DNA from: Sipunculus nudus
Taxonomy: Eukaryota > Annelida > Sipuncula > Golfingiida > Sipunculidae
Direction: 5' to 3'
NCBI GenBank assembly: GCA_026874595.1
Contig: CM049308.1
Span: forward strand, 25,012,367 to 25,076,366
DNA: 64,000 bases
The number at the start of each line of letters is the position of its first letter. The stretch's first letter is position 1. Shown piece by piece: positions 1 through 64,000 of the stretch. The translations under genes were made by a program, and so were the position numbers. Below the pieces are notes generated by a model, which was given only the letters and a program-made list of their open reading frames with translations, was not told the DNA's origin and made no database searches.

Positions 1-777
1 TCGTTTTAAGTAGAAACCACATCTGGCGGAAGGGTGGGCCCTACAATGCAGTAATTCCAAATGGATAGGGTTCTAAAAACCAACATCAAGCTTATTAAAT
101 CACTGCAGTCTTTGCTTTAGGTTAGCAAAGCGAATTATATACCAAACCCATGCATATGGCCCCTATATATCTAAAAAATCACGTCTTCCAATTATTGCCT
201 TTAAGTATATGTATTTTCAACGCAACTTCGGCGTAATTTAAAACAAATTTTAGACACTGCGAACGTATAGGCCTATATTATGAGCATGTTAAGGGGTGAA
301 CTGGATGCTGGGAGAGGTACCGGTGAGGCTTATCGAATATCAATAGAAAAAACATCCGCCTTATTGAGAGGTACATTACAGCTCGTGTCACTGCGGAGCG
401 TCCCGCCAGAACAAGCTACTGCCCTGTATACAGGAGCAAACAAGCTATAACATAATGGCCATTGTGTCCTAATACACGTGTATACAAACCGTACTCTGTT
501 TGGTTATGCTTGCTCACAAATTGATCATTTATACATTGTTGACTTTACTGTAGTTTGGCCCTAAATATCAGCCTTAACAATACGAGCTAATGTATACAGA
601 ATTATGGGGGCTTGTCAAGCAGTTCGGGTTATTGTTAATGAACTATCTGTAAAGTACACGTACATGTTTGTTATTCTGTTCCCTCTTACATATAAGCCAG
701 GTGTTTATATAAGCGACAAATATTACCAGCAATATTGAAAAAAAAAATTGAAACCAAACTTCACGCCTGTTTTATAC

Positions 778-846
778 ACACACAGACACAAATACAGACA
801 CACACACACATATATATATGTGTGTATATATAAATATATATATAAA
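778..846. repeat. CA/TA microsatellite
   Basis: Alternating CA, then TA/TG dinucleotides, interrupted by short non-repeat bases. Read directly from the sequence. Confidence 0.85.
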
Positions 847-1794
847 TAATTAGTTTTGTATCTAGAAAAGGGGTACAATGCCTTTCGGCATGTTATATTA
901 ATCCAGTCATATGAAAACTCGCTATATATATGACATATTGCATGGCTTCTGTGCGGTTATAAAAATGTATGTAATATGTTATACAAATGCTATATATCAT
1001 CAAACAAGTAATGTGGAATTTATATATATCTAAATTAACATAGCCGTCATAACCATTAACAGCTCTCTGTGTTCACACCTGTCAGCATTAATATTTAAGG
1101 AGCTGTAACAGTCACCTGCAAACCATTATCTTGATCAGCTTTGATTGGACACACGGCAGACAGCTCGGTTTAACAGCAAAGCATTTGCAGGCTGGATTTA
1201 TATTGATTTATATTGAAAAAAAGACACCTGTCTACCAGTGTCAGTGGAAACTTCCATTTCACAATTATTGACTATATGCTTTTCATGTATGCATGGTCTG
1301 CGCTGGATGGATTATACATGTACGTACAGGCTATATGTACATTTAAATGGGTTAAGAAAAAAATAGTAATTATTGGCAGGATGAAATACAGCTTTGGAAA
1401 TAATTTTGAAGGTTTAATTTATGGAATCCCTGTTATATAATATTTATATTCTTCTTCTACTTATACTTATGATTATAATTATATAATAATAAAAATTATA
1501 ATGACATGAACAAATTCTTACATTGTAATACTAGTAATATCATTAGTATTTTGTATTCATTTCGTCTGAAACTGGATACTTGTCCTTTGAAGGAAAATGT
1601 TGACGATGAACAACATCCAACCTTTTATTATCTTGACTGAAGGTAAACCCTGAAATCCGACTGCGGCTTACAACATCTGGGTTTGAGACTGTTCGCATAA
1701 AGGCGGCCCTATGAGCGGTAACGAATTTTATGCAAGGTCAGGATTTGATAGGGACACGGATATACGATGGGAACGTATTCTAAGGATATTTGAA

Positions 1795-1925
1795 GGTGGG
1801 AATCTTGCTGCGGAGAGTCTGGTGGCCACAATTTAAAGACCCATGTCTTCAAAGTAGACGCCTGAGGAACGCTTTGTCGGTGACCGCGCCCTCAGCCGCA
1901 AATTATAGAAGGGTACTTTGTTTTT
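1795..1925. repeat. Dispersed repeat fragment, relative at 37557-37665
   Basis: This stretch and 37557-37665 share the order gaaggtggg-atct, gcggaga, then an almost identical core around gaccgcgccctca followed by caaatta-ag-ggg. The rest is diverged. The most likely explanation is two old copies of one mobile element. Its ends are not clear, so I cannot assign a family. Confidence 0.5.
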
Positions 1926-2538
1926 TTTCAATGCTTAACAGATTATATTTCACGTTACTAAACTAAAATATTACCCGTACCCGGGTGTTTACACCCAATT
2001 ATTTCTCAGTTTAAATGGCCCGAGTAAGGCCATTGACTTAACACCTCCTGTATTAAAATGAATGAAAGTCTTTTTTCTATGGATACCACATCCAGGACTC
2101 CCAAAATCTCTTTAGCTATCAAGTTACGACTTAATGTTAGACTTTTTTGTACATGCATCCATTTTCCTACGCGAATTCGTGTGCATTGCCATTTTTATGT
2201 GTATCTATGTCATGGCTTAAATTTATTTTACCTGGGCGGCTATTAATAGAGGTGCGTCCATAAAAAAGGATATACGGCTTGTATCATGTACTGTGAGCAC
2301 GCAACTGTAGCACAAAGTGAATAATTCTTGCATAAAATCAATCAAAACATTTGGTCATGGAGATTACGAACAAACTTTATTTCAAGCGTTATTAACGAGA
2401 CGACTACCGCTGCATGCAGCACCAGGTCATTAAACCCGTTAGGTCAAAGTTCAAAGTTCAGCGTGATTTACCAAGATGACAGAAGCAAAACCTTATAGAA
2501 AAGTTTCAACATCCATTGGTACATGTAACTTCAGTCAC

Positions 2539-3576
2539 TCAGTTCCCGAGCAATTCAATAGCTTCTGTGGGAACTGGTGTTTTCTCACGGGCTCTGACGA
2601 TTTGACCCCGGCCCGAGAGAGGCCTGGTCGGTGTCCGGGCCCGGTCGAGCGGAGGTAACCGGACCAGCGCTACCCTGGTCTCTGGAAGGTTGGCTGGTCT
2701 AACCCCTTTCGGAGCTCGGATTTTCCGAATACCCACGGAAGAATCCGGAAGTCCCATGGTCGGAGAGGGGTGGCTTTTGCTAAGACTTAGCGGGGTTTTG
2801 CTGACGCTGAGAACTGAGAGTTCCTTCCGGCGGGCCGTAAGATTCTGCGGCGGGCTAAAAACGCTCATTTCGATTTTATCTCGAGGAGTTGACAACCCTA
2901 GTGGATTAACTGGAGTGGGCGGTCGGCCGCTCATGCATGAGCTCTGTCTACTAAGGCTCGGGGGTTGAGGATACTTTGTATTATCACATCTGGATCGACT
3001 CCTGGGTTCGGTGGGAGTCACTGAAAGCCTCCGTATATCTCTGGTCGCCGTCGCGCTCATTGAGTGACTAAGTTCAGTTAAACTGTTATTGGGTATACTT
3101 AAAGATTTACTTAACCCTACTGCCGATTTGGGACGAACTAGTTTTTTTACCAGTTTCCTTTTTTCCAGGGTCTGTGTGGCGTATGTATCTGTGTGTGGGA
3201 CGTGCTGTTCATGTTTCAAGTCTCTTTCGAATTCCTCGTCGGATAAATTGCTACGATTACTTAACACGGACAGCGCGTCGTCCTCGATATCTCTCAGTAC
3301 GATACTGCCAGGACCGGAATTCTGCGGCACGCGCATCCGGTGCAGGGCTAAGGTTTGATGGTACTGGCTCTCCGTGTCGTCGTGAGCGTCGGCGTCGTCG
3401 TCGTCATTGAGTTCGTATTCCGCGAATTTTTTGTTTAATTCCTCCTGGTCTTGGAGAAACCGGAATATCTGCTCCGCCTTTGCTCGCTGGAAGTCGGCGT
3501 TCAGCTCGGACAAGATGTCGCGTTGTACGCTCATCCGTGACGTCAGCCTAGTTTCGATACTCCTGAATTCATCCAT
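2539..3576 (-). CDS. Unrecognised 345-aa protein with basic, Ser/Pro-rich tail, single large coding exon
   Basis: The reading frame is open from a splice acceptor (ttttcag, exon beginning at 3585) to a TGA at 2539. A start codon in good context (GGCATGG) lies nine bases inside the exon, at 3576, so the exon could hold the complete coding sequence. It could also be the last exon of a longer protein, because the frame stays open to the acceptor. Residues 1-60 are charged and probably helical or coiled-coil. An acidic patch (four Asp) follows at about 60-67. The remainder is low-complexity, rich in Ser, Pro, Arg and Lys, with many SxP/TP phospho-site-like motifs. There is no signal peptide or membrane segment. 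GC content is higher than in the surroundings, as expected for coding DNA. I do not recognise the family and assign no function. Confidence 0.75.
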   Translation of the reverse strand: MDEFRSIETRLTSRMSVQRDILSELNADFQRAKAEQIFRFLQDQEELNKKFAEYELNDDDDADAHDDTESQYHQTLALHRMRVPQNSGPGSIVLRDIEDDALSVLSNRSNLSDEEFERDLKHEQHVPHTDTYATQTLEKRKLVKKLVRPKSAVGLSKSLSIPNNSLTELSHSMSATATRDIRRLSVTPTEPRSRSRCDNTKYPQPPSLSRQSSCMSGRPPTPVNPLGLSTPRDKIEMSVFSPPQNLTARRKELSVLSVSKTPLSLSKSHPSPTMGLPDSSVGIRKIRAPKGVRPANLPETRVALVRLPPLDRARTPTRPLSGRGQIVRAREKTPVPTEAIELLGN

Positions 3577-3739
3577 GCCTTTACCCTGAAAACATAGAAA
3601 ACACGGCATAAGTATAGTGTATTATGTAATGTGTTAACTTCTAATGTTCTTTGTTTTGTACAAGTTTCCAGAAACAGTGATGCACTTTATTAGCAAAGCG
3701 TTTATATATACATACTAGTATACACACCTGTCTGTATAG

Positions 3740-3740
<1 letters not shown>

Positions 3741-3796
<56 letters not shown>
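3741..3796. repeat. (TCTG)n/(TC)n microsatellite
   Basis: Five TCTG units run into about 17 TC units. It lies just upstream of the minus-strand exon that begins at 3585, probably inside its upstream intron. Confidence 0.9.
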
Positions 3797-3801
<5 letters not shown>

Positions 3802-4646
3802 TTATTTATCTCTATCTCTCTCATAAATGGATTACCATTTCTTACAATTTATTTATTTAAACCTCACATTTAAATAAAATACGACATACTTTTTTGTGTT
3901 TCTTTTTTTGTGGTTTTAGCGGGATGAGCATTCAAGTACCAATTATATACATTCGCTAATATTTGACGTATTTTGTGCAGCCATTCGACGAGTCGATTAA
4001 TGAGTGGGTGTAGACTTTTTTCAGTCCCTAAACAAATGTCAGTTTTAACAATAACTTCCAGGGTTATTAATGTTTCATAGCTCTATTTATTTGATATTAT
4101 AAATAAAATCATGAAACATGTTCGTAATTGTCAGCAAATAAAATCAGCCAGACAAGGAAGAAAACAAATTTTTTTCGCCGCCAGAATAGCAGCGTTTAGA
4201 TAATTGATAGCGTAGAAATTTCTTCAAATTAACTCGCTCCAGCTAAAGTCTGAATAGAACCTTTGGTCAATGTAAAATATAATTAATAGCGAACTTGTGT
4301 ATTAGGTCTGGGTGAACGGTTTAAGCGAGGCATCAATTGAGACCGACAAAACAGAAACCAAAATGGCTGCCTTAAGCGTTTTATTTGGCTTAATTAGGTA
4401 TAAAATATCCATTGGAGACGTCCCAATTACCTGAGGTCCATATACGGTTAACCTGTTCCTGAAGGTCTTGCTAGTGCAAATTCCAACGAAACAAGCTTGG
4501 GAGTTTATGTACCAAAGAATATGGTAAGAGTTTTAATTATATAAGGATTTTAGATCACGAAGACCTTTATATATGAATGTTTCGGGGCTTTCAATGATAC
4601 ACATCGACAGCTTAGATGCTCATAATGTAATTCTATCACGAATAAC

Positions 4647-4713
<67 letters not shown>

Positions 4714-7700
4714 CTTAAATTGTTGGGACAAATTGGGCTTAAATAAGGATACCAGAAAATATTGTAGGAAAAGAGACTTTTCAAAACTCTCGTGCAGTAC
4801 TATACTGGGACAAAAATCAGCTTCCATTAAAAATAATAAGCCAATTTAAAAAAAAATAGGACCACGTGACAAATATGTAAATTTGAACTCTGAATGTTAG
4901 ATCATGTGATTAGAGCAAATAAAAAGCTTCGATAGACTGATTCCCTTCCAAATTATTTCCCAGCGGAGCCTGTAAGTGCGTGTATGAAAAAAAAGTTGAA
5001 AACCGGGTTTGAATAATGGTAATTACAATGAACATTGTATATGTAATGTTTTACTTTTCAAATAACTTTCGATCCTCTGCGGGATTTACCGGGCAAAGTC
5101 TGTGTACACACACTGAACTGGTGGCATATATATATATATGTGTGTGTGTGTGGGTGTGTGTGTGTCTCAGCAATTTGACCATAATCCGTTCATAATCTTT
5201 TCAATTAAATTGCTAACATACAAACCAAATAACTAACCATCCAAGGGGAAAACATAATACCGCGCCACCTGGCGGAGGTATCATTAGGTTATGACCGATC
5301 ACTCACAAAAAGCACACATCAAATCACACACATCAAAACATAGGTCTTCCGTTCTCTATGTTTCATTCACTCCAGCAGTGACCGACTAATTGGACTCATC
5401 TAATTCTACTCAGATTTCACGTGAAAAAGAATACAAAATGTGAACAGATGTTACACGGAGCAATACGCACTTGGAAATGCATTTAGGTTAAGCTGATGGA
5501 CGCACATTCATAGTAAATTTGACAAATGCGCATTATATGTTTTAGATGGTCTTTTTATTAAGGACAGACGTGGGCTTAAGCCCCTCTGGGAGTCCCTTCT
5601 TGTGGTTGTTACCAATGGCTTTTATTAATTTTAATTGGGAAAAAAAATTACAAGCCAGGTGTGTGGTGGATTTTTAGGACCGCATGCCCTGTAGCTGTCA
5701 TTATCTATTTATAATGACGTCGCAATGGACGAGTTTACACGATCCTGTTCTCCAGGTGCACACACAAAAAAACTGGACTTTACCTAAACCAGAGAAGTCA
5801 TCGAGTGTACAGGGAGCCTACTAGTATGTGGCCGGTTTCAAGTTCTTCTGCGAATATTTGTTTCTAGACCCTTGACATGCTTCATTGTCCTGTGCCTGAT
5901 TTACACCGATTACACCCCTTTATGTATACTATATTGTATTTATTTAAACAATAATTTTCGTATTTTTATTTTAATTTGCACTTTGAACAGGTGTGTTTAT
6001 TGGATGTCTTCAGCTATGCATTAGTTACAGGCAAACTGTGCAATCAGGCATTACGTGAAAATTTCAGGCACTACACCAAATGACAGATTCACTCAGGCAT
6101 TTCATGAAAGGACCAAAATGTCCAGGCATTACTACCTTACACTTCAAATAAGGAATAATCCACTTTGTTTGTATTTATAAGAAATGAACCATTCTTCAGT
6201 GCATATTTATACTCTACCACTATTTACTTATACAAATCAGTAAATTTAATATTTTGCTGCTATGAGACGGTTCAATGCACATCAATGCCTTAAATCACTG
6301 GCACCTTTTAAAACTATACTTTTTATCGTTAAAATTTTGTTGTCAGTTGTAAGTGTATGCACCTAAAATGTTTATCATAATTACCAATTATTTTGTCAAA
6401 ACAAAATGTTTAAATTTAAGCAAAATACTATATTTACCGTATACAAGATGTTATAAATCAGTACCAATTAATAAGAAAATCACAAACAAATCTCTGATAT
6501 TCTCTGTAATATTCAGAGGAAATAAAGATGAACAGATAAACAATTATTATAATAAATCATCAACACACTGACGTTTGCTGAACCATTAAGGGAATATCAA
6601 AATGATAAAAGACACAGTAATATATATGTTTAGGTTTAAAAAAATGAAAATTAAGGTTAAAATGATGATAGATGTAACATTTTCTAACTTGGTATTGATT
6701 TAAAAAAAGGTATATTTAAATATATTTATATATACAAACTCATTGTAAGGATTTTGTATTAATAAAAAAAATGGGGCTGATTGGGATTTGGATTCTAAAC
6801 GATTCTGCCTCAAAGAAAGGGAAGTGGACTAGAATTGAAGCTAAAGGACTTGGACTTGGACTTGACTTTGGCTAAGGCTTGCACCTGATCTCGGACAGTG
6901 TGCTCATAACTACAACACAATAACTATTACACAGTTTAATAATCGGATGTATATGATATATACGGCATGTTTTATACCTAAAGCTCGTTGATAGTCAGTT
7001 CATGTTGTACTCTCCTATCCTTGGTTACTGGAACCAATTGTTTAATAATGCAAAGTCTTAGAAAAACATCAAGATTTGATAGCCCTTTTGGGAAATTACA
7101 ATCCTCACAACAAATGTGTCCTCATTACTCTATTTTTGTTGCTAGATCTCTCACCCACGTATCTTCAAAGCTGCGTTTACCCGGCGCCGTATGCGGTAAG
7201 CAGTTACACTGCGCAGAATCGTGAGGGATTGTGGGTAAAGAAAACTTTTCCCCCACAATACACTGGGGCTTCTAAAATCTCAATGCACAAGCGGCGTAGA
7301 AATTAATGTAGTGAAGAGAGTTATGTTGTCCGTTGAAATATATTGGAAAATTGATTTATGGCAAATTACATGAACATGGATATTTTTATTGGTAAGGACT
7401 TCATGGAATAAGTACTAGTAATATTTTGTAAGCATGCGCAGATGCAATGCAAACAGAGGATGTTTCCTTTAACTGTGACAAATTTTGATTCTGGATTTTT
7501 ACAGTTGAGACAAGTAGTCCAGGCCGTCCCAAAATTCCAATACGGAAGAGGTTCGTTTTGAGTTAAACGACCTCTGGTTGAAGGGTTAGTGAGCGTTTGT
7601 GGTGCGCGGAAAATATTTTTTTCGCTCAGATTATTTTATCATAAACTATTCATTTACCTCGGCGGTATGCGACAACAGGACAACAACCCCCCTTTCTCTC

Positions 7701-7933
7701 CCTTTGATAAGAAATATCAATTTTTTTCCTATACTGTTGACACATAATTATTATGAAGTATATATTTTTTTACACGTACAAAAGTTTTACTAAATTTTCT
7801 CAGAGACCTCAGTCTGGAAAGACCCATTTATGATGGTTCATTAAGCAATAGAGGCATATCATATATTAAATTTTCCAAAGAGGAGATGTAAATCTAAAAT
7901 ATTATTGAAGAAAATGATCGTGGGATTATCTTG
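3797..7933. other. Non-coding, probable intron or intergenic DNA
   Basis: No supportable coding exon on either strand. The stretch holds a TA array (4650-4711), a TA/TG tract (5127-5164) and otherwise unremarkable AT-rich sequence. If the 345-aa gene uses the candidate first exon near 10.5 kb, this is its intron. Confidence 0.5.
4650..4711. repeat. (TA)n microsatellite
   Basis: About 31 uninterrupted AT dinucleotides. Translations across it give only Ile-Tyr repeats. Confidence 0.95.
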
Positions 7934-8363
7934 ACAGCGTTAGATAAAAACTACCATAAACTACCAGGTATGCATTTTATTCCAAAATAAATTTAGGGGA
8001 CTAAAAAGTACGTTGTCTCCACTCCTGAAAAAAGTGAGGGGGACATATCTTCTCGTCTCCTCTGAAACAAGGGTCATGGCTATGTAATCATATATTTAGT
8101 AATTAATATTGATATCATATCAGATGAAAATAGCATGAGAATAAAGTGATATACAGTATATAACCTTATTACATTGATTAATAATCATAAATCCTAACCA
8201 AAACAGTCTACTTCTGAAACTGTGTTGATAAAAATCAGTCAGAATTTTCTATTATAAGACTGTCTTATATATATACCTACAGTAAAATCATATGGAACGG
8301 AGATATTTTTATTACATGTATTATAATTATTATTTTGATGGTGATGATTATGATAACATTATG

Positions 8364-8404
8364 GATGATGATGATAATAATAATAATAATAATAATAATT
8401 ATTA

Positions 8405-8456
<52 letters not shown>
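8364..8456. repeat. (GAT/AAT)n-(ATT)n palindromic microsatellite, copy 1
   Basis: A run of AAT units passes directly into a longer run of ATT units, so the two halves are reverse complements and can form a hairpin. The frames across it give only Asn, Tyr or Ile runs. Confidence 0.9.
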
Positions 8457-10494
8457 ACTGGCCATAAATATTGGAAATTCTGGAAAGCAAAACAATATTT
8501 TTCTAATAAAGAAATTGAGTTTTTGTGTGTGTGCTTTCCCATTTTTGCACTCCGAATTAATGTTTTATGTGCTTGAATTTCTATTTTCATTTCAGCTCCG
8601 TATGATCATTACCATTTCATCGAACTCTTGCACAGAGTTGACCAGACGCATGAAAGCCCAGAAGCAATAGGCTAATTAACGGGCCCCTAATTGGATCAGC
8701 TAGAACTGTAATACCGGTAAACCATAATTATGTAAGATTCTTTATTCTGCACACGGACAACGTGTGATATCGCGGGTCACACGCTTGGTGGGTATGTATG
8801 TGACACCGACAGGCAAACACCGTGTTTTCCACGCCTGATTCAATTCATGACTGCGACCTGTCGCAAACAAAAGTTTCTTGAATTATGTATGCACTCTTCA
8901 CACACAAACGTCAGCATATGCTTACTTGTAGTTCGCACCGTTCTTTATGTATTAGTAGAAAGAACCTACATTTGACGTACTATATGTACTAAACATAGAC
9001 CACATTTATGTTTCAACACGCAAATTAAATGTTAAAGTTTATCATCGCATTTGTTTTAATCAACAGCATTTTTGGAAGAATTCCAGGTTGTATAATATTG
9101 TAGTATTAATTAATGCGATATTTCAAATGATATTAGTATTATTTTTAATATTCTTGTTACACATTGAATTGTTCCTTCGTGGTTTCATAAATTAAAATAT
9201 ATTCGGTGTGGTTAAAGTATGTGATATTCATTTAAAACTTTATTTTTCTTTTGAGATCCTAGGAACTGGTTGCATATTTTTTTCGAAATGTCTGCACTTG
9301 TGTATGTCTGATATATTCGTTCTATTCTGTCTAATGAGACATAGCTTACAAGAAGGACATTCATGAATATTCCACCTGAGCCAAATCCAAATAAAATCTA
9401 AGAATTATAATATTAACAAAGGTCTTATTCTATTGTAATTTTTGTTGCAAAATTTGAAATAACGTAGCATTCCTTGTGATTTTGAAGAAAAAAATACTTA
9501 TAGCGGGTTCAGGCTGGAGCTTCCATATCCGGCAGGCTTTCAGAATGAACTGAGCTGCCGTAAATAATTAGAATTATACACTGTCGCAAAATAAAATGAC
9601 AACTAGGGGGTTAAAGTAAAACATGATGACGCCATGGTTATCCTTTATTTATGTGAAGTGTTAACAATGTCGTGACGTTTGCAGATTCTTATGTCGTTAT
9701 TGTTAATTGATTGGAAGACTGGTCGATATTTTTCATCGACTTGCGACCACATCGCACCCGGCCTGCGTCATCAATGGCTAATTAACTGAAGAAACCAGAG
9801 CAATCAAATTATGCCCCATGTCTAAAGCTATGACCTGTGGCGAGTTGGTGGTGGCTTTTTTCCTCACGCACGCGAGATTGCCATCCTATATATGTCCGGA
9901 AAACTACGGTTAAATTAAAGTGGTTGTTCATAGGTCGAAATAAACATTAACTGCCTTCTTTTTATTGTGTCGTTAAACATTGATCCATCTAGCTCTTTAC
10001 ACATTTTTGCCATAAACTGCCAATGTTAATTCTCATTTATTTCCCAGCAATGTCCATGTACATACCTACCTTGTAATCCTTTCAGCATTTAAGGGTTACG
10101 CGTCTGTATCTTTAATTTAACAACCACGTGCTTTTGACATTTACGACATGCACTCTCATTTTCTCATTACCAAGAGCAAACGTATCATTTTACGTCTCCC
10201 AAGTCATTCGATTTTACGACACTGATTTAGCATGCTTACACCAACCGACATTTTAACATTTGCATACATATACACTGCAAACAGCATTACTGACAGCAAC
10301 TTATCCCTGTGTACATTTTCACTCCCATAACTTTCTTGTATCTATTTTGCGACATATATATCTTTTGCACTTTGTACATGTAAACCACGAATATCACAAA
10401 TAACAGTCACGCAATATTTCACACCTACTTACATATAGAAATTTTGAATTTTTAGGTTAGTATGTTTTCGACAATTTATACAGTATCTACTTAC

Positions 10495-10577
10495 CGTTTT
10501 CTCCTTTCAATATCCACGGGGTCACGTGTATAATGTCACACACAGTTAATCCTAGTGTTTTCTCCGTGGTTGTTTCT
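10495..10577 (-). other. Candidate non-coding first exon, copy 1
   Basis: On the minus strand, a strong splice donor (AACG|GTAAGTAG) follows a stretch of higher complexity. About 30 bp upstream of a plausible transcription start lies a TATA-box-like CCTATATATG (10601-10610). Exon size and start are inferred. It could feed the coding exon that begins at 3585 on the same strand, 6.9 kb downstream. No transcript evidence is available. Confidence 0.3.
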
Positions 10578-10600
10578 CCGACGGCTCACTCAGGTTGACA

Positions 10601-10610
10601 CATATATAGG
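10601..10610 (-). promoter_or_regulatory. TATA-box-like motif, copy 1
   Basis: CCTATATATG on the minus strand, about 106-115 bp upstream of the splice donor at 10495. It is suggestive only, because AT-rich DNA yields such motifs by chance. Confidence 0.25.
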
Positions 10611-11557
10611 ATCCTATATGATTTTTATAATGTACGGGAGATTTCACATGATCAAACAGTAACTCCTAGCTGCCGGTATGGTAGAGTTGCCGGGTTGCTT
10701 TGCTGTGTGGTGTATATCGCTTAGCAAGGACAGAGTCCCTTGTCATGTTAGTCCGTATAAATTGAAAATGGTTAACTACAGCAGACACTGCGCGCTACTG
10801 CGGTACGTCTCAGTATAGGGATTCTATGGTACGCGACAGATTAAGCGTCTTGCAGTCGAGCCGGGTTCCTAATACAATACAGTACAACGGCGTATCACAC
10901 GGGCGTATTGTCGTATAATAGTGCACCTTAGTTACTTCACAAATGTATCAATAATTGTGCGCAATATCTGCACTGATAGGAAAAACGCACGGCTGACTGG
11001 AACAAACGATCCACACCCAAGCAAGCTGTGCTTGTGACTGCAGCAGCACCTGACAGCAGCCGTGTCCACTTCACAGACTCGGTAGCGATTCGCACCTGTG
11101 CTTTTTACAGAACCGCAAACACAGTTGTAATTACCTTAAGGTGTGGTGCTCGCCAAATCTACCTTGTTTATACACATATGGAATCGTCGACCCCGGTGCC
11201 TCCACGGCCTATACAATATTAAACGTGTTGGCTACATATGAATTTGGCGGCGACCCAAATCGGCCCAAGTAGACTGATCAATAGATTGAGGTATTCGTGT
11301 TCGGCCGTTGCCTAGATCAACTGCGGTACACACGTTTGTTGTGATTGCGCCCCACTGTAGCTTTAGGGACCCACCGCTGTATAAACTGATCGTCAAAAAA
11401 GTGTAGCGCCGGGGCTAGTCGCGGGGCTAATCCACTGTACGCTTGATCGCTTCGAGTGACGTCATCGGCTCAAACCGATCGACCACCAGAACATTAGAAG
11501 ATATTTTATTTAGTTTAATAATTTATATGGCACATCTATATATGATGCATTATCACA

Positions 11558-11560
<3 letters not shown>

Positions 11561-11600
<40 letters not shown>
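11561..11600. repeat. (TA)n array 1, copy 1
   Basis: Uninterrupted AT dinucleotides. This array is 4 bp shorter than its partner at 20421-20464 and is one of only two differences seen between the duplicated units. Confidence 0.9.
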
Positions 11601-11606
<6 letters not shown>

Positions 11607-11751
11607 ATTGTGTGATGGTTATACTAATTTCTACATATATGGGATAAAAGTAATTAACTTAACGCACGTGCAGAAACATTCTTTTAAAAATTTTCATGCT
11701 ATCGTGAAAAGCAAATATGCTATGCTTCATAGGAAAGTTTGAAGCATGGTG

Positions 11752-11753
<2 letters not shown>

Positions 11754-11819
<66 letters not shown>
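11754..11819. repeat. (TA)n array 2, copy 1
   Basis: About 33 AT dinucleotides. This array is 4 bp longer than the partner at 20616-20679. Confidence 0.9.
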
Positions 11820-11822
<3 letters not shown>

Positions 11823-11884
11823 CTATATTGTTGTAATGAAGTGTTGTTTCCATTAATAATAATAATTCCAAGTAATTTCATACA

Positions 11885-12915
11885 TATATGCAGTACGTAT
11901 GCCAATATACGTATGTAGCACGTTTCTTTCACTTGCTGTGGCGACGGAAAACGCATCCGTATGGTAAAGGACAGGGAATCCCAAAATTTGACGTCAGTGA
12001 TGGGGTATTCATCTGGAAGATAACTTCTCTACTCATACAGCTTTATACTTTATCTACGATTTCGCTGCAAAAATACTGTATACGCGCATATGGAATGCTA
12101 GCTTTTAGCTACCATTTTATATATGCTTATGGTTAGGAAAACCTATTCCACGTGCGTTTGCATTTGGATTTCATCCAGATCCCGGATTTTGCCCTGAATT
12201 GATTGGCTTGTACACATGTGACTTCATGGACTGAATTTTATCAACAACTCAGATCTCGTAATGCATCTTGTTTTTATCATCTGCTGAAAATTCGGGACTA
12301 ACAGTGGCAGAAATACTGTGCTTTTACTGAGATCTAGAATTTTTAGTCACAGGGGATTTCCCAGTGTGTGACGTCACTGCCGAGTTCAGTGCTCATAGAT
12401 GTGCCAACAGTTTTTGAACAAATCACACAACCTCATGTTTTTAGTGGAAAATATATAGAAAAAATTTAAATTCTCAAGAAATTGGGCTCATTTTATGTAA
12501 AATCTATATTAATATTTTTTGTTCATAACCAATTATGTTATATGATAATATAATGAGATTTAAAATACGTTTGCTTGATCTTATATGTCGTACGTTTGCA
12601 AATACGGTACGTATGCGTATGCAGCTAGAAAACGGTGATTCTATTAATGCATATGCACACGCAGTACGTATGCAGCAAACACGTGGATATAGCAAAGTGC
12701 GCATAATTTGAGAAGTCATCCATCAGAGGAATACCCTACCATTGAAGTCAAAGTGTTGAATTCCTCCACCCGTTACCATGCGTATACAAATCAGTGAGCG
12801 ATCGAAACATGCTGCATATGCATGCATGTATATGAATGTACGTACTGCATACGCATTTATGGAATCATTCTATTGAGAACATAATGTGTCCGATTGCAAA
12901 CTGCATACGCATAAA
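11885..12915. repeat. Cluster of palindromic TACGTA/GCATAC motifs, copy 1
   Basis: Both ends of this kilobase are dense in tgcagtacgtatgc-like words and their reverse complements. They occur near 11889-11910 and 12590-12615, near 12660-12675, and inverted near 12835-12860 and 12900-12912. The pattern resembles the terminal and subterminal inverted repeats of a decayed DNA transposon, but I could not define exact ends or a target duplication. The same cluster recurs at 20745-21775. Confidence 0.35.
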
Positions 12916-13316
12916 ATAAATGCAAACTTTAGAGGAAACAATCATCTTTGCGTGAATACCCATAATTCAACCGTCATTCACAAAAAAAAACATACAGACA
13001 CGAGTCAAAACATAATCTCCTTGGCTAGAGTTATAAAAAGCTTATATGATGCTTTCTTGAAGAGAACGAATGCGATCCTTCTAGCCGTAATACCAATTTT
13101 TTTTCGAGCATACTTGTGAGCAATGTTTGTTTTCGTGTATTGTCCACGTGTTCTTACAACATTATTCACAATAATTTATGTTAAACCCCCGATAGCCCCG
13201 ATATTTTAACTGTATCCCTTTTACATCACGACACTCTTCGACCTCCAGTTCCGGCTTCATTAGCCTTCCCCCTTAGAGAGGCGAGGCTTCTAGGCGTTGG
13301 TGATTTTGTTCCCATA

Positions 13317-13660
13317 AGGTCAAAATAAAAAAAAGGTATGGTTCTCAGGCACTTTCTTTCTGAAAACAATGCGGGCGGGCGGTTTTTTTTTTTTATTTTT
13401 TAATTTTTTGTATGTTTCGATAAAAATGTCAAATGATCAGGGAAAAGCATGATAAATACAAATTTATTTTGCTAAACAAGTAAAAGCACTACATAACAAA
13501 GGAAACTGTATGGTTTTATCTTCTTGAAAGAAATGTCCGAGCGGCTGCATCTCAAAATTGGTAAGTTTCTTTTGAAAATCAAAATAAAAATTTTTGATGC
13601 GGGGGTTTAAAATCGACGCGGGCGGTGCCTGAGAACCATACCTTTTATTTTTTTTGGCCT
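13317..13660. mobile_element. Foldback MITE, copy 1
   Basis: The ends are inverted: ggtatggttctcaggcac at 13335-13352 is the exact reverse complement of 13625-13642. Outside these both ends carry matching A/T-rich arms (caaaataaaaa and tttttttggcc). The interior has no coding potential. Relatives occur at 22177-22520 (within the duplication) and, with a damaged right end, at 51597-51900. It is a non-autonomous DNA transposon of unassigned superfamily. Confidence 0.75.
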
Positions 13661-13844
13661 AACAAAATTTAGGCTGACATATTTTCATAATGAACAGATT
13701 TGCACTAGATGTTTGAAAATCTAAATAAAAATTTTTGATGCGGGGGTTTAAAATCGATGCGGGCGGTGCCTGAGAACCATACCTTTTATTTTTTTTGGCC
13801 TAACAAAATTTAGGCTGACATATTTTCATAATGAACAGATTTGT
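13563..13844 (+). repeat. Two tandem 141-bp units at the MITE right end, copy 1
   Basis: A segment starting with gaaaatcaaaataaaaattt and containing the MITE right arm is repeated with a 141-bp period. For example, gatgcgggggttt begins at 13596 and again at 13737. The second unit has a few substitutions, so this internal duplication is older than the 8.86-kb event. Confidence 0.85.
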
Positions 13845-16246
13845 ACTAGATGTTTATTTTGACCATGACCTAAATCCCAGGGTACCCTCCGTAGCCGTAT
13901 CCCCATTATCGCTCAGTTGCGATCGTCGGGGGAAGGCTGTCAGTGATCTCAGCGATAGCAAACATCTCTACATGTATATCTCAAAACAGCATTTCAATAA
14001 TTGTACGAATCTTCCATTTGATTAGGAAACTATTTGTTTGTGTTTGGCAATGTGTGTCATTATAAAACTTTCTTTCTCGTTTATATTTTATAGGATACAT
14101 TTGACATATTTAAACTCGAAATTTCTTTGTAAATGAAAAACTTTTGATGAAAAAATCAGTCGATAATTTTTAAATCAAACAGTTTTAAAATATGTTTAAA
14201 ACTATCAATGTATTTTGTACATCTACATTTGCGCTCGGTTTTGTTGTGCTGTTTCGAAAAGATTTTAATTTTTCATACAGTTGAGCTTCTCTATTTGCCA
14301 AAATGGCTACGCTTGAAATCATGTTGAAATAATATGTTCAAATAACCAAAGGCGCAGTCAAACGACCAGTTACGACTAGTTATGTTCTGCAAATTTCGGC
14401 CTCCCATATCCGACACTCATACACAAATGTCAATCGTGTATTGGGAAAAGAGATGGAATGTCGATCGGGTCAACGTTAGAGCGAATTAAATACCCTTCTC
14501 GGGGTGGTCCCTCTTACTGTCCCCTGTCCTCTCCCTCAGCCCCAGATCAGACACCTATACAAAAAGGTACACAGAATAAACCTTGTGTAAGTGCACCTCG
14601 CTGATCTGTTCAAACTAGCTAATAATTAAGCTGATATTTATTTCCCTAAGGATCTAATTAACTTATGCGGATTACAGGCACGCCACACTCCATAAAGGTT
14701 ACCTGACCCCCGTACACTTTGATTAAAGCGGGCGGAAGGACAATGGTAATTTGGTAATAAGATCTTATTGTTACCGAAGGTCAGAGTAACCCTGCGTGCT
14801 TGGATAACCTCATCTCCCATCAATAGATTGTAGAGTTACCACCAGTGCAACATTATATGTAATATACACAAATCTTAGAATTGACTGAAAATGATCTATT
14901 GTGTCTGGTTTTGCTTCCAGCTATAATTTACGGATAAGGGCGCGGTAACCCCCGGAGGGTTTCTCCGGCTTCTGCTGAGAAGATAGACGAGTCTAACTCC
15001 CTCCGCAGATAGATTCTCACAATGAGACTGTCCTCTGAGTGCTTCCCTATTGTATATCCGTGCCTTAACGAAACCAAACAAAAAAAAATCGGAATTATGG
15101 CTATCCGCTTGTAATAATTAATTACCTAACAATATCAGGAAACACTTATACGATCATGAAATTTCATTGAAATTTCAAACACAAATACAATTTATTATAA
15201 ACACTATTCTGTAACAACGCCATGTATTTTTTTTGTCTGTTATTTGTTTGTTTGTCTACAAAATGTAAAGATTATTTTTTTAAGTATAGGATATTTAGAT
15301 CAAGAAGATTTCATTTTATTTTCAAGATTCCGCTGCGTCCTAATTCATGGTCATTTTCATCTGTTTGTTGTTTTTGACGTTGAGTAAACCAGGGAGGAAT
15401 GATATAAAACCTAGATAGCAATCAAAGAATGCATACTTCCGCAAACATTCTGGATCACCAGATCGGGAATCTTACAAGGTTCCTGATTATTCCTGATGTT
15501 TAGTGTATAAGGAGACGTATGAATCAAAGCTGAGTTTAACGACTCCATGACAAATGCGCATAAAGCAATTTCCAACAAGACAAAATGGCTACAACATAAA
15601 TGCCTACAATCTTAATGAGAAAATCTTAATGAGAACAGTTATCTAGACACATTTTTAATAGATTTAGTGGGAAGCAAGAATTAAATGCAATGTTAAATTT
15701 AAATGACTAGCTGTACACCCGTAATTGTTACATTTACGACCAGTTGCATCCGCTACGTATGCAAATTGGCAGGCCCCGTGACTAGTTTCGAGAAACTGGG
15801 TAAAATAAAACTGTCAGGGTTCAACATGGGCACAGGGATGCAACACGAAGGTACAACATGGACAGCAAGCAGCCAGGCGATTATATGCTGGTATTTACAG
15901 AGAGATCTAGAGTTTGGTGGCACTGCCATGCATGGGGCATGCATCGACAAGGTTTAAACCGGAAAAACGCTTTTTTTACGACGCCCAAATCCTCAAATTA
16001 TAGTAGGAATTGTGAAAAACAAGTACTGTAGAGGTAAAGCCTGCCCAGTGGATGTGCTGCATATTTTTTATATAACTCTGCACCTCAGGTATATATTTAG
16101 TGGAAAGTGTGGTTAAATATATAAGGGCTTGGTACAAATCAGATATATTAAAGCGGATTATGAAACCTAACTTAATCGGACCACTTATTCTTGTTACAAC
16201 CATCTATAATCGCATTGATTCTTACCAGAACTATTATATCGGATTA

Positions 16247-16408
16247 ATTACACACACACACACACGCACACACACATACATTTTTATATATGTATATATA
16301 TATATATGCAGGTTTATCATTTAATATATCATCAGACCATTTTCTTGATATATATGTATATGTATGCATTAATATATATATATTTATTATATATATATAT
16401 ATATATAT
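16247..16408. repeat. CA and TA microsatellites, copy 1
   Basis: CACA(CG)CA tract at 16247-16278, followed by several short TA tracts up to 16408. Duplicated at 25107-25268. Confidence 0.85.
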
Positions 16409-17223
16409 CCAAAAAAATGGATAATTTGCAAGAAAGTAAAAACAAAATAAAAAAATACTACATCTTACAAAATATCGCATTCTTTTTATATATTTCATAC
16501 ATAAAACAGCACATATTTGGTCTTTAAGTCCATCTTGTAAATTCTTAGTCATTTCTGCTTATGTGTAGCAAACAGAAGCAAATACTATACCATTGGGTCA
16601 CATCTAAAGGATAAACAGTCAGGTCTGGCCCTGATGCCAAAGATTGGCTGGAAAATGTGACCAGCACGTGACTCAGATTGTATGCGCGGTTACAAGGTTA
16701 TCTGCTACACTTAAAGTTAGATGTAGGCTTCTTGGATCAAACTGGAGCACAGGGTCACAACATTTTTAACATTAATCAATTTCGTTATGTCAAACAGCGT
16801 TAGATAAAAACTACCATAAACTACCAGGTATGCATTTTATTCCAAAATAAATTTAGGGGACTAAAAAGTACGTTGTCTCCACTCCTGAAAAAAGTGAGGG
16901 GGACATATCTTCTCGTCTCCTCTGAAACAAGGGTCATGGCTATGTAATCATATATTTAGTAATTAATATTGATATCATATCAGATGAAAATAGCATGAGA
17001 ATAAAGTGATATACAGTATATAACCTTATTACATTGATTAATAATCATAAATCCTAACCAAAACAGTCTACTTCTGAAACTGTGTTGATAAAAATCAGTC
17101 AGAATTTTCTATTATAAGACTGTCTTATATATATACCTACAGTAAAATCATATGGAACGGAGATATTTTTATTACATGTATTATAATTATTATTTTGATG
17201 GTGATGATTATGATAACATTATG

Positions 17224-17264
17224 GATGATGATGATAATAATAATAATAATAATAATAATTATTA

Positions 17265-17316
<52 letters not shown>
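17224..17316. repeat. (GAT/AAT)n-(ATT)n palindromic microsatellite, copy 2
   Basis: Same length and sequence as 8364-8456. Its failure to differ in length is notable, because trinucleotide arrays usually mutate quickly. Confidence 0.9.
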
Positions 17317-19354
17317 ACTGGCCATAAATATTGGAAATTCTGGAAAGCAAAACAATATTTTTCTAATAAAGAAATTGAGTTTTTGTGTGTGTGCTTTCCC
17401 ATTTTTGCACTCCGAATTAATGTTTTATGTGCTTGAATTTCTATTTTCATTTCAGCTCCGTATGATCATTACCATTTCATCGAACTCTTGCACAGAGTTG
17501 ACCAGACGCATGAAAGCCCAGAAGCAATAGGCTAATTAACGGGCCCCTAATTGGATCAGCTAGAACTGTAATACCGGTAAACCATAATTATGTAAGATTC
17601 TTTATTCTGCACACGGACAACGTGTGATATCGCGGGTCACACGCTTGGTGGGTATGTATGTGACACCGACAGGCAAACACCGTGTTTTCCACGCCTGATT
17701 CAATTCATGACTGCGACCTGTCGCAAACAAAAGTTTCTTGAATTATGTATGCACTCTTCACACACAAACGTCAGCATATGCTTACTTGTAGTTCGCACCG
17801 TTCTTTATGTATTAGTAGAAAGAACCTACATTTGACGTACTATATGTACTAAACATAGACCACATTTATGTTTCAACACGCAAATTAAATGTTAAAGTTT
17901 ATCATCGCATTTGTTTTAATCAACAGCATTTTTGGAAGAATTCCAGGTTGTATAATATTGTAGTATTAATTAATGCGATATTTCAAATGATATTAGTATT
18001 ATTTTTAATATTCTTGTTACACATTGAATTGTTCCTTCGTGGTTTCATAAATTAAAATATATTCGGTGTGGTTAAAGTATGTGATATTCATTTAAAACTT
18101 TATTTTTCTTTTGAGATCCTAGGAACTGGTTGCATATTTTTTTCGAAATGTCTGCACTTGTGTATGTCTGATATATTCGTTCTATTCTGTCTAATGAGAC
18201 ATAGCTTACAAGAAGGACATTCATGAATATTCCACCTGAGCCAAATCCAAATAAAATCTAAGAATTATAATATTAACAAAGGTCTTATTCTATTGTAATT
18301 TTTGTTGCAAAATTTGAAATAACGTAGCATTCCTTGTGATTTTGAAGAAAAAAATACTTATAGCGGGTTCAGGCTGGAGCTTCCATATCCGGCAGGCTTT
18401 CAGAATGAACTGAGCTGCCGTAAATAATTAGAATTATACACTGTCGCAAAATAAAATGACAACTAGGGGGTTAAAGTAAAACATGATGACGCCATGGTTA
18501 TCCTTTATTTATGTGAAGTGTTAACAATGTCGTGACGTTTGCAGATTCTTATGTCGTTATTGTTAATTGATTGGAAGACTGGTCGATATTTTTCATCGAC
18601 TTGCGACCACATCGCACCCGGCCTGCGTCATCAATGGCTAATTAACTGAAGAAACCAGAGCAATCAAATTATGCCCCATGTCTAAAGCTATGACCTGTGG
18701 CGAGTTGGTGGTGGCTTTTTTCCTCACGCACGCGAGATTGCCATCCTATATATGTCCGGAAAACTACGGTTAAATTAAAGTGGTTGTTCATAGGTCGAAA
18801 TAAACATTAACTGCCTTCTTTTTATTGTGTCGTTAAACATTGATCCATCTAGCTCTTTACACATTTTTGCCATAAACTGCCAATGTTAATTCTCATTTAT
18901 TTCCCAGCAATGTCCATGTACATACCTACCTTGTAATCCTTTCAGCATTTAAGGGTTACGCGTCTGTATCTTTAATTTAACAACCACGTGCTTTTGACAT
19001 TTACGACATGCACTCTCATTTTCTCATTACCAAGAGCAAACGTATCATTTTACGTCTCCCAAGTCATTCGATTTTACGACACTGATTTAGCATGCTTACA
19101 CCAACCGACATTTTAACATTTGCATACATATACACTGCAAACAGCATTACTGACAGCAACTTATCCCTGTGTACATTTTCACTCCCATAACTTTCTTGTA
19201 TCTATTTTGCGACATATATATCTTTTGCACTTTGTACATGTAAACCACGAATATCACAAATAACAGTCACGCAATATTTCACACCTACTTACATATAGAA
19301 ATTTTGAATTTTTAGGTTAGTATGTTTTCGACAATTTATACAGTATCTACTTAC

Positions 19355-19437
19355 CGTTTTCTCCTTTCAATATCCACGGGGTCACGTGTATAATGTCACA
19401 CACAGTTAATCCTAGTGTTTTCTCCGTGGTTGTTTCT
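19355..19437 (-). other. Candidate non-coding first exon, copy 2
   Basis: Exact duplicate of 10495-10577, with the same splice donor. A TATA-like motif lies at 19461-19470. If the first copy is real, the duplication supplies a second alternative promoter further upstream. Confidence 0.28.
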
Positions 19438-20417
19438 CCGACGGCTCACTCAGGTTGACACATATATAGGATCCTATATGATTTTTATAATGTACGGGAG
19501 ATTTCACATGATCAAACAGTAACTCCTAGCTGCCGGTATGGTAGAGTTGCCGGGTTGCTTTGCTGTGTGGTGTATATCGCTTAGCAAGGACAGAGTCCCT
19601 TGTCATGTTAGTCCGTATAAATTGAAAATGGTTAACTACAGCAGACACTGCGCGCTACTGCGGTACGTCTCAGTATAGGGATTCTATGGTACGCGACAGA
19701 TTAAGCGTCTTGCAGTCGAGCCGGGTTCCTAATACAATACAGTACAACGGCGTATCACACGGGCGTATTGTCGTATAATAGTGCACCTTAGTTACTTCAC
19801 AAATGTATCAATAATTGTGCGCAATATCTGCACTGATAGGAAAAACGCACGGCTGACTGGAACAAACGATCCACACCCAAGCAAGCTGTGCTTGTGACTG
19901 CAGCAGCACCTGACAGCAGCCGTGTCCACTTCACAGACTCGGTAGCGATTCGCACCTGTGCTTTTTACAGAACCGCAAACACAGTTGTAATTACCTTAAG
20001 GTGTGGTGCTCGCCAAATCTACCTTGTTTATACACATATGGAATCGTCGACCCCGGTGCCTCCACGGCCTATACAATATTAAACGTGTTGGCTACATATG
20101 AATTTGGCGGCGACCCAAATCGGCCCAAGTAGACTGATCAATAGATTGAGGTATTCGTGTTCGGCCGTTGCCTAGATCAACTGCGGTACACACGTTTGTT
20201 GTGATTGCGCCCCACTGTAGCTTTAGGGACCCACCGCTGTATAAACTGATCGTCAAAAAAGTGTAGCGCCGGGGCTAGTCGCGGGGCTAATCCACTGTAC
20301 GCTTGATCGCTTCGAGTGACGTCATCGGCTCAAACCGATCGACCACCAGAACATTAGAAGATATTTTATTTAGTTTAATAATTTATATGGCACATCTATA
20401 TATGATGCATTATCACA

Positions 20418-20420
<3 letters not shown>

Positions 20421-20464
<44 letters not shown>
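20421..20464. repeat. (TA)n array 1, copy 2
   Basis: Partner of 11561-11600, and 4 bp longer. Confidence 0.9.
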
Positions 20465-20470
<6 letters not shown>

Positions 20471-20615
20471 ATTGTGTGATGGTTATACTAATTTCTACAT
20501 ATATGGGATAAAAGTAATTAACTTAACGCACGTGCAGAAACATTCTTTTAAAAATTTTCATGCTATCGTGAAAAGCAAATATGCTATGCTTCATAGGAAA
20601 GTTTGAAGCATGGTG

Positions 20616-20679
<64 letters not shown>
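20616..20679. repeat. (TA)n array 2, copy 2
   Basis: Partner of 11754-11819, and 4 bp shorter. Confidence 0.9.
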
Positions 20680-20682
<3 letters not shown>

Positions 20683-22176
20683 CTATATTGTTGTAATGAA
20701 GTGTTGTTTCCATTAATAATAATAATTCCAAGTAATTTCATACATATATGCAGTACGTATGCCAATATACGTATGTAGCACGTTTCTTTCACTTGCTGTG
20801 GCGACGGAAAACGCATCCGTATGGTAAAGGACAGGGAATCCCAAAATTTGACGTCAGTGATGGGGTATTCATCTGGAAGATAACTTCTCTACTCATACAG
20901 CTTTATACTTTATCTACGATTTCGCTGCAAAAATACTGTATACGCGCATATGGAATGCTAGCTTTTAGCTACCATTTTATATATGCTTATGGTTAGGAAA
21001 ACCTATTCCACGTGCGTTTGCATTTGGATTTCATCCAGATCCCGGATTTTGCCCTGAATTGATTGGCTTGTACACATGTGACTTCATGGACTGAATTTTA
21101 TCAACAACTCAGATCTCGTAATGCATCTTGTTTTTATCATCTGCTGAAAATTCGGGACTAACAGTGGCAGAAATACTGTGCTTTTACTGAGATCTAGAAT
21201 TTTTAGTCACAGGGGATTTCCCAGTGTGTGACGTCACTGCCGAGTTCAGTGCTCATAGATGTGCCAACAGTTTTTGAACAAATCACACAACCTCATGTTT
21301 TTAGTGGAAAATATATAGAAAAAATTTAAATTCTCAAGAAATTGGGCTCATTTTATGTAAAATCTATATTAATATTTTTTGTTCATAACCAATTATGTTA
21401 TATGATAATATAATGAGATTTAAAATACGTTTGCTTGATCTTATATGTCGTACGTTTGCAAATACGGTACGTATGCGTATGCAGCTAGAAAACGGTGATT
21501 CTATTAATGCATATGCACACGCAGTACGTATGCAGCAAACACGTGGATATAGCAAAGTGCGCATAATTTGAGAAGTCATCCATCAGAGGAATACCCTACC
21601 ATTGAAGTCAAAGTGTTGAATTCCTCCACCCGTTACCATGCGTATACAAATCAGTGAGCGATCGAAACATGCTGCATATGCATGCATGTATATGAATGTA
21701 CGTACTGCATACGCATTTATGGAATCATTCTATTGAGAACATAATGTGTCCGATTGCAAACTGCATACGCATAAAATAAATGCAAACTTTAGAGGAAACA
21801 ATCATCTTTGCGTGAATACCCATAATTCAACCGTCATTCACAAAAAAAAACATACAGACACGAGTCAAAACATAATCTCCTTGGCTAGAGTTATAAAAAG
21901 CTTATATGATGCTTTCTTGAAGAGAACGAATGCGATCCTTCTAGCCGTAATACCAATTTTTTTTCGAGCATACTTGTGAGCAATGTTTGTTTTCGTGTAT
22001 TGTCCACGTGTTCTTACAACATTATTCACAATAATTTATGTTAAACCCCCGATAGCCCCGATATTTTAACTGTATCCCTTTTACATCACGACACTCTTCG
22101 ACCTCCAGTTCCGGCTTCATTAGCCTTCCCCCTTAGAGAGGCGAGGCTTCTAGGCGTTGGTGATTTTGTTCCCATA

Positions 22177-22520
22177 AGGTCAAAATAAAAAAAAGGTATG
22201 GTTCTCAGGCACTTTCTTTCTGAAAACAATGCGGGCGGGCGGTTTTTTTTTTTTATTTTTTAATTTTTTGTATGTTTCGATAAAAATGTCAAATGATCAG
22301 GGAAAAGCATGATAAATACAAATTTATTTTGCTAAACAAGTAAAAGCACTACATAACAAAGGAAACTGTATGGTTTTATCTTCTTGAAAGAAATGTCCGA
22401 GCGGCTGCATCTCAAAATTGGTAAGTTTCTTTTGAAAATCAAAATAAAAATTTTTGATGCGGGGGTTTAAAATCGACGCGGGCGGTGCCTGAGAACCATA
22501 CCTTTTATTTTTTTTGGCCT
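22177..22520. mobile_element. Foldback MITE, copy 2
   Basis: Duplicate of the element at 13317-13660. Inverted arms lie at 22195-22212 and 22485-22502, with the extra 141-bp unit continuing to about 22704. Confidence 0.75.
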
Positions 22521-25500
22521 AACAAAATTTAGGCTGACATATTTTCATAATGAACAGATTTGCACTAGATGTTTGAAAATCTAAATAAAAATTTTTGATG
22601 CGGGGGTTTAAAATCGATGCGGGCGGTGCCTGAGAACCATACCTTTTATTTTTTTTGGCCTAACAAAATTTAGGCTGACATATTTTCATAATGAACAGAT
22701 TTGTACTAGATGTTTATTTTGACCATGACCTAAATCCCAGGGTACCCTCCGTAGCCGTATCCCCATTATCGCTCAGTTGCGATCGTCGGGGGAAGGCTGT
22801 CAGTGATCTCAGCGATAGCAAACATCTCTACATGTATATCTCAAAACAGCATTTCAATAATTGTACGAATCTTCCATTTGATTAGGAAACTATTTGTTTG
22901 TGTTTGGCAATGTGTGTCATTATAAAACTTTCTTTCTCGTTTATATTTTATAGGATACATTTGACATATTTAAACTCGAAATTTCTTTGTAAATGAAAAA
23001 CTTTTGATGAAAAAATCAGTCGATAATTTTTAAATCAAACAGTTTTAAAATATGTTTAAAACTATCAATGTATTTTGTACATCTACATTTGCGCTCGGTT
23101 TTGTTGTGCTGTTTCGAAAAGATTTTAATTTTTCATACAGTTGAGCTTCTCTATTTGCCAAAATGGCTACGCTTGAAATCATGTTGAAATAATATGTTCA
23201 AATAACCAAAGGCGCAGTCAAACGACCAGTTACGACTAGTTATGTTCTGCAAATTTCGGCCTCCCATATCCGACACTCATACACAAATGTCAATCGTGTA
23301 TTGGGAAAAGAGATGGAATGTCGATCGGGTCAACGTTAGAGCGAATTAAATACCCTTCTCGGGGTGGTCCCTCTTACTGTCCCCTGTCCTCTCCCTCAGC
23401 CCCAGATCAGACACCTATACAAAAAGGTACACAGAATAAACCTTGTGTAAGTGCACCTCGCTGATCTGTTCAAACTAGCTAATAATTAAGCTGATATTTA
23501 TTTCCCTAAGGATCTAATTAACTTATGCGGATTACAGGCACGCCACACTCCATAAAGGTTACCTGACCCCCGTACACTTTGATTAAAGCGGGCGGAAGGA
23601 CAATGGTAATTTGGTAATAAGATCTTATTGTTACCGAAGGTCAGAGTAACCCTGCGTGCTTGGATAACCTCATCTCCCATCAATAGATTGTAGAGTTACC
23701 ACCAGTGCAACATTATATGTAATATACACAAATCTTAGAATTGACTGAAAATGATCTATTGTGTCTGGTTTTGCTTCCAGCTATAATTTACGGATAAGGG
23801 CGCGGTAACCCCCGGAGGGTTTCTCCGGCTTCTGCTGAGAAGATAGACGAGTCTAACTCCCTCCGCAGATAGATTCTCACAATGAGACTGTCCTCTGAGT
23901 GCTTCCCTATTGTATATCCGTGCCTTAACGAAACCAAACAAAAAAAAATCGGAATTATGGCTATCCGCTTGTAATAATTAATTACCTAACAATATCAGGA
24001 AACACTTATACGATCATGAAATTTCATTGAAATTTCAAACACAAATACAATTTATTATAAACACTATTCTGTAACAACGCCATGTATTTTTTTTGTCTGT
24101 TATTTGTTTGTTTGTCTACAAAATGTAAAGATTATTTTTTTAAGTATAGGATATTTAGATCAAGAAGATTTCATTTTATTTTCAAGATTCCGCTGCGTCC
24201 TAATTCATGGTCATTTTCATCTGTTTGTTGTTTTTGACGTTGAGTAAACCAGGGAGGAATGATATAAAACCTAGATAGCAATCAAAGAATGCATACTTCC
24301 GCAAACATTCTGGATCACCAGATCGGGAATCTTACAAGGTTCCTGATTATTCCTGATGTTTAGTGTATAAGGAGACGTATGAATCAAAGCTGAGTTTAAC
24401 GACTCCATGACAAATGCGCATAAAGCAATTTCCAACAAGACAAAATGGCTACAACATAAATGCCTACAATCTTAATGAGAAAATCTTAATGAGAACAGTT
24501 ATCTAGACACATTTTTAATAGATTTAGTGGGAAGCAAGAATTAAATGCAATGTTAAATTTAAATGACTAGCTGTACACCCGTAATTGTTACATTTACGAC
24601 CAGTTGCATCCGCTACGTATGCAAATTGGCAGGCCCCGTGACTAGTTTCGAGAAACTGGGTAAAATAAAACTGTCAGGGTTCAACATGGGCACAGGGATG
24701 CAACACGAAGGTACAACATGGACAGCAAGCAGCCAGGCGATTATATGCTGGTATTTACAGAGAGATCTAGAGTTTGGTGGCACTGCCATGCATGGGGCAT
24801 GCATCGACAAGGTTTAAACCGGAAAAACGCTTTTTTTACGACGCCCAAATCCTCAAATTATAGTAGGAATTGTGAAAAACAAGTACTGTAGAGGTAAAGC
24901 CTGCCCAGTGGATGTGCTGCATATTTTTTATATAACTCTGCACCTCAGGTATATATTTAGTGGAAAGTGTGGTTAAATATATAAGGGCTTGGTACAAATC
25001 AGATATATTAAAGCGGATTATGAAACCTAACTTAATCGGACCACTTATTCTTGTTACAACCATCTATAATCGCATTGATTCTTACCAGAACTATTATATC
25101 GGATTAATTACACACACACACACACGCACACACACATACATTTTTATATATGTATATATATATATATGCAGGTTTATCATTTAATATATCATCAGACCAT
25201 TTTCTTGATATATATGTATATGTATGCATTAATATATATATATTTATTATATATATATATATATATATCCAAAAAAATGGATAATTTGCAAGAAAGTAAA
25301 AACAAAATAAAAAAATACTACATCTTACAAAATATCGCATTCTTTTTATATATTTCATACATAAAACAGCACATATTTGGTCTTTAAGTCCATCTTGTAA
25401 ATTCTTAGTCATTTCTGCTTATGTGTAGCAAACAGAAGCAAATACTATACCATTGGGTCACATCTAAAGGATAAACAGTCAGGTCTGGCCCTGATGCCAA

Positions 25501-25656
25501 AGATTGGCTGGAAAATGTGACCAGCACGTGACTCAGATTGTATGCGCGGTTACAAGGTTATCTGCTACACTTAAAGTTAGATGTAGGCTTCTTGGATCAA
25601 ACTGGAGCACAGGGTCACAACATTTTTAACATTAATCAATTTCGTTATGTCAAACA

Positions 25657-26439
25657 TAAGCTAGGTATAAAAATTCATACATCTATGCACAAACACTTTA
25701 GATGAGAGGTTTTTCCGGAAACAGTGATCCCAACTAAAGCATGTGGCATAATTCTCTAATGTAAAGATTGAAATGTGCAAACATTATCAGATGTTTTATT
25801 ATATTGTCAAAACCTCAACAAGTTTGTAAAAGCCTGAATCTGAGAGAAGGTATGTTATAATGTTATACATGTGCACCAGGGTTTGTTTAACCAGGTAATG
25901 TAGCATCCTTTGAAAATCACAGAATTTAAAATTAATCCATAAATTCTTTCAAATGCATATATGAAAACATATGGTGCATATCATTTAAAAACTATTCTGA
26001 TGGTATTTACATGTATACTTATGAAATTCGTGTTCATTTGTAATATTTTTTTAAAATTAATTCTCAGAAAGGTACACGATTTGAAGCATCCAGTAACAAT
26101 AAGCTACCCTTTTCTGGGCTTTTTTTTATCTATCATATTTCTTTCTAATTTTAATATATAAAAAGATTGATTCAATAAAATATATTATATATCATCTTCG
26201 AACATTTTGGAAGAAAAATTAAAAAAAAAATTATTTTGTGATATTATCAAGTCTGATATCAGCCCACTACAGAGTGATTTGCTGTCACTGGCTGCTCAAA
26301 ATTATTCCCTTTCAATTTTTTTAATTAAAAATTTTCAAAATGATGAGAATTTTATATTTTTATACGGATCACCCCTAAAATTAAATTAATTGACCCTTGT
26401 ATCGTTGCCGAGCTATCCTTAAAATTTCAGGTAATCCGT
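25657..26439. other. Non-coding, nothing recognised
   Basis: AT-rich unique sequence right of the duplication. Its short reading frames (such as 25961-26161) are hydrophobic low-complexity translations of AT-rich DNA, with no motif or splice context. Confidence 0.5.
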
Positions 26440-27250
26440 TAGTATTTTTTAGCCCTCAGCCCAATGGCTGATGGGCTATTGTCGTCACCCAAGCTGTAGT
26501 GCCGTCTGTCCGTCCATCCGGCATCCTTTTTTTACCTTGTGAGTGGGATATCTCTAAAAAGGATTCACCGTAAGAATTTTATTTCTTAGGTGAAGATGTA
26601 TATCGACCAAATTTCGGTCAAGTTCGAAGATGGGTGACCTTGACCTTTTTTTATATTTCAGAGCTGATTATAGAAAACACTTAGAAGCTTATTTCTCAGG
26701 AACCATTGGGTGGATTTTCACAAAACTCACTGTGATCATTGGGACTGATGGTCTGTACCTGCTGCCCAAGTTTAGGGGTGCCACCTACAATTTCTGATTT
26801 TTAATACATTTTTATCGGATTTTTCAACTTTGGCCTTGTGAGCGGGATATCTCCAAAGGTATTCAACACAAGAACTTCATTTCTTCATCATGTGCTGATG
26901 CATATTTACAATATTTTGGTCAAGTTAAAAGATGGGTGACCTTGCCCTTATTTTCAAGGTCAAAGAGCTTAGAATGAAAAAAAAACTTAGGAGCATATTT
27001 CACAGGAAGCATTTGGTGGATTGTTATGAAACATGGTATAATGATACGCCTTGATGATGGTATAATGATGCATGAGATCGGTCTTACCATACTTGCAAAG
27101 GTACTACATACCTATCCAGTTTAAATATATAACTGAGACATGTACAGATGTACATCGATGTGAGAACAAATTTTATACTTGTTACTGTGACCCCGTATAA
27201 ACACTGTTCTTTTGACTGAGGGCTTTTGTCAGCTTTTGCTGATATTCTAG
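26440..27250 (+). mobile_element. Helitron-like non-autonomous element
   Basis: The right end has a perfect 5-bp stem hairpin (TCAGC-TTTT-GCTGA, 27229-27242), four bases, then CTAG followed by T. This fits the Helitron 3' rule of a hairpin just before CTRR with insertion next to T. The left end near 26451 also folds (agccctcagcc with ggctgatgggct). The interior holds a diverged direct repeat, each half containing tgtgag-gggatatctc and gatgggtgaccttg. There is no helicase or Rep coding sequence. The exact 5' end is uncertain. Confidence 0.45.
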
Positions 27251-28107
27251 TTTTTAGTTATGTTGCTAACAGACAAACAAATAGAAAACAAGCAAACAAA
27301 CCAACTCCGGCATAAAAATAACCCTCTGCCCTTGGCGGAGGCAAGATTGAAAAAAAAAATCCCGGCAGATGTGACTGTGCCCTTGCACTGTAAATAAACA
27401 CGCTCAATAAGTCATGTAATATCAAGACGAATCACGTTCTCCGTGTGTTGTTGTATTCCCCACCTTGTCTAAGGATGCCAAGTCCCCAAAGTCAGTGTTT
27501 TGATTATTTTCCAAACGGGAAAGTCTCATTAGGAATATACCGAGTGGTTTACTGGATGTGTTCCAGAGAATGAGTTTACCGAATTACACGTTCTCTTAAT
27601 TGAGTCCACCTCTCTAGGATGGGGAGGCTTTAAGGGGTTGATCGGTTTATTTCTACGTCATATATGTCGGGGTAAAAACCTGAGGATGGATTTCCTAAGG
27701 TCCTCCAGGGCAAACCAATCGATTTATTAGTTTTTTTTTCAGTTTGCGCTAGATGCCCAATATGATGGACTGGGCATAAGAATCGTCGTTGTTCGAGTGT
27801 GGCATGACTAAATTGCTACACAACAATAGATACTGCCTCCTGCCGGTAAATTATTTAACTAATGTATGGTTCTTTGGCCGTCACAGCACGGAAGTTCCGC
27901 AAACTGGACTATATATATATATACACTTCTGTCGAGGCATGAAATAATAATTTATTTTACATATTGAAGTTTACAGCATAATTACAGACGGCTGATTTTA
28001 AAAAGCTGACATTTTGGCAAATATTATTCCTAGGTCCAAGATTTGAACATGATATTTATTTTGACCTTGACATTATTCCCAAGGTCGTACACTACGCCAA
28101 GTTGCGA
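27251..28107. other. Non-coding, nothing recognised
   Basis: No supportable gene or element boundary. A short TA tract occurs near 27910-27922. Confidence 0.45.
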
Positions 28108-28173
28108 GGGGGGGGGGGGGGGGGGTTCTTGTGATTGCATACATGTAGCTTTTCTTGAGACGAACCAATACAA

Positions 28174-28232
<59 letters not shown>
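28108..28232. repeat. Poly-G run and (TA)n array
   Basis: Eighteen consecutive G at 28108-28125 are followed, after unique sequence, by about 28 TA units at 28176-28232. Frames across this stretch give Gly, Pro or Tyr-Ile runs and are not genes. Confidence 0.9.
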
Positions 28233-28234
<2 letters not shown>

Positions 28235-29149
28235 GGGTTGCTCATATAAATTTATATATATATATATATTTATATACATACATGATACATCTACATCTTC
28301 TTAACAATAATGGACATCCATGTAACTAGAACACAATAAAATACTAGATGTTTACAATCGCCAAGCGATCCGAGCGAACGCCCGCGACTGAGCAATAATG
28401 GGGATTCGGCTTTAGAGCTTACGATCCTGGAAATAAGGTCAAGTTTTCAAAAAGAGTCCAGTGCAAATTTGTCAGCTTTGATCAATATTTTTTCAAAGGA
28501 TATTTTTGAAAGCCATATTTCAAATCAAGCGTAACCCGGACAGACGAAAAAATGAAGAAAATAAAATTAAAAATGAAAAATGAAATTTAAATGGATAGTA
28601 TTGCACTCGGCGGGGGAGGAGAGCTTAGAAAACCCATCCACAAAAAAAAAAAATTGAAAAAGAAAATTTTAATAGGGAAATAAACTAATCAACCCCTGTA
28701 AGCCTCTCCTTCTTATGGCAGTATGCTTTATTGATGTTTTATTCATTTTTCATTTGTATCTGGCGATGAAAAATTTTCTGTATTAGGTTGTCTGTATGAG
28801 CAACCAATATAATGAGTATATAGACATTTCTTTCCAATCATTTGCGCTTCCAAAGTATCTGGTTAAGACCAAAAGCTCAGGCCTTCCTGTGTTGTCTTAG
28901 AAAATTCTGATTTTCAGTTAAAGGAAAAATACCTGTTTCTGTACATTATCAGCCCGCTCACAAGGGTCGTAATAATGCTTAATTGTCTGTCTAAGATTGG
29001 CAAACACGTTCACAGAAAGGTATTTTTTATTTTGTACCAATCCATTGGAAAGGTGAACACCTAGATGTTTTCCACATTACTAGCTAAAAGGTAGTAACAA
29101 TTATGACAAAAAAAAACGAAATAATTTATAGGTGGTGTTCCACCAACAT

Positions 29150-29512
29150 CCTTTTTTCCTATATTTTCCTATAAAATGGTCAATAATTTCTTATTCCTAC
29201 TTTGCTTTTCGATCCTCATCTACAATATTTTCAAGGGTTTTTTTTCACTTCACAAACGTGTTTCTGACATAAAAGTGTTACCTTTGAAAACATTCAGTCC
29301 TCTTTGCATGCAAATGTGCATGATGGATGGCATGTTAGATGGCAGAATCAGGTTAACCGTGAGCGAGGTGTGACTTAAAGTTTGATATGATTGTAGGATG
29401 TATCCTTAGCGGAAAGGCAATTTTTCTGCGGAAAGGCAAACCTGTATAATGCATTTCCGTTGGAAAGGTGAAAAATTCAAAGTATTACGATCCCTGCTCC
29501 TATACTCATAAG
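29150..29512 (+). mobile_element. Dispersed repeat family 2, copy 1
   Basis: Shares an ordered series of blocks with 36120-36432 and, reversed, with 45172-45440: cgtgtttctgaca, tttgcatg-aa-gtgcat, gcatgt-ag-a-ggcagaat, gagcga-gtgtgact, ctgcggaaaggc and tttcaaagtattacgatccct. The three copies are well diverged. The shared right end stops at gatccct-g in each. No transposase is encoded, so it is non-autonomous. Confidence 0.7.
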
Positions 29513-31009
29513 GTCCTCGGCACCAAAGCAGCTTGTTTACTGGTTACCTTTTTTTACGATCAATCAGTAATTTATTATTATCTGTTACACCAACCTGTGT
29601 CCATATATTTATAGAGGTAATTTTTTAATATTTTATATTTTCATTAATATCCCAGCAATTTACAGATGGAAGTGACGGCCTAATCTGGATATCAGGAATT
29701 TTACAATAAATCTCCAGTTTATGTTTTACAACTTTTTGACTGTTTCCAATGAATTGACAGATCAGGTGTGTCCCTGCATGATAAGCCATCTTTGATTTAG
29801 CTAGTCATATATTTAGAGTGTTTACTTGCCATCAGCAGATGCGAACTCGGGCTGTTGTTGAAAGTGAGAAATGAGCTCTAAAGCCATAGGTGGAACTGAT
29901 TTGTTTTAAAATGTAGACTGATTTCTCATATTTTTATATAATTCTGTTTCTTTAACAGCGTGTCAGGTAGGCCCATTAATCTTCTACGTTACACATACAT
30001 TTTTCTTCCGAAATGAAACCTATATAAAGTTTCAAGGCATAAAACAGATGGACTTGAGGTGATTTAACCGACAATAGTATTACTTATACTGAAATACAGT
30101 TCTGTCGGACTTTCTTTGGTTTATGAAATGAGAATAATATTTTATAGGAATACCGTGTGTATCACAAAAAAATCATAGTACTTCTTTGAAGAATAGATGC
30201 CAGCACCGTATGGCATTTGGTGTCCACAGTAAAAGGCCAGGTTAATGATTCAGGCTCAATGCCAAGTGCCAACACCAGGTGCCAAAACCAGGTGCCGATA
30301 CATCCTTCATGTAAGAGTATAGTAAAGACACGAACCCATGAACAAGCAATTTTAGTCCAAAGCACTTGGTTAACATATGCCTCAAATCGAAAGTTAAAAG
30401 AAATATATGTTACCGTGAACAATTTTATAAATCAAGAAGATAGGTGAAATGGGAAGATTTACCATGCAATAAGTGGAGTATTTGCATGGCAATTTATATT
30501 AAGATAAAATACTATTTGTTTCTATTATTTGAATAAAATCCTCCCATATATACTACCTTCAGTATTACCAGAAAAAGGGAAAGTCGTATGATGACGAGTC
30601 GTACGATCACACGTATTCTTTTGTGTTAATTCATCATTCGTAGCCTAACGTTAAGATTATGGGCTGTTTACCACGATATGAATGCAACATGATGGAAGAC
30701 CAGCGCATTGCTTTCTTCCGTGTGGCTTGTATCACGACTTAATTTAGGCTTGCAAGGCTAATTTCAGTGCAGACTGAGTTTTGTACTCACGGCTGGTGTT
30801 TTGCATCGAGAATGGTTTACATCAGAGGCGGATATAGGGAAGGGGTTGATTTCGTGTGACAAAAAAAAAGAAAGAAAATCATGCTTAAATCAGGATAAAG
30901 CGCCGGAATCGCGTTACGCACCAATTTATCTTCTCCTTTTGCTGGCGACAGTTTATGTATAAACCAGTGATGTGGTCGAGTCCATACTATATTAGATTCC
31001 GAGTGCATG
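29513..31009. other. Non-coding, nothing recognised
   Basis: AT-rich sequence with short overlapping frames on both strands (for example 30162-30447) that show no domain, codon bias or splice context. Confidence 0.45.
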
Positions 31010-31580
31010 TCCTAGTCCGTGTCCTTCAAGTTCCAGACCAAGTCCACCCTCTTCGAGCCCTAATTCGAGTTCCTTTTGTCTAATATTTTGTGAGTAGTTT
31101 GCACATGTAAACAAGTCTTCATTGTATTTGAAAGATCTTTTCTTTTTCTACTATACTTGAGATTCACTTGGCCTGATTCTCGAGTCCTTACCTCCGAGTT
31201 CGAGTAAAAGCCCGAGTGCAGCACCCTCGAGTCTGAGTCCGTGTAGTTCAAGTCCAAGTCTACCTTATTCGAGTACTAGTCATCATGAACTGAGTCAAAG
31301 TCCGGGTCCGAGAAAAATACAAATCTTCTCATTAAACGAAATTTAAAAAGGATTATGATATAATCATGAAAATTTTATGTTAGTTTGCATGTGTCCTTTA
31401 CTTGAATGTTTTCTTTTCTACTGGACTCGAGTTGGACTCGGGTTGATTTCTCGAGTCATTACCTCATATAGTTCGAGTACAAACCCGAGTGCAGGACCCT
31501 CAAGTTCGGGTCCGAGTCCCAAAAAAGGCGTCTCGAGTCCGCATCGAGTCCAAGTCAGGAGTGGAGTCCTACGTCACTGG
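31010..31580. repeat. Degenerate CGAGTCC-rich array, two blocks
   Basis: The words gagtcc, cgagt, caagtcc and their variants are packed through 31010-31320, and again in 31425-31580 after an AT-rich spacer. Parallel phrases occur in both halves: tcgagtc-ttacct, gttcgagtaaaa/gttcgagtacaaa and cccgagtgcag-accctc. It is therefore both a short-word satellite and a two-copy longer repeat. No coding capacity is evident. Confidence 0.75.
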
Positions 31581-31814
31581 TATGAACTCAACTGGATCAG
31601 CGTGCTGCGCTGCACCCCGGCTCCTTATTCTAAAGTTATGTCGGCGCCTCCTCTGTTTATTCTTTCATGTTTGGATTGATGAGAATGGCTGCTTAGTAAC
31701 TAAGGAGTAAGATTTACTCAAGTGCCAAAACAAACTAAAGCACTCAAAAAATGATAAATGAAGAAGGCGTTGTTTCGTGGTGTACCTGGCCAAACATCAG
31801 CATGTGTTTAAAAC

Positions 31815-32305
31815 TTGGTGAAAACCCGTCATTTTTTAAAGGTGCGCAATCATCTACCTTTTGAAAAAAAAAAAATGTGTGATTTTTAGCTTTCTCTGTA
31901 TATATATTAATGATCAAAGGGAAATTTTGGTTGTGAAAACTTCTTATTAGGCCTTTGTGAAGGATATTGTAATTGTTTATCAACAACATGTTTGTGAACA
32001 CAGCAATGTTGACAAATGGGAAAACATGTTACATAAGGTGATAGGTTGCATATATGCAGAGGTAGAAAGATCACTTGTTGCAAAACGCCATTTGCAAAGC
32101 TCTGGCTTATCTAACTTGCTGCCAGATGCCCTTGGTATATTTGGTTTGATTATTGTGGCGGGCCCCACATATTATCAACATATTGATATAAACAAAAAAA
32201 GCAGCCTGTGTGTGGTGATATCCACATTTTCTGGTCTATTTTTATGAAAGCTCCAAGGGATTTCCTTTAGTTTATAGAGGTCAGATATGTGATTGGGCCC
32301 CTTTA
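31815..32305 (+). mobile_element. Dispersed repeat family 3, copy 1
   Basis: Reverse complement of 39545-39900. Near-matching blocks include gcatatatgcagaggtagaaagatcactt, ggcgggcccc, aaaggtgcgcaatcatctacc and ttaatgatcaaaggg. Both copies keep taaaggtgca/c at one end, and this copy has cccctttaa near 32298-32306, suggesting inverted termini. The 96-aa frame at 31957-32247 lies wholly inside the repeat and is not credible as a gene. Confidence 0.7.
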
Positions 32306-33790
32306 ACGCTGCGGGTATACTCCATATAGTTTATAGTTCTGTCACCAGATAGCGTCCCGTATCAGAATCGGTTCCTGAATCGATCTGCCCAAATTGAAGA
32401 TATCCTGTCGTGTTGTCATGAGTCACGGCGAAAACAAACATGTTCTCGCTGGTCCAGTCCACGTTGTTCTCGCTGCCGTGTATTTACAAAAATCACTGAT
32501 GAATTTCCTGGCCCTTTAAAACATACTGTCAATTCTCTCTACGATAGCAACTGTACATAGATCTTTCGTGCGTTCGAACAGTGGCATAATCTGGGTACGT
32601 ACTATATGGACAAAAAACATGATGGGATCGATTTTCACCAGTGCAATATCAAATGACCGTAAAATACCTTGACTGACATTACACTTAAGAACATGGGTGC
32701 GCTGTTTACGAAACTAAATGAAGTTTTACAGAGTTTCTCCCCACGTGACCCCCTCAGTTTTGCTCTGTTGGAACTTGATGGAGCAGGTTAGTATACCTAA
32801 AACCCAGGTACATTTGATATGTGAGGCACTCAAGTTATGTACATTTGTAATATTAAGATTTTGTGGCTATATTAAGTCAGTAAAATTCTCGAAACATTTC
32901 TGATAAATTTAGTATGGTCACGTTTTATCTTTGAACATTTTTTAGTTTAACAATATCCGTGACAACATGAGTATCGATTTAAAAAGCGTTTATACTTGCA
33001 GTTATTCTCATGTAATTAAGCATAATTTTTGGTTAATTTAAAGATCCACTCTTTAATATATTAACATATCACTGTTTTTTTAATCTCCATAATATTATAT
33101 TAACGTTAATTAGGAAAATGTTCATTTTACCAAGGGGTATGTTTTGTATGGGTTTCTGTATTTTGATATAGCCCCTGTAAAGTATTATATGCTGCCACCT
33201 ATCGGCAGGGGATTGAATAAAAACTAGAGGAGTGGCGTTCTGGCTGCGGCACACATGTAAGAATAAAAGGTTTAATTATTCATAACTAGAGTTGGACTGG
33301 GTATTGATAATGTCCCTGACCCTGCAAAATGCATCAATGATAGCCGTAATGTAGAGTTGTAATGCAAGCACATGTATATGATGAAAGATAACACAGTGCC
33401 CTACACTCTAATTATCATTTCAGTCAATTATCAAGTGAACCCTGTCATTTGTTGTTACATGCATTCCCGTTACTCAATCCTGCCGTCTACCTTAAAGCAA
33501 GGTCTCTAACTCGGTTGCCCAGAGACAGTGCTTCAGTGGGTCTCCTGGGATGGTAAATGATGAATTTTTAAACAGTCAATCATGTAATGAGGTCGATATT
33601 ATAATGGCGGTCAATCAGATCCATCGTTACAACAGTAAAACAAAACTGCTCACATACCTTATCAACAATAACACATATGCAATCAAAATATCTAAACATG
33701 CGTACAAGCATTAATAATATAATATGCCTGGTCAGATTGTCCATAACGTCTTCTATGATGGGTGATCTAAAAAAATAGAGCCCCTCGCCG
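32306..33790. other. Non-coding, nothing recognised
   Basis: No gene, RNA or element with defined ends was found. Frames are at most about 60 codons. Confidence 0.45.
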
Positions 33791-34033
33791 CGTACACTCT
33801 AAGAAAAAAAAGGTTTTAATATAGAATCATCAAGGGTTCTTTAGATTGGAGGCAGTTGGGAACCCTTAGAGGTTCCAGCTATAACCTTCTAGTCAGGGTT
33901 CTTCATGAAACCCTCTGGGGGTTCTTTGGGCACCCTAATGGTTCTGTATATATAACCCTGACAATGGGTGCTTTCAAGAACCATACAGAAGGGTTCTTCT
34001 TGGAACTATTTGTTCATGAAAGGGTCTTTAGTG
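33791..34033 (+). mobile_element. CACTA-like MITE
   Basis: Starts with CACTCTAAG plus an A-run and ggtt, and ends with ctttAGTG, matching the CACT...AGTG ends of CACTA/EnSpm elements. The interior is built from short direct and inverted ggttct/aaccct words, such as gggttctt, aaccctct and gaaccat. It is about 243 bp with no coding capacity. The flanking three bases are gta and gtg, so a 3-bp target duplication is imperfect. Confidence 0.5.

Positions 34034-34036
<3 letters not shown>

Positions 34037-34079
<43 letters not shown>
34037..34079. repeat. (TA)n microsatellite
   Basis: About 20 TA units abutting the end of the CACTA-like element. Confidence 0.9.
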
Positions 34080-34081
<2 letters not shown>

Positions 34082-34569
34082 GTTTGATTTTAGATTGAAT
34101 TCCATTCATTTGAATTCGTATAAATTTACGAACTATTTCTCCGGGTATGTTTTATGAATAATAAAAAATAAAAAAAATATGGTTATTTTTAACAGTTGAT
34201 ATATTCATATTAAATTTTTCCTATTCATCCGTTTAATAGAGGTCCGATCTTGCGCATGCACAACAACTTCGAAACAACGAGAAGTAACATGAAAGAAGGA
34301 ACACAGTAAAAACACCGGTTTGAAGAGTGAAACTCCTTTTTTTTACCCGGTGGGGTGCCCGCTATGGTTACATTTCGTGTCACTGCTCGCACCCGGTACA
34401 AGCTTATTTCTACTTGAATACATAAACAAACACTATAATTCATGTATATTTAACACTCTTGGTATGTGTATAGGTACTTTTAACAATACAGTTTGATTAT
34501 TTGAAACGAGAGAGCAAAGATGGTCAGCAGAAAAACAATCAATATTTATTGTTATTATTACTTTCACAG

Positions 34570-34870
34570 GAAAGACCACTGCTTTATACAGAATCAAACT
34601 GAACAAGACCGTAGACACCATACCAACAATAGGTACCAACGTGGAGACCGTGACCCTGTGCCCGGGTGTGTGTCATTTACCTTGTGGGAAATCGGCGATA
34701 AGGAAAAGCATCGTCCCTTGTATGTACATCATTTTGCGGGTATGCATGGAGTGATATTTGTGGCTGACAGCGCAGACCGTGACCGTTTGGCGATTTGCAT
34801 CCTGCCTTGGAGTCAGAATACTTAAGGAACGTGCCTGTTGTGGTTATTGCTAATAAGCAAGAGTTGCCAC
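34570..34870 (+). pseudogene. ARF-family orphan exon 2 (copy A), frameshifted
   Basis: Homologous to exon 2 of the neighbouring ARF genes but on the opposite strand. It keeps the acceptor (ttcacag|GA), the P-loop remainder ([11 protein letters not shown]), a switch I-like IPTIG and a donor (CCAC|gtaaga). A one-base change of frame separates the LCPG region from LWEIGDKEKHRPLYVHH. A deletion after DRDRLA then shifts the frame again before NVPVVVIANKQELP. The NKxD motif reads NKQE. It is 301 nt long, against 312 in the intact copies. No matching exon 1 or exon 3 was found nearby. The switch II motif is GDK in place of GGQ. Confidence 0.85.
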
Positions 34871-36119
34871 GTAAGATGTAAAGTTTTACATCAGTATTTA
34901 ATATTTGCAAAAGAACTATACATATGTTACAATAATTTCTAAAACAAAACAACGACAGATTTAGTGTGTATTGGTCAGGCGTGTTTTAAGAAGTGAAACA
35001 TGGAATGCGATAGAATGACTTAAATATATCATGACTTACATGCATTTAAACGAATGCTATATAACGTTTTAATAAGAAACCCTTTGCGAAAGGTAATCCG
35101 GTGGTTTATTCAGGGGTTCAAGTAACTCTTCAGAAGAAGTGTGTATACGTGTATGCGCAGGACAGAGTTATGATAAGGTTCCGGTATTCACACCCTATGA
35201 AAAAAAGGGGGATTGTTTACAGAGGGGCAACAGAACGGCCATTCGAGAGAAGACCGAGAGAAGACAGAAGTGTATATGTGCTTGTAACACACATTACTCG
35301 AGCATGCGCATTGAGTGGCGGGTCCGGAAGGTAATCTTTGAAGTTTATCGCCGGCCCACATTGTCCCATACTGGATCCGCGTTAAACCTAGGAACGCTAG
35401 TATCATCAGCTGTACATAGATGCTAACCTCGCTAATAACGTTTCCTCTCAAAAACAACTTGAATTATAAATACGAGAATTTGCTTAACGACTTTCTTTAT
35501 TGATAGCAGGCCTGGACACCTAGCGTCATCTTTTGCCGACAGGTGTCGCTGACTTAATGGACAAGGTCTTTCAGCGAGCCATAGATTTGTATCCGAGTGA
35601 ATACGGAGATGTATATGGATGTATATGGACATATCAGTGCGATTAATGCATTTTAATCATAATGTTCTCAAAATACACATGTGAATTTATAGTCGAGTTA
35701 CGCCGAAATGATGTAATCGGTTCATGGGAACGCGACCCTATTGACTAAAAGATTTCGACTGTCGTTCTTTTAGGCTTTGACATATGGCATCGGGCCTGTT
35801 GCCCAGAAAATCACTAATTTTATATACGATCACCCTTTTTAATGTTTTATGTCCACTTTTCAAGTGATTTGTTGTTTGACAAACTGCCAAACAAAAGTAT
35901 CATTACATGTACACATCGGTTATTTATTTTCAGCGAAAATAGCAATAACTTTACGATAACATAAAAATCCTTAAACATATAGGCTGCAGATATTCTATAC
36001 TTGTTTTATTAAAGGAGCTGATCTTTCTTAAGATATTTCTTGAGCATGTCCTTAATATTTCATGATAAGTCCGCCGTTGCTGATGATGATGATGATGTCC
36101 GTCCATCTCTTTGCGAAGA
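34871..36119. other. Non-coding, nothing recognised
   Basis: Lies between the orphan ARF exon and gene B. Frames at 35101-35457 on both strands overlap one another and show no domain. No ARF exon 3 downstream of copy A could be found here. Confidence 0.45.
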
Positions 36120-36432
36120 TGACCATGTTTCTTTTACTTTCCTGCATTTAGGCCTTCATCTCCTACTTTTCCTATTTTTTCACTGCACAATCGTGTTTCT
36201 GATATAACAGTTTTGCAATTGAAAAAATCCAGTTCTTTTTGCATGAAAGCGTGCATTTAGGATAGCATGTAAGAAGGCAGAATTATGTTTACGCTGAGCG
36301 AAGTGTGACTGAACTTTTGATATAATGGTAGGATGCATCATTAGCAGAAAGTCAATATTTCTGCGGAAAGGCCAACCTGTATTAATGTTTCTCCGTTGGA
36401 AAGGTGAACATTTCAAAGTATTACGATCCCTG
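36120..36432 (+). mobile_element. Dispersed repeat family 2, copy 2
   Basis: Matches 29150-29512 block for block in the same orientation, ending at ttacgatccctgg. It lies 168 bp beyond the stop codon of ARF gene B and may be carried in or beside its 3' UTR. A minus-strand AATAAA (36462-36467) falls between them. Confidence 0.7.
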
Positions 36433-36599
36433 GTTATAGGTGACAGATATGGTACCTAGTGTTTATTACTATATGTGCACGGTGATAGGTCGTACACTTA
36501 AGAGCCGGTTCCCCATTATCACTCAGTTGTGGGCGTCTTGCACCTCGAGATTGCTTCCATTGACCGCGTGGTGATTGTTAACATCTGGTTCACTTTGGA

Positions 36600-39035
36600 T
36601 TATTGACTGTCCCCCGACTCCTTGATTAAGCGAGACAAGGCCATCAATGACTCGATCAGACCGTCCCCGCTGGTGGCGCTGGTTCCCTCAACGTGCCACC
36701 TGTGCCCGCTCAGCTTCCAGAGTTCGAGCATCTCTGCTATCTCGGCGGGTTTTAGTGCATCTATGAGACACAAGAAATCTTGTCACAATGTGAAACAGAA
36801 GTTTATCAGAAAGAAGAGGTTGACATATTGCAAAAATCAAAAAGTCTCATTGTTTTGATCCAAGATATAAAGCCAAACGCAAATTTTTATTTTTTCGCGG
36901 ATTAATTTTTTTATTAATGTGCACAGTAGTAATATTGCGATTTTGGATTTAAAATGGCACAGATATAAGAGAACATTGAGTAAATTTTGTGTTGCTTACA
37001 AACATTTTAATCAGTTGATGCTTATTTTTTTACATTCTTCAGACATTTTGCAAATTTATGTATTTTATTCTCGACCGGCAAATATTTCAGGAAAAGTGTA
37101 TAACAATCAATTTCTTGCTGTGGCCTTTATATATGCTTTATAAATGTAATTGGGGTGGGTTTGTCTAATAAAACTTGTTGGTGTACATATGTTAGCATAC
37201 GCAAATATTCTATAGAGATATAATAGTTTAGGCCTATTCTACTTTACGGTTCTAATGACCACCAAACTCTCCTATAGTGGATAGTTTCACACCTTGAGTT
37301 TGCCCCGGGGTACTTTCTTATCGTATTTCTGTGCCCGTATCAAACGCTGATCTCGCAAAAATTTCGAAACCGCTCATGGGGGCTGTCATTTTTGCGCACA
37401 CACTAAAACCTGGATGGCACAGATCGCATTTCGAAATTATCTGGGCTTTAGTGTGTACACAAAAGTGTAACCGCAATGAAGAGGTTTCGGTATTTTACGA
37501 GTTCAGAGTTAATAAGGTCACGGAAATACAAAAAGAAAGTAATCTGAGGAGATTCTGAAAGTGGGCATCTGCGGAGATAGACCAGTATTTTACATGCAGA
37601 AGCCGAAGAAACGCTGTGCGTTGACCGCGCCCTCATTCTCAAATTAAAGTGGGATAAACAAGCATCTTGTATATATATGGGATATCTATGTATGCTTGCC
37701 TTGTCCAACATACGTGATGTATTTCCTTTTGCTTGAATGTACCCCAAATCCACTTGTATGACAGCTAGCTGTTGTGCAAGTCAACTTGCATGCATATTCC
37801 GAAATAAGCAATACGGTTTTGTTCTGATTGGCAGAGTAACTCCACCCGAATGGTTGTCCTGGCAACATCTTCATAGCTTTCCGGGAGACCTATGGTAAAT
37901 CATATTCGCTGTGCAAGAGCCTTCGCCTCGCGATGCCATGTATGACCCACGCCTATTGCCTTACGTGATTCTGGGTTATGATGATTAATCGCAATTGGTA
38001 TTAAGGTATGATTTAAAATATGTTCACTCACTTGGTAAATCTTGTTTATTAGCCATCACAGCCACCGGAACTTTCTCCTGACGTTCTGACTTCAAGAGAC
38101 CGTGCAACAGATCACGTGACTCAGCCAAACGGTCACGGTCAGTGCTGTCAACCATAAACAGCACGCCGCTCGATTGTGTAAGATAATGCACATACAAGGG
38201 ACGCAGCTTTTCTCTATCGCCGAAGTCCCACACAGTAAAGGTCACGCCGGGGAACGGGGTCACGGTCTCCACGTTAAACCCGAACGTTGGTATGGTGATC
38301 ACTGTCTCGTCCAGTTTGATCCTGTATAATGCAGTGGTCTTTCCTTGCAAATTGATGAAACAGAATAAGAAAATGCAGAATTTTGGCTCTTGTGCTTATT
38401 CATTCTTATTTATTCCTAAGTTTACTCTCATATTATGTAAAAAATGAATATAAAAACGATTAAAAAATCATCCATGCTGTTTCTTTTCTCATCCAAAGTA
38501 TCGATACATGCAGCGACGTCTGACGATACCGGTACGATATATGACTTGTATGTATCGGTGCACCGTTGAATCGGTAAAGCCCTAGTAAATGGAGAAACTC
38601 AGGCTGTGTTTTCGAAGGGGACCCGCGGGTTCTTATGTTTCTTACCAGAGGGAGCCACTAAATATTCAACAAACCAGCGAAACCGGTTACTTCAATACCA
38701 CGTTCGCGACTGTCACAGATAATATATAATTTGCTACAGATCATGAATAGAACCAACTAAATACACGAATAGACCTATATATATATAAGGATATAAGGGT
38801 GCGTCATTTGAATTTTTCATTCATGATCAGGTCATAGATAACAACATTACGAAAACATTTTACTATTGTTAAAGTTTGAATTTGTATATCGAAACGCGCA
38901 CACACACACATTATTCCTCAGGGCAGAATGTAGCTACATACCCGCAGCATCAAGTCCCAACATTAGAATCCTCACAGGTTCTCGTGCGGTGAAGCTCTGT
39001 AAAACTCCGTATAGTTTCGTAAAAAGACCACCCAT
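36600..39035 (-). CDS. ARF-family small GTPase, gene B, switch II GDR variant (188 aa, three exons)
   Basis: Exon 1 is 38942-39035, exon 2 is 38032-38343 and exon 3 is 36600-36760. These 94, 312 and 161 nt join in frame with GT-AG introns into 188 codons plus TAA. ARFs are usually about 181 residues. Gly2 in MGGLF would accept N-myristate, anchoring the protein to membranes. The P-loop is GLDAAGKT (27-34), switch I contains IPTFG (49-53), the G4 motif is NKQD (130-133) and the G5 motif is SAT (163-165). Typical ARFs read WDVGGQ in switch II. Here residues 70-75 are WDFGDR, so the catalytic glutamine is Arg75 and the preceding Gly is Asp74. GTP binding looks intact while hydrolysis is probably altered. 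ARFs recruit effectors and coats to membranes, but the partner here is unknown. A minus-strand AATAAA lies at 36462-36467. It could be called an ARF or an ARF-like protein; its closest family member needs a phylogeny. Confidence 0.88.
37557..37665. repeat. Dispersed repeat fragment in intron 2 of gene B
   Basis: Relative of 1795-1925, sharing gaccgcgccctca and flanking words. Intron 2 of B is 1,271 bp. Introns 2 of genes C and D are about 450 bp, so B's intron has gained sequence of this kind. Confidence 0.5.
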
Positions 39036-39204
39036 GATAACGTCGCAGTGTTACTGGTTAATATTAAATAATAACCTTGAACTAACATATAAAATGATGT
39101 TTGCGACCAGACAGTTCTACATAATGGTTCTCATACAAAAAAATCCGAGATGTCCCAATTAAACGGACGTAACTACTCATGGTGAAGTGTTGAGTACCTC
39201 GCAG

Positions 39205-39306
39205 TTATAAAGAAGTCGGCCTTGAGCGGTGATTTGTATTAGTATACGGCAGCGAGACCCAAGTTGGGAAAACCAGAGGGGACATGTTTGTTTTCCACGT
39301 GACTCA
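39205..39306 (-). promoter_or_regulatory. Promoter module of ARF gene B: TATA-like box plus TGACTCA site
   Basis: On the minus strand, TTTATAA-like sequence (around 39205-39211) lies about 170 bp upstream of the ATG. A TGACTCA motif (39300-39306), the consensus for AP-1/bZIP factors, lies about 95 bp further upstream and overlaps an E-box CACGTG (39296-39301). The same two elements, in the same order and spacing, precede genes C and D. Confidence 0.5.
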
Positions 39307-39544
39307 TGACAACGCGGGCTGATACACAGGAATCCGCTTACGGCACTCGCACTGATATCGCACTCCATCTGACGACAGGACTACGTACTACTGACGCTTG
39401 TGAAAATATCGACATAGTTAAATCAGCCCAATCACCTACTGGCTTATATATATTACAAACAAAACGTAATCACCTGGGTTTTTTTTTTAATCGGTCAGAA
39501 AACGTGGATATCTCCGCACACAGGCTGCTTGTATAGTTTATATA

Positions 39545-39900
39545 AACATTTTTATTTTATATGGGGGCCCGCCAAAATAATCAAAACAAATAAAAAAGGC
39601 ATATTGCGGCAAGTCAGAGAAGCCAGAGCTTTGCAAATGGTGTCTTGCAACAAGTGACCTTTCTACCTCCACATATATGCAACCTACAACCTATGGTTAC
39701 ATGATTTTACCGTTTGTCAGCATTGCTGTGTATACAAACACGTTGTTGATAATCATGATCATACATCCTGAACGGAGGCGTTGTAAGAACTTTTCATAAC
39801 CGGAATTACCCTTGGATCATTGATATACACAGAGGAAGCCAGAAATCGCATAAAATCTTTTTTCAAAAGGTAGAAGAATGTGCACCTTTAAGAGACGAAG
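39545..39900 (-). mobile_element. Dispersed repeat family 3, copy 2 (inverted)
   Basis: Reverse complement of most of 31815-32305, diverged but alignable throughout. It sits just upstream of the gene B promoter module. Confidence 0.7.
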
Positions 39901-40186
39901 AAAGCAATATCATTCAATGAACAATTAGCAATTCCCGTGAATCAGGTAGGTCCCAATGTGCCACGGTCCAGTCTTGCGTCCTCCATATTTGGACAAACGA
40001 GTATTCTGATTACAACCATTTGAAAACGATGACAAGAATGTTTTTTTTTGTATACTGTGTTCTCCTGATTGGTGGATAATTTATCACTTAGTGATAATTA
40101 TGAAAAGCATATTTCTGTTTAGTGTGTGAAATTGTAATAACAGTAAGTATGAGTATTCCTAAAATATTTTAAAATGTATACTTCAC

Positions 40187-40344
40187 GACCTTCCAGGTAC
40201 TTCTTGATTACCCGACTAGGCAAGATGGCGTCTTTCAGCTGACGGTTTATACTTTTTCCAACTTGTACGGTACTAGACATAACTTCCATCAAATCAACAT
40301 CGGTCAAAATATATCCTTCACTCTGTCCCTTCAGCCAAACAATC
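40187..40344 (-). CDS. Candidate internal exon, unrecognised
   Basis: An open minus-strand frame of 158 nt runs from a good acceptor (ttttatcag|G) to a plausible donor (GGTC|GTGAAG). It encodes a hydrophilic, mixed-composition peptide that includes TDVDLMEVMSSTVQVGKSIN. Composition is unlike the low-complexity frames around it. No partner exons were found. It may be the remnant of a gene, an alternative upstream exon of gene B or chance. I do not recognise the peptide. Confidence 0.28.
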
Positions 40345-40575
40345 CTGATAAAATAGACGATGTATCCAATATCATATCATTTTTTGCGCCTTATGGCGTT
40401 GGTTAAATTCTAAATGCGCGCCTCCTGCACCCGTTTCAAGATTAGCCCACGCTGTAGCCCCTGCTACACCAAGATTATATTGGCAGCCGATCTTTATACT
40501 GTAGTCGTCTCGGCACTTTTGTCTTTGAAATATTCTTAAAATGTGATCGCTGTGTTATTAATAATTATTAATACT

Positions 40576-40578
<3 letters not shown>

Positions 40579-40635
<57 letters not shown>
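40579..40635. repeat. (TA)n microsatellite
   Basis: About 28 AT units, at the edge of the duplicated block that follows. Confidence 0.9.
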
Positions 40636-40638
<3 letters not shown>

Positions 40639-40970
40639 GAATCATATTCTGTATACAACTGACAGAAATGTATTTCATAAACGCAGTTAACAACTACATG
40701 AACAATAGTGTAAACGTCTAACGAAAGTAGGTCAAAACGAATACTCGACCTGATTTCGGACTCTGATACCCGATTAAAATTACGGCAACATTTTTCCGGA
40801 ATAAAAAAAAATGATATGTGCTGTAGATTTAAGTGTTTCCATTTGACGTCATACCTGGGCCAGGAAATTACGTCAGGGTATACACTATTTTTCTTTGTGC
40901 AACCCTCCCGTAACATTACACCAGAGAACTTGCAATGCGTTGACCTAATCACCTGAAATTCGTACGTTAA
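40634..40970 (-). repeat. Duplicated intergenic block 3' of gene C
   Basis: Aligns with 46180-46530, found 3' of gene D. Shared phrases include gtggaatca-attctgtatacaa, aacgaaagtagg, ttttcggactc/tttcggactc, ttctttgtgca and cgttgacct-atc. The ARF genes were therefore duplicated together with several kilobases of downstream flank. Confidence 0.75.
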
Positions 40971-41206
40971 AAAAATAGAAATTAAACGTTTTATGGATTT
41001 TTAACACGAGCATACTCACTGCGTTTAGTGTTCGTCTGCCGTGTTCATGTCCAATGAACCAGTTTTGTTGGTTTGTCCTATGTAATTAAATACAAGCATG
41101 CGGTTCCGTCAACAGCCTAGCTGTTAAAGATAAGTATGATTTAACATTTAAAACATGTCGAATTATGATCTCTCCTGTCAATATAAATCCTTAAAGTGAA
41201 TCCTCG

Positions 41207-41220
41207 CCAGCAGGTGGCGC
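41207..41220 (+). promoter_or_regulatory. CTCF-like motif 3' of gene C
   Basis: CCAGCAGGTGGCGC fits the bilaterian CTCF core consensus CCASYAGRKGGCRS at every position. It lies about 20 bp beyond the remnant stop codon of gene C. The homologous site 3' of gene D (47745-47758) has two mismatches. Binding is unproven. Confidence 0.35.
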
Positions 41221-41345
41221 AAATGAGCTGGGAAGGGTCTACTGATTGTCCTTGGATTTTTTTAAGCAAACGAGACATGGCCGTCAGGGACCCGATCAGA
41301 CCGTCCCCGATCGTGTCGCTGCATGGTTCCCTCAACGTGCCATCT

Positions 41346-42083
41346 TTGCTGCAGTCTTGCAGCGCTGACATATATAGTAAACAATACAAGCGCTGCAGCC
41401 TCTGGCGGGGAGAGTCTATACTATCTAAGTTTGTACGGATCCGGACAGACCCTCAGACACGTATATGCCTTGTGAAGCGTGGGGACACCAAACAAACCCC
41501 ACATATTATAATTGTTACAGATGCTTAGACTCCGTTGGGACCAAAACTTTTGCTGGATGATCAGCATTAATAAAGTATGGGCACTTACTCTGGATGAAGT
41601 CAGATATTGCATCGTCTCCGTCTGGCCGATGGCGCTTTCCGGTTGGAACAACCAATAGGAATTTAGCATCATTGACAACAAGCGATGTATGATGGGAAGG
41701 ATGCTTATTAAAATATGGTCTATCCTAGTGCACGGCACTGGCATTCCTGGGAAAAGCCCCCCTGAATTCATCTTTTGCATAGATTGCCCACCTAATTTGC
41801 ATGGGATTCCTTTTCCGGCGGTGTCTAGTTGGCATGCAACATCTGAACCCCGGCAGTTCAAAGGATAAAAAAACATTTACAGGCGCACATAAAGGTGATA
41901 TATCGATTTAATTTGATACATAAAAAGTTTATTTCTATATATAAATACAAGATTGTTTCTCTATCGCACAACAAGCAGTGGTAATTCATGTTACAGGTCC
42001 TTCAGTGAACGGCAGGGTGAACTCTCACCGCCAGACGGTCGGACTCCGTATCACAGATAAATGGAGTCCGTACGTGGCGGACT
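41346..42083. mobile_element. Hairpin-ended insertion in exon 3 of ARF gene C
   Basis: The exon is broken at acgtgccatct, which is present on both sides (41335-41345 and 42084-42094), as expected of an 11-bp or slightly shorter target-site duplication. Inside, inverted subterminal repeats lie at 41399-41415 (cctctggcggggagagt) and 42022-42038. Outside them, each end has its own hairpin: TGCAGCGCT with AGCGCTGCA (41358-41366, 41389-41397), and CGGACTCC with GGAGTCCG (42040-42047, 42063-42070). The 151-codon minus-strand frame inside has no recognisable domain. The superfamily is unknown; target duplications of 9-11 bp occur in Mutator-like elements. Confidence 0.6.
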
Positions 42084-43033
42084 ACGTGCCATCTGTGCCT
42101 ACTTAACTTCCAAAGTCCGAACATCTCTGCTATGTCAGCGGGTTTTGCCGCACCTGTGAGACATCAGAAATATTTGATGAACAAAAACGATAGAACAGCT
42201 TAACAAAATACAAATTTTAATTTTTTCATTGTAATTGTCGGATAATTTAATAGTTCATAGATTTTGTACATATCTAATGTCTGAAAAATAAAAAAAGGGG
42301 GAAAACGGAGCGTGGCACAAATTCGGGCGCTTTTTTTTCGGCATTAAGTTCGGATGGTTTTTATTTTTCGTCTGTACGGGTCGATAGGGCGATGGGAGGG
42401 ATAACCACTCCAACCTAAATCCGTCCCTGTAATATACAATACCGTGATAGAAAAATGTTTCCTGTGTGTCCCATACTGGGCATCGTATCTGCTTTAACAG
42501 TGATTTAATTAAGCAGATGTTTTTCTAAGATTTCACGTTAAAGGGCTAAAAAAATCAAATGGTTAATGGCATTTGCCCGAAAAAAAATACTGATATATAT
42601 GGTTACTCACATATGGCGTCTCGTTTATTAGCCATCACAACCACCGGGACGTTCTTCAGGTTTTCTGACCGCATGAGACCGTGCAGCAGATCACGTGACT
42701 CAGCCAAACGGTCACGGTCAGCGCTGTCTACCACAAATACCAAACCACTCGAAGAATCAAAATAATGCACATACGAGGGACGCAGCATTTCTCTGTCGCC
42801 GACATCCACCACGTTAAAGGTCACGCCGGGGCACGGGGTCACGGTCTCAATGTTAACACCGAACGTAGGTATGGTGGTCACTGTCTCGTTCAGTTTGATT
42901 CTGTATAATGCAAAAGGTCAAGAACTAGTAAGAAACAGGAGATTTGTGATAACTTTCTAACTAAAAACAAGTCTGGCCTTTGATAGGTCTGGTCCTTCTC
43001 TTAATAAATAATCGGTCGAATTTCGCTCCCGCT

Positions 43034-43075
43034 CATCGATGGGTATATGGTCTAGTCACTGCGTGGTATCAGAGA

Positions 43076-43125
<50 letters not shown>

Positions 43126-43237
43126 ATCCAAGAAGTAAAGGGGTTCTTGGCTCAACAGACTGCCTGGCACAGGTAAATATGTCTGCAGGGTGGTTCATCG
43201 ATGGGTTTATGGTCTAGTCACTGCGTGGTATCAGAGA

Positions 43238-43305
<68 letters not shown>

Positions 43306-43381
43306 ATCAGAATCCAAGAAGTAAAGGGGTTCTTGGCTCAACAGACTGCCTGGCACAGGTAAATATGTCTGCAGGGTGGTT
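43034..43381 (+). repeat. Tandem duplication with TA arrays in intron 1 of gene C
   Basis: Two adjacent copies (43034-43195 and 43196-43381) begin catcgatgggt-tatgg, contain a TA array of 45 or 66 bp, and end ctgcagggtggtt. Apart from array length they are nearly identical. Gene D has a single diverged counterpart near 48790-48900 without the TA array. Confidence 0.85.
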
Positions 43382-43927
43382 ATATTGTATATTTTATGTT
43401 TTTTTATAATGTTCTTTCATTTAGACGCCGGGAAGAAAACTATACGAGACGCAGAATTCAGCGCTGCTTTTCGGTATTTTAATAAAATATTCCATCTCAC
43501 AGATATTTTGATGGGGCGCGCCCCTTCTCCATCTACCCTATAGCCCGAATTTTTCGGACTCAGTATTATTGGAAGGGTCTAATATATTGAGTCCTATTAA
43601 ATCGTGCTACATCTACCCCTGCTACATCAAGATTATATTGGCAGCCAATCTTTATACAACAGTCGTTTTGATACATGACTATGCTATTTTCTTCCGATAT
43701 GCTCGTTCAGAGTTACTAATTTGAATGAAGATGATACTGTAAGAACCTGCAAAAAAATTCTTGTCAGAATATTATTACCTTGTGGCTTTATGTTTTAATA
43801 AGGCCATGAGGATAAGGAACTTGGATGGGGAGGGGGTTCAAGGAGCGCGTGAGATATATTTAAGTACTTTACCATTCGAGAAAAACATATGGAATTTCGC
43901 TTCCCTGCAAAATGGAATACAAAGAGG

Positions 43928-44050
43928 TGAATGAATGAATGAATGAATGTATGAATGAATGAATGAATGAATGAATGAATGAATGAATGAATGAATGAAT
44001 GAATGAATGAATGAATGACTGAAAGAATGACTGAATGAAGGAATGAATGA
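43928..44050. repeat. (AATG)n array in intron 1 of gene C
   Basis: About 30 GAAT units with few interruptions. It occupies the place matched in gene D by the longer 49376-49846 array. The minus-strand frames across it encode His-Ser-Phe-Ile repeats and are not genes. Confidence 0.92.
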
Positions 44051-44420
44051 AATATTGTGCACAGTTGATTTTTCACGAAAAAAATTAGATAATACATTAC
44101 ATTTCGCGAAACAGCCAAACATATTTAGGAGTTTTGCATATAAATTCCTCAAGATATAAAGCCCTTACCCGCTCCATCAAGTCCCAACATAAAAATTCTC
44201 CCAGGTTCCCGTGCGGTTACGTTCTGTAAATCTCCGTATAGTTTCGTAAAAACACCACCCATGACGTAATATGTCACCACGTAATGTCAAACATTTGCCA
44301 AAATAAAATGGCCCTCATTTAATGTTGGGAACCAGCCTCTCATACTCAGAGGCTGCATGGTCAGTGTAGTGTATAATAAACGAACGGAAGTACACATTGT
44401 ATAATATAGAGAACGGCGCT

Positions 44421-44526
44421 ATAATAAAAGCACCGTGGATTCAGCTGAGATTTGTATATGAACACGGTATCGAGACCCACGTGGACAAAACCAGCGAGGA
44501 TATTTGTTTGTTTACTCCGTGACTCA
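44421..44526 (-). promoter_or_regulatory. Promoter module of ARF gene C: TATA-like box plus TGACTCA site
   Basis: Minus-strand CTTTTATTATAG (44419-44430) lies about 160 bp upstream of the ATG, with TGACTCA at 44520-44526. The surrounding block (gtgactcatgacaacgcgg) matches genes B and D. Confidence 0.5.
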
Positions 44527-45171
44527 TGACAACGCGGCGCTCCATTTGAAACAGGAATCCGTTAATGGTACTCTCGCTGGTACGCCATCTAGTGCCAGGA
44601 CTAAGTACCATTGATGTCAGACATGGGTAAAGTGTTCATTATTTAAATGACTCGGCAGATGAAAAAATAACTTCATGTTACCCGTTAATAAGCTACGGTT
44701 TGGTCTTGCGCCATATATTTTGGGCAAGCGAGTACCCGAGTAACAAACATTTATATATGAAATAAAGGGAGATAATTTTTCATTTTAGAAAGTCTGTTAC
44801 ATAAAGCGGCGCCTATCTTTTTTACGACAATTATGAAGGCTTAATGACTCACCAATATGAGCATTCCAGCAGTAAGGGATATTATATACCTGGGCACGAA
44901 CTTATCAACTGTATACAAGGGATAGCCCTGCCTGGGCTTTAATATTTACGTTTGTTACTAAAATAAAACCTGATTCCAAGTACTGATAGACGTAACTCAG
45001 TGCCAACTCTTTTCACTTAATGAAAAGTCAGCTAGAGAGCGATTTTTTTTTTTTTTTCCGCGAGGGGGTAGTACGTGTTCTATGCGTTGCAACAAAGCAA
45101 GAGTAAGTTTGGTGACTCTGACGGTGGCAGTTATTATGTTTTAACAATTGCATCGACTGGGCCAGTCTACA

Positions 45172-45440
45172 CCAGGGATCGTAATACTTTTCCAACGGAG
45201 AAACATTAATACAGGTTTGTCTTCCCCAGAAAAACAATTCCTTCCCGCTACCATCATATCTAACTTTCACAGTTTCAGTCTCACTTCTCTCAGTGTAAAC
45301 CCCATTCTGCCACCCTACATGCCATCCTACATAAACACTTGAATGCAGAAAGCACTGAATGTTTTCAATAGTAAAACTCTTATATCAGGAACATGATTGT
45401 GCAGTGAAATAAACAAGAAAATAAAGGAGATGAAGGCCTA
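45172..45440 (-). mobile_element. Dispersed repeat family 2, copy 3 (inverted)
   Basis: Starts gggatcgtaatacttttcc and runs as the reverse complement of 29150-29512 and 36120-36432, keeping the ccaacggagaaacattaata and atgaaggcct blocks. Confidence 0.7.
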
Positions 45441-46179
45441 CATGACATTTTTTACAGGAAAATATAGGACATTTTATATTTGATTTCTATACCTGTGTTT
45501 ATATATATATATATACATGTAACAGTCACATCGTTATATTTATACATTTCTGATGCTACGCGGACTCTCCTATGCCTCTGTGCAATGTTTAAAACTCTAT
45601 CTCCTATGACTAATTAATTGTAGTAGCGGCTCCTTGAAATTATACTTATTATACTATCTCTGCTCAATAAGGCTTTATACACAAAAAATAATTTCACCAA
45701 AGAGATTAGGTATACTACCGTATTTCTTTGATCAGATCCCCGGGCGTTTATTTCTTTCGGCCTTGATCGCAAATGACAGATCGGGAATATTTGCTGCCCA
45801 TTCCATATAGGTCTGAGGCGTGTGACATTTGAAAGATAAATTGGTGAATTAAAATAGAGCAACAAAGTTAAAAAAAAAACAGATTTATATAACTCATATT
45901 CAATTGACTCGCAAATCCACGCGTTTTAGTAACAGACATGAATATAAGCAGAGACACCAGGCAGCAATTAAGGGAACTTTTCTGGTAACCGGACTTTGAA
46001 TCGATTCCCGCGTTGATAGTGCGCAAATGTAGGAACTATTGGTCTCATATTCAGTATTAGTATCACCCGACTCGGAACCGAGTATTCGTTAGAATGGTGA
46101 CACTTTCCATGGGGTCATTAAAAAATATTCATCAAATATTTTTAATATACAAATAAACATATATTATATATTTATAGTG

Positions 46180-46530
46180 GAATCACATTCTGTATACAAT
46201 GGACAAAAAAAAGTTTCATTCACTTCGTTGACAACTGCAGGAACAATTGTTTAAACTTCTAACGAAAGTAGGCAACACGATCGAGTACTCGCCTAGTTTT
46301 CGGACTCGAATACACGATTAAAGGTACTCACCATTTTACAGGAATGAATAAGAACAATGTGAATATAAATTGAAGTATTTCAATATTTCGTTATGACGAC
46401 AGGTACCTGCAACACCCAGTCACGACAGGATATCGATGCAGTCTTAATATTTCTTTGTGCAGTCCTTTCGTAACATGACACTAGAGCACGTGTAATACGT
46501 TGACCTGATCCTTGGGATTTTGTAGGTTTA
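46180..46530 (-). repeat. Duplicated intergenic block 3' of gene D
   Basis: Partner of 40634-40970. Its right end is cut by the SINE that begins near 46551. Confidence 0.75.
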
Positions 46531-46550
46531 ACAAAACACGTATAAAAACC

Positions 46551-46860
46551 TTTCTGTGGCTCAGGGGGAGAGCACAGGATTCAAAGCCGGGAGGTCGTGA
46601 GTTCGAATCTAAGCCGAGGCGGTGAGATTTTTCACGGTCGGTCCCCACTCTTGGTGAGCGCTCTGCAGGCACAATGGGGAGACTGCCCAACAGTCATGTT
46701 TCACTCACAAACAAGTGCGCCTTTCGAGGGTTCCTCGGTGTTATGGAATGACACATACCAAGGACCCGCAGGTGAGGTACACCGAACCTGGTTGACACCA
46801 GGATAACCAGGTATAAGCTCCTGTCATGTAGTCCGAAACCGATATGGAACTCTGCAGATG
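46551..46860 (+). mobile_element. tRNA-derived SINE
   Basis: The head has an A-box-like tggctcaggggg (46557-46568) and a B box GAGTTCGAATC (46599-46609) at the spacing of an RNA polymerase III internal promoter. It could fold as a tRNA with a D-stem gctc/gagc. A body of about 230 bp follows, including cctcggtgttatgg and a repeated aaccagg/accagg stretch, then a short AT-rich tail. It is too long and diverged to be a functional tRNA gene. The family name is not assigned. Confidence 0.7.
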
Positions 46861-47659
46861 TATATATAAATAGTTAAGCAAGCATTTAAAAAAAAACACG
46901 TGTGAAAGACCTTTTCATGAGCAAGTTCACTGCTAGTTTCAGCTCCCGTGCTCTCTCCCTACGCTTCGCTGCTCTCCGCTGTGAGAGAACCCTAGTAAAA
47001 GGTGTTTGAAAACTGGAGATGTACCAGTGGACAATAAAACTATATTATTCTGACTTAGAAAAGTGTCAGATTTAAGAATACAAATACATTTTTTTATCAT
47101 ATGGAAGCATACCATACCACTTGAACAACGTTATGCCCCTTAAACACTCGAATCGGGCAGGTCTTTATCTGAAGGAGTAACACAAACATGTCTGGAGGGG
47201 AGTTTCCTGGGTTTCTCCACGTAAAGCGTCATACCCGTTATCAACCTCCAAGGCAGGGTCATGATCTGTTGTGTTATCCTTGAAATTCCTAGCAAGTTTT
47301 TTATATGGAAAATGATGCGTCGTACGCGCCATCTGGGGATTGTCCCAACTCTGATTAGAAACAACTGTCAGGCTTTTTAAGTGAAATTGGTTTAGGCATT
47401 AAAGCAGGAACTTCAGTGAACATTCTTATTCACTCGAATACATTAATATTATCTGCCCCCAAATGCATACAAGTTCCCCTGTCATACACACAATATTTGA
47501 TTTTATGCGATCTTTGTCCGATACAGGATTTACTTTCTCGCGTTTTCTTGAAGCTTTTTATATATAGAGAATCCATGGAACTGGATACCTACGCCGCATA
47601 ATTGCAGTCAAAGCATATATAGGGCTTCGCCATAAGATTCGCCGCTATGATGGGGTAGA
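46861..47659. other. Non-coding, nothing recognised
   Basis: Between the SINE and the 3' end of gene D. Frames such as 47140-47364 (minus) have no motif. Confidence 0.4.
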
Positions 47660-47665
47660 TTTATT
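47660..47665 (-). terminator. Candidate poly(A) signal of ARF gene D
   Basis: AATAAA on the minus strand, about 112 bp beyond the stop codon of gene D. The hexamer and distance fit animal 3' end formation. Confidence 0.4.
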
Positions 47666-47744
47666 ACGTTTAACATCTGAAACATGATGAAATAGGATCT
47701 TTCCTGTCCATACAATGGACCTGAACCTTCAGTGTCCATCCTCG

Positions 47745-47758
47745 CCGACAGGTGGCGC
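47745..47758 (+). promoter_or_regulatory. CTCF-like motif 3' of gene D
   Basis: CCGACAGGTGGCGC differs from the CTCF core consensus at two positions and corresponds to the site at 41207-41220. It sits about 20 bp past the stop codon of gene D. Confidence 0.25.
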
Positions 47759-47776
47759 AAATGAGCTGGGAGAGGT

Positions 47777-50049
47777 CTACTGATTGTCCTGGGATTCATT
47801 GATCAAACGAGACATGGCCGTCAGGGACTCGATCAGACCGTCCCCGCTGGTGGCGCTGGTTCCCTCAATGTGCCATCTGTGCCCGCTCAGCTTCCAGAGG
47901 CCGAACATCTCTGCTATCTCCGCGGGTTTTGCTGCACCTGTGAGACACCACAAACATTTGTTGAACTCTCGATTCTGCTTTATGAAAGAACACCTTAACA
48001 TAATTTAAATCTTGAATTTCTATTGTAGAGGTCGGATAATTTATTAGTTTATGAATTTTATACAAAACTATCGTCTGCAAAATTAAAACAGGAAAATAAA
48101 CGGCACGAAACACAAATTCGGGCGCTTTTATTGGTATTCAGCTGGGATAATTTACTTTTCTTGTGTATTGTGTTCGAAAGGGGTTGGGAGGGGTAGCTAC
48201 CCCCACCTTAATCCGAGATATTTATGTGATAAAAAGTTATTTGTATGTCCTAAACAAGGCACCGTCTCTGCTTTAACAGCGGCTTAATTTTTTTTATTTT
48301 GTTATCAGATTTCACGTTAAAGGGTAATAATTCCCAATTTGTTTATGACAGTTGTTGTAAAAGAGACTGACATATTTGGTTACTCACATGGGGCGTCTTG
48401 TTTATTAGCCATCACAACCACGGGGACGTTCTTCAGGCCCTGTGACTGCAAGAGACCGTGCAACAGATCACGTGACTCCGCCAAACCGTCACGGTCAGCG
48501 CTGTCCACGACAAATATCAAACCACTCGAACCTTCAAAATAATGCACATACAAGGGACGCAGCTTTTCTCTATCGCCGATGTCCCACACAGTAAAGGTCA
48601 CGCCGGGGCACGGGGTCAAGGTCTCCACGTTAAACCCGATCGTTGGAATAGTGGTCACTGTTTCGTTCAGTTTGATTCTGTATAATGCAGTTGTCTTTCC
48701 TGTAAGATGGCAAAAAAGGTAAGAAAATACAGGTTTTATGATGACTTTCTAACTAAAAACAAGCTCGGGGCCCTCGATATATCTGGCTTATGCATGGTTG
48801 TGTTAAGTATCAGAGACAGATAAAGAATCCTAGAAATAAAGGGGACGAGCTCAACAACCTCCCTGGCACAGGTAAACATGTCGGCCAGCACTGTCAGTAC
48901 AGTATATACGTATAGGTCTCATGTGGAGACGTAGGGAAGAAAACGATGAAAGCAGCTTTGGCGCTTAATGTTTCCCGTACTTGATTATATTATTCTATTT
49001 CACAGATATTTTGACTCGCCCCCCCCCCTGCGCCCCTCTAAATCCGCCCATGCTACATAAAGTTCATATTGGCGGCCGATCTTTTATACTGCAGTCGTTC
49101 TGACAGATGGCTATGACATTTTCTTCCGATTTGATGGTTAAAAACCTGTGAAAAAATTCTTGTTAGAACATAATCAACTTGTGATTGTACATGTTAAATT
49201 AAGGCTATGGGGATACGGAATGGGAATGTGTGTGTGTGGGGGGGGGGGGAGGGGGGTCCAAGTTAAGGAGCGCGTGGGAAATTTTTCAAATACTGTATCA
49301 TTCGAGACAATATATGCGGAATTTTGCTTCTTTGCGAGTAATGTAAAAAAACAAAAAATGCATGCTTTTATCATTTAAATGAATACTAATGAATGCATGA
49401 ATGCATGAATGATTGAATGAATGAATGAATGAATGAATGATTGAATGATTGAATGCATTGAATGCATTGAATGCATTGAATGCATTAATGAATGCATGAA
49501 TGCATGAATGCATGAATGCATGAACGAATGCATGAACGAATGCATGGACGAATGCATGAGTGATTGAATGAACGAATGAATGAATGAATGAACAAAATAA
49601 TGGACGAATGAATGAATGAATGAACGAATAAATGAATGATTGATTGAATGATTGAACGAATGATTGAATGAATGAACGAACGAACGAATAGATGAATGAA
49701 TGGATGGATGAATGAATGAATGAATGAATGAATGAACAAATGAACAAATGAATGAATGAATTAACGAACGAACGAATGAATGAATAAATGAAAGAATTAA
49801 TGAACAGATGAATGAATGAGTGAATGAGTGAATGAATGAATGAATATCGTGCTTAGTTTTTCAGGGAAATCATTAGATAATGTATTACACAATTACATTT
49901 CGCGAAACTGCCAATCATATCTTGTGGTTTTTAATATAAATTGTAATGCACTTACCCGCTCCATCAAGTCCCATCATAAGAATTCTTGCAGGTTTACGTG
50001 TAGTGAACGTCTGTAAAACTCCATATAGTTTCGTAAAAACACCACCCAT
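47777..50049 (-). CDS. ARF-family small GTPase, gene D, switch II GDR variant (188 aa, three exons)
   Basis: Exon 1 is 49956-50049, exon 2 is 48388-48699 and exon 3 is 47777-47937. Their lengths (94, 312, 161 nt) and intron phases match gene B, and together they give 188 residues ending at TAG. Gly2 (MGGVF) allows myristoylation. The P-loop is GLDGAGKT, switch I contains TIPTIGFN, the G4 motif is NKQD and the G5 motif is SAT in TSATSGDGL. Switch II reads WDIGDR, with Arg at the catalytic glutamine position and Asp for the preceding glycine. The reading frame is intact, so this is likely functional as a GTP-binding, membrane-associated protein, but with impaired or GAP-independent hydrolysis. 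Intron 1 carries a long AATG array. Genes C and D share intron sequence and are closer to each other than to B. Confidence 0.9.
49376..49846. repeat. (AATG)n-derived array in intron 1 of gene D
   Basis: About 470 bp of GAAT-type units interspersed with gcatgaat, gaacgaat and gattgaat variants, including four ATTGAATGC units near 49450-49485. It is longer and more varied than the array in gene C. Minus-strand frames give Phe-Ile-His-Ser repeats only. Confidence 0.92.
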
Positions 50050-50230
50050 GACGTAACTTTCACCACTCAATGTCAGATAAATAGATAAATCAAAAGAAAT
50101 GATCCTATATTAATCTTGGAAACCTGCCTGACCTGAGTGACTATACATGCCTATTTCTCACACAGAGAACCTGAACAGCAGTGTATATTAAACGAACGGA
50201 AATCCATATAGTGTTATGTGGAAAACGGCG

Positions 50231-50336
50231 CTATAATAAGAGTGACGGGGACTGAACAACGATTCTTATCAAAAACACGGTAGCGAAATCCACGTGGACC
50301 AAACCAGCGGGGACATGTTTGTTTCCCCGTGACTCA
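50231..50336 (-). promoter_or_regulatory. Promoter module of ARF gene D: TATA-like box plus TGACTCA site
   Basis: Minus-strand CTTATTATAG (50231-50240) lies about 180 bp upstream of the ATG, with TGACTCA at 50330-50336. Spacing between the two elements (99 bp) is the same as in gene C. Confidence 0.5.
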
Positions 50337-50439
50337 TGACAACACAGCGGGAATCCGTTTATGGTACTTGCTCTGATACGCCATCTAGTGACAGAATTAC
50401 GTACCACTGGTTTCAGAGGCTTAGAACGCAGATTTGTAG

Positions 50440-51596
50440 TTTCTCATAAAGTTAACGTATGCATCACACATTAAAATAATAAGTATAATTAATTCATCAA
50501 TGGAACGAAAGTATATAAACCTAATTATTAAAATATTTTATTTCAAATATATAAATATTACTATCTGTATATCGGGGAGGGGGGATTACATTGACCACAC
50601 CCCTTTTGCTAAAGAGTCGGGGATATGTACCCTCACCCCCACACCCCCCGTATTCACGGCTAGTATTGCCCGTGAAGAAAGTACAGCCTCGTCTTGCGCC
50701 ATTGATATTTGGACACCCAAATAATCTTATGACAAACATTTAATTTTCACTTTAGAAAGTCAGTGGCCCGGCACACACTTTTTTGCGATTATTATAATAG
50801 TTGGATATTCCTGTTCAGTGTGTTCACTCCTCACGCAGCTGTTATACACTGCAGACGTTCCAGATCTCCATCGTTTAAACATAACACATTTGTACTCTCA
50901 TTCAGGGTGGATACAGGATTAAGGAAAAGGAGGGGCCAAACTTAGGAGGACAAATGTTGAAACTTAAGAAAAGGTCCCCGGGTCCGAAAGGGAGGGGGGG
51001 GGGGTTCAGGCCGCAAAAATTGGCCTGAAACCCTTACAATAAGGTTCCGGTGGCTTGAAAGGGGGAGGGGGGGCGGGGGGGGTCCATTCACGGAAATTTT
51101 TTATAAAAAGTAATATCCGGGTTTATGACACTTGTCTGCATGCATGAAGTTCAAACTTCATTTTTTATGTTGTTCGCTACATAATTTTATATATGTGTGG
51201 TTGTGTGTGATGATTGTGTGTGTGAAAACTGTGTGTGCGATCGAGGAAGCGAGATTGTTATTCAAGAAAATTCAACCTAGAGTCTTAATATTCTTAATTG
51301 TTATATCTTAATTTTAAAAACAAGAGAAATAGTTGCTATGGCGTTAAATCTTGAAAATTGACTCTTTGAGAAAAAGTCTCAATAATTACAATTAACTTAA
51401 ACTAAAAAATCATGCATGATTCATTAACAGCATGCTTTATTTAATTATCGCATGGTATTATTAAGATATAATGACAATGTATAATGACACTGTAAACAAG
51501 AATAATTTTTGTCCATGCCAATGACGGTCATAGCATTATCATTATTTAAATAAGAAATAAAATATTATATTTCTTGCCGAAAAAAAAACACACCTT
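50440..51596. other. Non-coding with G-rich tracts
   Basis: No supportable gene. G runs occur at 50575-50583 and 50994-51004 and, broken by single A or C, at 51059-51082. The last block has four G runs close together and could form a quadruplex on the plus strand. The rest is AT-rich. Confidence 0.55.
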
Positions 51597-51900
51597 AGGC
51601 CAAAATAAAAAAAGAGTATGGTTCTCAGGCACTTTTTTTCAGAAATCAATGTGGGCGGCCGCTTTTTTTATTTTAATTTTTTTGGTATGTTTCGATAAAA
51701 ATGTCAAATGATAAGGGGAAAAACATGAAAATAACAGTTTTATTTTGCTAAATAAATAAAAACACTACAAAACAAAGGAAATTGTATGGTTTTATCTTCT
51801 TGAAAGAAATGTCGGAGCGGCAGCAGCTCAAACTTGGAAAGTTTTTATTGAAAATCAAAATAAGAATTTTTTTTTAAATTGATGCGGGCGGTGCCTTAAC
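51597..51900. mobile_element. Foldback MITE, third family member, right end damaged
   Basis: The left arm (ggccaaaataaaaaaagag, then tatggttctcaggcac) and interior match 13317-13660. Matching interior words include tgtttcgataaaaatgtcaa, gtatggttttatcttcttg and ctcaaa-ttgg. The right end stops after gcgggcggtgcct, losing the inverted arm. It is diverged from the copies in the tandem duplication, so the family is older than that event. Confidence 0.75.
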
Positions 51901-52955
51901 ATTCTGTTTCAGTCTCCGGCTACGTGTTAACAAATTTTAAAGATTTGACCTTCCGCCACTAAGAAATGAGTATATGTTACATAGGTATATCATATAGGTA
52001 TATTACTACGACATTTATCCATAAAGGCAATTATGCTGGGCAGGTAGGCGCATATTCAGTTCAGTCTTTTTTACGTTATAACTGGCCCGGTTTTTAACAG
52101 CTTTTTAGTACCGTATATGTAATAATTTATATTAAATATTCTATTCTGATAATACAGAAATTTCATAACCATCATATTGCAGAATATTGCATATATCAAG
52201 AAATAAGAAGTTGCCATACTATCTGAGAGTACAGAGTGGATCTATTGAAACAGGCAAATTGCTCTATCCACTGCAACACGGTAGGGGAGAAAATGACAAC
52301 GTTGAAAGTGTGTCAAGGCTGTGGTTATAGTGTGGTTGAACAAGCGTTGTAAACCTTACGCGCAAGACCCGTGGTCGAACGTAGTTTAAAGATCCTGCAT
52401 GATAAGGTAAGCAGATTTATGGTAACTGTATGAGCGAGGGAGTCGTCCAAAGCCTGTGTGAGTATGAGTCATATCACCTCACTGGAAAGAAGGTATATGA
52501 TATGTTGTGACATGTAAGTTATATGATTCGTTCAGTTGCATGTACAGTTCCTGTGTTTCTCTGCTAACAGTTGTATACCACAGTTACAACACACAAGTGA
52601 CTCCGGTTAGATAAAACCGGATCCCGTAGCAGGACCAAATATCGAATTAATGTAATTTTATCGGACTGTCACGCAAGAACTGAAGCAAGTACAGAGAAGA
52701 TCTCTTGGAGCCATTATCCACCCCATGTCGCCTTGTGGCAGAGAAAATAAGAATAAAAAAAACAGAAGCTAACATGGAAATGCTATTGAATATTACTGTA
52801 TTGCATCACTCGTATTAAACGGAGTTCCCCGTTTGTTACTATAAATAGGATCGAACTTTCCCGGAAGTAAATTAACAATATAGGGCGCTCTGTTTGATCT
52901 GGTTTCAACCACAGGAGACTGTATCTTACCAGAACTATTTCAGGATCCCGTCTTT
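51901..52955. other. Non-coding, nothing recognised
   Basis: No gene found. A stretch near 52320-52385 loosely resembles a SINE B box (gtggtcgaac) but lacks a convincing A box. Confidence 0.4.
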
Positions 52956-52963
52956 GCATCGAA

Positions 52964-53924
52964 CAGGGTTGGAAGCAGGTACATGTTACAGTACCCAGGT
53001 ACAGGTATTTTAGAAAGTACTTAGGTACAAGTCAATTTCAAAGACATTTGAATTGATGATAACCGATAAATTTCATATACAGATACCTGATAATAAGATG
53101 TTGTAGAATGACAGAATATATTATTAAGAGTATTAAATGATCACTTCCTATGTCTTCAAGAAAAATACACTACAGGCAAATACAAAAATGATAAATATAC
53201 GAAGTTGATAAATTTACAAAGTTATTAATACAGAAAGCTGAAACCTCATTCATATCTTTAATATCACGAATCAAAACTTAAGTCTATATTTTAAGAACAA
53301 TAAACATGTTAATTACAGAAAGTCACGCAATTAATATTTTGAAAATTAAGAGCAAATAAATTTAAGGCAGGGGATTTTTTTTCTGTAAAATTTTGTGTTT
53401 TGGCTGATGTTGAGAGTTAGTGATAATCATATAGTATGTATATTCATTGCTTCTTCTTTCACTCTTCACCAGTGTTCTGTGAAAACTAGACAAGTTTTCT
53501 ACTTGGCGTATTTGAGCATCACTTTTCATATCCTTTGTTGGTTGTCCTTTACTTTCTGCTGATAATGTCACATTGAACTTCCTGTTTAGAAGTTTGAGGT
53601 TCACTTGCTTGCTAATAGCCAAGATAGCCCACTCAATTTCAAAGGCTGCAGGGAAGAAAGCTTGGTAATTACCCCAGGCTTGGTTAGGTAACTGTCCTGA
53701 AAGGGGTGATAGCTTTGAACATGTAATTGACTCAAATCTGACCAGCGATGTCCATTTCCTGCATCGTAAATTTAGGCCCTACCTTGAGTGCCTTATACCA
53801 GGTACAGGTACTTTTGTTCCAGGTACAGGTACCAGGTCCTTCCTATTTATGACATCCAGGTACTGGTATTCTGAACTGTGTACCTAAGTAAACGGACAGG
53901 TAAAAGTACCTGGCCTCAACCCTG
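52964..53924. mobile_element. hAT-type non-autonomous DNA transposon (961 bp)
   Basis: Ends are inverted: CAGGGTTGGAAGCAGGTAC at the left against the reverse complement of the right end, CAGGGTTGAGGCCAGGTAC (16 of 19 match). The element is flanked by a perfect 8-bp direct repeat GCATCGAA (52956-52963 and 53925-53932). CAGGG ends and an 8-bp target duplication are hallmarks of hAT elements. Subterminal aggtac words are enriched at both ends. An 86-codon minus-strand frame (53362-53622) lies inside. It shows no transposase motif that I recognise, so the element is probably mobilised in trans or is dead. Confidence 0.88.
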
Positions 53925-54199
53925 GCATCGAAGCCACCAAATTTTTTCTGTTTCTGTGATTATAAAGTATTGGCCAATGGCCAACGACGTTCAGCTGAAT
54001 TCAAGGAGCCTTGAACAATAGGGGCAAAAACGACTCCCAGAGTGCCAAAAATCATGTATTTTGCCAAAAGACCTTAGATATAGGTTACAGTGACCTTATT
54101 CTACATCCAGCTTCTACCATTTTTGCTCATCTAACTAATAGAGTGTTACAATCATGATCTTTCACATAGCTTGCAGGACAAAGGTCATAGTGGAATTTC

Positions 54200-55040
54200 A
54201 GGTTTCCAAGGAGATTTTTAATGGACCCCTGTCAGGGTCATGTATGAAGATTTTAGGCCAAATGGATACAGTTTGTGCCCCATCTGACTCACTAAATGCT
54301 TAAAAATCATGTTTTCTCCCATAATTAGTAAAATATAGGTTACCATGACCTAATTTAAGGTTTCCAGGGAGATTTGCCTAGGACCTCCCTGGATGTCAAG
54401 CGAGAAGATGCTAGGTTCAACGGTTACGATTTCTGTCCTGTTAACGGAAGAACGCTTCACTTGAAGGTCTCAAAAGAGAGAAAAAAATGCGTTAAAAAAC
54501 AGGTGGCACCACCTTTGCAGGAACTAATGAAATTCTCCATGATCAATATGCATGCAAAGTTATTGAGATACAAGAACTTTTGAATAAAATTATTATTATT
54601 TCGGTGGTACGTTCGAGCCCACTAACTTGGAGGATATGGGTAATACAGACCAAATATCGGGTGTCCAAGGAGATTTTTCATCGACATCCCTTGGTGTCAA
54701 GTTAGAAGATTCAAAATCCAACGCTTGCGATTTGTGCCCTGTTAAAAATGCGTAAACATTCGAAAATATACAGATAACGCCAACAGTCTGCGGAAACTAA
54801 TGAAACACTTCATGATCAATATGCATGCTAAGAATCATGGCGATCAAAGCATCAGTTATTCAGAGACTGGAGCTTTTGTATCAAATTTTTAATTATTCTG
54901 GGGGATACTTAGCTCGGAAGCTATGGGTAACAGAGAACTAATTTCAGGTTTCCAAGGAGATTTTTATGGACCTCCCTGGATGTCAAAATAGAATTTCTAG
55001 GTTTCACGGTTACGATTTGTGTCCTGTTATATTATATATT
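54200..55040 (+). repeat. Degenerate tandem repeats, unit about 290-300 bp
   Basis: The phrase ggtttccaaggagattttt, followed by gacctccctggatgtcaa and then acgatttgtgtcctgtta, recurs starting near 54358, 54659 and 54947, with a partial copy near 54206. A second phrase (aactaatgaaa, tccatgatcaatatgcatgc) recurs at 54523 and 54797. The 69-codon frame at 54374-54583 lies inside one unit and is not a credible gene. Confidence 0.7.
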
Positions 55041-55785
55041 AATTTTGACACCCTACTTCCCACAAAATTAGCATTTTGATTTTCAGAAGAAATTTACTGA
55101 TTTTGAGCCCCAGCCGTTTGGACATTTCTTTCGAGAAAATAACAAAATATTTTAAATTCTTTTATCATCATGTTGTCCCGTATTTATTTTAATTAAAAAA
55201 AAAGAATTAAAAGATATAACAATCGCCGATCCGCAGTGATTTCTTTAAAAAAATGTCTGAGAATGTCTGGAAAGTAATTAAAAATTATCAATCGACCAAT
55301 TTTTTCTTGATTTTACGTTGTTTGCATTGTAATGTAATGTTTGACAACATGTGTCCATCTCGGTAATTTACTTGTACATTATTGACGCTCGTACACGTAG
55401 GCTTTGTCAACTATGTATGAAAGATTCCCTTTTTATCCCTTTTTTAATGCTTGTGTCGCTGTCCTATGTTAATAAGTGAAGTAGTAAACAATAAATAATA
55501 AAATTAATAATCAAATTATAAACAAAATGGTCAGTTGTTTTCTATTAATATTAAACAGATTGCTTGGTCTGATGTGGAACAATGTTTACTCCTAAAATTA
55601 ATATGACTACCAGAAAGAAAAGCATACATTCATATATGTTATATATTTCATTTTCCATGTTTTTTTTCGTAGAAAACTCAATTATTAACTATATGGTTAC
55701 ATCTATATTGTTCGATTACTTTTGGTTTACAGGACTAACCTCTCATATGTGAATATGAATATGAATATAATATTTTGTTCAACAG
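55041..55785. other. Non-coding upstream region of the cGAS-like receptor
   Basis: AT-rich sequence. It probably contains an intron in the 5' UTR, because a good acceptor (tttgttcaacag) ends at 55785, twelve bases before the start codon. No first exon or promoter can be pointed to. Confidence 0.45.
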
Positions 55786-55797
55786 GAATTCATCATA

Positions 55798-57957
55798 ATG
55801 GCTTTGAAGGTTGACCCATTGAGTGCGACACCTGAGGCTTTATTATCGGTCGCTGTGCGGTTTTTCTTTCCTGATACCGAAGACCACCCAGAAAAGAAAC
55901 TGCTGAGCCCTTGTCTCATTACCCTAGAAGAGGACCAATTAAAAACTCCATATTACGTCACAGGGAGTTTAAGCGAAGACCTGAATGTTCCTTATCTGAT
56001 CAACAAAGCGACCTTGCAACACTTAAGTGACACTGACGTAGATATGATGGACAGAATTCATTTGCCAGGTAACCCTACCCTTGAAACCAGCGGTACCCAT
56101 AAGTCTTTGCGGCCGGGGTACTGTTATATCAGGTGCAATGAACTTCCTCCAATACAAAGTCCACTCAGGCGCCATCTTATAAAGAAAGACAACAAATTTT
56201 ATATGAGCAAGACTTTTGTCTATCATCATTGTGGAAATATTTACGAACACAAGATGTGGAAGGCACCAGAAACAATTATCATAAATGAAGATGAAATCCA
56301 ACGTCTTAAAGTCGAAAAAGGAAAGGAATTCACAAGCCCAGCGATCACGTTCGGAGCGAGATCTCGCGATATGGATGTTGTTCCTGCATTTTCATTCTCA
56401 TGGCCCGATGCTGCGAGCGCCTGGAAATCAAGAAAGAGAAAATCAGGCTGGCCAAGCAGGAAGACCGTAAACGAAGCTGTCAAAACAGGATGTCACGTGG
56501 TGAGCAAATCACATCCGTTAAGTCCGATGTCAAATATCGAATGGCGTTTCTCTTTCTCATTCGCTGAAAAAGCACTTGCACAAACGCTGACGCCATTACA
56601 AAAGCTTTGTTATAAAGTATCCAAAGCTTTGGTGAAACGTCATACGAATACATCTACGTCAGACATTCCGAGTTATTTCCTGAAGACAACATTATTCTGG
56701 GTTTGTGAAGACATCCCACAATCTGTATGGAAGACGCCAACTCTCGGTTCCATGTTGCTGCACATATTTGATCAGCTGATCCGTTTTCTGGCAAATCACA
56801 ATCTTCCGAACTACTTTCTTCCGCAAGCAAATCTCATAGACCATGTACCACGTGATGTGCTTCAGCAGTGGCTTAAATGCCTTGGAGTGATTCGACGTAA
56901 CCCTCTGAGAGCTATGGTGCAGTTTCACGCTGTGTATACCTCCAATCATCCTACAGGGACCCTCCCAAATAACATCTTAAACGCAATGGAGATGTTGCGA
57001 CAGACCGCCGACCAACAGAGTTCAATGCATCAAAAATTGTCGACCGCTCTGAGGACCCTGGCTGTGTACTACGGCGTTGACGGCAGACACAACATGGTCT
57101 TATCTATAGGCAAAGTGTTTTTTAATCTTTTCTCAGATCAGCAAACCATCAGACTCCAAGAACAAGACAAACTCAGTATCACAGCAGAACTTCTAATCCT
57201 CAGAAAACTGTATTCGCAATTAATCGACTTGGTTAATCTTGACGACATTTATACATTGCGCCCCTATGTCTCGGATGTGTTTACAGTGATGAACAAAGAT
57301 ATGATGTTGTCATACCTTCACGCTGAGCTAGCATGTCTCCATTACCAGACAGCGTGCCTGCGTGGTATTCCAGAACCGGCAAAACTTGAGCACACTGCAA
57401 AAGCGAAAAACTTTTTCAATAAAGCAACAAGGAGTCCCCATACTCCCTCTTGTGTGAAAGTTAAACATGCACAATATCTGCTACAGACCTCGGAGTACGA
57501 TTCAGCATTGCCCTTACTGATGGAAGTAATCGGTGAAAAGGAACTGCCTCTGGACTACCGTCTATATACAACAGTGTCTTACACAAGATTCACAGTTTTT
57601 GCAATGGAAAAAATTCTCTCACCTGACGTTATTGGACAAGCGGAAGTCAATTACAAGACGCATGCGCTCGCGTATTATCTCTTAAACATATGTGCTCAGG
57701 AAACTCGCAGGAAAATCAGTGTACCAAAAGTGTCCGAGTTCAGTGGAGATTGTACTGATGTGGTACAAATGGCGATCAATGACGCGGAGTTTTTGTACTT
57801 TGAGGGGTGTTGGTTGCTACGCTCTGCTTGCTGGTTTCCTGCCTTCTGGGTCTTTCTTCAAGCCTTCAGACGCGCAGATTGCAAATCATACGACAAGATG
57901 TGGTATTGTGTAGCCAAATTATACTGGTTTTTGAAAGTAATGCATGACGTATGGTGA
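55798..57957 (+). CDS. cGAS-like receptor / Mab-21 domain protein (719 aa, one coding exon)
   Basis: Residues 50-380 follow the Mab-21/cGAS-like nucleotidyltransferase layout. GSxxE lies at 56-60, DTDVD at 78-82, and DMDVVPAF followed by WP and W at 191-209. That gives the GS motif and three acidic positions (Asp80, Asp82, Asp193) expected to bind metal and nucleotides. The C-terminal lobe shows EWRFSFSFAEKAL (248-260), FLKTTLFWVCE (294-304) and LPNYFLPQANLID (336-348). Residues 380-719 are helical and resemble TPR-type repeats, a long tail known from mollusc members. Active relatives sense nucleic acids or other ligands in the cytosol and make cyclic dinucleotides that signal through STING. 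No zinc-thumb is evident. Start: the ATG at 55798 (TAATGG) is the first in frame and follows an acceptor at 55785. With all acidic residues present an active enzyme is plausible but unproven. Ligand and product cannot be told from sequence. Confidence 0.9.
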   Translation: MALKVDPLSATPEALLSVAVRFFFPDTEDHPEKKLLSPCLITLEEDQLKTPYYVTGSLSEDLNVPYLINKATLQHLSDTDVDMMDRIHLPGNPTLETSGTHKSLRPGYCYIRCNELPPIQSPLRRHLIKKDNKFYMSKTFVYHHCGNIYEHKMWKAPETIIINEDEIQRLKVEKGKEFTSPAITFGARSRDMDVVPAFSFSWPDAASAWKSRKRKSGWPSRKTVNEAVKTGCHVVSKSHPLSPMSNIEWRFSFSFAEKALAQTLTPLQKLCYKVSKALVKRHTNTSTSDIPSYFLKTTLFWVCEDIPQSVWKTPTLGSMLLHIFDQLIRFLANHNLPNYFLPQANLIDHVPRDVLQQWLKCLGVIRRNPLRAMVQFHAVYTSNHPTGTLPNNILNAMEMLRQTADQQSSMHQKLSTALRTLAVYYGVDGRHNMVLSIGKVFFNLFSDQQTIRLQEQDKLSITAELLILRKLYSQLIDLVNLDDIYTLRPYVSDVFTVMNKDMMLSYLHAELACLHYQTACLRGIPEPAKLEHTAKAKNFFNKATRSPHTPSCVKVKHAQYLLQTSEYDSALPLLMEVIGEKELPLDYRLYTTVSYTRFTVFAMEKILSPDVIGQAEVNYKTHALAYYLLNICAQETRRKISVPKVSEFSGDCTDVVQMAINDAEFLYFEGCWLLRSACWFPAFWVFLQAFRRADCKSYDKMWYCVAKLYWFLKVMHDVW

Positions 57958-60239
57958 GAACTCTACCAGAGACGCGCTTCACAGATCTCAATATAAAATT
58001 ATACCTGGATATATAAGTTATCAGATATGTTTTATCGATAAATTAGCTTTTCCATCTATTGTGAGCTAGAGGCTTTCATTCTGTAGACCATCTTTCTAAA
58101 GAACATGATGAATTAAAACTTTGCGAGCTTGCATAAATATTCCAGTCAGCTTGACACACTTAGATTTGGTACAACGCAGAGAATTACTATGCAGCCGGAT
58201 TGCTCGTACACTGCGTACTAGTACAATGCTTTGTATATAGTAATGTATGACGTTGGGTGATAATAAAGTAGATTCACCATATATACCAAATTCATATTAT
58301 AAAATTGTCGGATAGTTTTGATGAATTTATTTGCTTTGTCTTGTTTGTGATGGTGGTAATTATTTGATTATACAGGATAATTTGATTGGTCTGAGAAAAT
58401 ATTCCAATCATTTTGAAATCCTGTACTTGGTATAAGTCTAAGATTAAGTACCGATTGATCCACTTTCATATTCATTAAGCCCGCGGCTGTCCGTCACATG
58501 ATAATGGTACAGGCTTTACTGAAAAATCTTAGTGAAAATACAATCACTCATTCCACCGGAATGTTTTTATCACTTTCAAGTCCCTAGAAAGGCTCCTACG
58601 AATCTAAGGTTCATTTCAAATGAAAGTATATGCTGCACATTGGTATATGTTTGTCAAGTAAGGAACCTATAGGTTTATAAACCCATATCACACCGTAACA
58701 TTTAATAAAAGCTATAGAGCCGTTTGCCAATTTTGAACAAAAATGTATATTTAACATATTTGATAGAGTTTGGTGACCCATGTAAAGACAAAGCTCACGC
58801 TCTATGCGGCATGATTTTGTAGTATTTATAAATATCGTATTGTGCTGCACAAAGTATGTTTTCCAGTTGTTCATGCTTGGAGAATATATATAGTGAAAGC
58901 TCTTTTAGATGCATTTAAACCTACACGTCCGTGGCCAAGCAGAAAACATTAACCGGTAACCCTGTAGGCATCCAACGATGAGAAATAAATTTAAGTAAAT
59001 GACCTTTGTTTAACTTTAAATATGTTATTTGAAATATGCCTTCAGCATTTTCTTCAGTTTTGTCATCACTATTTATATAGACAGGAGAATTTGATTGCTA
59101 ATAAACCTTGCATGCACCTCTTACACATGTCTGTGTTTTTGCCTGCGGTTATGATCCTTTGTGTGTTTGAGTGAGTATAAAAGAAAACTTCTGCTATATT
59201 TTCACAATATTTCCTGTTTAAAATCCTAGGATTTAAAATTTATTTATAATTTAAATAAAAAAGTAAAGAGCTTTCCCCCACGAAATGGTGTCGAGGCTCT
59301 TGTTAAGTGAACCGTAGTGGGGTTAAGTGTTGCGTCTTCATGATTTAAATAAATATAACTTGCCACAGTACGGCATTGTATGTCTATAGCACTATGTACC
59401 ATACGTGGGCCTATAGCAATACTTCCCTCACAATACGGTTAACGATAAAATATGGTATTTTTAAGTTTAGATTCATAGTCACATTCCTTAGTTCGTCTTT
59501 GAAAGATAGCATCCCCTTTTACGAGAGTTATTTTCAAAATTCCAAAAGTTAAATTTATTTCCAAACAATTAGCCAGTCAGATGCCCCACATAAGTTCTGG
59601 GCTATGAATTTCAGCTTACACGTCTTGTATGGCGTTCATAAACATTTATATTAAATTTCTCGCGCCGTTTTCCATCAGGCGATCATATATATAGTCACGT
59701 ACCGATACAGAGGCAACTGACGATAGAGATACACTATTTGAATTTTTCATCTTGATGTATATCTGTGAACCGGGGTATCTTTACGGTCTTATCTAGCATA
59801 AATTATGAAAAATTTGTATTGACTGAATATATACAAAGGATCAGTTGTTACAGAGCTGGCTTGCTCGCCATAACCATTGGCTGTTGTCTGAAGGAAAAAA
59901 AAATATTTTTCTTGTATAGGCCTTTTAAATCTGCGCTGTCTTTGATGATCATGCTATGGCATACCGGGGCCAGTGCGTGTATGTGTGTGTGTGAGGGGGG
60001 GGGGATATGTAACCCCTTACAAACCTTGAAAATGTTCACTATGTTTCTACATAACTCCAAAATTAATTGAATATATTCTTTAAGCTATACTGGAAATATA
60101 AAAAAGTAGTTTAATTCATGGTCTAACTTGTAATTAAAGTTTTCTTTTTTAGTGTGTGTTGTGTCCGACTTTAGATCAATCCCCAGGACCGCCCCCCCCC
60201 CCCTCTCATACCTTTATAAAAAATCCTTAACCCGGCCCT
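57958..60239. other. Non-coding, 3' flank of the cGAS-like receptor
   Basis: The 3' UTR of the plus-strand gene should lie at the left. The first clear AATAAA is at 58262-58267. Beyond it I see only AT-rich DNA, a G run (59996-60004) and a C run (60188-60203), and no convincing exon on either strand. Confidence 0.45.
58262..58267 (+). terminator. Candidate poly(A) signal of the cGAS-like receptor gene
   Basis: AATAAA about 305 bp after the stop codon. Plausible distance, not proven. Confidence 0.35.
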
Positions 60240-60442
60240 GCACAGCTGTCCACGACAAACAGAAGGCCTTACGCCTTTCCGTAGTAGTGCTGCCAGAATA
60301 CGACGTTTTTCCTGACCTCCGATGTCCCACATAGTTTAGGTCACGCCGGGGCACGTTGTCACGGTCTCAACGTTAAACCCGATCGTTGGTCTGGTGGTCA
60401 CGTTCTCGTTCAGTTTGATTTTATACAATAATGTGGTCTTTC
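60240..60442 (-). pseudogene. ARF-family relic exon 2 (copy E) retaining GGQ
   Basis: An acceptor (ccacag|GA) leads into [17 protein letters not shown], then [11 protein letters not shown] stop codon follows CPGVT, and the frame resumes as MWDIGGQEK. One frame further on, FWQHYYGKA, a second stop and GLLFVVDS can be read. Sequence identity ends near 60240. No exon 1 or exon 3 was found nearby. It is clearly non-functional. Unlike copies A-D, it keeps the catalytic glutamine motif GGQ, so it comes from a more typical ARF and is either an older or a separate lineage. Confidence 0.85.
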
Positions 60443-63072
60443 CTGTGGTGAAGCATACATACTATTAAGTGTACATATTTTTTTTTCATTTAATATCTAC
60501 ATCAAATTTACTGTAAGATTTTACCCCGACTAAATCCTGACTAAATCCTGAAGTCCACCAAAATGGTGGTCTGTCCGAATTTGAATGGTTGTTTTAGTAT
60601 GCCAAATGTTAGTATACTGCCAGTTTCGGGGAAGCGTCTTTGGAGAGAGACGGAGGGTTGCTGGCTACTGGTTTCGCCGTTGCTTAACGTCCTCCGTCAA
60701 CTTCAGACGCCAGGGGCCCAAGTGCCTCCCCCTCGGTTCTCTGCATTGCTTATCGGAACCCCCAGTGAAAGATCACAATGTGTATATAGCGGTGCATGCC
60801 TATGGGCAGATTGGATAGCTTACAATAAGATTAAGTATTTCAAAGTTTGTAACTGACAATTCTTTCTTAGAATAACTAAACTCCCTCTAATCAATTTTTT
60901 TCCAGAACAGAAAGGTGTAAACCTTTGTACACATCAATACGTTTTCCGTTTACGAAAATCAGACAACGATAATGCGGCGTTGGAAAAGAAAAAGATGACC
61001 GTATAAAAAATTCATTGGAGTGTATACAAGCGCACGCGACGGCAACAACAATGCAGCACGACTATCCGGATATTTTTCACATTATTCTGTCAGCGATTGG
61101 TTTTTTTTATCACCGGATATGACCGTGCGGCGGCATTTCCATTAAATGACGTCACTACAACCATACACTGGCACACTTTCAAAGCATTGTAGTTCAATAA
61201 GACCACAGGGATGCCCCGAAAATCCTAAAAATTACCTAAAAATGTTAGAAAAAAAGTAATCCAGAGAATTATTGTCAGAAAAAGTAATCTAATATAACCT
61301 AAACCAGTCTCAATTTTCATAAGGTGTGTAAAATATATTCAAATATGTTTCTCTCTGTCTTCCCTTTTTATTTATTAAATGGAACCGGTCTATTCCCTTT
61401 CTTCTTCATATAATTTAAGACAAAGACAATATTCAGAAGGATATTGTCGCCCTTAAAGCTTAGTGCCACTATCATTTCTGGAACTGATAATCAAAGAAAC
61501 TTTTATACTTTGTGCTTAAGGTTGATTCGTGATGTAAATCAAACTGATCAAGGGTGATCACCATGCATTTTGGTAAGATATGACCATTAAACAAGACGGT
61601 GGTCAATTGGCTTTTATGATGGACGGAAGAAAAATCAGTTAAAGAATATAATAAACTACAGAATTGCAATAAAGTGTAATTTGAAAACTTTTATAATAAA
61701 AAAAGCCAGCAATATCATTTTATTATATGAAATAAAGAAATTTTATTATGAAAAGAGAAAAATATATTGTCAAAATTCATATATAATAATAATGAATACC
61801 TGGCGAAAATGACCAGAATACATCACTCCTCTGCAGGTATAAAATAAAATTTAAAAAAAGCTAGAATTGATTTCTTATTTTAATCTGGCCTATGAATCAC
61901 TTATACTATATGATAAATAATCACCAAACAAATTTAGGGTCACCATAGATCTTAGCAGTCAAACATTAGTGTCTGTATAATAAGAATATAAAAAATGCAT
62001 ATAAATGATGCATATATATCTATAAAAGTAATTTCCCTTAACATGATAACATAGAATCTTGAGAAAAATGATAAAGCAAAAGCGGTATCGTGTACAGGGG
62101 TTTGTCGAGGGCAATTAATTAAGCATCAGTTTGCAATTAATTATCGATCTGCCACCTCTACCTATTTCCCAGTATTTTTCAAGTAAGTAAAGTAGCGATT
62201 CTATGATAGGTACTAATACCTAAAACATATAAATTAAATTCATTTGAAGATAATGGTTAACCAGTTCAAATAAAAATTAAACACTTTGAACAGTAACGGG
62301 AGTAAAAATTAGGGCTATTTAAATCGGAAAATGTTGACAATTGGACCTATGTACCCCGTATAATGCATGACAATTTAGGTCCGATCATGGTATACGGTAC
62401 GTTCATTAGCCTTATATGAGACCATCCCAAAAACCGTAAATAAACGCTGGAAATTTGGAATATTTTACGTTTTAAATCTTGTACACAGTTATATGATTGT
62501 CTCATCTAAAGTAACCAGTCATAAAATGAGAAATATAATAATAATGGAGTGTAAATGCATTTTGATTTGGGCTTGGGAGACCTATTGTGGGAAAAATTGA
62601 CCGTATGCGGACCATATATTTTAGTTGGAATTGGCTTGATTTTCCGAATTTTAAGTTACTTTTCTGGTGTCTATGGTAAGAGTTCTGTCCATTCTATTAT
62701 AATCAACTGGAGAAAGTGTAAAATACGCATAAAATAAGTATGATACGGACGTTTTCTGTGGGCCCGGGTTTTCTGACGGCCCAAAAAACAAGCATTTTAA
62801 CCCTTAGTAAGAGTGATAAATTACCCCTAAAAATAACGAATTATCAGCTAAATTTTTATTTCATAGGGAAGGGATAGACTCAATCTTCATGATTAACTCA
62901 ACTTTAAGATCGTTTCTATTACGTAAGGCTTTTTTTTTTTCATGTGTTTAATTGGGCCCGGGTATCTCATTCCACAACGCGCAGTAGCAATCGCGGCACT
63001 TAGCAAGGTCTATTGTGGTATACAAAACTACGGAAGCGTATTGCTGCCACCTAGTAAAAGAAAAATAAATTA
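60443..63072. other. Non-coding, nothing recognised
   Basis: Frames at 60563-60856 and 62555-62737 are short and lack motifs or splice context. The stretch 61650-62150 is very AT-rich. Confidence 0.45.
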
Positions 63073-63299
63073 TTAATCTCGTACGTACGACATAGTATCT
63101 CGTACGTACGACATAGTATCTCGTACGTACGACATACTATCTCGTACGTACGACATACTATCTCGTACGTACGACATATTATCTCGTACGTACGACATAC
63201 TATCTCTTACGTACGACATATTATCTGGTACGTACGACATATTATCTCGTACGTACGACATACTATCTCGTACGTATGACAAAATAAATCTTACGTATC
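63073..63299. repeat. Minisatellite of 21-bp palindromic units
   Basis: Ten units of the form tatctcgtacgtacgacatac, plus a degenerate eleventh. Most units contain the 10-bp palindrome CGTACGTACG, and they differ at one or two bases. Because 21 is a multiple of three, the minus strand reads as a repeated MSYVRD-type heptapeptide, but the frame has no upstream gene context. Confidence 0.92.
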
Positions 63300-64000
63300 T
63301 GTTTCACAGACTACAAAACAGACCAACTGATATATGTATAAGCAATATATATATATATATATATATATATGTTAAATAATGTATGTTCTCCACCTCCTTG
63401 CAAACAGTTTGAACACCGTTGAAACGAACGTATATATATTTCTTTATTTATTTATATATACTATATATTTAAATGCTATTCGATTATATCATTTTTCTGT
63501 GTCTGGGTTTCTGAAATATTTCAAGGAAGCGAAATATATCAAGTCGTTGTCTGCAGGTCATATACAGAACTTTAATTTTTAGATAGATGATTAAATTCTG
63601 TTGGCAGCGTATGATGTTAAATGATGAGCCTGTCATAGTATTAATAAAAAAAAATTTTGCCTTTGCCAAATTGAAAACAAGAGGACAGCTACCAAATAGC
63701 CTAAATTTTAGTGTTTGAGTATTGTGCAGTTTTCTAATATTCATAATTGATCTAAAAATTAGATTTATGATACAACGCACGGTGTAGTGGATCGTTAAAA
63801 ATATTTAATGTATATACAACCATTGATATAATATGTGGGTAGCGGAACAGTCTACAACCCATTTTATGCGGTACATATTATTTAATTTTTTATTTGAATT
63901 AAATAAAAAAAATATTAAAGACTATAACTCATGGAAATGCGATTAATCTGTGAAAGAAGAATACGAAATTATAATACAAGTCTTTTGTTCATATGTCAGG
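63300..64000. other. Non-coding to the window edge
   Basis: A TA tract (63346-63370) and AT-rich sequence. No gene supported. Confidence 0.45.

Follow-up and report, generated by a model that had tools for sequence, protein, structure and literature searches.

Background

ARF activation is read by Gly70, by Trp78 and by the Asp26-Arg75 network. In the account of Neuwald (2010), the backbone NH of ARF Gly70 is the γ-phosphate sensor, and the network consists of Arg75, Trp78, Asp26, Asp96, Arg99 and Glu106. The nearest studied change is Ras G60A, which is summarised as lying mainly in the inactive, non-signalling state 1, with a drastically impaired intrinsic GTPase. RGK proteins (Rad, Gem, Rem) are described as having a poorly conserved G2 and a DXWE motif that fades outside vertebrates, and a pseudoGTPase has been defined as a protein in which at least one motif for nucleotide binding or hydrolysis is missing (PMC12722892). 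Whether a non-switching ARF can be useful is a question that comes from recent work on atypical ARLs. Here we describe an array of ARF-type genes in which sensor, catalyst and supporting tryptophan have all changed in one gene block, with nucleotide-binding motifs retained.

Layout of the array

The window, meaning the whole stretch of 64,000 nucleotides that was analysed, lies in an animal genome and covers part of a tandem array of ARF-type GTPases. Eight copies (A to H) are spread over about 65 kb, F, G and H being intact and about 5-34 kb beyond the window end, and two more (I and J) are found on another contig. These ten are the family members found genome-wide, and the altered switch II occurs solely in A to D. 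B and D are both complete, their three exons forming an open frame of 188 aa, and three of the eight array copies (A, C and E) are broken. The features are as follows, in window positions.

A exon 1: 32693..32786, plus strand; starts MGALFTKLNEVLQ, P-loop GLD changed to ELD; from tblastn and translation
A exon 2: 34569..34870, plus strand; split across three frames, copy broken
A switch II: 34685-34720, plus strand; WEIGDKEKHRPL, WEIGDKEK, GDK
B exon 1: 38942..39035, minus strand; 3' end G/GTATGT
B exon 2: 38032..38343, minus strand; switch segment 38183-38230; Pfam Arf 1.4e-32
B switch II: 38195-38230, minus strand; GDR
B exon 3: 36600..36760, minus strand; carries the SAT motif and stop
C exon 1: 44169..44262, minus strand
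C exon 2: 42614..42911, minus strand; without GKTT and without acceptor; Pfam Arf 1.1e-25
C switch II: 42774-42809, minus strand; VDVGDREMLRPS, GDR
C exon 3: 41258..42153, minus strand; two pieces, 42153-42083 and 41345-41258, about 0.74 kb apart
D exon 1: 49956..50049, minus strand; 3' end G/GTAAGT
D exon 2: 48388..48699, minus strand; switch segment 48539-48586; Pfam Arf 9.3e-35; PDB ARF1 1.2e-35
D switch II: 48551-48586, minus strand; GDR
D exon 3: 47777..47937, minus strand; carries the SAT motif and stop
E exon 2 fragment: 60230..60443, minus strand; stops and frameshift; canonical GGQ at 60312-60320, Trp78 present; inside the window

An exon 3 of A was looked for and not found. C as a working gene is ruled out, being broken twice, by the missing GKTT and acceptor of exon 2 and by the split exon 3. 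In a blastn comparison of B with D (E 1e-5), matches were confined to the exons, all three at 84-86%, and to one stretch of 148 bp upstream at 73%, and the introns gave no alignment.

A preliminary description had placed the altered genes at 36600..50049 and had the whole cluster losing the switch II Gln. That interval does hold B, C and D, but A (32693-34870) falls outside it; the loss holds for A to D (GDR or GDK), but GGQ is present in E, F, G and H, which rules out a loss throughout the cluster.

Family membership

Against the Pfam Arf model (PF00025, cut-off 22.3 bits), B, C and D score 113, 90.6 and 120.1 bits, all above the cut-off; A, with its in-frame stop, was left out. Among the best 60 of 321 PDB matches to B, ARF1 (182.5 bits, 6.6e-53), ARF6 (176 bits, 6.8e-51), ARF5 (163.7 bits) and ARF4 (159.3 bits) precede ARL1 (140.2 bits, 6e-40); within these 60, ARFs proper and not ARLs are by sequence the closest to B. 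A, B, C and D all have an MG start, with Gly2 as a putative N-myristoylation site, and in place of the family's DxGGQ and Trp78 they have GDR or GDK and Tyr78.

The genome's own ARF1 and ARF6 (Pfam PF00025) are 48-51% identical to B and D, and ARFs of this type have in common with them the whole 188-aa domain, Gly2, P-loop, switch I, NKQD and (S/C)AT. B and D differ from them in DxGDR for DxGGQ, W78Y, E106L and an interswitch turn longer by one residue, and their two introns are at positions other than those of this genome's ARF1. The second intron of the array genes is one codon off an intron of this genome's ARF6, and identity to ARF1 and to ARF6 is near-equal. The canonical copies F, G, H, I and J share with B and D both intron positions and the extra interswitch residue (identity 60-61% for F to H and 56-57% for J, with I left out), but unlike B and D they retain GGQ, W78, R99 and E106 and have a dN/dS of about 0.11.

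A search with D exon 2 gave no relatives among nine pattern matches in viral contigs and one, an archaeal fragment, among 175 pattern matches in genome contigs. The letters of the switch motif, including GDREKLR, had no occurrence in the literature searched, and the titles and abstract starts of the matches listed on Gln-less or inactive ARFs and on mollusc ARF expansions held nothing on such a block.

Changes in switch II and their origin

Switch II of A to D aligns without gaps to the WDVGGQ of ARF1/ARF6, and the replacement of Gly-Gln noted in the preliminary description is confirmed: in ARF1 numbering, Gly70 is Asp in A, B, C and D, and Gln71 is Arg in B, C and D and Lys in A. Trp78 is Tyr in all four, and Glu106 is Leu in B, C and D; R99 is changed as well in D, and Trp66 is Val in C. 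Kept in both B and D according to the residue table are G2, D26, G29 K30 T31, T48, F51, W66, D67, G69, R75, Y81, D96 and NKQD, and the retention of P-loop, NKxD and SAT motifs in open frames was likewise correctly described, with Thr48 also kept. The seven canonical comparators (F to J and the same-genome ARF1 and ARF6) have G, Q, W and E at 70, 71, 78 and 106; F, G and H read WDIGGQE(R/K), and E reads WDIGGQEK (codons GGA GGT CAG), with WQHYY in another frame. Gly stands at position 70 in 12 of the 13 other ARF-family genes read, and at the sequence level Asp for Gly70, together with Tyr for Trp78, is a more unusual change than loss of the Gln alone. The seven canonical genes are identical at 69 columns, and at eight of these B and D both carry a change. 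Three of the eight lie in switch II, which has nine such invariant columns (Fisher p=0.063, not significant), and none lies in the eight P-loop or 11 switch I columns.

A to D are one clade, with support 100 in the nucleotide tree and in the protein tree, and therefore share a single origin and reflect one evolutionary change, four independent losses being ruled out. The sister copy E keeps G70, Q71 and W78, and its canonical GGQ and Trp78 polarise the change. As read from these sequences, a single ancestral lineage lost Gly70, Gln71 and Trp78, together with Glu106 in B, C and D.

Selection on the copies

For the class made up of B, D and the branch above C and D, dN/dS is 0.42, a value lower than 1 (p=0.0008) and higher than the canonical background of 0.11 (p=9e-6); B and D together give 0.43 (p=0.002) in a fit among the seven intact genes. 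For D alone the value is 0.21 and neutrality is rejected (p=0.003): D is under purifying selection. For B alone it is 0.59 (p=0.26; p=0.31 in the seven-gene fit, with an unstable estimate), neutrality is not rejected, and B is perhaps under purifying selection. The stem of the A to D block has a dN/dS of 0.17 (p=2e-5 against 1). Among the broken copies, C gives by counting 0.35 against D and 0.48 against B, the A branch gives 0.37 (2dlnL 13.2 against 1), and A, C and E jointly give 0.46. Because the broken copies average like B and D, a dN/dS near 0.4 speaks for past constraint and is not proof of present function. Frames and splice sites of B and D are intact across a synonymous distance of about 0.30. 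The earlier suggestion of selection for a protein is upheld for the class and for D but not for B alone, and a dN/dS near 1, which it had equated with simple decay, is found neither for the class nor for D and is compatible with B.

Interpretation and alternatives

We put at roughly one half the probability that A to D are a pseudoGTPase-like ARF branch that would bind nucleotide while being uncoupled from the γ-phosphate, with B and D intact and D constrained. By motif, the replacement of Gly70 and Gln71 agrees with the pseudoGTPase definition given above. One lineage would have lost the γ-phosphate sensor (Gly70), the catalytic residue (Gln71) and the supporting Trp78 and Glu106, with the nucleotide-binding motifs and a myristoylatable Gly2 staying in the intact copies. 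The B and D proteins would be expected to bind guanine nucleotide, and bound GTP would be unable to bring switch II into the conformation that binds effectors; if GTP cannot move switch II, then B and D would behave as switch-uncoupled pseudoGTPases, a deviation comparable to that of RGK proteins and Ras G60A. On membranes they are probably open or GDP-like, and their action might run through the GDP-like face or through occupation of ARF exchange factors. Counting against uncoupling, a main-chain NH is present in any residue except proline, so that Asp70 need not abolish the γ-phosphate contact; the switch II clustering and the B branch also fall short of significance. That such a sub-branch might go further and antagonise its canonical array sisters, for instance by keeping hold of the exchange factor that they use, as dominant-negative Ras mutants such as G60A do, seems rather unlikely.

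The block could instead be redundant and relaxed, its copies dying at different stages and B and D merely the last still open. The broken state of A, C and E, a dN/dS about four times that of the canonical sisters, a B that cannot be separated from neutral, broken copies that average like the intact ones, and Trp66 to Val in C all point this way. However, neutrality is rejected by D and by the class that includes B, the block stem is itself constrained, and frames and splice sites survive at a distance where introns no longer align; we consider this decay possible but somewhat unlikely. Among the proposals of the preliminary description was a decoy: an ARF locked with GTP that would tie up ARF effectors in a dominant-negative way. 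The replaced catalytic Gln would suit such a protein, as would the T48, F51, W66 and Y81 retained in B and D, the last three of which are effector contacts in ARFs. Yet Gly70 and Trp78 of the GTP-reading device are changed too, and Ras G60A is described as non-signalling despite its impaired hydrolysis; it is because Gly70 itself is lost that the decoy becomes doubtful, and we think it improbable. Asp70 and Arg71 might still permit GTP-dependent switching, with hydrolysis from a GAP residue or from Arg71: Sar GTPases are reported to have His for the Gln, ARL10, ARL13A/B, ARL15 and ARL16 are listed as lacking it, and RGK proteins are classed as binding and hydrolysing with abnormal cycling. Those ARF-family cases, however, are described as Gln changes, and the near-universal Gly70 of the other genes read likewise argues against a working switch, which we regard as quite improbable. 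The canonical sisters in the same array are built-in controls, so that the usefulness of a non-switching ARF can be put to a direct test.

Comparison with known systems

Human TRIM23, offered earlier as a parallel, is a poor one, as Lys there replaces the switch II Gln only and the TRIM23-like gene of this genome (C4:67.20-67.21 Mb) has GGQ; B and D, moreover, start in an MG exon of their own, with no RING/B-box modules before the ARF domain. Arl19 and Arl20 are ARF groups of animals that vertebrates lack; both are said to derive from Arf1/6-like ancestors, with Arl20 being defined by introns of its own. RGK proteins are like the block in that the DXXG glycine is replaced, by Glu in their DXWE, and their G4 and G5 are described as well conserved; unlike A to D they are a Ras-superfamily branch outside ARF, and the likeness is one of mechanism only. 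Our genes have a DxGD motif and ARFs as best matches. The glutamine-less ARLs named above are, as described, ARF-family proteins without the switch II Gln, as are A to D, while two Gln-less ARL-like genes of the same genome keep Gly70, reading DLGGG (L020) and VGGAEN (L021).

Structure of the array

Five ARF-like copies, A to D and a fragment, E, lie in the 64 kb of the window, which spans C3:25012367-25076366 and contains no N (the Sipunculus nudus assembly comprises 1.43 Gb in 153 contigs). Genome-wide, the Pfam Arf profile had 67 matches. With exon 2 of D as the query, the genome gave 22 rows: 11 belong to other ARF/ARL genes, and the remainder are the ten family loci, A accounting for two rows.

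The ten family loci (A-E are in the window)
A: 32693-34870, + strand, ARF-like copy
B: 36600-39035, - strand, ARF-like copy
C: 41258-44262, - strand, ARF-like copy
D: 47777-50049, - strand, ARF-like copy
E: 60230-60443, - strand, ARF-like fragment
F, G, H: contig C3 at 25.08, 25.10 and 25.11 Mb, same strand as B-E, sisters past the window end
I, J: contig C14 at 2.64 and 2.66 Mb, relatives

The exons of B and D join into complete 188-codon reading frames with GT/AG introns, the first inside the P-loop (between GLDxAG and KTT) and the second after NKQDxP, both in phase 1. Broken copies are A, with exon 2 spread over three frames and no exon 3 found when searched for, C, with no GKTT, no acceptor for exon 2 and a split exon 3, and E, a piece of exon 2 carrying stops and a frameshift. 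The split in C spans ~0.74 kb without ARF similarity (41346-42082). F to J are intact, with both intron positions and an extra interswitch residue common to all five; tblastn listed no match in the sequence fetched between F and G (L011) or flanking the array and window (L014, L015). The interswitch turn is one residue longer in the family, canonical members (L010, L012, L013, L018, L019) included, than in ARF1 and ARF6 of the same genome, and this may alter the interswitch toggle.

The window also holds a 728-codon open frame with Mab-21 domains between D and E (55771-57957, + strand; Pfam Mab-21 2.8e-13, Mab-21_C 8.3e-19), a 360-codon open frame with no Pfam match (2539-3621, - strand), and an 8.87-kb head-to-tail duplication of 99.9% identity (7934-16796 and 16794-25656), which would be either very recent or an assembly artefact.

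Extent and origin of the glutamine loss

The preliminary description held that the whole cluster had lost the switch II glutamine. The observation stands for A, B, C and D, which read GDR (GDK in A) in place of GGQ, but not for the array at large, since E-H keep GGQ (GGA GGT CAG in E, with WQHYY in its other frame). GGQ and Trp78 are present in all five of F to J. Judged from sequence, the loss is true and unusual, and confined to a single sub-block; the ARF array is otherwise canonical.

Nucleotide and protein trees place A-D in one group with support of 100 against E-H and I-J, and a further tree, in which ARF1 and ARF6 are included and E is left out, recovers the same split, also at 100; splits internal to A-D are weak (45-77). 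GGQ and Trp78 occur in E-J and in ARF1/4/6, so both were most likely present in the ancestor, and the loss most likely arose once.

Selection on the altered copies

By the Nei-Gojobori method, B and D differ over 188 codons with dN 0.121 and dS 0.297, a ratio of 0.41 (0.24-0.64 by codon bootstrap); restricted to the codons that survive in C, the ratios are 0.35 (C vs D), 0.48 (C vs B) and 0.44 (B vs D). In blastn, the alignment of B and D is confined to their three exons and a single stretch of 148 bp upstream. A codon likelihood model written for this analysis (GY-type, F3x4, ten genes, 183/188 columns, stops masked) gives dN/dS of 0.11 on canonical branches, 0.17 on the A-D stem, 0.42 for a class made up of B, D and the branch above C+D, and 0.46 for broken A, C and E jointly. 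The 0.42 class is both below 1 (2dlnL 11.3, p=0.0008) and above background (2dlnL 19.8, p=9e-6). Taken singly, D is at 0.21 (p=0.003 vs 1) and B at 0.59 (p=0.26); a fit to the seven intact genes puts B+D at 0.43 (p=0.002), with p=0.01 for D and an unstable estimate for B (p=0.31). A four-copy model yields 0.22 for D (2dlnL 8.5), 0.50 for B (3.0), 0.61 for C (2.0) and 0.37 for A (13.2). On these estimates the A-D block is constrained yet relaxed, with D the safest case for constraint and B a less certain one. Counting against this reading, broken copies give similar averages, since these cover the period before breakage; dN/dS does not by itself establish that B or D is functional now.

Residue changes and mechanism

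The switch II stretch of B aligns without gaps to PDB chains of ARF1 and ARF6. In ARF1 numbering, A-D share Gly70→Asp, Gln71→Arg (Lys in A) and Trp78→Tyr, codons 70-71 being GAT AGA in B and D, GAC AGA in C and GAT AAG in A; B, C and D also have Glu106→Leu, and D additionally Arg99→Gly. Among 69 invariant columns (identical in F-J and in ARF1 and ARF6 of the same genome), 16 are altered in B or D and eight in both (K36, G70, Q71, W78, E106, R117, Q156, C159). These shared changes fall in 0/8 P-loop, 0/11 switch I and 3/9 switch II columns, a concentration in switch II that is suggestive but not significant (Fisher p=0.063). T48, F51, W66, Y81 and Gly2 are retained in B and D, which suggests a membrane site shared with ARFs.

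The preliminary description suggested, among other readings, a GTP-locked decoy for ARF effectors, a mechanism that is doubtful since Gly70 and Trp78 are altered as well. Neuwald (2010, PMC3012027) describes the ARF γ-phosphate as sensed by the backbone NH of Gly70, whose carbonyl is bound by Arg75. Trp78 packs on Arg75 and also binds Gly69; Asp26 is bound by Arg75 and Arg99, with further Arg75-Asp96 and Arg99-Glu106 contacts. The Ras Gly60→Ala mutant is described in part of PMC4867591 as mainly in inactive state 1, with drastically impaired intrinsic GTPase, a state termed non-signalling in a passage of PMC7067412; the title of Ford et al., cited in both, names a dominant-negative effect. From the residues and these papers, GTP bound to D and B would fail to set switch II, so that nucleotide binding uncoupled from the switch is more likely for both proteins than a GTP-locked state.

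Comparison with other GTPases

Vertebrate RGK proteins have Glu in place of the DXXG glycine, according to PMC4081519, and RGK proteins in general are grouped in PMC12722892 with pseudoGTPases that bind and hydrolyse nucleotide but cycle abnormally.

In 13 further ARF-family genes of the same genome, assigned to particular ARLs by eye and covering only a subset of the 67 Pfam Arf matches, Gly70 is kept in 12 (the exception, L026, reads DLDEL) and Gln71 in 10 (absent in L020, L021 and L026). One round of this control fetched 20 stretches, of which seven yielded no switch II line; judged by eye, ten of the 13 lines obtained resembled Rab, Ras or Gα, and these, L030 (WDVAGDE) among them, were not counted with the ARF-family genes. 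L026 (C1:30080300-30081000, - strand) is a separate ARF-family open frame with switch II FDLDELSGFGNPW, also without Gly-Gln, and is apparently a second, separate loss. An ARF domain with RING-like and B-box-like pieces (by eye) makes L046/L047 (C4:67.20-67.21 Mb, - strand) TRIM23-like. Human TRIM23 has Lys at this switch II position, whereas the TRIM23-like gene of the same genome reads GGQ.
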